A DNA stretch of 51,119 nt from a virus: positions 1 through 51,119 of IMG/VR virus record IMGVR_UViG_3300037225_000040. One strand, 5' to 3'. The translations under genes and the position numbers were made by a program. Under the pieces are notes generated by a model that saw nothing but the letters and a program-made list of their open reading frames with translations, was not told the DNA's origin and ran no database searches. Positions 1 through 51,119 of this stretch are shown in pieces; positions within the stretch are counted from its first letter, which is position 1; each line of letters starts with the position of its first letter.

Positions 1-456
1 GTTTACCGAAAAGCTGCTAGACCTACTTATACAATAGGTCATATGTATCTTAATTATGGAGAAGAAGATCAATATTTTTGTGATACATTAGAAGATACTC
101 TTCGTATTCCATTTTTTAAGATACCCGGTATGACTGCTATTCGTTCTGGTAGATATCTATTTACTCTTGAACATGATGTTCGTCCAGAGAAACATGGTGC
201 TCTTCGTCCTTATCTTCATGATGTAGAAGATTATACTGGAATAGAAATTCATTCTGGTGCTACTGATAAGGATACAGAAGGTTGTATATTAGTAGGCAAA
301 AATACTATTATAGGAATGCTTACTGATGGACTTATTATATTTCCTCAATTACTTAAACTACTTCAAGATTCTGGACAGACTGAATGGTATATTAATATAT
401 TTGATCCAGAAGGAGTTGATAATATTGGTCAAACTGAAACTAGACCTCACAAATAA
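1..456 (+). CDS. DUF5675 family protein (5' partial)
   Basis: The reading frame is open from base 1, so the gene begins before the window. The first in-frame ATG at 43 is unlikely to be the start: the residues before it (VYRKAARPTYTIG) match the usual DUF5675 N-terminus, which runs into the conserved segments FCDTLEDTLR, IPGMTAIRSGRY and IEIHSGATDKDTEGCILVG. These blocks, in this order, are what identify the family. DUF5675 is common in phages of Bacteroidetes and Proteobacteria. Its biochemical role is not established to my knowledge, though it often sits near lysis or packaging genes. The last dozen residues (VDNIGQTETRPH) recur in a short relic at 692-748. A small gene follows after 9 bases, suggesting one transcript with the downstream packaging genes. 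Family assignment is firm; function is unknown. Confidence 0.85.
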   Translation, partial: VYRKAARPTYTIGHMYLNYGEEDQYFCDTLEDTLRIPFFKIPGMTAIRSGRYLFTLEHDVRPEKHGALRPYLHDVEDYTGIEIHSGATDKDTEGCILVGKNTIIGMLTDGLIIFPQLLKLLQDSGQTEWYINIFDPEGVDNIGQTETRPHK

Positions 457-465
457 ATTAATATT

Positions 466-687
466 ATGAAAACAACTATTGGTAGAATTGTTATTTTTAA
501 TGTTCCTGAATCTCTTAAACCTACAGTTAATTTTGCTGAAAAATTACCTGCAATGATTGTTCGTGTATGGTCTGATACATGTGTTAATCTTAAGGTTATT
601 ACAGATGGTAAAGAAGATCTTTGGTATACTTCTTGTGTAGAAGGTAATCAAGAACTTGGTTGGAATTGGCCAATTAAAGAAGAATAA
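466..687 (+). CDS. Small conserved phage protein, unknown function
   Basis: A 73-residue protein. The blocks GRIVIFNVPES, PAMIVRVWSD, CVNLKVITDG and the C-terminal WNWP follow the pattern of a small protein family found in many tailed phages (GRIV near the start, AxIVxVW followed by VNLxV and DG in the middle, W-W/H-W-P at the end). The family has no function known to me. The protein is soluble by eye, with no signal peptide or membrane segment. The gene starts 9 bases after the DUF5675 stop and ends just before the relic at 692. Being a real gene is supported by family resemblance, tight spacing and codon use like its neighbours. Confidence 0.7.
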   Translation: MKTTIGRIVIFNVPESLKPTVNFAEKLPAMIVRVWSDTCVNLKVITDGKEDLWYTSCVEGNQELGWNWPIKEE

Positions 688-691
688 ACTA

Positions 692-748
692 ATGAAATTC
701 TTTAAATTAGTTGATGGTATTGGTCAAACTGAAAATCGTCCTCATTAA
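692..748 (+). pseudogene. 18-codon chimeric relic or micro-ORF
   Basis: A tiny ORF encoding MKFFKLVDGIGQTENRPH, whose TAA overlaps the ATG of the next gene at 748. Its first half resembles the start of that next protein (MKFFKLVDGI versus MKWFKIIDNI). Its second half resembles the end of the DUF5675 protein (VDGIGQTENRPH versus VDNIGQTETRPH; 30 of 36 bases identical between 415-450 and 710-745). The likely explanation is a deletion or recombination scar in which the front of one gene copy was joined to the tail of another. A translated leader peptide that couples to the 748 gene is an alternative. Confidence 0.45.
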
Positions 749-1380
749 TGAAGTGGTTTAAAATAATAGATAATATTGTTGAACTTAATAGAGAAGAAAT
801 TGCTCTCTATCCTAATGTTCGTAAAATATTAACTAGAGATAAAGGTGGAAAAGTAATTGGTGATCCAGATGGACGTAAGAAATTATTTGCTTTTAAAGAA
901 CTTTCTTATGTTTATTTTATGTGTGATTTTTATGCTTATCCTACACAATCTGGATTATCTAATTTTGATGCTCATAAATGGACTATTAAAACTGTAGGTC
1001 TTTCTCTTGATTATAAACCTGATGAAGACCTACTTGTTTTAATGGCTCAATATACTAAAGAACATCTTAGTCCTGCTAAACGATCTATTAAAAATCTTCT
1101 TAGATTATTTGGTATGACTGATAGTATTCTTGAAAAGATTGAACCTAGAATTAAACAACTTTTGGATCTTCCTACTTTAAGTATTGAACAAGTTGATGAA
1201 CTTATTAAACTACAAAGTGATCTAATAAAATTTTCTACTTCTATTCCAGCTAATGCTAAACTTTTAAGAGAAGCTATGACTATATTAGAAGAAGAAGAAA
1301 AATCTGTTCGTATTGCTCGTGGTAGTAGATTAGTTGATGAAAGTCAAGATCCTGATAATCTTATTGAAAGAGAAGGCTAA
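748..1380 (+). CDS. Hypothetical protein upstream of terminase
   Basis: A 210-residue protein I do not recognise as a named family. It is charged and mostly helical by eye. The N-terminal part (residues about 1-90) is aromatic-rich (YVYFMCDFYAYP). Residues about 110-190 look like a helical bundle with regular leucines (SIKNLLRLFG, LLREAMTILEEEE). The C-terminus is acidic. It has no membrane segment or zinc motif. The start overlaps the stop of the 692 relic by one base and the stop overlaps the start of the DUF6527 gene by one base (TAATG), so it is translationally linked to its neighbours. Position just before terminase could suit a small terminase subunit or head-completion role, but that is only inference from position. 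Confidence 0.65.
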   Translation: MKWFKIIDNIVELNREEIALYPNVRKILTRDKGGKVIGDPDGRKKLFAFKELSYVYFMCDFYAYPTQSGLSNFDAHKWTIKTVGLSLDYKPDEDLLVLMAQYTKEHLSPAKRSIKNLLRLFGMTDSILEKIEPRIKQLLDLPTLSIEQVDELIKLQSDLIKFSTSIPANAKLLREAMTILEEEEKSVRIARGSRLVDESQDPDNLIEREG

Positions 1381-1691
1381 TGGGAAAGAAATTAGAAGAT
1401 TTTAATAATGGTACTGGATTTATATTTTATTGTCCAGGTTGTAAGTATCATCATTATGTTGCTATTAAAGAACATAATAGTATGGGTGCTATTTGGAAAT
1501 GGAATGAAAGTTTAGAGAAACCTACTTTTACTCCTAGTATTCTTGTACAGGGTCATGGTGGTAATATGGGTACTCCTAATTGTCATTCTTATGTTACTGA
1601 TGGAATGATACAATTTCTTACAGATTGTACACATGAACTTGCAGGTAAAACTGTTGAACTTCCTGATATTGATAAATCTACTAATTATTAA
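1380..1691 (+). CDS. DUF6527-like zinc-ribbon protein
   Basis: A 103-residue protein with the DUF6527 pattern. A CPGC pair at C18/C21 is followed by histidines, then IWKWN and KPTFTPSILV in the middle, and a second Cys pair at C68 (CHSYVTDG) and C83 (DCTHELAGKTVELP). The four cysteines would bind one zinc ion. The family is widespread in phages and prophages and is of unknown function; some database entries carry misleading enzyme names. Start is the ATG in the TAATG junction with the preceding gene. A small gene follows after 3 bases. Confidence 0.8.
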   Translation: MGKKLEDFNNGTGFIFYCPGCKYHHYVAIKEHNSMGAIWKWNESLEKPTFTPSILVQGHGGNMGTPNCHSYVTDGMIQFLTDCTHELAGKTVELPDIDKSTNY

Positions 1692-1694
1692 GAT

Positions 1695-1895
1695 ATGGAA
1701 ATATTTATAGATCATAAATTAGAATTTATTAATATTAGTATTGATAATGATAGACCTGGACTTAATAGTAAACCTTTCTTTCTTATCTTTGAAGAAAACT
1801 ATTTTAGAAGAGATATTGTAAATGGAGAAAGACTTACTACAACTCCTAGTTTTGTACATCCTAAAACTACATTTGAGATAGTAAAAAATGATTAA
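1695..1895 (+). CDS. Small hypothetical protein preceding terminase
   Basis: A 66-residue protein with no recognised domain. It is rich in Phe, Ile, Asn and Asp, with no clear membrane segment. It starts 3 bases after the DUF6527 gene, and its last 8 bases (ATGATTAA) overlap the start of the terminase gene in another frame. This overlap and the codon use support translation. The product may matter mainly for translational coupling to terminase; this is inference. Confidence 0.6.
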   Translation: MEIFIDHKLEFINISIDNDRPGLNSKPFFLIFEENYFRRDIVNGERLTTTPSFVHPKTTFEIVKND

Positions 1896-4194
1896 CGAAG
1901 AAGTTAATAGATATATTCCTAATTTACATCCTCTAATAGATTACGTATTTGAAGATATTCGTGGTTATCCAAGAGCTAGTTTCGAATATATAGATGAGGA
2001 TAATGATTTTATGATTGGAGATAGTGGTGGTCTTCTAATGGATCTTAGTTTTATATTTGTTAATGTTGATCAATTTAGTGAAGTTGCGAATCATTTTGAT
2101 AGAACTAAAAGTTCTCCAATATCTGAAGATGGAGTTTATACTTATGCTAAACCTGGAACAGAAGAATATAGAAATTTCTGGAAAAGAGAAACACATCGTA
2201 GACGTGTTGGTATGACTATAAAAGGTAAACTTTATAGAAATGATATTGATAAATATAATAATGCAAAAAATGAAATTGAAAGAGATTCTTATTTATATGA
2301 TCTTCATATAACTGGAGATTTTTATACATTTCTTAATTATAGTAGAATCTTTAGAACTCCTTCTATAGAAGAACGTAAATGGCTTGATAGTAAAGGAAGA
2401 TATAAACAAACTAAGATCTTTGGATTTCCTAGATTTTGGGATGGTCACTATTGGAATTTTAAACTTGATTATTTTATTGTTAAGAATGGTTTTCATGAAG
2501 CTAAAAGTAAATGTAGACGTAGAGGTTATTCGTTTCAACGTGGTAGTCAAAGTGCTAATACTATAAATTTAAATCCAAATGTAACTATAGTATTAACTGC
2601 ATGGGATATGAAATTTCTTACTGATCCTGGTGCTACTACTGATATGTTGAAACGTAATCTTGATTGGTTTGAAAATCATACTTATTGGAGAAGAGGTTAT
2701 ATTAGTGAAGATTTAACTGCAATACAACTTGGATATAGATTACAAAAAGAAGGAAATAAGAATTTTGGTTATCAAAGTAAAGCTCTTAGTCTTACTTGTT
2801 TTAATAATCCAAATGTTGTTGTTGGTAAAGATGCTATTGAAATAGATGTTGAAGAAGCTGGAGTAAATCCTGTACTTCAACAACTTCTTAATGTTACTAC
2901 TTCAGCTATGGAAAGTGGTGAAACACAAACTGGTACTCTTCGTATTTATGGTACTGGTGGTACTAAAGAAGCTAACTGGACTGATTTTGCATATTGTTAT
3001 TATAATCCTGCAGCTTATGGTATGGTTCCATTAGAAAATGTATGGGATACTGCTAGTAGATTTAGTACTTGTGGTTTTTTTCATCCTCAAATATGGAATT
3101 ATGATCCTTTTATGGATGAAAATGGTAATAGTTTTTTAGTACAAGCATTTCTTAGAGATAAAGAAAAGAAAACATTAGCTGCTAAGAATATGCAAGCTGA
3201 TGATTTTATTATATATTGTGGACAACGTGCTAATTCTCCTAATGAAGCATTTAATTCTTCTACTGAAAATATATTTAGTAGTATTGAATTAAATGAACAT
3301 ATTAAATGGGTACGTTCTAATCAAGAAGAAGTAATAAAAAAGGATGGACAATTTGTTGAAACTCCTGATCCTAAAGATCCTAAAAGAATATTTACTGTTA
3401 GATTTATTCCTAATGAAACTATTATAGCAGAAAGTAATAAACCTCATCCATATATTCTTAATGTACCATTTAAAGCTAAAGATGATGTATATGGTGCATG
3501 GAGAATTTATCATGAACCTAAAACAATAGGTGGAAAGATTCCAGATGATCTCTATGCTATTATGGTAGACCCTGTTGGTAAAGATAAAACAATTAAAGAA
3601 GTTAATACTAAAAATTCTCTTAATGCTATTTATGTTTATAGTTTACCTAATTCATATGGTATTACTCCTGATATAATTTGTGGTATATATGTAGGTAGAC
3701 GAGATGATTCTCAAGAGTCTTGTTCTAGAGAAGCATTGAAAGGTGCAATGTATTGGAATGCTAAAGTACTTCCTGAAACTGATAGAGGTACTGTTGTTTC
3801 TGATTTTAAAAGATGGTTATATACTTGGAGACTTATTAAAAATCCACTTACTCCTCTTAATCCTAAAGTAAAAGAAAGTCAAGCTGTTGAATATGGTATT
3901 TATATTGGAGAAGGTAGTAATGCTGTTGATGCAATTATAAATCTTAAACAGTTTATATATGAAAAAATAGCTGTTACTGATAATGAAACTCCAGTCTTTA
4001 GATTGCATTATATAACTGATTTACCTACTCTCATTGAACTTCAAAATTATAACAGTAAAAAGAACTTTGATAGAATTTCTGCTATGCGTTTATATCCTTA
4101 TTATAGAGCATGGTTTACAATGAAGAGAAAAGATGAGAACAAGAGTACTATACAAGGTACTAGTATTTTAAGATCAATCGGATTATACCAATAG
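1888..4194 (+). CDS. terL: Terminase large subunit (TerL)
   Basis: The packaging motor ATPase and nuclease, 768 residues, in the expected place directly before portal. The N-terminal half has crAss-type TerL blocks: LHITGDFYTFLNYSRIF, a tryptophan-rich FPRFWDGHYWNF, and CRRRGYSFQRG at about residues 209-219, the position of the degenerate Walker-A-like loop in these terminases. CGQRANSPNEAFN marks the end of the ATPase region. The C-terminal RNase-H-like nuclease is suggested by acidic residues D561 (IMVDPVG), D639 (VVSDFKRW) and D681 (SNAVDAI), plausible metal ligands. The protein should dock on the portal, cut concatemers and drive DNA into the capsid with ATP. The gene ends TAG-TTA-TGA, with the portal ATG inside that string. 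Identity rests on motifs and gene order; which residues are catalytic is inferred. Confidence 0.9.
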   Translation: MINEEVNRYIPNLHPLIDYVFEDIRGYPRASFEYIDEDNDFMIGDSGGLLMDLSFIFVNVDQFSEVANHFDRTKSSPISEDGVYTYAKPGTEEYRNFWKRETHRRRVGMTIKGKLYRNDIDKYNNAKNEIERDSYLYDLHITGDFYTFLNYSRIFRTPSIEERKWLDSKGRYKQTKIFGFPRFWDGHYWNFKLDYFIVKNGFHEAKSKCRRRGYSFQRGSQSANTINLNPNVTIVLTAWDMKFLTDPGATTDMLKRNLDWFENHTYWRRGYISEDLTAIQLGYRLQKEGNKNFGYQSKALSLTCFNNPNVVVGKDAIEIDVEEAGVNPVLQQLLNVTTSAMESGETQTGTLRIYGTGGTKEANWTDFAYCYYNPAAYGMVPLENVWDTASRFSTCGFFHPQIWNYDPFMDENGNSFLVQAFLRDKEKKTLAAKNMQADDFIIYCGQRANSPNEAFNSSTENIFSSIELNEHIKWVRSNQEEVIKKDGQFVETPDPKDPKRIFTVRFIPNETIIAESNKPHPYILNVPFKAKDDVYGAWRIYHEPKTIGGKIPDDLYAIMVDPVGKDKTIKEVNTKNSLNAIYVYSLPNSYGITPDIICGIYVGRRDDSQESCSREALKGAMYWNAKVLPETDRGTVVSDFKRWLYTWRLIKNPLTPLNPKVKESQAVEYGIYIGEGSNAVDAIINLKQFIYEKIAVTDNETPVFRLHYITDLPTLIELQNYNSKKNFDRISAMRLYPYYRAWFTMKRKDENKSTIQGTSILRSIGLYQ

Positions 4195-4196
4195 TT

Positions 4197-6668
4197 ATGA
4201 CAGAGATTTTTCCTAATCAATATACAACTAGATCAGCAAAGACTGATGATACTTTTTATAAACCTACTTATGATTTTCTTATTCGTAAGGCTTTAGCACT
4301 TAATGATAAGACTAATATTCAACGTTGGTTAGATGCTTCTAATGGTATTATTGATACTGTTAGTATAAGATATTTATCTTCTCCTATTAAACTTGAAGAT
4401 AATACTGATCTTTCGATGCCAGGAGTTCTTAGAGATAGTGATTTAATTAATACTATTAGAGAACGTAATCTTAGTGAATATATTGGACTTCCTTATAAAT
4501 TTGTAACAAATGTTTTCAATGGTGATGCTATTGAAATGAGAGATTTTGAAGTTGCACAAGAAGTTGATAAACTTGTTCAACAAGCATTTGTTAATATTAT
4601 TAATCAAGTTGCTCAACAACAACAAGCACAACAAAAAGCACAAGATAATGCTCAAGCACAACAGACTACTCCTTCTGATGGTAGTCAACAGCAAGATCAG
4701 CCTAATGCTACTACTCCTCCTCCTCAACAACCAACTCCAGTAAGTTCTGGTTTACCTAGTCAGGATATTCCTAATATTGAAGATTTTGCTAAACAGTATA
4801 TAGCAGATTGGATTGATAAACGTGCAATACAAGGACAACACATTCTAGAGTATATTAATGCTCTTAATGATTTTGATACTAAAAGATTTCAAGTTTTCTA
4901 TTATTGGTGGGCTTGTGAAGAATTTTATACTTATAGAGAAATTATAAATAATGAAGTTTATACGAGTGTGATTCATCCTCTTAATGCTTTTCCTATTTAT
5001 AATAATTCTCAATTTGTAGAAGATTATGATGGTTTTGTAATTCGTAACAGAACTACAATTACTCAATTAAAAACAAGTTATTGGGATCAGTTTACTAAAA
5101 AAGAACAAGATTATCTTACTAGTTTAAAACAAAGTCAAAGAGGTTCTTGGACTGCTCCTGGTCAAATACTTGTTATGCGTGCTTTAAATCCTACTGATAA
5201 AGATGCTTATAGAAATGGTTCTACTTATGATGTTACAGATGAAAGTGAAGCACTTGATGAATTTACTTTAATTTGGAGAACATATATTCCTGTTAAAATT
5301 AAGACATATCAAGATCCTCTTGGACATGAAATGAAAGATCTTGTTGATAATGATTATGTAACTCAAGAAGGTGAAACAATAAATACAGAATATATTGAAG
5401 AAGTTTGGATTGGTAAAAGATTTGGTAATCAGAATACTGGTATTTATCTTGAACCTAAACCATGTCCTGTACAAAGATATGATCGTCATTTGATTAGACC
5501 TAAACTTCCAGTTGGTGGAAAAAAAGGTATTCTTCATGGTATTCTTCAAAATCCTATTCCTAAAAGACTTATTAATTATGTAATTATAGATGAAATTATT
5601 ACATTACATATAGAGAGAACTCTTGCTACTCATCAATCTCATATTAATGTAATTCCTCAGTCTATGATTAACCCAGATAATATGGGTACTACTAAGGAAA
5701 AGATTTTCTATATTAAAGCAGATAATACTTTATTTTATGATGATAGTAAAGTTGATTTAAATGTTGTAAATCAAGCTTTTCGTGTTGTTAATATGCCTAG
5801 TCTTGAAGGTTATTTAAAAGCACTTATTGACGTTAGAGATAAGTATCGTGCAGAAGCTCTTCAAATGGCTAATATGAATCAAGAAAAACTTGGTGAAGTT
5901 CAAGCAAGTCTTGGTAAAGGAGTTATGAATGAAGCTATTTATAGAGCAACTTTAGGTAATGTTCTTGGTATTACAATGTTTAATGCTGCTCTTGAAAGAG
6001 ATCATGTTGCAGATCTTGAATTTAGTAAGATTGCTTATATTACAGGAAAAAAAGTATCCTATATAGATAAAAGACTTAGTAAAAGTATTACTGTTGATGT
6101 TGATCCTTTTATGCATCTTGAAGCCGAATATGGAGTTACAGTTACTAATTCTAAAGTTGATGAAGATAAAATTAAAGCTTATCGTCAATTTGGATTTAAT
6201 GCTGGTCAGAATGGAGAATTTGAACTTGCTGCTGCTGCTCTTGATGGAGATACAATTCCTGAATTAAGACAAGCTCTTAAGGCTATTATAAAAGCTAATA
6301 AAGAGTTTAAAGCACAACAAGATCAACAAGCACAAGAATCACAAGAACAAATTGCTGAACAAGCTAGTCAAGATAAGGCAGCAGATAGACAAAATGAAAA
6401 GGATATTACTGATATGAAAGGACAGTACAGCGTTCAAGTAGCTACTATTACTGCTGCTAGTGGAATGACTGAAAAAGGTGGAGATCCTAATACTTATGAT
6501 AAATTTGCTACTGAGATTGCTAAAAATAATTTAAAAGATAGGGAACTTAATGTTAAACGTCAAATGACTACTGATAAACTTAATGTTGAAAGAGAAAAAA
6601 TTAAAAGTAATGAAAAGATTGCTAAAGAAAATAGAAATAAATATGATACTAAAATAAGAAAGGTCTAA
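4197..6668 (+). CDS. Portal protein
   Basis: An 823-residue protein between TerL and the scaffold-like/MCP genes, the portal position in Crassvirales. Portals form the dodecameric ring at one capsid vertex through which DNA passes. The N-terminal 130 residues contain a long helical segment, followed by a Gln/Pro-rich low-complexity insert (about residues 135-185, starting QVAQQQQAQQKAQ). The body (residues about 190-650) has mixed aromatic and charged segments. The C-terminus (about 670-823) is Gln/Lys/Glu-rich and strongly coiled-coil-like, as expected for the barrel or internal extension of large crAss portals. The ATG lies 2 bases after the TerL stop. A 105-base gap follows, the longest in the window. 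Confidence 0.88.
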   Translation: MTEIFPNQYTTRSAKTDDTFYKPTYDFLIRKALALNDKTNIQRWLDASNGIIDTVSIRYLSSPIKLEDNTDLSMPGVLRDSDLINTIRERNLSEYIGLPYKFVTNVFNGDAIEMRDFEVAQEVDKLVQQAFVNIINQVAQQQQAQQKAQDNAQAQQTTPSDGSQQQDQPNATTPPPQQPTPVSSGLPSQDIPNIEDFAKQYIADWIDKRAIQGQHILEYINALNDFDTKRFQVFYYWWACEEFYTYREIINNEVYTSVIHPLNAFPIYNNSQFVEDYDGFVIRNRTTITQLKTSYWDQFTKKEQDYLTSLKQSQRGSWTAPGQILVMRALNPTDKDAYRNGSTYDVTDESEALDEFTLIWRTYIPVKIKTYQDPLGHEMKDLVDNDYVTQEGETINTEYIEEVWIGKRFGNQNTGIYLEPKPCPVQRYDRHLIRPKLPVGGKKGILHGILQNPIPKRLINYVIIDEIITLHIERTLATHQSHINVIPQSMINPDNMGTTKEKIFYIKADNTLFYDDSKVDLNVVNQAFRVVNMPSLEGYLKALIDVRDKYRAEALQMANMNQEKLGEVQASLGKGVMNEAIYRATLGNVLGITMFNAALERDHVADLEFSKIAYITGKKVSYIDKRLSKSITVDVDPFMHLEAEYGVTVTNSKVDEDKIKAYRQFGFNAGQNGEFELAAAALDGDTIPELRQALKAIIKANKEFKAQQDQQAQESQEQIAEQASQDKAADRQNEKDITDMKGQYSVQVATITAASGMTEKGGDPNTYDKFATEIAKNNLKDRELNVKRQMTTDKLNVEREKIKSNEKIAKENRNKYDTKIRKV

Positions 6669-6773
6669 TTTAGCATTATATTAACGATTTACTAATGATA
6701 ATAGACCTGACATTACTAGTGTAATAAGTATTTTTAATCGCATAACAGATATATAACTGATAATAATAAAAGT
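6669..6773. other. 105-base intergenic region before the head genes
   Basis: The longest non-coding gap in the window, very AT-rich. It holds a weak 5-bp hairpin (ATTAC at 6712-6716, GTAAT at 6721-6725) and a 9-codon ORF that is probably chance. I see no clear Bacteroides-type promoter (TTTG with TAnnTTTG). Its position before the scaffold-like and capsid genes makes it a candidate phage late promoter or leader, but no motif proves this. Confidence 0.3.
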
Positions 6774-8144
6774 ATGAGTGTAATTAAAATTAAAGATCAT
6801 GTAGGCGGAGGTCTTCCTCCAATTAAGGTTGGTGAACCTGAACCTCTGGTTATTCCAGAAGGTGCTTCTCTTCTTTTTGAAAATACTGAATATTCTTTTG
6901 ATAAAGATGGTAATGCTCTAGATAAAGAAAACAAAGTATTTAAAACTGTAGATGAACTTAAAACTCTTCTTAAGGATCATCCTGAATATATTAAACCTAA
7001 AGTTACTGAAACTCCTGAAGAAAAACTTGCTCGTGAAGAACGTGAAAGAGTTGCTGCATTAGTTGTGGAAGATCCGTTTAAAGAAGGGAATGTAGTAGAA
7101 CTTGATGATGTTTCTTATACTATTGATAAAGATGGTAATGCAGTTGATGCTACTGGAAAGATTGTTAAGACTAAAGCAGAACTTAAAACTCTATATGATG
7201 CAATTAAAGTAGCTAGTGATAATACTCCTGATTATATTAAAGAAATTCAGACTAAAACTAATTTAGTTATTAATAATGAACAGGGTCAACCAGTTGCTTA
7301 TGAAAATACTGTAGAAGGTCTTACTCAGTATGCTAAAGATATTTATGAAACAGGAATTAAAATTGGTTCTGAACAAACAGAAGAACAATTATTTAGTAGT
7401 TATCCTATTTTAAAAGATGTACTTGTACATCTTCAACTTAATGGTGGTTCTTTAAAGAATTTTAATGAAGAACCTGATTATAATAAAATTACACTAGATG
7501 ATAATAATTTTGATCAACTTACTAGTGTATATGTAATGGCTCAAGTTAAGAGAGGTATTCCAGAAGCAGAAGCTATTGCTACTGCAAAGTATTTGAAAGA
7601 TGATAAAAAATTACCTGAATTTGCTAAATCTGGACTTGCTTTTCTTATTCAAAATAAAACAACTGAAGATCAACAGAAACAAGCTCTTTTACAACAACAA
7701 GTGGATGCTGAAGAGGCTATTAATGCTACGTACTGGAATAATATTAATAATAGTATTAAAAATAAGCAAATAAAACTCGACGGCGAAGAAATTACCATAC
7801 CTGATGTTATTAGAGTTAAAACTGCTGAAGGAAAAGTTGAAACTAAGACTCTTAATGATTTTGTTAAGTACATAACTGAACCTCGTAATTTTAATATTGA
7901 TGGACGGGTTGTAACAGCTACTCAAAATGATTTTGATCTAACAATGGAACAAAGGAAGAGGACTCCTGATAATGACTTATTTGATGCTTATAGACGGTTT
8001 ACTAAGTATGATGATACACAACTTATAAAAGCTAAAATAAGAAATGAAAGGGCTAAAGAAACTATTAAACTTTCTACTAAGCCTGGTACAGGTGGTGGTT
8101 CTTCTATTGAGACTAAAGGTGTTAAACTTAAATTACCCGTATAA
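6774..8144 (+). CDS. Scaffold-like virion protein before MCP
   Basis: A 456-residue acidic, Lys/Glu-rich protein directly upstream of the major capsid protein, the place of the putative scaffold or capsid-associated protein in crAss-like phages. Two diverged 30-residue repeats lie at residues 36-65 and 111-140, sharing the pattern Y-x-x-DKDGNA-x-D ... K-x-x-KT-x-x-ELKTL. Residues about 155-345 are helix-rich with a Gln-rich stretch (EDQQKQALLQQQ). The C-terminus ends in a Gly/Ser linker and a basic tail (VKLKLPV). It has no protease motif or membrane segment. Scaffolds guide coat assembly and leave the head; that role is inferred from position and composition. The stop is 11 bases before the MCP start. 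Confidence 0.65.
   Translation: MSVIKIKDHVGGGLPPIKVGEPEPLVIPEGASLLFENTEYSFDKDGNALDKENKVFKTVDELKTLLKDHPEYIKPKVTETPEEKLAREERERVAALVVEDPFKEGNVVELDDVSYTIDKDGNAVDATGKIVKTKAELKTLYDAIKVASDNTPDYIKEIQTKTNLVINNEQGQPVAYENTVEGLTQYAKDIYETGIKIGSEQTEEQLFSSYPILKDVLVHLQLNGGSLKNFNEEPDYNKITLDDNNFDQLTSVYVMAQVKRGIPEAEAIATAKYLKDDKKLPEFAKSGLAFLIQNKTTEDQQKQALLQQQVDAEEAINATYWNNINNSIKNKQIKLDGEEITIPDVIRVKTAEGKVETKTLNDFVKYITEPRNFNIDGRVVTATQNDFDLTMEQRKRTPDNDLFDAYRRFTKYDDTQLIKAKIRNERAKETIKLSTKPGTGGGSSIETKGVKLKLPV
6879..6968 (+). repeat. Protein repeat unit A in scaffold-like gene
   Basis: First of two diverged 30-codon units (residues 36-65), with the signature DKDGNALD and ending KTVDELKTL. The second copy is at 7104-7193. 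About half of the residues are conserved, pointing to an old internal duplication. Confidence 0.7.
7104..7193 (+). repeat. Protein repeat unit B in scaffold-like gene
   Basis: Second 30-codon unit (residues 111-140), with DKDGNAVD and KTKAELKTL, matching unit A at 6879-6968. Confidence 0.7.
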
Positions 8145-8155
8145 ATAATTAAAAA

Positions 8156-9628
8156 ATGAGAGAACTTTATTCAACCGAGTATGACAGTTCGACCTACAGT
8201 AATGAGAAATTACTGTATAAGACTGGGCTTATTGATCAAGTTACCCTAAGTAAGAATCTTACTTATCTTTGGGGTAAGGATTCCGACATGTTTCCTCTAC
8301 TTACTGCTACACAGGGTCAGAATGCTTTTAAGAGTATTAAACCTACTCTTTTAAATGATACCCAATATGTGTGGCCTGTAATGGCTAGAATGAAATGGAC
8401 TACAAAGGTAGTTAGTCTTGCTAACACAAGTATTGCATCTCCTGGACTTAACTTTACTCCTTTTGATGTTATATTTGAAGACAACTGGATTCACTATCAG
8501 TATTCTGCTTATACTCCTGATCAGAAACATCAGGTTAGGTTTATGACAGAACCTAAACAGATTGCTTCTAATAGATTTCAGGTTACTGTTCAGCTTATTG
8601 GTAGTGATCCTACTGAATATATTACTGCTGATCAGTTTGCTGCTGGTAAAGCTTGGGCAATGGGTGCTACTTCTGTAGCAGGTCAGTTGTCTGATGGTAC
8701 TACTTCTAATAGAATGATGCCTGGTAAAATGACTAACCAATTTGGTTGGCAGAGGTATTCTAAACCTATTGCTGGTAATATCAGTAATAAGATCGTTAAT
8801 ATAGAATTTGATCTTGAAGGTGGTGGTACTACTAATATGTGGCTTCCATTTGAACTGAAACAGTGGGAAATGGAACGCAGATTGCTAGATGAAATAGACC
8901 TTTGGTATTCTAAATATAATCGTGATACAAATGGTCAGATTACATTGAAAGATACTGAAACTGGTGAACCTATTCCAAAAGGAGCTGGTGTAAGGGAAAT
9001 TCTTCGTGCTACTGGTAACTATGATACTTATTCTGTACTTACAAAAGCTAAATTTGATAGTACTGTACGTGCAGTATTTGATAATAGGGTTGATAATACA
9101 ACAAATGAGATCGTTCTTTATACAGGCAAAGGTGGTGCTGAAATGTTTCACAATATGCTTATGAACGAAGCTGCTCCTTATGTTGTTGCATTTGGAGATA
9201 AAGTTGTTACTGGTGAAGGTTATCTTCAGTTTGGTGCTTATTTTAATAGGTACAAAACTATTGATGGTCGTATTGTTACTGTTCTTCCATGTAAGATGTG
9301 GGATCAGGGTACTCTTGCACAGCAGGATCGTGAAAACGGTCGTATGTATAATGGTTATCCTCTTGCTTCTTATACAATGGCGTTCCTTGATCATTCAGTT
9401 GGTGGAGGTGGTGAACGTAATATTACTCTAGTTGCTGAACAGGGACGTGAAGAAATAAGTGGTATTTATGTAGGTCTTACTCCTCTTCCTCCTGCTTGGA
9501 AACCTGTAGCTGCAAAAGAACAACAGTTATCTACAACTAAAGATAAAGCTTCTTATGAAGTTATGGTATCTCGTGGTATCAACTTTAGTAATGCAACTAC
9601 TAGTTTCTGGCTAGAGATGACATTCTAG
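8156..9628 (+). CDS. Major capsid protein (HK97 fold)
   Basis: A 490-residue protein in the MCP position, resembling the crAss-like MCP group: N-terminal GLIDQVTLSKNLTYLWGKDS, a central segment with GKMTNQFGWQRYSKP, and C-terminal blocks TVLPCKMWDQG, MYNGYPLASYTMAFLDHS and GIYVGLTPLPP. MCPs of this order adopt the HK97 fold and build the icosahedral shell. Codon use differs from most neighbours: 19 of 23 glutamines are CAG although CAA dominates nearby genes, which suggests selection for high expression. Two RNA hairpins lie within the first 125 bases of the coding region. The gene ends with TAG. The A-rich leader ATAATTAAAAAATG has no Shine-Dalgarno site, as usual in Bacteroidetes. Confidence 0.9.
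   Translation: MRELYSTEYDSSTYSNEKLLYKTGLIDQVTLSKNLTYLWGKDSDMFPLLTATQGQNAFKSIKPTLLNDTQYVWPVMARMKWTTKVVSLANTSIASPGLNFTPFDVIFEDNWIHYQYSAYTPDQKHQVRFMTEPKQIASNRFQVTVQLIGSDPTEYITADQFAAGKAWAMGATSVAGQLSDGTTSNRMMPGKMTNQFGWQRYSKPIAGNISNKIVNIEFDLEGGGTTNMWLPFELKQWEMERRLLDEIDLWYSKYNRDTNGQITLKDTETGEPIPKGAGVREILRATGNYDTYSVLTKAKFDSTVRAVFDNRVDNTTNEIVLYTGKGGAEMFHNMLMNEAAPYVVAFGDKVVTGEGYLQFGAYFNRYKTIDGRIVTVLPCKMWDQGTLAQQDRENGRMYNGYPLASYTMAFLDHSVGGGGERNITLVAEQGREEISGIYVGLTPLPPAWKPVAAKEQQLSTTKDKASYEVMVSRGINFSNATTSFWLEMTF
8195..8217 (+). promoter_or_regulatory. Perfect hairpin at the start of the MCP coding region
   Basis: Arms TACAGTAAT (8195-8203) and ATTACTGTA (8209-8217) form a perfect 9-bp stem with loop GAGAA, 40 bases into the MCP gene. 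An imperfect second hairpin follows at 8241-8277: TTACCC with GGGTAA outside, AAGTAAG with CTTACTT inside, loop AAT. They may modulate MCP mRNA stability or translation. No function is proven. Confidence 0.45.
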
Positions 9629-9685
9629 AATATAGTAATTGAATTATAATATATAAAAGTAATATAACTTATAAATAAATAAATC

Positions 9686-10705
9686 ATGGTACAAGACTCA
9701 CAAAAAATAGACTTAGTACACAAGTTAAATCAGTCTGTTTTTCAAGCAATAAATAAAGATATCTTAGGCGTTGCTACACAACGCCTAAGTTCTTCTCATA
9801 ATGCTGTTCAAAGAATGCTTACTGGTTATAGTGATATGCTAAAAATGCTTATGCCTACTATTATTAGTACTATGCCTAGTGACATTAAATGGTATGATAA
9901 AGTTGCTAATTATTGGCATAGTTTTGGTAGAGAGATTCCAGGTGGTGGATTATCTCTTGAAATAGGGCTTATTTATGACATTGGAGATGTTGATCGTAGA
10001 GCATTTATAGATGAACTTGTTACTAAAACGTCTATTAAAGTTGACGGTGTTCCCACACATACTATTAAAACATCTGAAAATTTAAGAGATTATGTTAAGA
10101 AAAACATTCCGATTTCTGAACAATATAAGTATGGTAAACCTATTAATACAGTGGATTATCTTACTTGGACTTATGCTCTTGGTAATCGGGAAGTTGCAAA
10201 TAATCCTGTAGATGTTGATAAAAGTGGGAATATTAGATTTGCATTAATAGATCCTCGACTTATAGAAGAAACTCGTAGAGTTAATTATGGTATATCTCTT
10301 AGAGCTACTCAAAAGTATCTTGAGATATTAGGTAATAGACAAACCGTTCGAGATGTTCTATTTGTACTTGGTGAAAATCCAGATGCTTTCACAGATAAGG
10401 AAATTGATGCAAATATTAAATTAAAGCACATTTCTGATACTGCTCCTAAAAGATTTATCGAGCTTTGTGAAGATAAAAGTTTAGCTACTAAAGGACGTAT
10501 TGAAAGATATATTCTTGCAGGAGTTTTAAGACGTCTTCCAAATTCTAGTATTATTGTAGATGGTCAAGATACTTCTCTTCTTATTGGTAATACATTAGAA
10601 GAAGCTATTATATATTTTACTACAGAAGCTCCTGATAAAATGGCTAAAGTTAAAGAATTTAGTGCTAGATATACACTTTTTAAAAATCAAACTAATAAAA
10701 CTTAA
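9686..10705 (+). CDS. Conserved virion-module protein, unknown role
   Basis: A 339-residue protein between MCP and the probable auxiliary capsid protein. I do not recognise a named domain. The N-terminal 60 residues look helical (SQKIDLVHKLNQSVFQAINK, then MLTGYSDMLKMLMPTII). The rest is mixed alpha/beta with a helical C-terminus (ETRRVNYGISLRATQKYLEI; TLEEAIIYF). It has no signal peptide, transmembrane segment or enzyme motif. Glutamine codons return to CAA (10 of 11), unlike the genes on both sides, so expression may be lower. A perfect 11-bp hairpin lies 78 bases inside the gene. It is preceded by a 57-base AT-rich gap and followed after 2 bases by the next gene. Position suggests head assembly or structure. 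Confidence 0.7.
   Translation: MVQDSQKIDLVHKLNQSVFQAINKDILGVATQRLSSSHNAVQRMLTGYSDMLKMLMPTIISTMPSDIKWYDKVANYWHSFGREIPGGGLSLEIGLIYDIGDVDRRAFIDELVTKTSIKVDGVPTHTIKTSENLRDYVKKNIPISEQYKYGKPINTVDYLTWTYALGNREVANNPVDVDKSGNIRFALIDPRLIEETRRVNYGISLRATQKYLEILGNRQTVRDVLFVLGENPDAFTDKEIDANIKLKHISDTAPKRFIELCEDKSLATKGRIERYILAGVLRRLPNSSIIVDGQDTSLLIGNTLEEAIIYFTTEAPDKMAKVKEFSARYTLFKNQTNKT
9763..9789 (+). promoter_or_regulatory. Perfect 11-bp hairpin inside a coding region
   Basis: Arms CTTAGGCGTTG (9763-9773) and CAACGCCTAAG (9779-9789) pair perfectly around the loop CTACA. The stem is GC-richer than the surrounding DNA and is followed by a pyrimidine-rich stretch (TTCTTCTC). It lies early in the 9686 gene, just after MCP. 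It could attenuate transcription to lower expression of this gene relative to MCP, or act at the RNA level. The structure is seen; the role is inferred. Confidence 0.5.
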
Positions 10706-10707
10706 AA

Positions 10708-11712
10708 ATGAAACAGTTTTTTGTATGTACTACTGAAGCTCTATATGTTACTGCTAATAACGCGGATGTTGCTGATGCAGCTCTTTCTGTTGGACAGATG
10801 ACAGTTATAGATAGAGATCCTAAGAGTGCTAACCTTGATAAGGTTTACACTTCTATGGGAACTACTAATACAGGATTTACTTCACTTCCTGCTAAATTCC
10901 AGGTTCATTTTAGAACTAATGAAGGTATTCGTGTAAGTCCTACGATTACTAAAGCAAATGTTCTAAGAGGTTATCAGAGAGCTGCTGTTAGTGCCGTAGC
11001 TAAAGTTTTAGCTATTGGTAAACAGACTTCTGGAGATACTACTTATAGTACTAACCTTCCTGCGTTTAACGCAAATGATATTGCTGGTATTGTAGTTAGT
11101 GATTTAACTAAAGCTAGTGGTGCTCTTAACAGAGATCGTTATTATTCTTATACAGTTGTAGCTGGTGATACTTATATACAGATTATAGCTAACTTAATTA
11201 CTACCATAAACAATGATAGTAAAAGATGTGTTAATGCTGCTATAGGTTATTCTGGTTCTACAGATAGTTTAAAACTTACTGCTATAACTGCTGGTAATAA
11301 TTTTGACGTATCTCCTATTGGAATTTTGAGAAAAGCTAATATTATTTGTGATGGTACTGGAACAACTGTTCTTAATGTTCTTCCACAGGGTACTTATACA
11401 CAAATGGTTGCTATGGAATTAGCTGCTAGAATTGAAGATGGTCGTGAAATGAACGAACCTCCGAAACAGACTACTCCTGCTCCTAACCTTACTAATAATA
11501 TGTGGGGAGTTGTATCACTTCTTGTAAGTGGTACTGCATATAACCTTAGTATTCTGGAGTATCAGAATCCAATTGAACGTGTATTTAGTGGAGATGCTAA
11601 TAATAATACATTGGCTCCAGAACAACTTATTATAGCTGTTCCTACTACTTTTGTTAATGCTGCTGATAACTATATCACACGTGCTTTAACAGAACTTGTA
11701 AGTAAATTCTAA
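10708..11712 (+). CDS. Probable auxiliary capsid/abundant virion protein
   Basis: A 334-residue protein rich in Thr, Ala, Asn and Val, predicted mostly beta. It contains small hydrophobic repeats (FNANDIAGIVVSDLTKASG; NFDVSPIGILRKANIICDG) and a C-terminal helical end (YITRALTELVSKF). I cannot assign a named domain. Glutamine codons are CAG in 9 of 11 cases, as in MCP and unlike the gene between them, which suggests an abundant product. A terminator-like hairpin follows directly. Crassvirales heads carry an auxiliary capsid protein encoded downstream of MCP, and this gene is the best candidate; a tail-tube-like protein is the alternative. Confidence 0.6.
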   Translation: MKQFFVCTTEALYVTANNADVADAALSVGQMTVIDRDPKSANLDKVYTSMGTTNTGFTSLPAKFQVHFRTNEGIRVSPTITKANVLRGYQRAAVSAVAKVLAIGKQTSGDTTYSTNLPAFNANDIAGIVVSDLTKASGALNRDRYYSYTVVAGDTYIQIIANLITTINNDSKRCVNAAIGYSGSTDSLKLTAITAGNNFDVSPIGILRKANIICDGTGTTVLNVLPQGTYTQMVAMELAARIEDGREMNEPPKQTTPAPNLTNNMWGVVSLLVSGTAYNLSILEYQNPIERVFSGDANNNTLAPEQLIIAVPTTFVNAADNYITRALTELVSKF

Positions 11713-11730
11713 TCTAATTTTTGTAATTTA

Positions 11731-11750
11731 GCCCCTATTTCGGTAGGGGC
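11731..11750 (+). terminator. Hairpin terminator after the auxiliary capsid gene
   Basis: GCCCCTA (11731-11737) and TAGGGGC (11744-11750) form a perfect 7-bp GC-rich stem with loop TTTCGG, followed by TTATTCTTAT. It stands in a 52-base gap in otherwise AT-rich DNA, 18 bases after a stop codon. It would end or reduce transcription from the capsid genes before the ring-protein genes. The U tract is short, so termination may be partial. Confidence 0.75.
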
Positions 11751-11764
11751 TTATTCTTATCAAT

Positions 11765-12460
11765 ATGCCATACAGGACAATAGATGATATGCGACTCGGA
11801 ATAGACCTTCAATTAGAAAGTCTACAAGGTGATCAATTTAATAAACTAGATGCTCCTGCTAAAGATTTTATTATCAATAGTATGATTACTGGTTTCGTAC
11901 AAGAAACTATTGATGGTGCTAATTATCCTAACGTACAAAAAAGACTTCCTGGTGGAGTTGTTGCTTTTAAAGATATTCTTCAAAAATATAATAATATTAG
12001 GACTCTTATTAAAGTAACTGATATTATTCCTGGAATTCTCACTCCAGCTGAATTTACTGAAATTGATCTTTCAACTTTAAATCCTGCATTATATCATTAT
12101 GAAACTAGTTTTTCTACAATTACAATAGGTGGTAAAAACTATCAACTACCAAATGTTCATCCAGAGGTTTATGATCTTGCTGCTTTTAATATTGATCCTT
12201 ATGGTGGTAAAAAGAAACTTATGGGTACTATTCTTTATGGTAATACATTAAGAACATATGGACTTAGTAGATATACTTTTGTTAAAATTACTGTTATTTA
12301 TATTCGTCGTCCTGCTGTAGTTATGACAGGAGTTGATTGTGATCTTCCTGAGAATATACATGATGAAATTATAAATAGAACTGCTAGATTTATTTCTGGA
12401 GTTCAAACCAATTCTAATTATCAATATTTATCTTCTGAAAATAAACCTACTGAATCATGA
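11765..12460 (+). CDS. Ring/head-tail connector-type protein
   Basis: A 231-residue protein. The C-terminal segment (VKITVIYIRRPAVV, GVDCDLPENIHDEIINRTAR) has the layout of crAss-like ring or connector proteins: a beta strand with YIRRP, then DLPE and a helix that packs in the ring. The N-terminal half carries helices (DDMRLGIDLQLESLQGDQF) and a segment rich in Asn and Pro. Such proteins stack under the portal to form the tail barrel. The gene is the first after the terminator and overlaps the next gene by ATGA. Assignment to a specific ring is not possible from sequence alone. Confidence 0.6.
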   Translation: MPYRTIDDMRLGIDLQLESLQGDQFNKLDAPAKDFIINSMITGFVQETIDGANYPNVQKRLPGGVVAFKDILQKYNNIRTLIKVTDIIPGILTPAEFTEIDLSTLNPALYHYETSFSTITIGGKNYQLPNVHPEVYDLAAFNIDPYGGKKKLMGTILYGNTLRTYGLSRYTFVKITVIYIRRPAVVMTGVDCDLPENIHDEIINRTARFISGVQTNSNYQYLSSENKPTES

Positions 12461-12963
12461 GTTTAGGAACAGCAACAGTAACTTTTGTTAGTGGTACAAA
12501 AGATACTTTAGATTTTAATAATAGTAGTTCAGCAATAAGTGCTGAATGGGCTCCTATTAGTAATACTGGAATTATAGGAACACGTACTCCTTTTACTATT
12601 GCAGCAAATGGTCATACTACTTTACAATTTCCCAATGATGGATTGTTTATGTATGGTATTGTATCTGGTGCTGAACAAACAGTTATTATATATCAATCAA
12701 TATATAATGCAATTAAACAAGATTGTCATGATGTATTAGTTAATAATAATATTAAAACTGTACTTCCAAATGGATATGATATGACTACTCTTATTATGTT
12801 ATCTTTACTTTTTATAGGAGATAATACATATCAACTTGTTACTTATAATGATGGTACAAATCATGTTGCATATTGTAATATACAACTTGCTATTGAACGT
12901 TGTCTTAAACATATAGATTGGAATAATAATACTCCACAAAGTACTAACAATTTAAATAGTTAA
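12457..12963 (+). CDS. Virion-module protein, unknown function
   Basis: A 168-residue protein with an N-terminal beta-rich part (TVTFVSGTKDTLDFNNSSS; FTIAANGHTTLQFPNDGLF) and a more helical C-terminal part with hydrophobic MTTLIMLSLLFIG. I do not recognise the family. It overlaps the preceding ring-type gene by ATGA and is followed after 1 base by the next gene, so it belongs to the same translationally linked set of tail-connector genes. A structural role is inferred from position only. Confidence 0.6.
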   Translation: MSLGTATVTFVSGTKDTLDFNNSSSAISAEWAPISNTGIIGTRTPFTIAANGHTTLQFPNDGLFMYGIVSGAEQTVIIYQSIYNAIKQDCHDVLVNNNIKTVLPNGYDMTTLIMLSLLFIGDNTYQLVTYNDGTNHVAYCNIQLAIERCLKHIDWNNNTPQSTNNLNS

Positions 12964-12964
12964 T

Positions 12965-13255
12965 ATGGACGTAACTATTAGTTTTCCAGTTCCTCTTGCT
13001 ACTACCCAAAACAACTTTGTAGTTAATAATACTTCTAAAGTAACAAGTATTTTAAATAGTATTATTAATGAAGAAAAATTATATGGTACTTCTATTAGTT
13101 ATCCTGATCTTATTAGAGCATTTGCTTTAATGTATTATAATATGATTCAAGTTATAGAAGTTCAATTTAATGCTAGTTGGAACTTATTAAATTGGCTTAC
13201 ACAAGATGAAATTAATACTATTAACTTTCTAAAAAATCTAGAAGGATACGTATGA
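12965..13255 (+). CDS. Small virion-module protein, unknown function
   Basis: A 96-residue protein, N-terminal extended (MDVTISFPVPLATTQNNFVV) then helical (YPDLIRAFALMYYNMIQVIE; WNLLNWLTQDEINTINFLKN). It has no known domain. It ends in ATGA overlap with the 13252 ring-type gene. The aromatic, amphipathic helices fit a small assembly or tail-completion protein, but nothing proves it. Confidence 0.6.
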   Translation: MDVTISFPVPLATTQNNFVVNNTSKVTSILNSIINEEKLYGTSISYPDLIRAFALMYYNMIQVIEVQFNASWNLLNWLTQDEINTINFLKNLEGYV

Positions 13256-13893
13256 CACTTGCACAAATTGCTTCACAAATTTGTAGTGCTCTTGATAGAC
13301 AAACAGATTATATTCTTGAAGAAAGAGTAAAAGATCTTGTTATCAATGAGAGAAATATGCTTGTTCATCGTGAGATTGACAAATATGGAGTTAATGAAGC
13401 ATATATTCAACCTTATAATGCTACATTAATTACTGTAAATGCTTCTAATGATCCTCTTGTTCCTTCTAGTTATACTTTACTTCGTACTACTAATAAAATA
13501 CCACTTCCCATTAGATATCAAAGTGATGTTCCATTTGTATTTGTTGGTTCGCTAGATCGTAGACTTGCATTTAGTTATATGCGTCCCTATTTAATGGATA
13601 GTATGAGAACTCTTAGACTTATAGGTAATGCTACTAAATATTTTTATACTAATGAATATATTTATATTTTTAATAATAGTAAACTTAGTGAAATTCTTAT
13701 AGAAGCTGTATTCACTAAACTTGATGTTACTCAAGCAACAGATGATCCTACTGGATTTCTTTATCAAGATGATATGGAATTTCCTCTTGCTGGAGATATG
13801 TTAAATACTGTTATCCAAGATATTATAACCTTACTTCGTTCTGGTAATGATTTGAAACAGGATGCTCCTGTTACTGAAAGAGATTTGAACTAA
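13252..13893 (+). CDS. Ring/connector-type protein
   Basis: A 213-residue protein. An N-terminal helical region (LAQIASQICSALDRQ; EERVKDLVINERNMLVHREI) precedes a beta-rich middle (PLPIRYQSDVPFVFVGSLD; YFYTNEYIYIFNN) and an acidic C-terminal helix beginning DDMEFPLAGDMLNTVIQDII. The E/D-FP-x-x-x-DM pattern leading into a helix is typical of crAss-like and other phage ring or head-tail connector proteins. It likely forms part of the tail barrel beneath the portal. Start overlaps the preceding stop (ATGA); stop overlaps the next start (TAATG). Confidence 0.6.
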   Translation: MTLAQIASQICSALDRQTDYILEERVKDLVINERNMLVHREIDKYGVNEAYIQPYNATLITVNASNDPLVPSSYTLLRTTNKIPLPIRYQSDVPFVFVGSLDRRLAFSYMRPYLMDSMRTLRLIGNATKYFYTNEYIYIFNNSKLSEILIEAVFTKLDVTQATDDPTGFLYQDDMEFPLAGDMLNTVIQDIITLLRSGNDLKQDAPVTERDLN

Positions 13894-14765
13894 TGAAATA
13901 CGATCATTTATATAAAGACTATATTTCTACTATTGAGTACAAAATTGATTATTGTACTAATAAAATTTATAATTTTACTAATACTAGAGATTATGTTCTT
14001 AATATAATTAAAGAGAATGAACAATATTTAAAAGAATATGATATTGATTTAAATTCTCTTCTTTGTAATCCACTTACTGCATATAGTAAAGTTAGTAATC
14101 TTTGTAAAGGTGGACAACTTACTAAAGTAGCAGATGCAATTAAAGCATTAAGTAATGTTACTAGACTTATTCAACAATATACTTTAATATTAAATAGACT
14201 TCGTAATTGTGTTATACCATATATTATATATATAACTATTCTTGATTCCATGAATAGTGAAATTTCTAAAATTGTTCTTGAAGGTGAAATTGTTAATTAT
14301 GGTAGAATTGGTAATCTTGCTATTATTGAAGTTCCTAATAATTTAGGAATTACTGGTACTACTTCTAGAGTTGATTGGGATAATACTAATAAACTTAAGA
14401 AAAAATATGAAGAACAAGGAATTGATCTTTATAATAAAGAATATAATCCAGAAGGAACTAAATATTTTCAATATCATGCTAATGATTATGATTATTGGTG
14501 GTGTTGGGTTGCAAGAGGTTTAAAAAATAGAATGTTTTATAAATTTATTCCTAATAATTACTATCATAGATTTGATTCTAAAAAAATTCATCTTAAACAA
14601 TATAATAGTAAAGAAGAAATTTATAAAGATAGTATTGGTAATGCTGAGAAAATGAGATTTCTTGTTAAATTTGATAATTTATTATATCTTGCTTATAGAA
14701 GAAACTATGAAGCAATAAATGTTAATCGTTCAATTAATATACTTCAAATTCAAGACTATGATTAA
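13893..14765 (+). CDS. Hypothetical protein in tail module
   Basis: A 290-residue protein I do not recognise. The first half is helical and coiled-coil-like (YKIDYCTNKIYNFTNTRDYV, then LTKVADAIKALSNVTRLIQ). A hydrophobic segment around residues 108-122 (VIPYIIYITILDSM) could be a buried strand or short membrane segment. The second half is Tyr/Trp/Asn-rich (DYDYWWCWVARGLKNRMFYK), suggesting a globular domain with an exposed aromatic surface. The last 8 bases (ATGATTAA) overlap the start of the next gene. It may be a tail accessory or chaperone; this is inferred from neighbours only. Confidence 0.6.
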   Translation: MKYDHLYKDYISTIEYKIDYCTNKIYNFTNTRDYVLNIIKENEQYLKEYDIDLNSLLCNPLTAYSKVSNLCKGGQLTKVADAIKALSNVTRLIQQYTLILNRLRNCVIPYIIYITILDSMNSEISKIVLEGEIVNYGRIGNLAIIEVPNNLGITGTTSRVDWDNTNKLKKKYEEQGIDLYNKEYNPEGTKYFQYHANDYDYWWCWVARGLKNRMFYKFIPNNYYHRFDSKKIHLKQYNSKEEIYKDSIGNAEKMRFLVKFDNLLYLAYRRNYEAINVNRSINILQIQDYD

Positions 14766-16233
14766 AGATAGATTTGGTAATGCTCTTTTAGAAGCATATG
14801 ATCCTATTGATAATATGCTTATGGTAAAGTCTATGCAAAAGAAATTTAGAGATAGTTTTGTTACTCTAGATAGTGATAAATGGACTACTAAACAAACTGG
14901 TAGTATGACAATTTCAGTAGCTAATGGTACTCTTACTCTTGCTACTGGTGCTATTGCTGGTGATTATGCAGAAATGATTACAAAAGATTATTTTACTATT
15001 CCATTTAAAGTTTTATATGGATTTTTACTTTCACAACGTATTGTAAACCAACAATTTATTGTTGAAGCTGTTTCAGTAGATGAAAGTAATAATCTTATTC
15101 CATGTGATGATCTTTATGGTTGTGGAATGCGTTATAGTAATACTACAGCTGCACAAGCAATTTATCATGTATGGAATAATCAACTTATTCAATTAGATTC
15201 TGCTGCTTCTACTATTGTTACTACTGCTTCTTTAGCACTTGCTGAAATAGAACCATTTATTGATGAAACTTGGTTTCATAGTAAAGCTGTAGATTCTACT
15301 ATAGGTCGTACTAATTCTTATGTTAGACAACAGCAAATTCCTGATCCTTCTAAAAAATATAAGATTAGAATTCGTGCAATAAATTGTAATACTGTTCCTA
15401 TTGCAGTAACAGGTGCTATTGCTGGAACTGGTAATGTTATTCGTCTTACTGTTACTGCTCATGGTCTTTCTACTGCACAAAAAGTATGGGTAGAAAATAT
15501 TAAAGGAGTTACAGATGGAGTTAATATGGTTAGAGGAATATATACTGTTACAACTATAGATGCTAACACTATTGAACTTCAAAATACTAATTTTACAGGT
15601 ACATACGTTACTGGTTCAGGTAGAGCATTTCCTGCTAATGTTAACCCTGCTAGTACTACTAACTTTCAGTTTCAATTTCTTACTATTTCTGATTATGCTG
15701 AACTTACTGCTGAAATTACTTCTGGTAGAGGTAATGCAGTAGCCGGTCAAGGAATTTTTGCAAATGATAATTTAATGCAAGTTAATGGAGCTGCAATAAA
15801 TGTTACTAATGGTACTGCTGCAGGCTGTCCTCGTGTGGCTATAGCTAGTGATAATACTCCTTTTGGAATAAATCCTAAACCAGTTGCTAACTCTGGATAT
15901 ACTATATATAGAAAAGTAGCTACTGCTGATACTAATGCTGCATCTATTAAAGCTTCTCCTGGTACAGTAAGTAGTATCTATGCAGTAAATAATACTGCTT
16001 CTGCTAAATATTTAAAACTTTATAATAAAGCTACTGCTCCTACAGTAGGTACTGATACTCCTGTATTTACTTATTTAATTCCTGCTAATACCCTTGTTTC
16101 TGTTCCATTTACACAAGATATGGGAATGCAGTTTACTACCGGTATTGGAATAGGAATTAGTGGTGGTCTTGCAGATGGTGATACTACTGCTCTTGCAGCA
16201 GGTGATGTAATTGCTCATGTTACTTATATTTAA
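14758..16233 (+). CDS. Beta-rich virion surface protein with E1-FCCH-like domain
   Basis: A 491-residue structural protein. I chose the ATG at 14758 because the upstream alternative at 14719 would only add residues translated from inside the preceding gene. The N-terminal beta-sandwich-like region (about residues 30-190) begins RDSFVTLDSDKWTTKQTGS and resembles domains in phage surface and fibre proteins. Residues about 213-292 match the E1_FCCH-like fold common in phage proteins: AHGLSTAQKVWVENIKGV, then a strand pattern with YTVTTIDANTIELQN. The C-terminal part (about 310-491) is Gly/Ala/Thr-rich and beta-like. It probably decorates the head or tail and may contact the host surface. No enzyme motif is visible. 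Confidence 0.65.
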   Translation: MIKDRFGNALLEAYDPIDNMLMVKSMQKKFRDSFVTLDSDKWTTKQTGSMTISVANGTLTLATGAIAGDYAEMITKDYFTIPFKVLYGFLLSQRIVNQQFIVEAVSVDESNNLIPCDDLYGCGMRYSNTTAAQAIYHVWNNQLIQLDSAASTIVTTASLALAEIEPFIDETWFHSKAVDSTIGRTNSYVRQQQIPDPSKKYKIRIRAINCNTVPIAVTGAIAGTGNVIRLTVTAHGLSTAQKVWVENIKGVTDGVNMVRGIYTVTTIDANTIELQNTNFTGTYVTGSGRAFPANVNPASTTNFQFQFLTISDYAELTAEITSGRGNAVAGQGIFANDNLMQVNGAAINVTNGTAAGCPRVAIASDNTPFGINPKPVANSGYTIYRKVATADTNAASIKASPGTVSSIYAVNNTASAKYLKLYNKATAPTVGTDTPVFTYLIPANTLVSVPFTQDMGMQFTTGIGIGISGGLADGDTTALAAGDVIAHVTYI

Positions 16234-16265
16234 CATTTTATTATTAACCATAAATACTTTAGATT

Positions 16266-16778
16266 ATGTTAATTCAACCTTTTTCTTTTAGTCCTAAAAG
16301 CAATGAACAGAAGAAAATAGTAGATTGTTACAATGCTATTAATAACATGGGTGACAATTACTATAAAGAAATTTCTATTTCTTCTGCTGATATTGTTGGT
16401 ACTTCTGCTGGACAATTTGGTCATGCTAATGGTTACCCTCTTGTTTCTGCTCCTGGTGCTGGTCAAATGTTGGAACTTACAGAATGTGTAGTTTCATATA
16501 TTTATGCTACTGCTGCATATACTGGTGGTGGTACTACTACTCTTAACTGGGCAGGAGGTACTGCTATTACTGGAACTTTAGCTGCTGCTAACTTCTGCGG
16601 TGCTGCTGCTAATAAATGTAATATGATTCCACCACTTGCTACTGGTGCTATTGCAATGCCTATTGTTCCAACTGGTATTAACTTAGTTGTTTCTAGTGCA
16701 TTTACACAGCCAGGTACTGCTGCAGGAACTGTACGTGTTAAAATAGGTTATAGGATTCATAATAATATTGGATTCTAA
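16266..16778 (+). CDS. Small beta-sandwich virion protein
   Basis: A 170-residue protein. The blocks ISISSADIVGTSAGQFGHAN, LELTECVVSYIYATAAYTGG and GTTTLNWAGGTAI resemble a small beta-sandwich protein encoded next to structural genes in many phages. Ala, Gly and Thr dominate the body. It is likely a decoration or fibre-tip protein that works with the 14758 product, from which it is separated by 32 bases. No signal peptide or membrane segment is visible. The stop overlaps the start of the holin-like gene (TAATG). Confidence 0.6.
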   Translation: MLIQPFSFSPKSNEQKKIVDCYNAINNMGDNYYKEISISSADIVGTSAGQFGHANGYPLVSAPGAGQMLELTECVVSYIYATAAYTGGGTTTLNWAGGTAITGTLAAANFCGAAANKCNMIPPLATGAIAMPIVPTGINLVVSSAFTQPGTAAGTVRVKIGYRIHNNIGF

Positions 16779-17032
16779 TGCAAGGTATTTTTAGTGATCC
16801 AGATGGTAGTTTCAGTTGGCGTAAGACTGGAACTGCCCTCTGTTTTATATTGTTTGCTTATTGTGTAATTAGTTTTACTATTACACATAAGTTTGCAGAA
16901 ATACCTAGTGGTTATGAAGTTATACTAGGTATGGTATTTACTTTTTATTTTGCAAAAAATAGCCTTAGTCAAGTTAGATTTGGTAAAGATCCTTCTTTGG
17001 ATATAGATAACTCAGATAATAGTAAAAAATAA
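16778..17032 (+). CDS. Small two-TM membrane protein, candidate holin
   Basis: An 84-residue protein with two predicted membrane segments at about residues 17-36 (TGTALCFILFAYCVISFTIT) and 44-64 (SGYEVILGMVFTFYFAKNSL), joined by a short loop and followed by a charged, Asp/Ser/Lys-rich tail. Size, two-TM topology and position directly before a predicted cell-wall hydrolase fit a holin, which forms lethal membrane lesions that release endolysin. Holins share little sequence, so this is inferred from topology and context. The start overlaps the preceding stop by one base. Confidence 0.6.
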   Translation: MQGIFSDPDGSFSWRKTGTALCFILFAYCVISFTITHKFAEIPSGYEVILGMVFTFYFAKNSLSQVRFGKDPSLDIDNSDNSKK

Positions 17033-17046
17033 GATAATAAAAAATT

Positions 17047-17622
17047 ATGGATATTAAAGATATAAAAACTGGTGATTGTTTACTTACTACTGATTATAAA
17101 GCTTTTCTTAGTAAATCTATAGTTAAAGTTATGAATCATTGGAAAAAGAAACAAAAAATAGTTTGTACTGAAGCTACTCTTTCTCATGCTGGTACTTTTG
17201 CTTGGATTGCTGGTGAACTTTATGTTTATGGTAGTATTGAATCTGGTTATAAACCTTGGTTATTTAAAGTTCACTATTCTTTTGATAATGTCAATGAAGG
17301 AGATATTGTTATGAGAAGAGTTACTCCTTTAACTCCTGAAGAAGAAAATATTGTTATTAATTATGTTCAACATCTTATTACAATATCTATAAGTTATCAG
17401 TTCTGGAACTTTATCCAATGGATAATGTTAGTGTATTTCAATGTAGATTGGTTTAAAAAAGATAGTGATGATTTTACATATTGTTATGAATCACAACATC
17501 TTGTTAGGAAACATCTTAATCCTGATAAATATGGAGATACCTATAAAACTAGTTATTTTGATCTAGTTAATGATCCTAATTATAGTGTTATATTTAGACA
17601 TGAGAAGTCCTATTCAAAGTAA
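17047..17622 (+). CDS. Permuted NlpC/P60 (YiiX-like) hydrolase, candidate endolysin
   Basis: A 191-residue protein. An N-terminal TGDCLLTTDYKAFLSKSI leads to LSHAGTFAW with H47, then YVYGSIESGYKP, and a later YCYESQHLV with C146. His before Cys is the order of circularly permuted papain-like NlpC/P60 enzymes of the YiiX type, which cleave peptidoglycan peptides or other amide/thioester bonds. The segment at residues 117-131 is hydrophobic. It lies 14 bases after the candidate holin and before a TM plus coiled-coil protein, so an endolysin role is the simplest reading. C146 and H47 as catalytic residues are inferred from the permuted-fold pattern; substrate is not known. Confidence 0.65.
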   Translation: MDIKDIKTGDCLLTTDYKAFLSKSIVKVMNHWKKKQKIVCTEATLSHAGTFAWIAGELYVYGSIESGYKPWLFKVHYSFDNVNEGDIVMRRVTPLTPEEENIVINYVQHLITISISYQFWNFIQWIMLVYFNVDWFKKDSDDFTYCYESQHLVRKHLNPDKYGDTYKTSYFDLVNDPNYSVIFRHEKSYSK

Positions 17623-17648
17623 TTATTGTAGTACCTATTGTATTTATT

Positions 17649-17963
17649 GTGAATGTTTTGTATATTCATAATATAAACACTAAACCCCTGCAAGTAATGT
17701 TTAATAAACTTAATAATATATTTAGTACTCTAAGTATAGTATCACTAAATATATATACAATTATCGAAGCTATTAAAAAAACCTTTCCTATATTCTTAGC
17801 TATTGCTTCTCTTATTCTTACTGTTACTATGATTATTGTGCAATTAAAAAAGAACAAATTAGTAGCTAAAGAATATGAACAACAAAAACTTGAATGTGAA
17901 AAAACACAACTAGAAATAGATGATCTAAAACGGAGGGCAGAACATGGTTTATCAAATGGTTAG
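17649..17963 (+). CDS. TM plus coiled-coil protein, candidate inner-membrane spanin
   Basis: A 104-residue protein. The start is uncertain: ATG 17649 or the in-frame ATG 17697, which would give 88 residues. One strong membrane segment (IKKTFPIFLAIASLILTVTM) is followed by a charged coiled-coil-like region (LVAKEYEQQKLECEKTQ, then LEIDDLKRRAEHG). A membrane anchor followed by an extended coiled coil is the topology of inner-membrane spanins, which complete lysis in Gram-negative hosts. No lipoprotein partner is visible nearby. Near the end, rare codons CGG-AGG create the Shine-Dalgarno site of the next gene, which overlaps by 20 bases. The gene ends with TAG. Confidence 0.5.
   Translation: MNVLYIHNINTKPLQVMFNKLNNIFSTLSIVSLNIYTIIEAIKKTFPIFLAIASLILTVTMIIVQLKKNKLVAKEYEQQKLECEKTQLEIDDLKRRAEHGLSNG
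17932..17937 (+). promoter_or_regulatory. Strong Shine-Dalgarno site (GGAGGG)
   Basis: GGAGGG lies 6 bases before the ATG at 17944, an ideal spacing. Other genes in the window have A/T-rich leaders and no such site, as usual in Bacteroidetes. The site is made by rare codons CGG AGG inside the upstream coding sequence. It supports 17944 as the start and suggests independent, stronger initiation of the connector gene. Confidence 0.7.
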
Positions 17964-18726
17964 TGGAAAAGAAGTTCTTGCTAGAGTAGATAATAATTTT
18001 GATATTGATTATTCTGATTGGATTACAAAAGCTCCTTTATGGATAGCTGATGCTATGGATGAAATGCAACTTCGTGTTGCTTGGGAAGAAGCTATTGCTA
18101 GTGGTAATATAGAAGATAAGATTATTCTACTTCCAGATGATTCTCCTGCTGATATAAAACATATTTTAGGTATTGAAGTTAATGGAGTTTTATTACATAG
18201 AAATAATAAAATTAATCCTGTTCGTCAACCTTCTATTACAACTCCATATAGTTCTTTTGAAAGTTATACAATAAAAAATGGTTATATTATAACATCTCTT
18301 TCTGATAGTAATACAATTACTACTTATAGATTATTTTATGAAAGACCTCAATATGATTATGATTTACTATCTCAAAGTTATATTCCTAAAGTACCTATAA
18401 ATAGTGTTATTCAAAATGCTATTGTTTGGTACATAATATATTGTATTCTTCGTAAAGGTCATAAACATCCTACTTATTCTCTTGAATCTAAAAATCCTAT
18501 TACCAATCCATTTGCGATGTGGCAACAAGAAAAAAAGAAAGCAATAAATGAAGCTGGTAGTATTGATGCAGAAGAAAGAGAATCACTTAGTAAAACAATG
18601 AGGACTCTTAATGTTTATCTTAATACTCCTAAAAAAGTTTGGTTTACTGAAGATACTATACCCCCTACTGCTGACGGTATTATAATTGGTGGAGGAACTG
18701 ATAGCGGTACAGATGAAATGTACTAA
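17944..18726 (+). CDS. P22 gp4-like tail/connector protein
   Basis: A 260-residue protein with N-terminal SGKEVLARVDNNFDIDYSDW, KAPLWIADAMDEMQLRVAW, and a helical C-terminal half (VPINSVIQNAIVWYIIYCIL; MWQQEKKKAINEAGSIDAEE). This is the layout of the crAss-like tail stabilisation/connector protein related to P22 gp4, which seals the portal and binds the tail tube. The C-terminus is Gly/Asp-rich. The start is fixed by the GGAGGG site 6 bases upstream; it overlaps the candidate spanin by 20 bases. The stop overlaps the tail-fibre start (TAATG). Assignment is from pattern and position. Confidence 0.6.
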   Translation: MVYQMVSGKEVLARVDNNFDIDYSDWITKAPLWIADAMDEMQLRVAWEEAIASGNIEDKIILLPDDSPADIKHILGIEVNGVLLHRNNKINPVRQPSITTPYSSFESYTIKNGYIITSLSDSNTITTYRLFYERPQYDYDLLSQSYIPKVPINSVIQNAIVWYIIYCILRKGHKHPTYSLESKNPITNPFAMWQQEKKKAINEAGSIDAEERESLSKTMRTLNVYLNTPKKVWFTEDTIPPTADGIIIGGGTDSGTDEMY

Positions 18727-21700
18727 TGAATACACTAAATTGGGTTAATGATAGAAGAGATCTTTTTTCACTTAATGAAGTGAATATAGGAGATCTTTTT
18801 CTTGTTATTAACGAAAATCTTATTTATAAACTTCATAATAAAGCTTCAAAATCTAAATTAGAAGGTTGGACTAAAACTAATATATTACAATATAATCCTA
18901 GTGGTAATCCGTATGTTACTTGTAATACAACTGCAACTGGACAAGAAGTTGCAGTTTTTAGTAATTCTACTAACCTTAATGGAAGTCCAAATTTAACATG
19001 GGACGGTACTACTCTTTATGTTAATGGTAATATAGTTGCACAAGGTGAAGTTTCTGCTTTTAGTGGTTCTGCACCATTAAATTGGTGGGCATCTATGCCA
19101 CTTGCAACTATTTCTAGTATTGGTGGAATTCTTCTTCCTGGAGATACAAATACTTTTTTAAGAGCTGATGGTCAATGGATGAGTGTACCTCCTAGTGTTA
19201 GTTATCCTTCTGGAACTGGTATTGTAAGAGTAACAACTGGTACAGCATGGGATACTACTCTTACAGATAATTCTACAAGTTGGAATACTGCTGTTACTTG
19301 GGGTAATCATGCTTCTGTTGGTTATTGGAAAAATGGATCTGGAAATCATCCTACAACAAAGAGTGGTTACGGTATTACAGATATGCCTGGCATTAGTGGT
19401 ACTCCAAGTAATACATATATTACTAGATGGACTAATGGAGATACTTTATCAGGTGATAGTAATATAACTTGGGATGGTACTACTTTAACTGTAGTTGGAA
19501 ATATTGTAGCAAATGGAGAAATAAGTGCATTTGCTGGATCTGCTCCTAGTAACTGGTGGTCTAGTATGCCTACTGCTACTGTTAGTGCAAATGGTGGAAT
19601 TCAACTTTATGGAGTTAGTGATACTACTCATTTTCTAAGGGGTGATGGTTCATGGCAAGTAGTAACTGGTGGTAGTGGTATGACTTATCCTAGTGGTTCT
19701 GGATTTGCGATAGTTGCTAGTGGAACTTCTTGGGATACTACAATTGCTACAAATAAAATTCCTGTATTTAGTTCTGCTATTACAGGAACTCCTTCTTCTA
19801 GTACTTTTTTAAGAGGAGATGGAAGTTGGCAGACTCCCGCAAGTGGAACTATTAGTGCTTCTACTCCAACTACAGCTAATGGTTATCTTAAAGCAGTATC
19901 TTCAGCAGTAACTTTTGTAATGAGTATTGTTAATGCTGATTTAGCAAATAGTACTATATCTGGAATTAGTCTTGGAAACAATCTAAATAATTTAACTATA
20001 AATAACAGTGGTTCTGGTGGAACTTCAGGAGTTACTTATAATGGTTCATCTATATTAACAATTTCATATAATACAATAGGTGCTCAACCATCAAATGCTA
20101 ACTTAACTAGTTTAGCTAGTTTATCATATGGTGCTGCTGGTGCTTTTGTTAAAATGACAGCAACTAATACATTTGCTCTTGATTTAGTTTCTAATTATGC
20201 TACTAGTGGACATACACATACTTTAGCTTCTGCTACATTTGCTAATCAAGGAGATGTTAATTATGTACTTCATGGAAATGCTTCTGGTAATCCTAGTTGG
20301 GGATATGTAAATAAGTCTCAAATAAGTGCTGCTTGTGCTTGGACTGATGCAACTAATACTTTTGGTTCATATAATCAAAATTTTCCTTCTAGTTATCTAA
20401 GACTTTCTAATCCAGCAGGAACTTATTATTATAGTTTTGTAGGAGATGCTATTACTGCGGCTTATAATATTACATTACCATTGCTTAGTAGTAATGATAC
20501 AATGGTTACTATTGGAGCTACTCAAACTCTATTAAATAAAACTCTTAGTGCAGGTAATACTATTGCAATATATCAATCCAATTTTACCTTACTGGATGCT
20601 ACTGTTCCTACTAAAATAATGGCATTTAATTTAGCCTCAATTACTGCTGGTAATACTAGAACTATTACAGTTCCAGATAGAAATTTAACATTAGATAATT
20701 TAACAATAAATACTACAGCTTCTGCTAATGGTTATGTTAAAGTTGTAAGTAGTGCAGTAACTTTTGCTGGTAGTATTTCATCTTCTGATTTATCAACTAG
20801 ATTAAATAATTTCGATTCAATTACTTATTCTAGTCCTGGTTTTCTTAAGATGAATGGAACTAATAGTTATATATTAGATACTAATTCTTATATCACTACT
20901 GCTGGAGTTAATACATTTGGAGCATATAATCAGAATTTTCAATCTAGTTATCTTAGATTATCTAATCCTGCTGTTACTCAATATTATACATTTATTGGAG
21001 CTGCAATTAGTGCCGGATATAATATTACATTACCTTTACTTACTGCTAGTGATACAATGGTAACAGAGGCTTTTACACAAACACTTTCTGGCAAAACTCT
21101 TAAAGGATTTATAGGAGCAGATAGTACAGATTCTACTAAACATGTTGTATTTGTGCTTTCTAATATCTCTACAGGAAATAGTAGAAGTATATATTTTCCA
21201 GATAGAGATATAAGTTTAGATAATATAAGTACAAGTACAGGTTCAAGTGGTACTGGTTATCTTAAAGGAAATGGTAGTACAATTAGTTTTGATAATAGTA
21301 CTTTTTTAACTACTGCATCTGGAACTGCTTATGATAGTGCTAGTTTAAATGGACAGAGTGCTAGTTATTATGCAACTGCCTCTTCTTTATCAGGTTATTT
21401 AACAACGTCAGGAACAGCTGCTGATAGTAGTAAATTAAATGGTCAATCAGCAAGTTATTATGCAACTGCTTCTAGTTTATCTAGTTATTTAACAACATCG
21501 GCAACAGCAGCAGATAGTAGTAAACTTGGTGGTTATCCAGCTTATCAATATTCTAATGGAGATGATGGATTAATGGATAATGGTGTTGATTGGAATGCAA
21601 TAACCTATAATAATAACGAAACTATACATAGTCAAGGTTTTCATCTTCCGAATTATACTAGTCCACCTGCTACAAATTACCCATTTTGGGATTATGGACA

Positions 21701-22361
21701 ATTACTTACATTCGCTAGTCCACATAATGCAATATATTTTCCTTTTCAACTTGCAATAGGTTATACTGGAAATATGGCATTTAGAGGTCAATATCATCCT
21801 TCACCACCAACAGCTTTTACAAGTGCTTGGGTTCAGGTTATAACAAGTAATAACATAGCTAGTCAAACAGTATCAAGTGCTAGTTATGCTACAAATGCAG
21901 GAACAGCAGGGAGTTGCACTACTTCTACGGGTAGAACAGATACATCTCAATATGGTATAGTTTGGTTAGGTGGTGGAAGTGCTTCTATATTATATAGTTG
22001 TAATGGTACTACTATCCAATCTTCTACTGCTATTATCTTTGCTTCTGATTTTGCAAGAACATCTGATGGTAGATTTAAAACCCACATTCGTGAGATATCT
22101 GAACCTATTAACTCTCGTTATGTTGAATATGAGTGGATAAATCAATTAGGAACTAAATATTATGGAGTAATAGCTCAAGAATTACAACTTTATCATCCTG
22201 AACTTGTAAAAGTTGGAAGTGAGGGTAAACTAACGGTTTTATATAATGATTTATTTGCTAGAGAAATAGCCTATATAAAACCTAAATTATCCGAACATGA
22301 GATAAGAATAATGGAGTTAGAAATAAGAGTAAAAGAATTAGAAAATAGACTACATATATGA
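18726..22361 (+). CDS. Tail fibre with S74 intramolecular chaperone
   Basis: A 1211-residue fibre. The N-terminal 80 residues (LFLVINENLIYKLHNKASKS) likely attach to the tail. The shaft has repeat modules: 44 residues starting WDGTT at 92 and 249, segments starting YPSG at about 159 and 319, and 50-residue FG(S/A)YNQNF units near 545 and 730. Short LNGQSASYYATASS repeats lie near 873 and 903. Residues about 940-1060 are aromatic and irregular and may be the receptor-binding part. The C-terminal 99 residues are a Peptidase_S74 chaperone: TSDGRFKTHIREI carries the expected Ser1113-Asp1114 self-cleavage site, followed by YYGVIAQEL and a terminal coiled coil. S74 domains trimerise the fibre and then cut themselves off. 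The stop overlaps the next start (ATGA). Confidence 0.85.
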   Translation: MNTLNWVNDRRDLFSLNEVNIGDLFLVINENLIYKLHNKASKSKLEGWTKTNILQYNPSGNPYVTCNTTATGQEVAVFSNSTNLNGSPNLTWDGTTLYVNGNIVAQGEVSAFSGSAPLNWWASMPLATISSIGGILLPGDTNTFLRADGQWMSVPPSVSYPSGTGIVRVTTGTAWDTTLTDNSTSWNTAVTWGNHASVGYWKNGSGNHPTTKSGYGITDMPGISGTPSNTYITRWTNGDTLSGDSNITWDGTTLTVVGNIVANGEISAFAGSAPSNWWSSMPTATVSANGGIQLYGVSDTTHFLRGDGSWQVVTGGSGMTYPSGSGFAIVASGTSWDTTIATNKIPVFSSAITGTPSSSTFLRGDGSWQTPASGTISASTPTTANGYLKAVSSAVTFVMSIVNADLANSTISGISLGNNLNNLTINNSGSGGTSGVTYNGSSILTISYNTIGAQPSNANLTSLASLSYGAAGAFVKMTATNTFALDLVSNYATSGHTHTLASATFANQGDVNYVLHGNASGNPSWGYVNKSQISAACAWTDATNTFGSYNQNFPSSYLRLSNPAGTYYYSFVGDAITAAYNITLPLLSSNDTMVTIGATQTLLNKTLSAGNTIAIYQSNFTLLDATVPTKIMAFNLASITAGNTRTITVPDRNLTLDNLTINTTASANGYVKVVSSAVTFAGSISSSDLSTRLNNFDSITYSSPGFLKMNGTNSYILDTNSYITTAGVNTFGAYNQNFQSSYLRLSNPAVTQYYTFIGAAISAGYNITLPLLTASDTMVTEAFTQTLSGKTLKGFIGADSTDSTKHVVFVLSNISTGNSRSIYFPDRDISLDNISTSTGSSGTGYLKGNGSTISFDNSTFLTTASGTAYDSASLNGQSASYYATASSLSGYLTTSGTAADSSKLNGQSASYYATASSLSSYLTTSATAADSSKLGGYPAYQYSNGDDGLMDNGVDWNAITYNNNETIHSQGFHLPNYTSPPATNYPFWDYGQLLTFASPHNAIYFPFQLAIGYTGNMAFRGQYHPSPPTAFTSAWVQVITSNNIASQTVSSASYATNAGTAGSCTTSTGRTDTSQYGIVWLGGGSASILYSCNGTTIQSSTAIIFASDFARTSDGRFKTHIREISEPINSRYVEYEWINQLGTKYYGVIAQELQLYHPELVKVGSEGKLTVLYNDLFAREIAYIKPKLSEHEIRIMELEIRVKELENRLHI
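18999..19130 (+). repeat. Tail-fibre shaft module 1 (44 aa)
   Basis: Codes for 44 residues starting WDGTTLYVNGNIVAQGE and ending ISSIGGI. It recurs with changes at 19470-19601. This is internal duplication of a fibre shaft unit. Confidence 0.75.
19470..19601 (+). repeat. Tail-fibre shaft module 2 (44 aa)
   Basis: Second copy of the unit at 18999-19130, starting WDGTTLTVVGNIVANGE and ending VSANGGI; same length with no gap needed. Confidence 0.75.
20358..20507 (+). repeat. Tail-fibre FGSYNQNF module 1 (50 aa)
   Basis: Codes for 50 residues starting TFGSYNQNFPSSYLRLSNPA and ending SSNDTMV. A second copy lies at 20913-21062; 38 of 50 residues are identical by eye. Confidence 0.75.
20913..21062 (+). 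repeat. Tail-fibre FGAYNQNF module 2 (50 aa)
   Basis: Second copy of the 50-residue unit at 20358-20507, starting TFGAYNQNFQSSYLRLSNPA and ending TASDTMV. Confidence 0.75.
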
Positions 22362-22831
22362 CTGTAGGTATAGGTGCTATAAAACAATCAGATGTAGAGG
22401 CTGAACTAGGTATTGGAGCAAGTCATTTAAGTACTTGTTTTAGTTATGCTTTAGATTCAGAATTTGATCCTACTTATAAGGGAAATAAAGACAGACTTGG
22501 TGATTTTCAGGATTACACTTATACTGATTTTAATATTTCTCCTTCTTGGCAATATTATAGTTATTGGGGTTCTAATTGTGGCACTGGATATTTTACAATA
22601 ACAACTCATCATAATTGGTATGCTCAGGTAGATACAAGTGAAATTACAGGTGCATATGTAAGTCCTAGTAGTGGTTCTCCTGGTGTTACTAATATGTATT
22701 TTTATCCTAATAGTTACAATTGGGATTCATATGATCATACAGCACAAATAGATATTTATGATACTGATTATTCTAGTTGGCTTGGTACAGTTGGTGGAGG
22801 TTATCAATATCGATATGGACAAGGTTGTTAA
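22358..22831 (+). CDS. Tail-associated protein with BACON-like domain
   Basis: A 157-residue protein. The N-terminal 50 residues (IKQSDVEAELGIGASHL, then RLGDFQDYT) resemble the short attachment segment of small phage tail proteins. Residues about 59-135 fit a BACON-type immunoglobulin-like domain: NWYAQVDTSE, then VSPSSGSPGV as the conserved SPSSG turn, and a final strand HTAQIDIYD. BACON domains are common in Bacteroidetes surface proteins and were described in crAssphage; they are thought to bind mucin or glycans. The C-terminus is Gly/Tyr-rich, ending in Cys. Placement right after the tail fibre supports a receptor- or mucus-binding role. This is inferred from a single-domain pattern. Confidence 0.6.
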   Translation: MTVGIGAIKQSDVEAELGIGASHLSTCFSYALDSEFDPTYKGNKDRLGDFQDYTYTDFNISPSWQYYSYWGSNCGTGYFTITTHHNWYAQVDTSEITGAYVSPSSGSPGVTNMYFYPNSYNWDSYDHTAQIDIYDTDYSSWLGTVGGGYQYRYGQGC

Positions 22832-22846
22832 ATTAAATATTATAAA

Positions 22847-23146
22847 ATGAAACAAACAATTACAATTCCTGAAACTACTTTAGAACATAATGTTCCTGAA
22901 CTTACAATAGTAATAGATAATCCTTCTTCATTAAATGGAAGAGTTATAGTTGGAACTCGTGCTGTTGGTTCTACTAATAATTATATTATGGTTCCTAAAG
23001 CAGTGGATGTTAGTAGAATATTTGTTTTAGGAGAAGCAAATGGAGTTATTACTCAAAATGATTTAAGTAGTTTTAAAAAGTGTATTAAACTTATTATAAG
23101 TGATGCACTTAAAACTGATTTTAATAATACTAACGATCCTTTCTAA
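22847..23146 (+). CDS. Small tail-module protein, unknown function
   Basis: A 99-residue protein, beta-rich at the N-terminus (KQTITIPETTLEHNVPELTI) and more mixed after residue 50. No domain is recognised. It lies between the BACON-like protein and a large tail protein with 15-base and 1-base gaps, so it is probably a small tail or receptor accessory protein. The A-rich leader TATAAAATG is the typical start context in this window. Confidence 0.55.
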   Translation: MKQTITIPETTLEHNVPELTIVIDNPSSLNGRVIVGTRAVGSTNNYIMVPKAVDVSRIFVLGEANGVITQNDLSSFKKCIKLIISDALKTDFNNTNDPF

Positions 23147-23147
23147 A

Positions 23148-24317
23148 ATGTCATTCCAAAAAGTTTTATCTACTACTTATCTTGATCCTAATTTGATCAA
23201 ACAATATGCTAGTGTTCCAGATCAAGCAGATATGACCATTAGTGGTAATATTGTATGTGTAAAAATAACTACTGCTAAAATTAAAAATGCTGTTAAAGGT
23301 AGTAGTTTTTCTATTCATGATTTGTGTAATATAGATGGAACTTTTGTTAGTGGTGGTCAAGATGGTAAAATAAATGTTTGGTCAAGATATAAACCTGGTA
23401 GTCTTTCTTATGCTTCTGGACAGACACCTACACATGAATGGGATGCTGCTCCTACTTTTACTTATATTAAACCTGGTCATGGTAATGCAGGTGATTTTGC
23501 AGGATATAATCATAAAGAATGGACTAAACCTGTTTGGGGTGGATTTAGTCCTACTACATTTGAAACATATAAAGGAGTTCCTGGATATACTTCTGTTCCT
23601 GTATATAGTCCTTTTGCTAGAGGATATATGGTTCCTGTACTTGCAAGTAATAAAGAAGATGAATCTCTTTGGAATAGAGTTAAATTAAAATTAGCAAGAA
23701 GTGGAGGTTCTCTTGGTATTTATCCTGCAACTACAGGTGTATATTTAGATTTAACTACACAACCTCAAATTTATACTATTAATAATGGTGAAACTCCTGG
23801 TACTTATCAATTATATGTTCAACCATGGTATTATGATACTAATAATCAACCTCTTGCTCAATGTGAATGTGGTTATAGTTGTATGAATTATATAATACAT
23901 TCCATTCTTGATTTTCTTAATGATTATCATTTTATTTCTGGAAGTGATGGAAATATAGGTGGAACTCATGATTTTGGAGCTGGTTTAGTTTCTGCTTTTT
24001 ATCTTAGTCAATATGATGTAAAAGTTTATAATAATGGATACGGAACATCTAAATATTATAATAATGTTGCAACTTTTTATTTTAGATTACATCTTAAAGG
24101 AACTGCTGGAAATACTGGAGATGTATATTATTCTATTGGTGCGTTAAATGTTCCTTATGCTCAATATAGTCATATTGATACTCCAAATTTTGCTACATGG
24201 TATAATGTAGGTGGTACTCTTACTGGAATTACTGCTGGTGATCTATATCTTCAAATTAGTGATGATGGTGGAGCTACTTATCAGGATTGGACAAATTTAC
24301 ATTCTTATACTTGGTAA
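23148..24317 (+). CDS. Tail/receptor-module protein, unknown fold
   Basis: A 389-residue protein. The start is ATG 23148 (MSFQKVLSTTYLDPN), one base after the previous stop; the longer frame from 23100 lies inside the previous gene and is not used. The N-terminal 90 residues hold ISGNIVCVKITTAKIKNAV and INVWSRYKPGSL, a phrase like the NxWxxYKP segment seen in tail proteins of Bacteroidetes phages. The rest is Tyr/Gly/Asn-rich and beta-like, with a Cys cluster near residue 245 (CECGYSC). The C-terminus (ISDDGGATYQDW) is beta-like. It probably contributes to the receptor-binding apparatus with the fibre and BACON-like protein. Family is not firmly known. Confidence 0.6.
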   Translation: MSFQKVLSTTYLDPNLIKQYASVPDQADMTISGNIVCVKITTAKIKNAVKGSSFSIHDLCNIDGTFVSGGQDGKINVWSRYKPGSLSYASGQTPTHEWDAAPTFTYIKPGHGNAGDFAGYNHKEWTKPVWGGFSPTTFETYKGVPGYTSVPVYSPFARGYMVPVLASNKEDESLWNRVKLKLARSGGSLGIYPATTGVYLDLTTQPQIYTINNGETPGTYQLYVQPWYYDTNNQPLAQCECGYSCMNYIIHSILDFLNDYHFISGSDGNIGGTHDFGAGLVSAFYLSQYDVKVYNNGYGTSKYYNNVATFYFRLHLKGTAGNTGDVYYSIGALNVPYAQYSHIDTPNFATWYNVGGTLTGITAGDLYLQISDDGGATYQDWTNLHSYTW

Positions 24318-24355
24318 TAACAAATGTTCTATATATTAACTTAAATTAAAAGATT

Positions 24356-24541
24356 ATGGCTAATGGGATTATTTTTCTTCTTTGTGTACTCGGTGGAGTA
24401 ATTTGTTTTGCTATTGGTTATGTTCTTCGTGATCAGAAGGATAAACCTGTTTATATTCCTAATGATACTATTGAACATAGTGGTGTTACTCCTCATGTTC
24501 ATGCTCATGATTATGATGCAAGTGGTAAACTTAAAAAGTAA
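24356..24541 (+). CDS. Small single-TM protein
   Basis: A 61-residue protein with an N-terminal membrane segment (residues 3-23, NGIIFLLCVLGGVICFAIGY), a positive RDQKDK end, and a soluble tail rich in His and Asp (THVHAHD-like: TPHVHAHDYDASGKLKK). It may be a small membrane protein of lysis, superinfection exclusion or host takeover; no family is recognised. A 38-base AT-rich gap precedes it. The overlapping frame from 24408 is a shadow except for its final part, which is the next gene. Confidence 0.55.
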   Translation: MANGIIFLLCVLGGVICFAIGYVLRDQKDKPVYIPNDTIEHSGVTPHVHAHDYDASGKLKK

Positions 24542-24572
24542 CATATTAATAACAATTTTAATAATTAAACAA

Positions 24573-24734
24573 ATGGACACAAATCAAAAAATTAATCAAA
24601 TTATACAGGCTCTCCAGATGCAAGAGTCTGTAAAAGATCCTACTACAAATTTTGTGACTAGTACCCCTACTATTACAGGTGATGATAGAAAAACACTAGT
24701 TTCAGCACTAGTGAAACTTTTAACAACAGTATAG
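24573..24734 (+). CDS. 53-residue hypothetical protein
   Basis: A small protein starting MDTNQKINQIIQALQMQ, mostly helical, with a middle TSTPTITGDDRKTLVSALVK. I chose ATG 24573 because the longer open frame to the left runs through the 24356 gene in another frame and reads as non-coding. An A-rich leader (ATTAAACAAATG) precedes it, and a clear terminator hairpin follows. It ends with TAG. Function unknown. Confidence 0.5.
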   Translation: MDTNQKINQIIQALQMQESVKDPTTNFVTSTPTITGDDRKTLVSALVKLLTTV

Positions 24735-24751
24735 GGTCTACGGTAAATCAT

Positions 24752-24773
24752 GAGGGTGATTAAGTTCACCCTC
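24752..24773 (+). terminator. Hairpin terminator
   Basis: GAGGGTGA (24752-24759) and TCACCCTC (24766-24773) form a perfect 8-bp stem with loop TTAAGT, followed by TTAATAA. It sits 17 bases after the 24573 gene in a 68-base gap. The U tract is short, so it may be partial. It separates the fibre/tail-tip genes from the tail tubular and cargo genes. Confidence 0.75.
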
Positions 24774-24802
24774 TTAATAAAGCAATTAAATAAGCTAATA
24801 AT

Positions 24803-25300
24803 ATGAAAAATTTTGAAATTCTTGTTTTAAATGATAATCTTGCTAAGATTAAAAATGTTACTGGTGTTCCTTTCTTAATTCTTCTTGATAAGAATCGTAG
24901 AAGAGTTAAAAAAGAAGCTGAATCTATTTTAAAAGGTAATGAAGCTACTGAAGAATATAAAGCATATGATAAAAAAAGAATTGAACTTAATGAAAAATAT
25001 GCTGTAAAAAATACAGATGGTAGTTTTAAAATGCTTAAAATAGAAGGTGATGATACAAAAGAAAAATATGATATTCCTATTGATAAAAAAGTTGAATATC
25101 AAACTAGTTTAGATGCTCTTAAATTAGAAAATAAAGATATTCTTGATAAAAGAGATAAACAACTCAAAGAATGGACTGAATTTCTTAATAATGAAAATAC
25201 TTCTTTTATTCCTCTTTTTATTAGTGAAGATCTTATTCCAAAAGATATGAATGAACAACTTTTTATCATATCTTCTCTTATTAAATATAATGAAGAATAA
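24803..25300 (+). CDS. DUF1617-like coiled-coil protein
   Basis: A 165-residue charged protein. Two helical stretches (DKNRRRVKKEAESILKG; KLENKDILDKRDKQLKEW) flank an acidic middle (NTDGSFKMLKIEGDDTKEKY), and the C-terminus has FIPLFISEDLIPKDM followed by a short helix. This arrangement of coiled coil, KYxxxxxDG hairpin, coiled coil and I-x-x-x-D-L end resembles small DUF1617-type phage proteins encoded next to tail genes, which may be assembly factors. The match is by pattern only and could be wrong. It lies 3 bases before the tail tubular gene. Confidence 0.5.
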   Translation: MKNFEILVLNDNLAKIKNVTGVPFLILLDKNRRRVKKEAESILKGNEATEEYKAYDKKRIELNEKYAVKNTDGSFKMLKIEGDDTKEKYDIPIDKKVEYQTSLDALKLENKDILDKRDKQLKEWTEFLNNENTSFIPLFISEDLIPKDMNEQLFIISSLIKYNEE

Positions 25301-25303
25301 AAT

Positions 25304-28300
25304 ATGAAACTAGGTGGTCTTAAATTAGATAATAAGTTTGCTGATACTATAGAAGGTGCTTGGTCATATGCTAAGAATATTCTTATTAGTAAGAATTTTA
25401 GTGAACTTGAATCTGAAAGTGGGTATGATGCAACTAATTCTGTAGTATTTAATGATACTAATTATAATTTATACGGTAGATTATGTACCGATAATTATAT
25501 TCTTACTTTTGCTAATTATGCAAATACTTTCAGAATTTATGCAGTACCCACTAATGGACTTCCTACTCTTACTAAACAACAAATTGTACAATGTGTTACT
25601 ATAAATACTCCTTTATGGGTTGATGCAGTATTTACATATAATAACTCTGGTGAACTTATAGTTATTTGGAGTGATGGTGCTAATGCACCTTATATGATTA
25701 ATGTTAGTCAATGTATAAATACTCCTATTACACTTACTATTCCAGATTCTATTTTGTTATTTCCTGTTTTTTCAGATACTAATATTTCTGCAATTAGTAT
25801 TTTAAATGAAGGTAATTTAAAGACTGGTGCTTATTATTTTACAGTAACTTATGAAATAGATAATGGTCTTAATACTTCATTTGGTCATATTTCAAATCCT
25901 GTATTTATTACAGGTGTTAATCTTAATCAAGATGATAAAAAAATAACTGGACTTGCTGGTGGTTATACTACAACTAATGCTATTGGTATTAATATTACAG
26001 GTTTGGATTCTAGATATAAAAGATTTAAACTTGGTGTTATTTATAAAACAAATACAGGTATTCAAGCGTATATTACTTTACCATATACAATAAATGCTAA
26101 TGGTAATTTTGTAATTATTGAAGATTTATCTATATTAACTATTACAGAATTAGAAGATATTTTAGTTACTAATCCTGCATTTAATAAAATAGAAGGTTTA
26201 ACTATTTCACATGGTAGACTTAGAATTGCTAATTGTACTACTGTTCCAATAATTTCGATGGCTAATATATATGATTATATTATTTGTTCTACTACTCCTG
26301 TACTTAAAATGGAATGGTATTTTAATGATATTATTTCATTGAATGATCCTTTTACAAGTTATAAAAATCCTTCTGTAATATTTGATAAAAAAGGTTTTAG
26401 AACTGATGAAGTATATGCTTTTTATCTAGGATTAAGACTTAAAACTGGTGGTCTTTATGGAGTTTATCATATTCCTGGTAGAAAAGCTGGAAGTTCCGGA
26501 GAACGTACAAATCAAACTAATACTATTGATGGAACTCCTATAAATGATTTTATTCTTGAAAGTACTGCTCTTCAAACTGGTGGTGGTAATCATGGTTCAC
26601 TTGGATTTTGGGAAAATACTAATGAAGTATATGATAGTTCTTATGGTACTAAAATAGGAGATGTATCTGGAGATACTTATGGTGGTGGACGTAAAGTTAG
26701 GCATCATAGATTTCCTTCTATAGATCAATTAATGAATTGGTTTGGTTCTTATATAAATAGTACATTTACTAATATTGCAACTTATTTTCTTGGTACAAAT
26801 TCAGTTATAGTTAATAGTGGAGATCATAGATATTGTTGTTTTAATGGTCTTGATTATTATCCTCCTTCAGGTTGGAATCCTCCTGTAAATGATAGTCCAA
26901 TGGTATTATCTCCAGATAATGCTAATCAATTTACAGCAAATACTGCAATGACTGTTGTTATTACTGGTACTCCAACTATGCCACAGACTGATGGTACTGG
27001 TTCTGTTGCTATTGGTATTTGGATTAATAGAGTTCTTCAATATAGTGATCAAAGAACGTCTGTTAATGGTACTACTACATTTAATACAATAAATCAAACA
27101 TTTACTCTTGCTGTTGGTGATATTCTTGCTATTGGTGCTGATGGATGGACTACTATTTGGGGAACTACTCCTCTTAGACGTCAATGTAATTTTAGTCTTA
27201 CTATTCAAACTAAAACTGCAAGTATTACTGCTAAAGCATTAGGTCTACGTTGTACATTTGATGCTACTCAAATTACAGATGCACCTACTCTTAATTTTAT
27301 TAATAGTTATATTGATTCTATTGAAATATTTTATGCTAAGCGTTCTATGATTAATCAACTTAAAATTGATCAAAGCATAGGTACTGCTGATCTTCCTACT
27401 AGGTTTCATGGATTTGACAGTATGGCTAATCTTCTTAATATAACTCCTAATTTACTTAAACTTGAAGCTATTCCCGCAACTATAGATTATAGTGTAAATA
27501 ATGTAGATCACACAGTACTTGTTACAAATTATAGTACTCGTGTAAGTGGTGCTACTAATAGATTTACTCTTATTAATAAAACTAGTTATTTTCCAGCACT
27601 TAATACTTCTACTACTCCAAATAATGCAAATAGAGAAAATTGTTATGCTTTAACTACAGGTCATGCACTTGCTAATATTGCATATGGTTTAGTATCTATA
27701 ATGAATTGGAAAGTTGATCTTTATTTAGATTTTGCTAATCAACAAATTGTCAGTACTGGAAAAATTATTCCAATTACTAGTCCTGGTACTTATAATCTTT
27801 ATGGTGGAGATACATATTTATCTAAATATAGTTTTATTGCTATTGATTCTTCTAAAAATGTATTTATATATTATTTTCCATGTGAATCTAGTTCTAATAT
27901 TACACTTAGAGAAGAAGGAGTAAATACTATTGATAAGATTTATCCTAGTACTTTAATTCAACATAATCTTCCTACTAGTATTTCTCCAGTAGATCAAGAT
28001 ACATTTATTAATGCAATGATTAAGGCAGGTCAAGTTAATAGTTATATATATGATAATATTTGGACTGCTATTAATATGATTAATCAACCTGAAATTAATA
28101 ATCAAAATACTATATATAAAAACTTTTTTCCAAATAGAATTTTTAGTTCTATTGAACAACCTCTTACTACAGACGTTGTATTTTTAAGAAGATTTAATAT
28201 TCTTGATTATTATGATATTCCTAATAATAAAGGAGCTATTAAACAACTTATTGGAACTAAAAATTTACTTTATATTCGTTGTGAACATTCTTTATTTAGA

Positions 28301-29716
28301 GGTATGGATAAAGATAGTTTACAAACTGGAGATGGTGTAGATCTTAGACTTAAAAGTACAGATATTTTTGAAGGTACTGTTGATGAGATTTTTGATGATA
28401 ATAATTCATATATTGGATATTCTGGTAAAGAGTCTATTATTCTTACTCCTTATGGATTATTTGGAATAGATCATATTAAAAAAGTTGTTTATCATATTGC
28501 TGATAAATATACAGATATTAGTAAATTTGGTATTGCTGATTGGCTTATAAATCGTCTTAATGGAACTACTTTTAACCCTTCTACTTGTCTTATAAATAGT
28601 ACTTATGGTAAAGGAATAAGTGTCGGATATGATACAGTTAATAAAAGAGCATTTATTAATGTTATGTCTGATGGTGGTTATAGTAGTTTTATATTAAGTT
28701 ATAATTTTGAAGCTAATATGTGGGTTGCTTTTCATGAATATTCTGTTAAGAATTTCTGTAGTACTAAATATGGTAATTTACATCTTGATGGAACTACTCT
28801 TCGTCCTATAACAACTGGTAATTATGGTTGGTTTACTGCATTTAAAGATAGTATAGTTGATTTTCTATTTAATGGTAATGGTGAAGATTCAGTACTTCTT
28901 AAATCTATTAAATGGGTAACTAATATAGAAGATAATAATGGAGTTAATTATTGGGATAAAACATTAACTTCTATTATGATATTTTCTAAAAATCTTTGTA
29001 CTGGATTAATTACAGTTACTAAAAGAGTTATTACTGAAACTAATAATACTTATACTCAATCTTTTGTTCCAAATAATGGATTTCTTAATGGAACAGCTCC
29101 TTGTGATGCAGTATATCCTTTAAATATAACTGGCAGTAATCCTGTAGGTTCATGGATTCTTGCTAGTAGTTATGCACTTAGTAAAAATACTTTTACTGCT
29201 AGTGGAAATCAAACTTTTACATTAAGTGGAAGTCTTACTAAACATGCTAATGCTACAAATATTACTGTTAATTTCTTTATAAATGGAGTTCAAGTTTGGA
29301 CAAGTGGAGTTTCTACTAATCCTATTGATCTTTCTACTTATGGAGTTATAAAAATTCCTAATGGACAGACTTTTTCTATTGAAGTTCATCAATATATTCC
29401 AACTACTAATGGTACTCCTAGTGGAACAATTTCTATTGCAATATATAATCCTACTGGTGTTATTAGTACTGGAAATAGTAAATTTATAAATGGAGAATGG
29501 GATTATAATTATATTGCAGATGCCTTAATAGACCCAAATTCAGCATTTCTGGACAATGATTTTAATGTCATTGGAGGAAATATTAATCAGAGTAAAACAT
29601 GGAGTTTAAAGTCTAAATTTATTGCTAAAGTATTTACAATTAGAACTATCTTTACAAATACTGGTACTCTTAAATATAGAATTTCTAATATTAAAATTAA
29701 CGCTAAAAAGATATGA
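25304..29716 (+). CDS. Tail tubular/stabilisation (muzzle-like) protein
   Basis: A 1470-residue protein. The N-terminus (MKLGGLKLDNKFADTIEGAW; NYNLYGRLCTDNYILTFANY) matches the start of crAss-like stabilisation or tail tubular proteins related to P22 gp10, in which beta-propeller repeats wrap the tail barrel. Repeated strand patterns such as VDAVFTYNNSGELIVIWSDG are propeller-like. Residues about 540-660 and 1280-1390 each contain a beta-sandwich-like stretch rich in Thr, Asn and Gly, inserted relative to shorter homologues. It is the largest virion-tail gene before the cargo genes and probably corresponds to the muzzle seen in crAss-like virions. The stop overlaps the next start by 4 bases (ATGA). 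Confidence 0.65.
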   Translation: MKLGGLKLDNKFADTIEGAWSYAKNILISKNFSELESESGYDATNSVVFNDTNYNLYGRLCTDNYILTFANYANTFRIYAVPTNGLPTLTKQQIVQCVTINTPLWVDAVFTYNNSGELIVIWSDGANAPYMINVSQCINTPITLTIPDSILLFPVFSDTNISAISILNEGNLKTGAYYFTVTYEIDNGLNTSFGHISNPVFITGVNLNQDDKKITGLAGGYTTTNAIGINITGLDSRYKRFKLGVIYKTNTGIQAYITLPYTINANGNFVIIEDLSILTITELEDILVTNPAFNKIEGLTISHGRLRIANCTTVPIISMANIYDYIICSTTPVLKMEWYFNDIISLNDPFTSYKNPSVIFDKKGFRTDEVYAFYLGLRLKTGGLYGVYHIPGRKAGSSGERTNQTNTIDGTPINDFILESTALQTGGGNHGSLGFWENTNEVYDSSYGTKIGDVSGDTYGGGRKVRHHRFPSIDQLMNWFGSYINSTFTNIATYFLGTNSVIVNSGDHRYCCFNGLDYYPPSGWNPPVNDSPMVLSPDNANQFTANTAMTVVITGTPTMPQTDGTGSVAIGIWINRVLQYSDQRTSVNGTTTFNTINQTFTLAVGDILAIGADGWTTIWGTTPLRRQCNFSLTIQTKTASITAKALGLRCTFDATQITDAPTLNFINSYIDSIEIFYAKRSMINQLKIDQSIGTADLPTRFHGFDSMANLLNITPNLLKLEAIPATIDYSVNNVDHTVLVTNYSTRVSGATNRFTLINKTSYFPALNTSTTPNNANRENCYALTTGHALANIAYGLVSIMNWKVDLYLDFANQQIVSTGKIIPITSPGTYNLYGGDTYLSKYSFIAIDSSKNVFIYYFPCESSSNITLREEGVNTIDKIYPSTLIQHNLPTSISPVDQDTFINAMIKAGQVNSYIYDNIWTAINMINQPEINNQNTIYKNFFPNRIFSSIEQPLTTDVVFLRRFNILDYYDIPNNKGAIKQLIGTKNLLYIRCEHSLFRGMDKDSLQTGDGVDLRLKSTDIFEGTVDEIFDDNNSYIGYSGKESIILTPYGLFGIDHIKKVVYHIADKYTDISKFGIADWLINRLNGTTFNPSTCLINSTYGKGISVGYDTVNKRAFINVMSDGGYSSFILSYNFEANMWVAFHEYSVKNFCSTKYGNLHLDGTTLRPITTGNYGWFTAFKDSIVDFLFNGNGEDSVLLKSIKWVTNIEDNNGVNYWDKTLTSIMIFSKNLCTGLITVTKRVITETNNTYTQSFVPNNGFLNGTAPCDAVYPLNITGSNPVGSWILASSYALSKNTFTASGNQTFTLSGSLTKHANATNITVNFFINGVQVWTSGVSTNPIDLSTYGVIKIPNGQTFSIEVHQYIPTTNGTPSGTISIAIYNPTGVISTGNSKFINGEWDYNYIADALIDPNSAFLDNDFNVIGGNINQSKTWSLKSKFIAKVFTIRTIFTNTGTLKYRISNIKINAKKI

Positions 29717-32145
29717 AAATAGTTAGAAGTTATCATACTCCATTTGCAGGTAATAGTGGACATGTAAGTGGTAAAACAAATGGAAGTTCTAATTCTCCTA
29801 TGAGAACTCTTTCAATTGCTAGAGGTAAAATTTATAATGCTCCACTTAAAGGTGTTTCTTCTAGTATTTCTAAAAATCCTGGTAAAAAAGATTTTACTCG
29901 TCAACGTCCGGGTATTCATATAATTGATAATTCTGGTAAACATTATCATGTTATGGGACATATTCCTATAACTACTGCTAGAAGTTATCATGCTGCACTT
30001 CTTAAAAGTTGGGGTGGAGAAATGAATAAAGGTGACAAAATAGGAATTAAAAGTAATTTTAATGGTAGACCTTTAATGACTCTTCCTAGTCTTACTACAA
30101 AAAAATACAATTACCCTTTAGAAAATGGTAAAGATTTAATGCGAGATGATGGTGGTCTTGCTGATAATTCTACTATGACTAATCGTCAATTTCTTCCTAG
30201 AACCATGACTCCTGAAGAAGTTGGTAATCATTTAATACAAAGTGGTTTATATAAAGGAAGTATTGATAATTGGAGAGCATTAGCACCTGAACAAAAAGCT
30301 GCTTATTTAGATCCTAATAAAGGTTATCGTTATACTTATGATCCTAAAGATTTGTCTTCCAATCCTGGTGGTGGAAGATATTGGAGAAATGATACTATTC
30401 CTGGTAATCATTTGCCAAATAGTGTAAAATATCTTGAAGCAGATGCTTTAAAGAAATTTGATAAGAGTACTTATAAATATGATCCTACTATTCAAAAAGA
30501 TTGGGGTGGTGCTTTCTCAGGAATGAGTCAAGGTGCTGGAATGGGAGCTAGTATTGGTACTATATTTGGACCTGAAGGTACTGTTATTGGTGGAGCTATT
30601 GGAGGATTAGCAGGTGCTATTTTTGGTAATGTAACTAGTAATAATGCAAATCGTATTAAAAAAAGACAGGCACAAGCAATTGAAAATGCTAAATTAACTA
30701 ATAAAAAGAATACTGATGCTATAAATAATGATGCTCTTTATAGTAATGATTCACAACAGTTAGGACAATATAAAGAATTAAATAATGAAGATTTATATAC
30801 TGCTAATGGTGGTATGATTAAACCCTCTCATAAAGGAAGATTTACTGCTTATAAAGCTAGAACAGGAAAAACTACTAGTGAAGCACTTCATAGTAATAAT
30901 GCACATGTTAGATCAATGGCTCAATTTGCCGTCAATGCTAAGAAATTTCATCATGCTATGGGTGGCAATCTTAGACTTCCTCCTACTCCAGATGCAGAAT
31001 TTGAAAATACAGGTTATACAAGTAATATGAAATTTGCTAAAACTCCACTTAATAGATATTATGCTTCTGGTGGTAATTTAAGACTTCCTCCAGCAGAACA
31101 TGATAAACTTTCTAATGGAGCTGAATTACTTACTAATCCTCAAGGTGGTACAAATGGTTCTCATGAACAAGGTGACAACATTCCTATTTCTAAAGGGGGT
31201 CAAACAAGTGCTATAGCTGAACCTGGAGAAGTTATTACTAAAGATGCAAATGGTAAACCTTATGTTATATCTAAACGTAATGGTTTAGCACAAAAATATA
31301 TGGCTCTTGAGGCTATGAAAAGAAATGTTGGTAAAGAGAAAAAAGAAAGTATTAATAAAGAACAAAGAATGATTCCTAGTCAGAATGAACAGATTAGGAG
31401 AAGAATTGAAGGTAATAAAGGAATTCCTGAAGCTAGATGTGGTAGAAGATTAGATGCTGGTGGTGGATTAGGTGCTAGTGGAATTACTAGTATGATTACA
31501 GGTGCATTAGGTACTGTTGGTAATATGTTAGAATCTAATAAAGCTCTTAAATATCAGACTGGGTTAATTAATCAAAATATTGCAGATGCTCAAGCATTTA
31601 CTCCTGTTTTGAATAAAGCATATACTGCTAGAACTAAAGTAGATGTAGGAGATCAAATTTCTGCTGCTAATAGTGGTTATAATTCAGATGTTAATAGACT
31701 TTCTAATATTACTGATCCAGGTCTTGCAAATGCTCTTAAAAATAATGCAAATATAAATAGAATGAATTCTCTTAATTCTATTTATGGTAATAAAGCAAGA
31801 ATGGAACAAGGAATTAATGAACAAAATATAAATACTATTAATCAAACAAATGCTAGTAACACTAGTATTTTAAATAATACTGCACTTTATAAACTTAATG
31901 CTTTAACTCAAGGACGTGAACAATTAGGTAATGCTGAATCTGCTAGAGTAGCTAATGATCAAAGTGCTATGAAAGAATTTAATCAAGAAGTTTATAATCA
32001 ACAGGCACTTAAAAATATGTCTTTGAGATATAAAGGAATGTTTGATAATACTGGTAAAAAGTTTGGTGGTAAAATTAAATCTTCTAGACCTTCTAGAATT
32101 GGTAATAAAATAAATGTTTCTAAACGTACTTTAAAAGCTGCATAA
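29713..32145 (+). CDS. Virion cargo/ejection protein with glycine zipper
   Basis: An 810-residue basic protein of the crAss cargo type. The N-terminal 60 residues are Ser/Lys/Gly-rich. A glycine-zipper segment at about residues 274-307 (GAGMGASIGTIFGPEGTVIG and following) could insert into membranes. The block HVRSMAQFAVNAKKFHHAMG near 400-418 and the later SHEQGDNIPISKGG followed by EPGEV near 480-505 match motifs shared among large cargo proteins of crAss-like and related phages (FA-x-NA-K; H-E-Q ... GGxP ... GEV). GGNLRLPP occurs twice. Such proteins are packed in the virion and ejected with the DNA. It overlaps the tubular gene by 4 bases and is followed 1 base later by the second cargo gene. 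Confidence 0.65.
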   Translation: MKIVRSYHTPFAGNSGHVSGKTNGSSNSPMRTLSIARGKIYNAPLKGVSSSISKNPGKKDFTRQRPGIHIIDNSGKHYHVMGHIPITTARSYHAALLKSWGGEMNKGDKIGIKSNFNGRPLMTLPSLTTKKYNYPLENGKDLMRDDGGLADNSTMTNRQFLPRTMTPEEVGNHLIQSGLYKGSIDNWRALAPEQKAAYLDPNKGYRYTYDPKDLSSNPGGGRYWRNDTIPGNHLPNSVKYLEADALKKFDKSTYKYDPTIQKDWGGAFSGMSQGAGMGASIGTIFGPEGTVIGGAIGGLAGAIFGNVTSNNANRIKKRQAQAIENAKLTNKKNTDAINNDALYSNDSQQLGQYKELNNEDLYTANGGMIKPSHKGRFTAYKARTGKTTSEALHSNNAHVRSMAQFAVNAKKFHHAMGGNLRLPPTPDAEFENTGYTSNMKFAKTPLNRYYASGGNLRLPPAEHDKLSNGAELLTNPQGGTNGSHEQGDNIPISKGGQTSAIAEPGEVITKDANGKPYVISKRNGLAQKYMALEAMKRNVGKEKKESINKEQRMIPSQNEQIRRRIEGNKGIPEARCGRRLDAGGGLGASGITSMITGALGTVGNMLESNKALKYQTGLINQNIADAQAFTPVLNKAYTARTKVDVGDQISAANSGYNSDVNRLSNITDPGLANALKNNANINRMNSLNSIYGNKARMEQGINEQNINTINQTNASNTSILNNTALYKLNALTQGREQLGNAESARVANDQSAMKEFNQEVYNQQALKNMSLRYKGMFDNTGKKFGGKIKSSRPSRIGNKINVSKRTLKAA

Positions 32146-32146
32146 T

Positions 32147-34603
32147 ATGGGAATGGATTTTGCTAAATTTAATCCTACTTATGTAGGTGCTCCTCTAGAT
32201 ACCTATGAGAAGACTGGTCAAATTCTAGCTAATAGATGGACTCAGAATGTCGATAGATTAGATAAAATTGGAGAAACTCTTAGTAATATATCTAGTAGTA
32301 TTGATCCTAAAAATCAAGGAATATTAGATGATGCTCAAGCTAAAATTAATACTACTTTATCTGGTATTGGTACTAACTATCAATTTGCTGATGGTGCTAT
32401 AAGAGAAGCTACTAGATATATTACTCAAAATGACATGCTTAGAGCTGCTCAAATTGATTATGAAAATCAAATTAAAAATAGACAACAAAATAATCAAGCA
32501 CTAATTGATGGTAAAACTACTCAAGAAGGACTTAAAGCAACTAATATAATGGATCAAGTTGTTAATAGTAAACCTCTTACTAAAGATCCTGTGGATGGTA
32601 GTATTCAAAATAGATATAAACCTATGATGGCTCCTGCTGATCCTAAAGTTAGTGATAAAATAATAGCTCTTACTAAAATTATTACTAGTCATCCTGATGA
32701 GATTACAAAATGGATTGATCCTGATATGGCTGGCTATTTAAAAGAAGCTCATATATCATTTGTTGATTCAAATAAAGTAGCTGCTACTCTTAAGAGTTAT
32801 CTTAGTAATCAACCTGAAATTAAAGGATATTATGATTATATTAACAATGCTAATATGATTGCACAATATGCTAAAACTGATGGTAAAGGTAATTTTCAAT
32901 ATGATAACAATGGAAATCTTTTATATAATGATATTACTCCTGAAGATTTTAAAAATAATACAGGTTTGCAAATTGATGATAATTGGAATATTTTAAGTGA
33001 TAAAAAAACAGTTAGACTTCCTGATGGAACTACAAAAGAAGTTCAAATGGATAACACTCCTAATAATCTTTTAGTTAGTTCTAATGTAAAATCATATTTT
33101 GATACAGTTGCAAATGCTATGGAATCTGTAGTTCCTGGTAGTAGTGATATTATTAAATCTGGATTTAATGATGTTATTGCAATGAATGGAGTTACTCAAC
33201 AAGATGTTATTCGTGCTCATTATCTTAATCAACTAACTAGTGATTCTCTTGATCGAAAAGTTGATTTTGCTGGAGGTTTAGGTTATCAAAAAAATACTAC
33301 AAAAGAAGTTGAACTTAAAGGTTATTGGCAAGATCGTCAATGGCGACATGAAAAAGAATTAACTCAACCCGCTTATATAATTAGTAATACTAATACTCCA
33401 TATAAGAGTGAAAATTTTAATATAGATGATTATAAAAATACTTTAACTGGTATTAATGATCAACTTCAAAAAGTTTCTAAAGATTCTCAAGAATATAGTG
33501 ATTTGACTAGAAGAAAAGATGATGTAGAAAATAGTATTAAAATGTTTACTAATTCTTTTGCTAATACTAATCTTGGTCAACGTACTATAAATAATGCTTG
33601 GAAAGAATATCTAGATGGACTTAGTCCTAATCTTCAAACAAAATATAAAGATACTAAATATTTTAATGAATTTAAAGATTATCTTAGTGGTAGTACAGAA
33701 GAATTAACAAATCTTGATCATACAATTGGAAAAAGTATAATAAGTCCTCCTGGATATGCACCTTCATCAAAGGGTTATCCAGAAGGTTCTACTACTGTTC
33801 TTAAAAATATAGATTATTTTAAAAATAATTTTGATAAAACTACAGAAGATGCTGTTAAAACAAGTGGAGTTGCTCTTAGTGGAACTGCTGCTTGGATATA
33901 TGATACAAATAACAAATTAGATACTATTCATAATAGTCTTGGTACTTTTGCAATATCTAATAGTGGTTCTTTTGAAGTTCCTGGTGCTGAAGGTGGAGTT
34001 AAAACTCTTGATCAATATATTGCTAATAAAATACCGAATTTTAATCCTTCTGAATATACTATTACTGCTGCTCCTAATAATCCTACTGCAGGAGTTGGTG
34101 GAGTTTGGACATTAAATATTGTACCAAATAATAATTATCCTAAAGAAAGAGCTGGTAAACCAGCTACTCCTATATCAATTCAAAATCTTTCTGTTACTCC
34201 TAGTAATATTGAATCTAATTTACATTCTTTAGCAGGACAATTATATAATAATGCTAGTAGTCCAGAAGTACAAAAATTAGCTAAGAATTTAATGGTTTCT
34301 TCTATATATGGTAAAGATTTTGATCAAGCACTTCTTGAATATAAATTACTTAATGCTGCTGGAAAACCTACTGTTCCATATGTAAAAAGATTTTATGGAA
34401 CTGCTATCGCTAATGGTAACCTTAAAGATAATTCATATTTGGAACTAAGAGAAGATACTCCTGGTAGTGGTAATTTTATTACTAGTTTAGTTCAAGAAGA
34501 TAAGAATGGTATTAGGAATGCACAACTTAATGAAACTCCTATGAATATAAGAAGTACAGAACAATTTTTATTTGATAATTACTACGGAAAACAATCTAAA
34601 TAA
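32147..34603 (+). CDS. Virion cargo/ejection protein, helical
   Basis: An 818-residue protein. The N-terminus MGMDFAKFNPTYVGAPLDTY fits the start of a crAss-like cargo protein family (F-x-P-x-YVGAPL followed by long helices). Residues about 20-120 are helical with regular charge (RWTQNVDRLDKIGETLSNIS). The remainder mixes helical and Asn-rich loop regions; PDGTTKEVQMDNTPNNLL and later QRTINNAWKEYLDGLS are examples. It lacks enzyme motifs and clear membrane segments. Position between the first cargo protein and the virion RNA polymerase suggests that all three travel together in the head and enter the cell at infection. Start is the ATG 2 bases after the previous stop. Confidence 0.65.
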   Translation: MGMDFAKFNPTYVGAPLDTYEKTGQILANRWTQNVDRLDKIGETLSNISSSIDPKNQGILDDAQAKINTTLSGIGTNYQFADGAIREATRYITQNDMLRAAQIDYENQIKNRQQNNQALIDGKTTQEGLKATNIMDQVVNSKPLTKDPVDGSIQNRYKPMMAPADPKVSDKIIALTKIITSHPDEITKWIDPDMAGYLKEAHISFVDSNKVAATLKSYLSNQPEIKGYYDYINNANMIAQYAKTDGKGNFQYDNNGNLLYNDITPEDFKNNTGLQIDDNWNILSDKKTVRLPDGTTKEVQMDNTPNNLLVSSNVKSYFDTVANAMESVVPGSSDIIKSGFNDVIAMNGVTQQDVIRAHYLNQLTSDSLDRKVDFAGGLGYQKNTTKEVELKGYWQDRQWRHEKELTQPAYIISNTNTPYKSENFNIDDYKNTLTGINDQLQKVSKDSQEYSDLTRRKDDVENSIKMFTNSFANTNLGQRTINNAWKEYLDGLSPNLQTKYKDTKYFNEFKDYLSGSTEELTNLDHTIGKSIISPPGYAPSSKGYPEGSTTVLKNIDYFKNNFDKTTEDAVKTSGVALSGTAAWIYDTNNKLDTIHNSLGTFAISNSGSFEVPGAEGGVKTLDQYIANKIPNFNPSEYTITAAPNNPTAGVGGVWTLNIVPNNNYPKERAGKPATPISIQNLSVTPSNIESNLHSLAGQLYNNASSPEVQKLAKNLMVSSIYGKDFDQALLEYKLLNAAGKPTVPYVKRFYGTAIANGNLKDNSYLELREDTPGSGNFITSLVQEDKNGIRNAQLNETPMNIRSTEQFLFDNYYGKQSK

Positions 34604-34604
34604 T

Positions 34605-37600
34605 ATGACTAATCCAACTCTTCCTGTTGAAAAAGTACTTCCTAATACTCCAACAGATTCAGCTACAAATACTTCTTCTCCTTCTACTACACCTAGTAAT
34701 ACAGAGGTTAATGATCCTAATAAAAAATCTATACCTACTGTTGATGTAAGTAGTTTTATTAAAAGTAATGATAATGAAAAAGTTGAGAAACCTATAGATG
34801 TTAGTAGTTTTCTTTCTACTCCTACTGCAAATACTGAGTCTGATAATGCTGGTTTTTATGATCAGAGTATAATGAAATACAATAAATTTATTAGTAATTA
34901 TAATCCTGATAGTAAAAACCTAGATGCTGAAGCTGCATATGGACAAAGTGCTTGGGGAAAAGTTGGTAATATGCTTATGAAAGGTGTCGTTGGAGATGTT
35001 TTAAATCAAGGTGTTATTGGTGGAGTTGGTGCTTTAATTGGTGTTCCTCAATTATTATATCATGCTATTAAAGGAGATGATGAAGAATTTAGTAATTTTC
35101 TTACTGATTTAGCTGATAAAAATAGTAAAGCATTAGATGAACAATATCCTATCATGTTAAAACATCCTGGTAAATCTTTTGACGTAGGAGATTTTGGATG
35201 GTGGTGTGATACTGTTGAAAAAGGAGTATTTCCTATGATAGGAATGCTTCTTCCCGCTGAAGGAGAAGCTATGGCTTCTGGTTGGATCAGTAAAGGACTT
35301 AAAGGACTTAGTGAATTAGAAGATATTACTAGTGCTAGTAATGCCGCAAAATTTGGAAGTAATGTAATTAGTAAAATAGCTGATTTAGGAGATACAAATA
35401 AATATTGGCAAGGTCTTGCTCATAGATCTCTTATTATGAGAAATAGTATGAATTTTCAAGATGCTATGGCTACTCATAATAGTATTACTGAAGAAGCTCT
35501 TAATGATTTTAAAGATAATAATAAATATCAAGAAGTTCTTAATAGTAAAGTAGGACAAGACTTTGTAAAAAGTGGAAGAGTTGTTAATCCTGCTAATTTA
35601 GCTGAATATTTAGGTGCTAAAGCGTCATGGGTTAATTATGGTTATAATGCTGCAAATATTATATTTGATGCAGTTCAATTTGCTCCTGCTTTAAGAGGAT
35701 TTAAAACTGCTACTCGTGAAGGCATGTTTAGTATTACTCCTACTAGTGTTCTTAAAGCTCAAGCAAAAGCTGTTGGTGAAACATTATCTACAGGAAGAAT
35801 TCTTGCTAATAATGCTTTAATGGGAGGAGAAAGAGTTATTGAAGGTATGACTGGTGGAGCTGCATTAATGGGTTATGGACTTGCTAGAGAAGAATCTAAT
35901 TTATATGGCAAACAACTTCTTGGAGATGCTAGTGAAAAAGAAAATGATTCTACTTTTATGGATCGTCTTGGTAATTATTTACAAGACCCTAATTCTTATG
36001 AATCTGCATTTGTTGGTGGTCTTGGTGGTTTAGTATTTGGTCAAATTACTAGAAATATTAATAGTGTTAGAGCACTTATAAAAAATGAAGCTGATCCTAA
36101 TAGTTATGATGCAAGAGTTAAAGAAATTGAATCTCGTGTACCTATAATTGGAGAATATACAGGTCTTATTAAAAATATACTTGAAGGTATTGATCCGGGT
36201 ACTAAAAAAACATTTGTTGGTACTGATGATGAGATTGCAGAAAATAAACAACAATATATTGATAAATATCAGTCTGAATTAGCAGATAACTTAGGACTTA
36301 ATGCTAGTAGACATGGTAATGTTGGTTCTCTTATTGCACAATTAGATCATCCTAATTTTCAAAAGGAATTAGTTGAAATGGGATTTGCTAATGAAAAAAC
36401 TATTAGTGAAAAAGTTAGTAGTCTTAAACAAAGTATTCTAGATGCTGAAACTTCATATCAAAGTATTTATAATAAAGTATTTTCTAGTTGTGCAGAAAAA
36501 GGTAATGAAGGTATATTAGATATTATATTAGGACAAGGAGTTCTTACTAATGGTACAATAAAACGTCTTGATAAAAGTAGATTAAAATATGAAGATGAAG
36601 CTAATAAAATATTACAAGATAATCCTTCTTATGAAACTTTTAAAACTCAATTTCCTGATCATGATGTAGATGGTACTTTACAAAATGCTGCAAATATCAG
36701 AGCAATTCAATATATTAATAGTTATATAGATAACGAAAAAGATCCTATTGTTCAAGATTTTATGAAACGTAGACTTGAACAACGTAAAGAAGAATTTCGT
36801 CAAGCTAATAAAGATTTAGGAGATAAGAAATTACCTTCTAATTATGAAGATTATGTTGATCTTACTTCATTAGATAATTATATTGATAAAAAAGCTAGTG
36901 CTCTTCTTTTAACATTTGCAGGAGATACTCAAAAGGCTAAGTTTGAAAAACAAACTAATCCTACAACTGGAGTTAAGACTGCAAAAAATATGATTGATCG
37001 TAGTGTAAAAATAGCTAAAGATAAATCTTTTAATACTTTTAAAAGTAATACTGATGCTCAATTTACTCCAACTAAAAATGAAACATTTGATACTATTAAA
37101 GATAAAATTGATAAATTAAATGCTTTAAAAGACCAAGTTAGTAAAAATAAACAAAATCCTTATGATACTAAAATTACTGGTAAATTAGAAACTGAAGATA
37201 TTAATAAATATCATAATCAAATAGATGCTAAAACAACAGCTCTTGAACGTGAAAAAACAAGGCTTACTAACAATGATAATTTTAATAAAATACTTACAAA
37301 TGGACTTCAATCTTTATTTAATGAAAGTGGTATAGATATTAAAGTAGAATATACTAGAACTCTTGAAAATCCAGTTGTCAAAAAAATAGTTGATAATATT
37401 AATAATAAAACTAGACTTACTAGTCCTCTTGGTAATAATGGAATAATACAAGAATTGGAAAATCATATTAGAAATGGTAATAATGAATCAATTACACTTC
37501 CAAGTGGAGAACATATTCCTTTAAGAGATGCTCTAAAAGAATTTATAAAAAATGATTTAAACAATAATTATAAAGTAGCTAAGAATGCTAATCTTCATCA

Positions 37601-40600
37601 AGAATTTGTTAATGCTCTTCTAAGTAAAATGGGTTATATTCCTAGAAAAGTTGATTCTAAATCTAATACTCATATAGATAATCTTAACAATTTTGAACAA
37701 AATATAAAATCTGAGCCAGCAGTTTCTGGAGAATCTATTACTAATTCTAATATTAAACAAGATGCCAGTAAAGAAAACAGTGGGAACAAAGAAACCGAAA
37801 GTAGTAAAGAAAGTACCGAAAAAAGTGGTAAAAAAAGTGGTAAAAAAAGCTCCGAAAAAGTAGGTTTAATTGATCCTAATCAAACAGAACTTCCCTTTAA
37901 TGAGGGAAGTTCTCCTTTTGGTTCTGGTTGGAAAGAAATTAGTGGTTCTGAAGCAGATGCTACTCCTAATCAAGATTTAATAAAAGTTGATAAGAATACT
38001 GGTAAGATTTATATAAAAGATAATTCTCAATCTACTTTAGATTTTAATAAAGCTGGACAAGATACTAAAGTTCGTAATGCACTTAGAGTTGTTACTGATT
38101 TAGTTAATCATACTGAAAATGGTAAACCTATATATACTGATGAAAAAGTATATGGTGGTGCTAAAAAGTCTGTATTTATTCATTTTAATGATCTTCTTGC
38201 ACAATTTGCTAAAACTGCAACTAGAGATCAACTTGAACGATATTATAATACTTTACAAGAAGCTTATATTGTAGCTTCTACAGTTAATAAATCTACTAAT
38301 GGAATTACTGAATTAAAGTGGGATTCAGCTAATAAAGTTCATAAACTTGATATTAAAACTGTATTAGATAGATATAGTACTGCTGATCCATTTGCTACAG
38401 ATCATTTTAAAAACTCTGGAGTTATTGAAGAAACAGGTGGAAAAGGTGCACTTAATACTTATCCTTTTATAAAAGAAGGACTTAATAATAATAGAACTCA
38501 AGAAGGTCATATTTCTGTTAGTCCTGAACTTGGTAAGCAATTAGATTTAATATTAAATCAATTAGGACAAGATTCTACAATTCGTATAAGACTAAATACC
38601 GACTATGCAAGTAAAAACAACTTGTCATTAAATGAAGATAACTTTGACAATTATCCTATTGTTATAGAAGCAAATAGTGGAGATAGAACTATTCCTATTG
38701 CTTCTCTTAATACACTTTTTACAGATCATAAAGGAGTACGATATAAATTTGATGGTAAAGATTGGACTGATCTTCTTTTAAGTGATAATCATAATGGAGA
38801 TCATAGTATTTCTGCTTCTGAACGACTTGGTGCAATTTCCAATTTATATCCCGATTTACAGGCATGGTTCAATTCTGTAAGAAATGGTGCTACTAATACT
38901 AAAGAAGCAAATGATATATTAGATCATATTTACGAGAATGATCCTATAGATGTAATTAGTGATCTTATAGGACATGATAAAATATTAACTAACAAACAGG
39001 GAAAAGAAGCTTTAAAACATATTCTTAATGTTATGTTTTTTGGTGAAAATATTAATAAAAGTGCTGATCTTCAGTTTAATACTGTTCGTACTTTAACAAA
39101 TATTCAAGCTTGGAAAGATAAATTGTATAGAGATCATGTTAATAATAAAAAGATTCGTAATATTATAGGAAATGATCCTACTAAACAACTTGAAAGTACT
39201 ATTGTACATCGTACTAGTGGAAGTGTTGTAACTACACAAGACCTTGATGGAAATATGACTTATGGTAAAGTTGGAGATAGATTTCTAACTGAACCTAAAT
39301 TATACAAAGTAAAATATAAAAATGATAAAAGAGTTTTATCTTCTATTAATAATGATGCGCCTGAAATGGGTACTCCTAAAGGTGCTAAATTTACTTTTTA
39401 TGCTGGATTAGTTGATCCTAGTAATCATGAAAATATAATTCCTATTGCTCTTATGCCTAATTCTTTAATGGGAGATATTCATCCTGTTAAAGATGGACAA
39501 CATATTGTAGATACTGTTCATGGATTATTAATGCAACTTGGAGAACTTCGTAGACAAGCTGAAACCACAAATATTGAAGGAACTAATTCTGATCTAAATG
39601 ATGTACATAATAAAATAAATGAAGTTGAACATAATTTACAAAATTATGTTAATGTTACTAGTGCTAATAAAGATAGTGATAATATTCCCACAAATGGTGG
39701 ATTTTTAAACACTAATCATATATTTGAATTTACTAGTAAAGTTGATGATAAAGATGTAACTATTAGATTTAATCCTTTTGCAGATCCTAAAGATAGTAAA
39801 GAATCTCCTTATACTTATTATAGAAGAGATGGTAATGATCTAATTAGTAAAAGACTTTCTGAAGATGAATTTAAAAATCATCTTGGTGGAATTAAAAGAA
39901 ATGTTAATTATGATAATTTTGGTAAACCTTTTGAAGGTTATGATACATATGAAGATTATTTACTTAAAAGTGGTAGTTACGTTACTAATGTTGGTCATAT
40001 AATTGATACTGATGGTAAAAAGATTAGTAATTTTACTATGAGTGGAGATAATAATTATGGTGGTGCTAATTATATAATGAATATTGACACTGATAAATTT
40101 AGTCAAAATAACACTGGAATTGATACTTTATCTAAATTAAGAGTTACTCATAATCTTGATCAAAGTTATGATTTTGCTATGAATATGGCACAAAGTATGA
40201 TTGATGATAACAATCTTACTTTTGGTGGAATGAATAAAGAAATGGATAATCCTAATGCTTTTGCTCAATATAATCCACGTACAAAAGCTATAGAACTTAG
40301 TAATAAATGGGAAGAAAAATATAAAGAAGATCCTGCAGAAGCTACTAGATTATTAGTACATGAAATAACACATGGTAAAATAAATACCATGCCTAAAGAA
40401 GAAAGAGAATCATTAAGAAATGATTTAAGAGATTTTCATAAAGATATTATTGCTACTGATGAATATAAACAATTATTATCAATTCCAGAGGACAAAAGAA
40501 CAGAACAACAAAATACTATTATTAAAATAATGGATGCTTCTTCTAAAGATCAAGATGAACTTCTTACTTATGGTTTAACTAATCTTGATCTTGCTCATTT

Positions 40601-43600
40601 TCTAGATGGAATTAAGGGAAGTGAAACAATCGAAACTCCTAGTTTTGTTAATAGACTTAAAAATATTATTAGAAGATTTTTTAATAGTACTGGAGTTAAA
40701 GGAAGTAAACTTGATGATCTTACTTCTATATTTGATAAACATTTTGATAGTCATATTGTTGGAGAACGTCAAATAGAAGATCTTAATGAAAACGAAGTTA
40801 ATTTACCAGAAGTAGATAGAGATGCAGATTACTATGATGTTAGTGATCTTCCAGATTTACAATCTGCTATATTTAGTTCTAGTGATACACATAATTTTAC
40901 TGATGAACAAAAAGATTTTCTAGATGCTTTTAGACAAGTTACTCCTAATAATTTTACTCGTAGAGAATATACTCTTCAATCTGCTGAAAGTAAACAACTT
41001 GTTTTAAAAGATTTATTTCCAGATGCAAAAGTTACTATTTCTAAAGGAGTAGATACTTATTTAGTTCGTCTTAATACTAATACTAATACTGAAGAATCTA
41101 AACCTGCTACTATAACTTCTAGTAAAATTCGTGAAATATTTACTGGAACTACTATGGATGATATTCATAAGAGTAATTTATTAGATGTAGCTTCAGATTT
41201 CTTTCTTAGATATATGGAGGGTCTTGGACAAGATATAAATAAAATTAAAATTAAAGATATAGGAAATGAAACTAGAAATAATCTTGGTAGACTAATTTTA
41301 AATGATGCCTTAATTAAACATCCTGAGGATTTTACTGATGAACAAAAAACTTTCTTAAAACAAGGAGTTAATGAACTTAAAACTAATGATGTTTTGTGGA
41401 ATGACTTTAAAACTCAACTTCATATAAATCATGCAGTTCGTATTGTTGATAGAAATGATCTTATAGATTCTAATGAAATTCTCAAAAAAGGATGGGATGA
41501 TGAAGCTGCTTATAGAATTAATCCTATTGATACAATAACTAATGAAGTTCGTCAACTTATAAATAGAACACGAGTTGTTGATCCTAACAATACAACTATA
41601 GATAAAAATGGAAATGTTGTAATTAAAACTGACACTAATACTCCTACTGGTTATCCTAATCTTTTAAAATATAATGAAATTGGTGCAAAATTAATTGAAC
41701 TTTCTTCTAATGCAATTAATAAACAAGAAGTACTAAATGAACTTTATAAATATGCTACTACTGTAAATAATCCTAAAGCTAAAAGTTTACTTAGTATTTG
41801 GGATAAACTTCGTAAAGATGATAGTCTTCTACAAACTTGGGTTGCTAATATGGATAAACAAATTATGCAACAATATCGTACTTTATTTACTAGTAAGGAA
41901 GGTAATAAAACTGTAGATATTGATCTTTCTAATAAAAACATAGGTGCATTTGCAGTTGCTAATGAATGGCTTAATACTATTGTAACTAGAACTCAAAGTA
42001 ATTATTATACTCCTGCATTTACAAAAGATTATGAAGAAAGTTTCAAAAAAATTATAGATGCTAGTAGTATAAAAGGTGTAATGTTTAAAATAATGGATGA
42101 TAAAATTGCTAGTGATCTTAGTAATATTTATCATAAATTAGGACTTGATATTGGTGCTGATAATATTAAATATGAATTTACTAAAGATCAAAGTAATTTT
42201 GTAGCTAATATGGTTGCTCCTGTACTTTATCTTAAAAGTCTTGGAGATAAAGCAGAAACTAAAGCATATATAGATAATTATAATAAAAATGAAAATTATA
42301 AATTTGGAGAATATGGTAATTTGCTTAATCTTGCAGCACATACTGTTTATTTTAGAGATAATGTAAGTAATTATTCAAATACTAATATCAACAACAATCT
42401 TGTTTATGATGCTCAACAACATCATTTTCTAAGTGTTTTAATGAAGAAACTTCATAGTAATCCTGAAAGTGCTTATAATACACTTATTGAATATACTAAG
42501 GTTCCGTCTAGTCAACACTCCCTCTTTTTATGGGGGGATCAGCAGACTGAAAATGGAGATACTGTAATTGAAGGTAGAGGTTTTATTAATTATACTATTA
42601 AAAATGGAATAAAAGTTCCTATAAGTCTTGAATCTGGTGGACTTCATATTGATAATTTAAATAATTTTAAATATCTTCCTTTGGATGGTATGAAAGATAT
42701 TATGAAAGGAACTTCAAAAGAATATAGTGATCTTAATGAACGTGATTGGAATTTACTTACTATGATTAATTATTTAGGTGGTAGTAAAATTGCAGATAAT
42801 GCAATACTTCCTTTAATTAATCCTTCTGATAGAGGTAGAAGTGGTTTTCTTCAAGTTCCAAAAATTTCTATTGATAATAATTTTATAAAACTTTTATCTA
42901 ATAGAAATAGAACTCCAGAAGAAAATACTACTTTTTATAATCATCCTATATTTAAACAAATTAAAAATACTATCTATGGAGAAGCTACTGATATGCTTAC
43001 TGCTATGGATGTACTTTTTAAAAAGAATGATAATGGACAATATAATAATAATGATTTAAATGATGTTACTCCACAATTATATTATCATTATAAATTAGAT
43101 GATAATGGTAATAAAACATATATTGCTACTAAAAAGAATGTAGATGGTAATACTATTATAGATGAAGATAAAAGTGGAAATGCTTTTAGATTTCATAATA
43201 TTTTACTTAATATTAATGGTAAAGAAAGAAATTTAAATAATATTACTATAGGTGGCAAAGTACTTACTCAAATACTTTTTGAAACTGAAGATTTAAAACA
43301 AGCACTTAATTATAAAGGTGCAACTATTAGTCATCCTGAAGGAGAAACTGTTGATAGTTTTCTTAATACTTTTGTTGATGGTTTTATTGTTAATCAACAT
43401 AATAATGGTAAAGATATATTTGAAAAATATCAAGATGAACTTAGTCAAATAAATAATAAAAAAAGAAATAATAGTGGTGATTTTGCTTTTAATCCAATTA
43501 CTACTCCTGAAGATTTTGAAAGACATACTACAGAATTTATGCTTAATAATTATTTGCATAATACTGAACAGATAAGAATGATGTATGGTAGTATTGCTGA

Positions 43601-46600
43601 TTATAAAACATTTGTAGATTTTAATAAACGTGCTGGTCAAATACTTGCTACTGGTATAAATAATAGTATTACTCCAGATACTGAAGCAACTGATCCTAAT
43701 TTGCAAAGTGGTACATTTACAGGTTCTACTATTTCTGATGTTTTTATTAGATCTAAAGTTTATGATGAAAGACTTAAAAGTTTGTGGAGTAAATTTCAAC
43801 CTGAACTTAAAAATGGTGAACCTAAAGAACTTACTGACAATAAAAAGAGACTTTTTAATAAAATTTATGATAGTAGAGCAAAAATGGAAGCTGCTATTAA
43901 AGATCCTATTGAAAGACAAATTTATGATTTAGCTTCTCCATATCTTAGTAATGATGCAGCTAATGCTACTACATTTATAACTCTTCCTGAGTTTGAAAGA
44001 AGAGTTAGAGGGTTTGGTAAATATTCTCAATATAAAGATATTATTAATACTCTTAATGGTAATGAAGAATTAAGTAGAGATCAATATATTAGATTAGCTA
44101 CTATGCAAAAAAACTTCTATTATTCTAATGAATATAATGAAGAATTAAGAAAAATGGTTCCTAATCAAATTAAAAATGCTGAAGTTATACTTAATCCTCA
44201 ACTTATTAAAGGTCTTCAATTAGAAGAACTTGTTAAAACTATGGATGAAGCTGGAGTTCATCAAGTTACTTTAGCAAGTGCTGAAAAATTAGGTACTTTA
44301 AATATTGCTACTATTCATAATTCTAAAGGAGAACTTTTAGATCATAATACTGTTGTTGCACAATTAAAAAATGCTAGTCGTGCATATAATTATGCTAATC
44401 TCCGTATGCAACAAGAAGTATCTGATAAAGTTATAGATGAAGATAATAAATTAGGAGTTCAAATATCTAAAAAGATTCTTAATAATATTCCTAATGATAG
44501 TGACTATACTGTTAACGGAGAAAAAATAAAAGGAAAAACTCTTAAAAATCATACTTTCAATCTAATGGTTCATAATATTGAAAGTAGTGCTAGAGATCTT
44601 TGTAATAATTATGGTGTAGATTATGATTCTTTAGATAAATATGTAAATATTGATAAAATTATTACTAAATTATCAGATTCTCAACCTAATGACACTGCTT
44701 CTAACAATAGTAAATTCGCATTAAAAATTAATCCTGAAACTGGTAAACCTAATATTCCTCTTTCTTTTAGTCTTATGTCTGAAGCATATGAAGCTGTTTT
44801 AACAGGAGATGTAACTAAAAATGTTACTAATCAACATTTTCCTGGTCTTCATACTTATCAAATGTCTGATTTGTTTATGACTCCTGGTAGTGGAAAAAGA
44901 GCTAGTGATTTACTTCAATCTAAATCTAATACAGATGGTGTTAATTGGTCACAAGATATTATTGATAGAGGAGATTATAAACTTCGTTCTACTCATGAAA
45001 ATACTAAAGATGGTACAACAGTTCATGCAGAAGTTCTTCTTCCTAGATGGAGTTCTATGTTTTTTAAAGATGGACAAAAATTAGATATTAATGATCTTCC
45101 TGAAGATGTACGTACAATGGTAGGTTATCGTATTCCTACGGAAGATAAGTATTCTATGTACGTATTTAAAGTTGCTGGTTTTCTTCCAGAAAGTACTGGT
45201 GCAACAATGGTACTTCCTGATGATTTTATTACACAAACAAATGCTGACTTTGATATTGACTCTGTATTCAATATGAGTCATAATCTTTATACAGACAAAA
45301 ATGGTAAAATTGCTTGTATTCCTTATGATCAAAAGATGGATGATAAATCTATTACTAGTAGAAGAAATAAATATGTAAAAAATACTTCTGCTGGTAGAGA
45401 AATAGCAAATGAATATGATCCTAAAATTACTGATCTTTATAATAGAATTCAAGAAGCATGGAGCTCTGATACTAAAAATATAACTGATGATAAAATTAAA
45501 AATCTAGCTGCTAAAGAAGATGTAAAACCTTTTCTAGATGTTCGTCAAGATCTTAAAGAAGAAGCAGACATTTTATCTCAAACTATTGATCAGATTGATA
45601 CTAATCCTGATATTGCTGTAAAAGTATATAAAACTATTAATAAATTATCAGGTAATACAGATATTGATGTTACTCCTGATAATGTACGAGATCTTTATAA
45701 TAAAGAACTTGATACACTTAAACAAAAACAAACATATATAGAAGATCAATATAATAAGTTTAATGAAAGTCAAAAGAATCAAGCTAATGAACTTAGTGCA
45801 TCATATGATATTCGTAAAAATAGAAATGAACTTTTATTAAAACAAAAAAATGATCTTATAAATGAACGTAATGTAAAATATGACAATTTACTTAGTAATA
45901 AAGATTTTAGTAAACTTCCAATAGAACAACAAAATACTGTAGAAGCTAGACAGAATAGACTTCTTGATATTTATAGTGGTATATTAGATAATCCTAATCA
46001 TATTGCTGAAATTACACAAGGTTCTACTTTTAAAGATATTACTGCTTCTAAAACTAAACTTGAAGAAATACTATCTTCTAAAGATCCTAATTATAAAACA
46101 AAGAATATTCCTGTTACTACTTATGATGGTCAAATTCAGTATAGAAAACGTGTTATGGAAGGTAGAAATTTAAAAGGAATTTCAGTAGGAGCTGATGGTC
46201 TTATTTCTATTTCTGAAGTTGCTAATATGGGTATTACTAATTCATATTGTCCTGTTACTAAAATTAAAATTACTGATATAAATCAAGAAAAATATCTTAA
46301 AAAATCATTTAACGCTAAAATTGTAGGAAAAGATAATACAAAACTTGAAGATAAAGATAAGACTAGTGATAGATTTGCTCTTATTTATCATAATAAATTA
46401 GGAAATAATCCAGAAGGAACATTTACAAATGTTGAAGGTAACAAAATTACAGCATATAGTGCTCAAACTACTGCTAATATTTTGGATAACGTAAAAGATC
46501 CTATTCCTCCAAATATCAATCCAAACACTTTTGGTATTTGGAAAATGTTTGCTTCTACTGGTTCTACATATAATATTGCTACTGCATTTATTAATCAAGA

Positions 46601-48977
46601 TGCAATACGAGATATTATAACTGAGAATATGAACGAAAATAATAATGCAATTAATGATATTCGTTCACAATATCAGACTTGGCTATATCAACTTCAAGCT
46701 GCTAGAACTGGTGTTAGAAATGCCAAATATGATTCAGCAATTAATCAAGGTTTTAATATTAGAGTTTATGATGATAAAAAAAGTGGTGAAAGAGGATATA
46801 GTAAATTAGGATACGAAAAAGGAACTATTATTCCTATTGAAGAAAAAGAGTTATATGATAATATAGCATTTGCTAAGAAAAGTGAAATACAAGAAGCTGT
46901 TAAAAATCCTACTTCTAATCCTGAAAGAGTTAAACAAATAGAAGATTATCTTAGGTATCAATGTCAAATGATTGAATCTTTTGAAACACTTAAAAGAACT
47001 TCTAATCAACTTGCAAGTGCTGCTACTATATTTAATACTGATAAAATAGGAGTTGGACCTAGTTTTGAAAATACTATTACATTATTAGATATGATTACCG
47101 AATTTAGTAATGAAGAAAAAGAGTTTAAACCTCCTCTTATTCTTCATATAAATGGTAAAAATCCAGCAGTTGCTATTTATCCTCAATTTTTTAAAGGACA
47201 TGAAAAAGAAAATAGTGTTTATCCTACTCTTCAAAAATATCTATTTGATAGTAATATTTTAGGACTTTCTTTATTTAGAGAACATTTTATTAATTATTCT
47301 CCTGCTTATATAAGACTTAAAGAGAATTTTCACTATAAATTAAATCTTCCTTATAATGAAAGTACTGCTAAACAATTTAGTACTTATTTAAATACTAGAC
47401 TTCTTTATGATCATCCTTATCTTAGTACAATAGGTAAAGAGGAGAGAGAAAGAATTATTGGAATTAATCAAAAAGTTAATACTACATTAAATCTTAATGA
47501 TCAAACTAATCTTCCTATTTTTCAATCTCTAAGTACAGCTAACAAAGTACAACTTCTTAAAGAACATCTTCGTACTACTGATGAAGATATAGATAATAAT
47601 ATTTTAACATATCTTCAAGCTAAAACTAGACAAGAAGACTTAGAACATAATGGTTATCATAAAATTGATTTGATAAATAATGATCGTGGTGATAAACTTG
47701 TAAATAGTTTTAATAATCTTTGGTATAGTGATAATCCATTTCAAAGAGATACTGCTAGAGATATTGTTAAATATGAATATCTTATTAATGGTATTAATTA
47801 TGGATATAATTCAATAGCCAAACTTATACCAAATAATATTTTTGCTTTTGATAGTAATGATGAAGAATTAAATAATGAATCTGGTATTGGTCTTTCTTCA
47901 CATATTTATGCTAAACAACAAGTAGCAAATTCTGATGCTAAATATGATGTGGAAAAACTATTTGGCAATACTGAAAATGACATTCATGAAAACTTTTTAA
48001 GAAGTAATTGGGAAAATAATAAATTTGTTCCTGATGCAGCTACTATAAAAGTAAATAGAGAAGTTAATGGTAAAAATCAGAATATAAGACTCTTTCAAGT
48101 AGATGATAAAACTAATACAATACGAGTAGATGCTAGATATCTAGATACTATTCATAATTCAGAATATCAAAATATTCTTGATAGAGATATTGTTAAAATT
48201 AAACATGAAGTTGGAGATAAACAACATTGGCAATTATATAAAAGATTTATTGGACTTGTTGATGAAACTGCTATTAAAGATAAAGATGGAAATGATTTAT
48301 TTGTTCATAAAGGTAATCTTCTTTATTTTCCTATATCTAAATTAGAAGGTTCTGAGAGTGGTGCATATAGTATGATTGATGCTAATAATCTAGATAGATA
48401 TGGAAAAAAGATAGATACTTATGAAGGTTATATTTCTAAAGTTCTTACTGATGATAATAGTACAGATAATAATAATGATATTCATCCTATAAAGATGGAT
48501 ATGAATTATGATACTAAACATGCTAAATTCCGTGATGAACTTAAGAGTTATAAAAATACTATGGAACTTATTAGAGATGGTAAACGTACTGCCACTACTA
48601 GATATTGGAATAATAATCAAGAAGCTCAAAAATGGGTTGATGCTAAAGAAGGAACTTATATCGAACTTAATAGTAAGTTTTCAGATCATCCTGAATTTAT
48701 AAAAGTTACTAAAGCACTTCATAATATTGATCTTAATGAACTATCTGCACGTAAAGAATGGAGTGAAAAAGAAGGATGGGATATTACTCTTGCACATGAA
48801 CTTGAAAAAAGAAATGATCTTTGGCAACTTGAATTTAAATATATTGGAGATAAAGATGCAGTTGATAAAGATAGACTTAATAGTATTAAAGATGAAGAAC
48901 TTGAAGAATCTCAAAATGCTGAATTTTCAAGTAGTAAAGATAAAGAAATTGATGATCTAATTAAATTTTGTCACTAA
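34605..48977 (+). CDS. Giant virion RNA polymerase polyprotein (zincin + RNAP + ASCH-like)
   Basis: A 4790-residue protein. ATG 34605 is preferred over 34572, which lies in the preceding gene. Residues 1-80 are Ser/Thr/Pro/Asn-rich with a repeated VDVSSF motif. A helical, partly hydrophobic N-terminal region follows (GVIGGVGALIGVPQLLYHAI near 145), then a Lys/Ser-rich linker at about 1050-1090. A zincin-like metallopeptidase carries HEITH at 1919-1923 and a probable third ligand E1985 in DQDELLTYGLTN. The RNAP core has GYRIPTEDKYSM followed by the catalytic DFDID at 3548-3552, the signature of crAss-like single-chain RNA polymerases such as phi14:2 gp66. The last 150 residues look like an ASCH/PUA domain (MELIRDGKRTATTRYW ... 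EGWD). The protein is probably packaged, injected and possibly self-processed; processing is inferred. Confidence 0.88.
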   Translation: MTNPTLPVEKVLPNTPTDSATNTSSPSTTPSNTEVNDPNKKSIPTVDVSSFIKSNDNEKVEKPIDVSSFLSTPTANTESDNAGFYDQSIMKYNKFISNYNPDSKNLDAEAAYGQSAWGKVGNMLMKGVVGDVLNQGVIGGVGALIGVPQLLYHAIKGDDEEFSNFLTDLADKNSKALDEQYPIMLKHPGKSFDVGDFGWWCDTVEKGVFPMIGMLLPAEGEAMASGWISKGLKGLSELEDITSASNAAKFGSNVISKIADLGDTNKYWQGLAHRSLIMRNSMNFQDAMATHNSITEEALNDFKDNNKYQEVLNSKVGQDFVKSGRVVNPANLAEYLGAKASWVNYGYNAANIIFDAVQFAPALRGFKTATREGMFSITPTSVLKAQAKAVGETLSTGRILANNALMGGERVIEGMTGGAALMGYGLAREESNLYGKQLLGDASEKENDSTFMDRLGNYLQDPNSYESAFVGGLGGLVFGQITRNINSVRALIKNEADPNSYDARVKEIESRVPIIGEYTGLIKNILEGIDPGTKKTFVGTDDEIAENKQQYIDKYQSELADNLGLNASRHGNVGSLIAQLDHPNFQKELVEMGFANEKTISEKVSSLKQSILDAETSYQSIYNKVFSSCAEKGNEGILDIILGQGVLTNGTIKRLDKSRLKYEDEANKILQDNPSYETFKTQFPDHDVDGTLQNAANIRAIQYINSYIDNEKDPIVQDFMKRRLEQRKEEFRQANKDLGDKKLPSNYEDYVDLTSLDNYIDKKASALLLTFAGDTQKAKFEKQTNPTTGVKTAKNMIDRSVKIAKDKSFNTFKSNTDAQFTPTKNETFDTIKDKIDKLNALKDQVSKNKQNPYDTKITGKLETEDINKYHNQIDAKTTALEREKTRLTNNDNFNKILTNGLQSLFNESGIDIKVEYTRTLENPVVKKIVDNINNKTRLTSPLGNNGIIQELENHIRNGNNESITLPSGEHIPLRDALKEFIKNDLNNNYKVAKNANLHQEFVNALLSKMGYIPRKVDSKSNTHIDNLNNFEQNIKSEPAVSGESITNSNIKQDASKENSGNKETESSKESTEKSGKKSGKKSSEKVGLIDPNQTELPFNEGSSPFGSGWKEISGSEADATPNQDLIKVDKNTGKIYIKDNSQSTLDFNKAGQDTKVRNALRVVTDLVNHTENGKPIYTDEKVYGGAKKSVFIHFNDLLAQFAKTATRDQLERYYNTLQEAYIVASTVNKSTNGITELKWDSANKVHKLDIKTVLDRYSTADPFATDHFKNSGVIEETGGKGALNTYPFIKEGLNNNRTQEGHISVSPELGKQLDLILNQLGQDSTIRIRLNTDYASKNNLSLNEDNFDNYPIVIEANSGDRTIPIASLNTLFTDHKGVRYKFDGKDWTDLLLSDNHNGDHSISASERLGAISNLYPDLQAWFNSVRNGATNTKEANDILDHIYENDPIDVISDLIGHDKILTNKQGKEALKHILNVMFFGENINKSADLQFNTVRTLTNIQAWKDKLYRDHVNNKKIRNIIGNDPTKQLESTIVHRTSGSVVTTQDLDGNMTYGKVGDRFLTEPKLYKVKYKNDKRVLSSINNDAPEMGTPKGAKFTFYAGLVDPSNHENIIPIALMPNSLMGDIHPVKDGQHIVDTVHGLLMQLGELRRQAETTNIEGTNSDLNDVHNKINEVEHNLQNYVNVTSANKDSDNIPTNGGFLNTNHIFEFTSKVDDKDVTIRFNPFADPKDSKESPYTYYRRDGNDLISKRLSEDEFKNHLGGIKRNVNYDNFGKPFEGYDTYEDYLLKSGSYVTNVGHIIDTDGKKISNFTMSGDNNYGGANYIMNIDTDKFSQNNTGIDTLSKLRVTHNLDQSYDFAMNMAQSMIDDNNLTFGGMNKEMDNPNAFAQYNPRTKAIELSNKWEEKYKEDPAEATRLLVHEITHGKINTMPKEERESLRNDLRDFHKDIIATDEYKQLLSIPEDKRTEQQNTIIKIMDASSKDQDELLTYGLTNLDLAHFLDGIKGSETIETPSFVNRLKNIIRRFFNSTGVKGSKLDDLTSIFDKHFDSHIVGERQIEDLNENEVNLPEVDRDADYYDVSDLPDLQSAIFSSSDTHNFTDEQKDFLDAFRQVTPNNFTRREYTLQSAESKQLVLKDLFPDAKVTISKGVDTYLVRLNTNTNTEESKPATITSSKIREIFTGTTMDDIHKSNLLDVASDFFLRYMEGLGQDINKIKIKDIGNETRNNLGRLILNDALIKHPEDFTDEQKTFLKQGVNELKTNDVLWNDFKTQLHINHAVRIVDRNDLIDSNEILKKGWDDEAAYRINPIDTITNEVRQLINRTRVVDPNNTTIDKNGNVVIKTDTNTPTGYPNLLKYNEIGAKLIELSSNAINKQEVLNELYKYATTVNNPKAKSLLSIWDKLRKDDSLLQTWVANMDKQIMQQYRTLFTSKEGNKTVDIDLSNKNIGAFAVANEWLNTIVTRTQSNYYTPAFTKDYEESFKKIIDASSIKGVMFKIMDDKIASDLSNIYHKLGLDIGADNIKYEFTKDQSNFVANMVAPVLYLKSLGDKAETKAYIDNYNKNENYKFGEYGNLLNLAAHTVYFRDNVSNYSNTNINNNLVYDAQQHHFLSVLMKKLHSNPESAYNTLIEYTKVPSSQHSLFLWGDQQTENGDTVIEGRGFINYTIKNGIKVPISLESGGLHIDNLNNFKYLPLDGMKDIMKGTSKEYSDLNERDWNLLTMINYLGGSKIADNAILPLINPSDRGRSGFLQVPKISIDNNFIKLLSNRNRTPEENTTFYNHPIFKQIKNTIYGEATDMLTAMDVLFKKNDNGQYNNNDLNDVTPQLYYHYKLDDNGNKTYIATKKNVDGNTIIDEDKSGNAFRFHNILLNINGKERNLNNITIGGKVLTQILFETEDLKQALNYKGATISHPEGETVDSFLNTFVDGFIVNQHNNGKDIFEKYQDELSQINNKKRNNSGDFAFNPITTPEDFERHTTEFMLNNYLHNTEQIRMMYGSIADYKTFVDFNKRAGQILATGINNSITPDTEATDPNLQSGTFTGSTISDVFIRSKVYDERLKSLWSKFQPELKNGEPKELTDNKKRLFNKIYDSRAKMEAAIKDPIERQIYDLASPYLSNDAANATTFITLPEFERRVRGFGKYSQYKDIINTLNGNEELSRDQYIRLATMQKNFYYSNEYNEELRKMVPNQIKNAEVILNPQLIKGLQLEELVKTMDEAGVHQVTLASAEKLGTLNIATIHNSKGELLDHNTVVAQLKNASRAYNYANLRMQQEVSDKVIDEDNKLGVQISKKILNNIPNDSDYTVNGEKIKGKTLKNHTFNLMVHNIESSARDLCNNYGVDYDSLDKYVNIDKIITKLSDSQPNDTASNNSKFALKINPETGKPNIPLSFSLMSEAYEAVLTGDVTKNVTNQHFPGLHTYQMSDLFMTPGSGKRASDLLQSKSNTDGVNWSQDIIDRGDYKLRSTHENTKDGTTVHAEVLLPRWSSMFFKDGQKLDINDLPEDVRTMVGYRIPTEDKYSMYVFKVAGFLPESTGATMVLPDDFITQTNADFDIDSVFNMSHNLYTDKNGKIACIPYDQKMDDKSITSRRNKYVKNTSAGREIANEYDPKITDLYNRIQEAWSSDTKNITDDKIKNLAAKEDVKPFLDVRQDLKEEADILSQTIDQIDTNPDIAVKVYKTINKLSGNTDIDVTPDNVRDLYNKELDTLKQKQTYIEDQYNKFNESQKNQANELSASYDIRKNRNELLLKQKNDLINERNVKYDNLLSNKDFSKLPIEQQNTVEARQNRLLDIYSGILDNPNHIAEITQGSTFKDITASKTKLEEILSSKDPNYKTKNIPVTTYDGQIQYRKRVMEGRNLKGISVGADGLISISEVANMGITNSYCPVTKIKITDINQEKYLKKSFNAKIVGKDNTKLEDKDKTSDRFALIYHNKLGNNPEGTFTNVEGNKITAYSAQTTANILDNVKDPIPPNINPNTFGIWKMFASTGSTYNIATAFINQDAIRDIITENMNENNNAINDIRSQYQTWLYQLQAARTGVRNAKYDSAINQGFNIRVYDDKKSGERGYSKLGYEKGTIIPIEEKELYDNIAFAKKSEIQEAVKNPTSNPERVKQIEDYLRYQCQMIESFETLKRTSNQLASAATIFNTDKIGVGPSFENTITLLDMITEFSNEEKEFKPPLILHINGKNPAVAIYPQFFKGHEKENSVYPTLQKYLFDSNILGLSLFREHFINYSPAYIRLKENFHYKLNLPYNESTAKQFSTYLNTRLLYDHPYLSTIGKEERERIIGINQKVNTTLNLNDQTNLPIFQSLSTANKVQLLKEHLRTTDEDIDNNILTYLQAKTRQEDLEHNGYHKIDLINNDRGDKLVNSFNNLWYSDNPFQRDTARDIVKYEYLINGINYGYNSIAKLIPNNIFAFDSNDEELNNESGIGLSSHIYAKQQVANSDAKYDVEKLFGNTENDIHENFLRSNWENNKFVPDAATIKVNREVNGKNQNIRLFQVDDKTNTIRVDARYLDTIHNSEYQNILDRDIVKIKHEVGDKQHWQLYKRFIGLVDETAIKDKDGNDLFVHKGNLLYFPISKLEGSESGAYSMIDANNLDRYGKKIDTYEGYISKVLTDDNSTDNNNDIHPIKMDMNYDTKHAKFRDELKSYKNTMELIRDGKRTATTRYWNNNQEAQKWVDAKEGTYIELNSKFSDHPEFIKVTKALHNIDLNELSARKEWSEKEGWDITLAHELEKRNDLWQLEFKYIGDKDAVDKDRLNSIKDEELEESQNAEFSSSKDKEIDDLIKFCH
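37886..37913 (+). promoter_or_regulatory. Terminator-like hairpin inside the giant RNAP gene
   Basis: AGAACTTCCCT (37886-37896) and AGGGAAGTTCT (37903-37913) form a perfect 11-bp stem with loop TTAATG, followed by CTCCTTTTG. It falls just after the Lys/Ser-rich linker, near residue 1094 of the encoded protein. It has the form of an intrinsic terminator or attenuator, but it lies inside a 14-kb ORF. Confidence 0.55.
40359..40373 (+). other. Zincin HEITH motif in the RNAP polyprotein
   Basis: Codons for H1919-E-I-T-H1923, preceded by the helix ATRLLV and followed by a helix. E1985 in DELLTYGLTN is the probable third zinc ligand. The pattern fits a gluzincin-like protease helix. Confidence 0.7.
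45246..45260 (+). other. RNA polymerase catalytic DFDID motif
   Basis: Codons for D3548-F-D-I-D3552. The three aspartates should bind catalytic Mg2+ in the double-psi beta-barrel. RIPTEDKYSM about 40 residues before matches the R-x-PT segment preceding NADFDGD in cellular RNAP beta-prime. Confidence 0.9.
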
Positions 48978-51119
48978 TGATTAAATGTCCTGTTGAAACA
49001 GATCCTAACTTTCAAAGCATAGTTAGAGAAGTTGGTATTGATAAAGCATATGATATATATAGGAATGAAGATGATATTCCTAGAATTGGTGTTGCTCCTA
49101 ATGGAAAACCTAGTGAACAATATACTAAACTTCCTTCAGAAGTCGCTAATAAATGGTGGTTAGTAAGCAAGACTAGTGAATATAAAACTAAATTTAATCC
49201 AGAAATTGATTCTAATGGAGAATCTATTATTGAATTAACTCCTGAATTTAAAGATTTTGCAAATAGTTTTAATGGAGATGTTCCTCAACCTTCATATATA
49301 AGTTCTAGTTCTGAAGCAGTTAATGAAGCTATGACTGCTACTAATACATTTATTAAAAAAGTAGCTGCTGCTACTGCAAATATGGCTAAACAATATAAAA
49401 GTACAAGTATTGATATGCTTATGAAAGGTTTTGCAGATACTAGAATTAGAGATGATATCGGAATTAATGATCTTGGTAATCTTGCAGAAGCTCTTAAATA
49501 TACATTAGATTATTTTCAAGAAACTATGTATATTGAACCTAATGAATCTCGTAAAGGTGGTATTATGGTTCAGTTGAATAAGTATGGAAAAATGAAAATG
49601 GAAGATATTTTAAAAGATCCTAAAGTTACTTCTGAACTTGATTCTTTTCTTAAACATGCTAGTACATTTGTTGATAATTATAGTAACGTTGAAAAACTTG
49701 AACATCTTGACGGTGGAGAACTTATGACAGAAGGAGAAGAAGTTATTAATAATATGGTTTCTCAACTTCAATCTTTTACTGGGGATGTGGCTAATGCAAG
49801 AAATAAACTTAGTAAACTTCTGGAAAAAAGATTTGAAGAAGATCTTATGAAATATACTACAAATCCTGAACTTTTGGATGGTATGCGTAAGATGTTTGAT
49901 GTTGGTGATGACGAAAATATGGCTCAATATATGCTTAATGCTTTAGCTGATACTAATAATCCATTCATAGGAAATATGATGAAAAAGTATCATAGAATGA
50001 CTGAAGATGCAAGACATGAATATACTGATAAATCTGATACTCTTAGAAAACTTCTTAAAGATACTTTTGGTCGTAATCCTAAAGATCTAACTGATAAAGA
50101 TTTTGAAAAGTATTTAGAACATAGAAATGGAGAACGTACTGGAAGATATGCACAAAAATTTGATTGGGAACGTTTTGATAGAGAAAAAAGTGATTATTTT
50201 GAAAGTATTAAAAATCTAAAAAGAAGTAATCCTGCTGCATATAGAGAAAAAGCTAAAGATTGGTATGAAAATAATGAAGTTTCTCTTATGTCTCAAGATG
50301 AGATAAAAAATACTATTGATAAAAAAAGAGGAGAACTTAGTTCTAGACAATTTATTATTTGGGCTAATAATAATTTTAGGTTTATTGATGGTAAATATCG
50401 TACTCGTCTAGGAAATGGTATATTTAGAGAACCTCATGAAAGATTTCAAAGTGATAATTGGGAAAGTTTAAAAAATGATAAATTATATCAATTTTTTATT
50501 AATGAAACTAAAAATATTACTGATAGTTTTGGTAAAGATTCTATACTTTCAAAAGGATATATTCCTAGTGAACATCTTCCAGAAGAAACTGAAGGCATAA
50601 GAGGTATAGTTGATGCTTTTTTAAAAAGTGGTGAATATAAACAAAAAAATGCTTCTTTCATAGGTACTAATGATCAGATTGTTAGATTGCTTAATACTCC
50701 TATGGATACTTATTATAAAGATCAAGATACTATTAAAATTCGTCCTAAAGGATTTAATGAAGATAGAAAAGAATGGGAACAAAGTGTTCTTGCAGATGTT
50801 AAAAATACTACTGGAAAAGAGTTTACTAATGTTAAAGATATATATAACGAAAATAGACGTATAATTGAAGAAAATAAAAAGACTCATGCTGAATCTATCA
50901 ATTATAATCTAGCAAGTGTATTTGATGATTTTTTAAAAGCTGGAACTACATTTAAATATAAGCAAAGCATGAAGAATCAATTTGATCTTGCTGCTAGACA
51001 ACTTAATGATATGAAATTTCATGATAGAGATAGTAAAGGAAGTTTAATTAAAAACAAAGCTGCTAGTGACTTTCTTAATGATAAAATACTTAAAACTAAA
51101 TCTGGAGAAGGAACTAATC
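48977..51119 (+). CDS. Second giant virion protein (3' partial)
   Basis: An open frame from ATG 48977 (MIKCPVETDPNFQSIVREVG) to the end of the window with no stop, at least 714 residues; the rest lies outside. The ATG shares one base with the RNAP gene stop (TAATG), so translation is coupled. The visible part is highly charged and helical: NEAMTATNTFIKKVAAATAN near residue 120, an acidic stretch EGEEVINNMVSQLQ near 250, and many Lys/Glu helices after 330 (MKKYHRMTEDARHEYTDKSD). I see no enzyme motif. Crassvirales encode one or more further giant proteins after the DFDID subunit, and this is in that position; it probably is packaged with the polymerase. Function is otherwise unknown. Confidence 0.8.
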   Translation, partial: MIKCPVETDPNFQSIVREVGIDKAYDIYRNEDDIPRIGVAPNGKPSEQYTKLPSEVANKWWLVSKTSEYKTKFNPEIDSNGESIIELTPEFKDFANSFNGDVPQPSYISSSSEAVNEAMTATNTFIKKVAAATANMAKQYKSTSIDMLMKGFADTRIRDDIGINDLGNLAEALKYTLDYFQETMYIEPNESRKGGIMVQLNKYGKMKMEDILKDPKVTSELDSFLKHASTFVDNYSNVEKLEHLDGGELMTEGEEVINNMVSQLQSFTGDVANARNKLSKLLEKRFEEDLMKYTTNPELLDGMRKMFDVGDDENMAQYMLNALADTNNPFIGNMMKKYHRMTEDARHEYTDKSDTLRKLLKDTFGRNPKDLTDKDFEKYLEHRNGERTGRYAQKFDWERFDREKSDYFESIKNLKRSNPAAYREKAKDWYENNEVSLMSQDEIKNTIDKKRGELSSRQFIIWANNNFRFIDGKYRTRLGNGIFREPHERFQSDNWESLKNDKLYQFFINETKNITDSFGKDSILSKGYIPSEHLPEETEGIRGIVDAFLKSGEYKQKNASFIGTNDQIVRLLNTPMDTYYKDQDTIKIRPKGFNEDRKEWEQSVLADVKNTTGKEFTNVKDIYNENRRIIEENKKTHAESINYNLASVFDDFLKAGTTFKYKQSMKNQFDLAARQLNDMKFHDRDSKGSLIKNKAASDFLNDKILKTKSGEGTN

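Follow-up and report, generated by a model that had tools for sequence, protein, structure and literature searches.

The Locus and Its Phage

The window analysed here is a 51,119-base IMG/VR record (IMGVR_UViG_3300037225_000040), a 51-kb fragment with the early genes and promoters outside its view. Its TerL, portal, and MCP match phage packaging and head families. TerL (window 1888-4194) shares 42% identity with cr127_1 (Crevaviridae), its nearest annotated relative, and about 32% with Intestiviridae terminases, identities which place the window among the Crassvirales. As identity to the nearest annotated relative is only 42%, the phage probably belongs to an undescribed Crassvirales lineage. 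The ORFs of the locus are as follows.

29713..34603, + strand: two ORFs of 810 and 818 aa, directly upstream, at the place of the crAss001 cargo-protein genes gp45/gp46 (synteny only)
34605..48977, + strand: ORF of 4790 aa that fuses the N-terminal/zincin module (1) with the RNA polymerase and ASCH module (2) (sequence, BLAST)
48977..51118, + strand: following ORF, truncated at the end of the contig; module 3, the RNAP-associated protein (BLAST)

The central ORF runs from ATG to TAA without interruption and encodes 4790 aa plus stop, which agrees exactly in coordinates, length, and continuity with the single chain that an earlier note on this DNA had claimed. Its size is not a chance occurrence given that the second-longest ORF of the window has only 1470 aa. 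The RNAP gene sits in a transcription block beside virion structural genes, as in Crassvirales gene order, and the two upstream ORFs gave no sequence match to crAss cargo proteins at E<=1e-4.

The RNA Polymerase Core

41082..48044, + strand: RNA polymerase module (aa ~2160-4480), with homologues in phi14:2 gp66 and in the N-terminal half of Carjivirus gp44 / crAss002 gp33 (BLAST, profile, fold)
44106..44534, + strand: candidate DPBB-B at aa 3168-3310, the model's first segment rich in strands, holding invariant Lys3190 and Lys3228 (6VR4 match)
45129..45158, + strand: RIPTEDKYSM, aa 3509-3518, R-x-P motif equivalent (motif, alignments)
45246..45260, + strand: DFDID, aa 3548-3552, putative metal-binding catalytic aspartates, candidate DPBB-A (motif, alignments, 6VR4 match)

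Searched as a single sequence against Pfam, PHROGs, and the PDB, the 4790-aa chain gave nothing useful, and alignments were required. Pfam matches to CobT, PDDEXK_9, and SpoIVA_C fell below threshold and were discarded. Scans of viral_contigs (with a single protein) and of genome_contigs, both dependent on exact short peptide patterns, found no relatives. By tblastn and blastp the chain matches putative RNAP proteins of crAss-like phages, with colinear blastp matches to crAss002 gp32 and gp33, Carjivirus gp45 and gp44, R. jaberico, and cr107_1; aa 2588-4434 are the counterpart of the first half of crAss002 gp33 / Carjivirus gp44. When a profile was built from 12 crAss cores, phi14:2 being left out, it recovered the phi14:2 virion RNAP (6VR4) at E 3.2e-40 over profile positions 7-444 (hmmsearch). 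An AlphaFold model of aa 2960-4090 (pLDDT 77.8), for which the alignment included 34 IMG/VR relatives, matches 6vr4_A in a Foldseek search of the PDB at E 9.7e-30 over 1073 columns, with no other PDB chain at 0.001 or better. The TM-score of 0.55 over the query, with an rmsd of 16 A, is moderate, and domain placement is therefore uncertain. The whole-core match and the invariant Lys3190 and Lys3228 fit two double-psi beta-barrels, the candidate barrels being assigned via that match.

The DFDID signature and the preceding R-x-PTEDKYSM segment, on which the earlier note had based its polymerase call, were found at residues 3548-3552 and 3509-3518. RIPTEDKYSM we take to be the counterpart of the R-x-P motif in beta'-type RNAPs. 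Both in an alignment of 13 crAss-like RNAPs and in one of 35 sequences including the IMG/VR relatives, the R.P...DxDxD columns show little or no variation; no change is seen at Lys3190, Lys3228, R3509, P3511, or any of the three aspartates. Catalysis in the window protein is predicted only, and a degenerate or non-catalytic RNAP relative serving structure or ejection alone might be proposed; however, the catalytic-site residues are intact and invariant over 35 sequences and the sole DFDID of the chain occupies the position aligned with 6VR4, leaving this proposal very little probability. The profile, the fold, and motif conservation bear out the polymerase call, and we conclude that the ORF is a predicted crAss-type (phi14:2 gp66-like) DNA-dependent RNA polymerase with its catalytic motif intact. 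Structure prediction in segments, which had been suggested as a check, led from the core to 6VR4 and from the C-terminal 190 residues to ASCH folds.

The N-Terminal Region and Zincin

34782..36737, + strand: conserved region near the N-terminus, aa ~60-711, with homology to the beginning of crAss002 gp32 / Carjivirus gp45 (tblastn/blastp)
40032..40754, + strand: zincin-like metallopeptidase region, aa ~1810-2050 (motif, conservation)
40359-40373, + strand: HEITH, aa 1919-1923, the sole HExxH of the chain (motif)

The N-terminal region is conserved across Crassvirales and contains one hydrophobic segment, aa 137-155, by hydropathy. A role in ejection is inferred for it from homologues. The zincin region corresponds by BLASTP to crAss002 gp32 / Carjivirus gp45, and for the window protein Pfam named no peptidase family that passed its cut-off. 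Among 24 relatives picked by their HExxH, H1919, E1920, and H1923 are invariant and E1985 is present in at least 90%; the zincin previously proposed for this chain is supported by HEITH at 1919 and this near-invariant Glu1985. A second HExxH (HELDH) was observed in locus L014, at aa 5057 of a 5199-aa ORF, near the C-terminus and in a region without a BLAST match to the window.

Constant Module Order, Moving Gene Boundaries

Three colinear modules recur in Crassvirales, the N-terminal/zincin module (1), the RNAP (2), and the RNAP-associated protein (3), and the positions at which they are cut into genes vary. In phi14:2 each is separate (1|2|3; gp67, gp66, gp65), in crAss001 gp47 lies on one strand and gp50 and gp49 on the other, and the Intestiviridae and cr127_1 have the layout 1|2+3. 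The window and Flavobacterium phage FpV4 share the layout 1+2|3, the N-terminal part of FpV4 being placed by position and length.

40632..40979, + strand: counterpart of the crAss002 gp32/gp33 gene boundary, aa ~2010-2125, fused in frame here (projected from BLAST coordinates)

The ATG of the module-3 ORF overlaps the TAA stop of the 4790-aa ORF (TAATG), and its product has homologues in the C-terminal half of crAss002 gp33 / Carjivirus gp44 as well as in the C-terminal part of a 6063-aa relative. This closest relative found, IMGVR_UViG_3300027972_000001 (G001, loci L094/L129), shares 30-39% identity and is colinear along the whole chain. Where the window has two ORFs, the relative has all three modules in a single 6063-aa ORF (L129:203-18391, - strand). 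Its catalytic motif is DFDMD rather than DFDID, and in place of HEITH it has a decayed zincin, HDTIH, in which the catalytic Glu is replaced by Asp. The ASCH domain is present, and the relative also carries an ART-PolyVal insertion (aa ~2067-2181, 7e-13).

Other Crassvirales have the first two modules as separate genes with short gaps between them, and a lost stop codon or a frameshift could in principle have joined two normal genes during assembly. However, among the 77 related IMG/VR loci whose core could be read, 35 have HExxH and DxDxD in a shared ORF, 1282-2057 residues apart, and on this count we rejected an artefact. In addition, a 4287-aa ORF of the isolate FpV4 carries the RNAP late in the chain and is followed by an ORF of 1596 aa, and the closest relative of the window is colinear over 6063 aa. 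An assembly error is, in our judgement, most improbable.

The description of the chain as unusually long did not hold. Fused IMG/VR ORFs reach 5642 aa, with one of 5542 aa (L064) lacking HExxH, and a review puts crAss-like RNAP genes at up to ~6000 aa and considers giant RNAPs a hallmark (PMC10136315). Together with the 6063-aa relative, these led us to reject 4790 aa as a record size. Giant RNAPs are an already known hallmark of Crassvirales, and the window protein is another example.

The ASCH-Like Domain

48492..48860, + strand: ASCH-fold domain, aa ~4630-4752 (AlphaFold model, PDB fold matches)

The AlphaFold model of the C-terminal 190 residues is confident (pLDDT 87) and its top PDB fold matches belong to the ASCH superfamily, namely YqfB, EF3133, 3s9x (L. 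crispatus ASCH), and ZmASCH (Zymomonas), which confirms the ASCH-like region suggested earlier. By Pfam PF04266 the window scores 13.2 bits, below the curated cut-off of 21.2, and at E<=0.5 Pfam ASCH weakly matches 11 of the 22 family members, the best of them at 5e-4. R4661, T4664, R4666, and E4723 are conserved among the ASCH-domain family. The amidohydrolase YqfB uses a Thr-Lys-Glu triad with an oxyanion Arg (PMC6972931). Judged by motif spacing, T4664, R4666, and E4723 fit the nucleophile Thr, oxyanion Arg, and acid Glu of YqfB, and the base Lys of YqfB is Arg in all ASCH family members. On this substitution a binding role appears more likely than YqfB-type hydrolysis, and we speculate that the domain is probably an accessory that binds RNA or a modified base.

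In 20 of 36 ASCH-bearing ORFs, from 34 loci fetched via the ASCH domain alone, the RNAP profile finds a match too, with several near-duplicates among the loci and therefore fewer independent events. In ORFs with both, the distance from DxDxD to the downstream ASCH domain is usually about 770-1300 residues. Of the annotated phages and the 80 nearest RNAP loci, L075 alone has an ASCH domain. As judged from these sequences, ASCH is a patchy, recurrent partner of predicted crAss-type RNAP chains.

Several further observations concern this domain. In L075 (14126-15415), an RNAP chain of 4989 aa has a DUF7831 (Pfam 3e-7) immediately ahead of its ASCH domain. Loci L094-L127 contain an ASCH-like subfamily (GxRTATTR...WSxxEGW) within giant phage ORFs of up to 3863 aa in the fetched stretches; those without an RNAP match are giants too, and a Pfam scan of four ASCH-bearing giant proteins returned no domains. 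In L126 (contig IMGVR_UViG_2974731583_000001), in-frame stops divide the RNAP and ASCH pieces among several short ORFs, suggesting introns, recoding, or decay.

Probable Packaging and Delivery, Possible Processing

We consider it very likely that a crAss-type RNAP has been fused to a virion cargo/zincin protein and that the product is packaged, delivered, and used for early transcription, the last three steps being drawn from homologues. The RNAP would be joined in frame to a protein which many relatives encode in a separate upstream gene, and the whole chain would be packaged as virion cargo by homology to phi14:2 and crAss001. The phi14:2 proteins gp65-gp67 are annotated from MS/MS proteomics, and crAss001 gp47, gp49, and gp50 have been detected in virions by mass spectrometry (PMC10172136). 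Judging from these homologues, the window RNAP is probably carried in the virion. Delivery would occur with the genome, N-terminal module first and the chain partly unfolded; the tail passage of such cargo in crAss001 has been discussed as partial unfolding during extrusion (PMC10172136). The RNAP module would then refold and transcribe early phage genes without host RNAP, much as the phi14:2 vRNAP works in vitro and accounts for the early transcription that resists rifampicin (PMC10136315).

The zincin lies about 100-200 residues before the gene boundary of other phages and may cut the chain near aa 2010-2125. One could go further and regard the chain as a polyprotein, cut by its zincin near the module 1/2 boundary after synthesis or injection to release the polymerase as a separate ~2700-aa protein. 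The zincin directly precedes the position of the boundary, the product would resemble the RNAPs that phi14:2 and crAss002 encode in genes of their own, zincin-like peptidase processing has been proposed for polyvalent proteins, and N4-type virion RNAPs are almost always fused to a metallopeptidase domain (PMC5512222). However, the 6063-aa relative has Asp in place of the zincin Glu, and no HExxH was found in either of the fused chains of L064 and L080 (5065 aa). A polyprotein is possible but rather unlikely. The HDTIH of the closest relative weakens obligatory self-processing, and in combination with these two chains it argues that cutting by the zincin is not obligatory in the family, the preferred reading remaining a fused polymerase delivered as virion cargo.

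The polyvalent proteins themselves are multidomain, are thought to be injected, and include zincins, ARTs, and virion RNAPs in N4-like phages; the paper that describes them mentions neither crAss nor ASCH (PMC5512222). The window chain combines RNAP, zincin, and ASCH, and the 6063-aa relative adds ART-PolyVal. By analogy, the 4790-aa chain resembles injected polyvalent proteins, a likeness of function. That it acts as an injected multi-enzyme package, with ASCH working on nascent RNA or modified bases and the zincin freeing parts in the host, seems to us doubtful.

Comparison with Known Systems

New here are the recurrent ASCH partner and the 6063-aa relative with ART-PolyVal and a decayed zincin; the shifted gene boundary also deserves note. 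The crAss-like transcription block keeps its module order while the cuts between genes shift, at the extreme leaving one chain of 6063 aa, which makes it testable whether the N-terminal, peptidase, and polymerase modules are delivered as one covalent unit. The ASCH and ART additions tie crAss-type RNAPs to the theme of polyvalent injected proteins.

The window protein is like phi14:2 gp66 (6VR4) in having a single-chain RNAP core with DFDID, with gp67 and gp65 at the places of modules 1 and 3. However, gp66 has 2180 aa and is separate from gp67 (1797 aa), and the phi14:2 HExxH is in gp65; no ASCH match was found in phi14:2. Carjivirus communis gp45 and gp44 and crAss002 gp32 and gp33 (Intestiviridae) have colinear modules, zincin then RNAP, with about 22-33% identity to the window in matched stretches. 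Their gene boundary falls between zincin and RNAP (1|2+3), whereas that of the window falls after the RNAP (1+2|3). FpV4 (Fipvunavirus) has a similar layout, its 4287-aa product being a 'putative structural protein' with the next ORF separate as in the window, but it has DYDID, an HExxH after the RNAP motif, and 23% identity, and it gave no ASCH match.

A giant polypeptide carrying an RNAP is also shared with coliphage N4 and with gp96 of Thermus phage P23-45. The N4 enzyme is a T7-type single-subunit RNAP, unlike the crAss-type core of the window. Both the N4 virion RNAP and P23-45 gp96 are known as giant virion polypeptides with an RNAP (PMC5512222, PMC10770324). In P23-45 a two-barrel RNAP is joined to the tape measure protein, unlike the window, where the fusion is to the N-terminal/zincin module.
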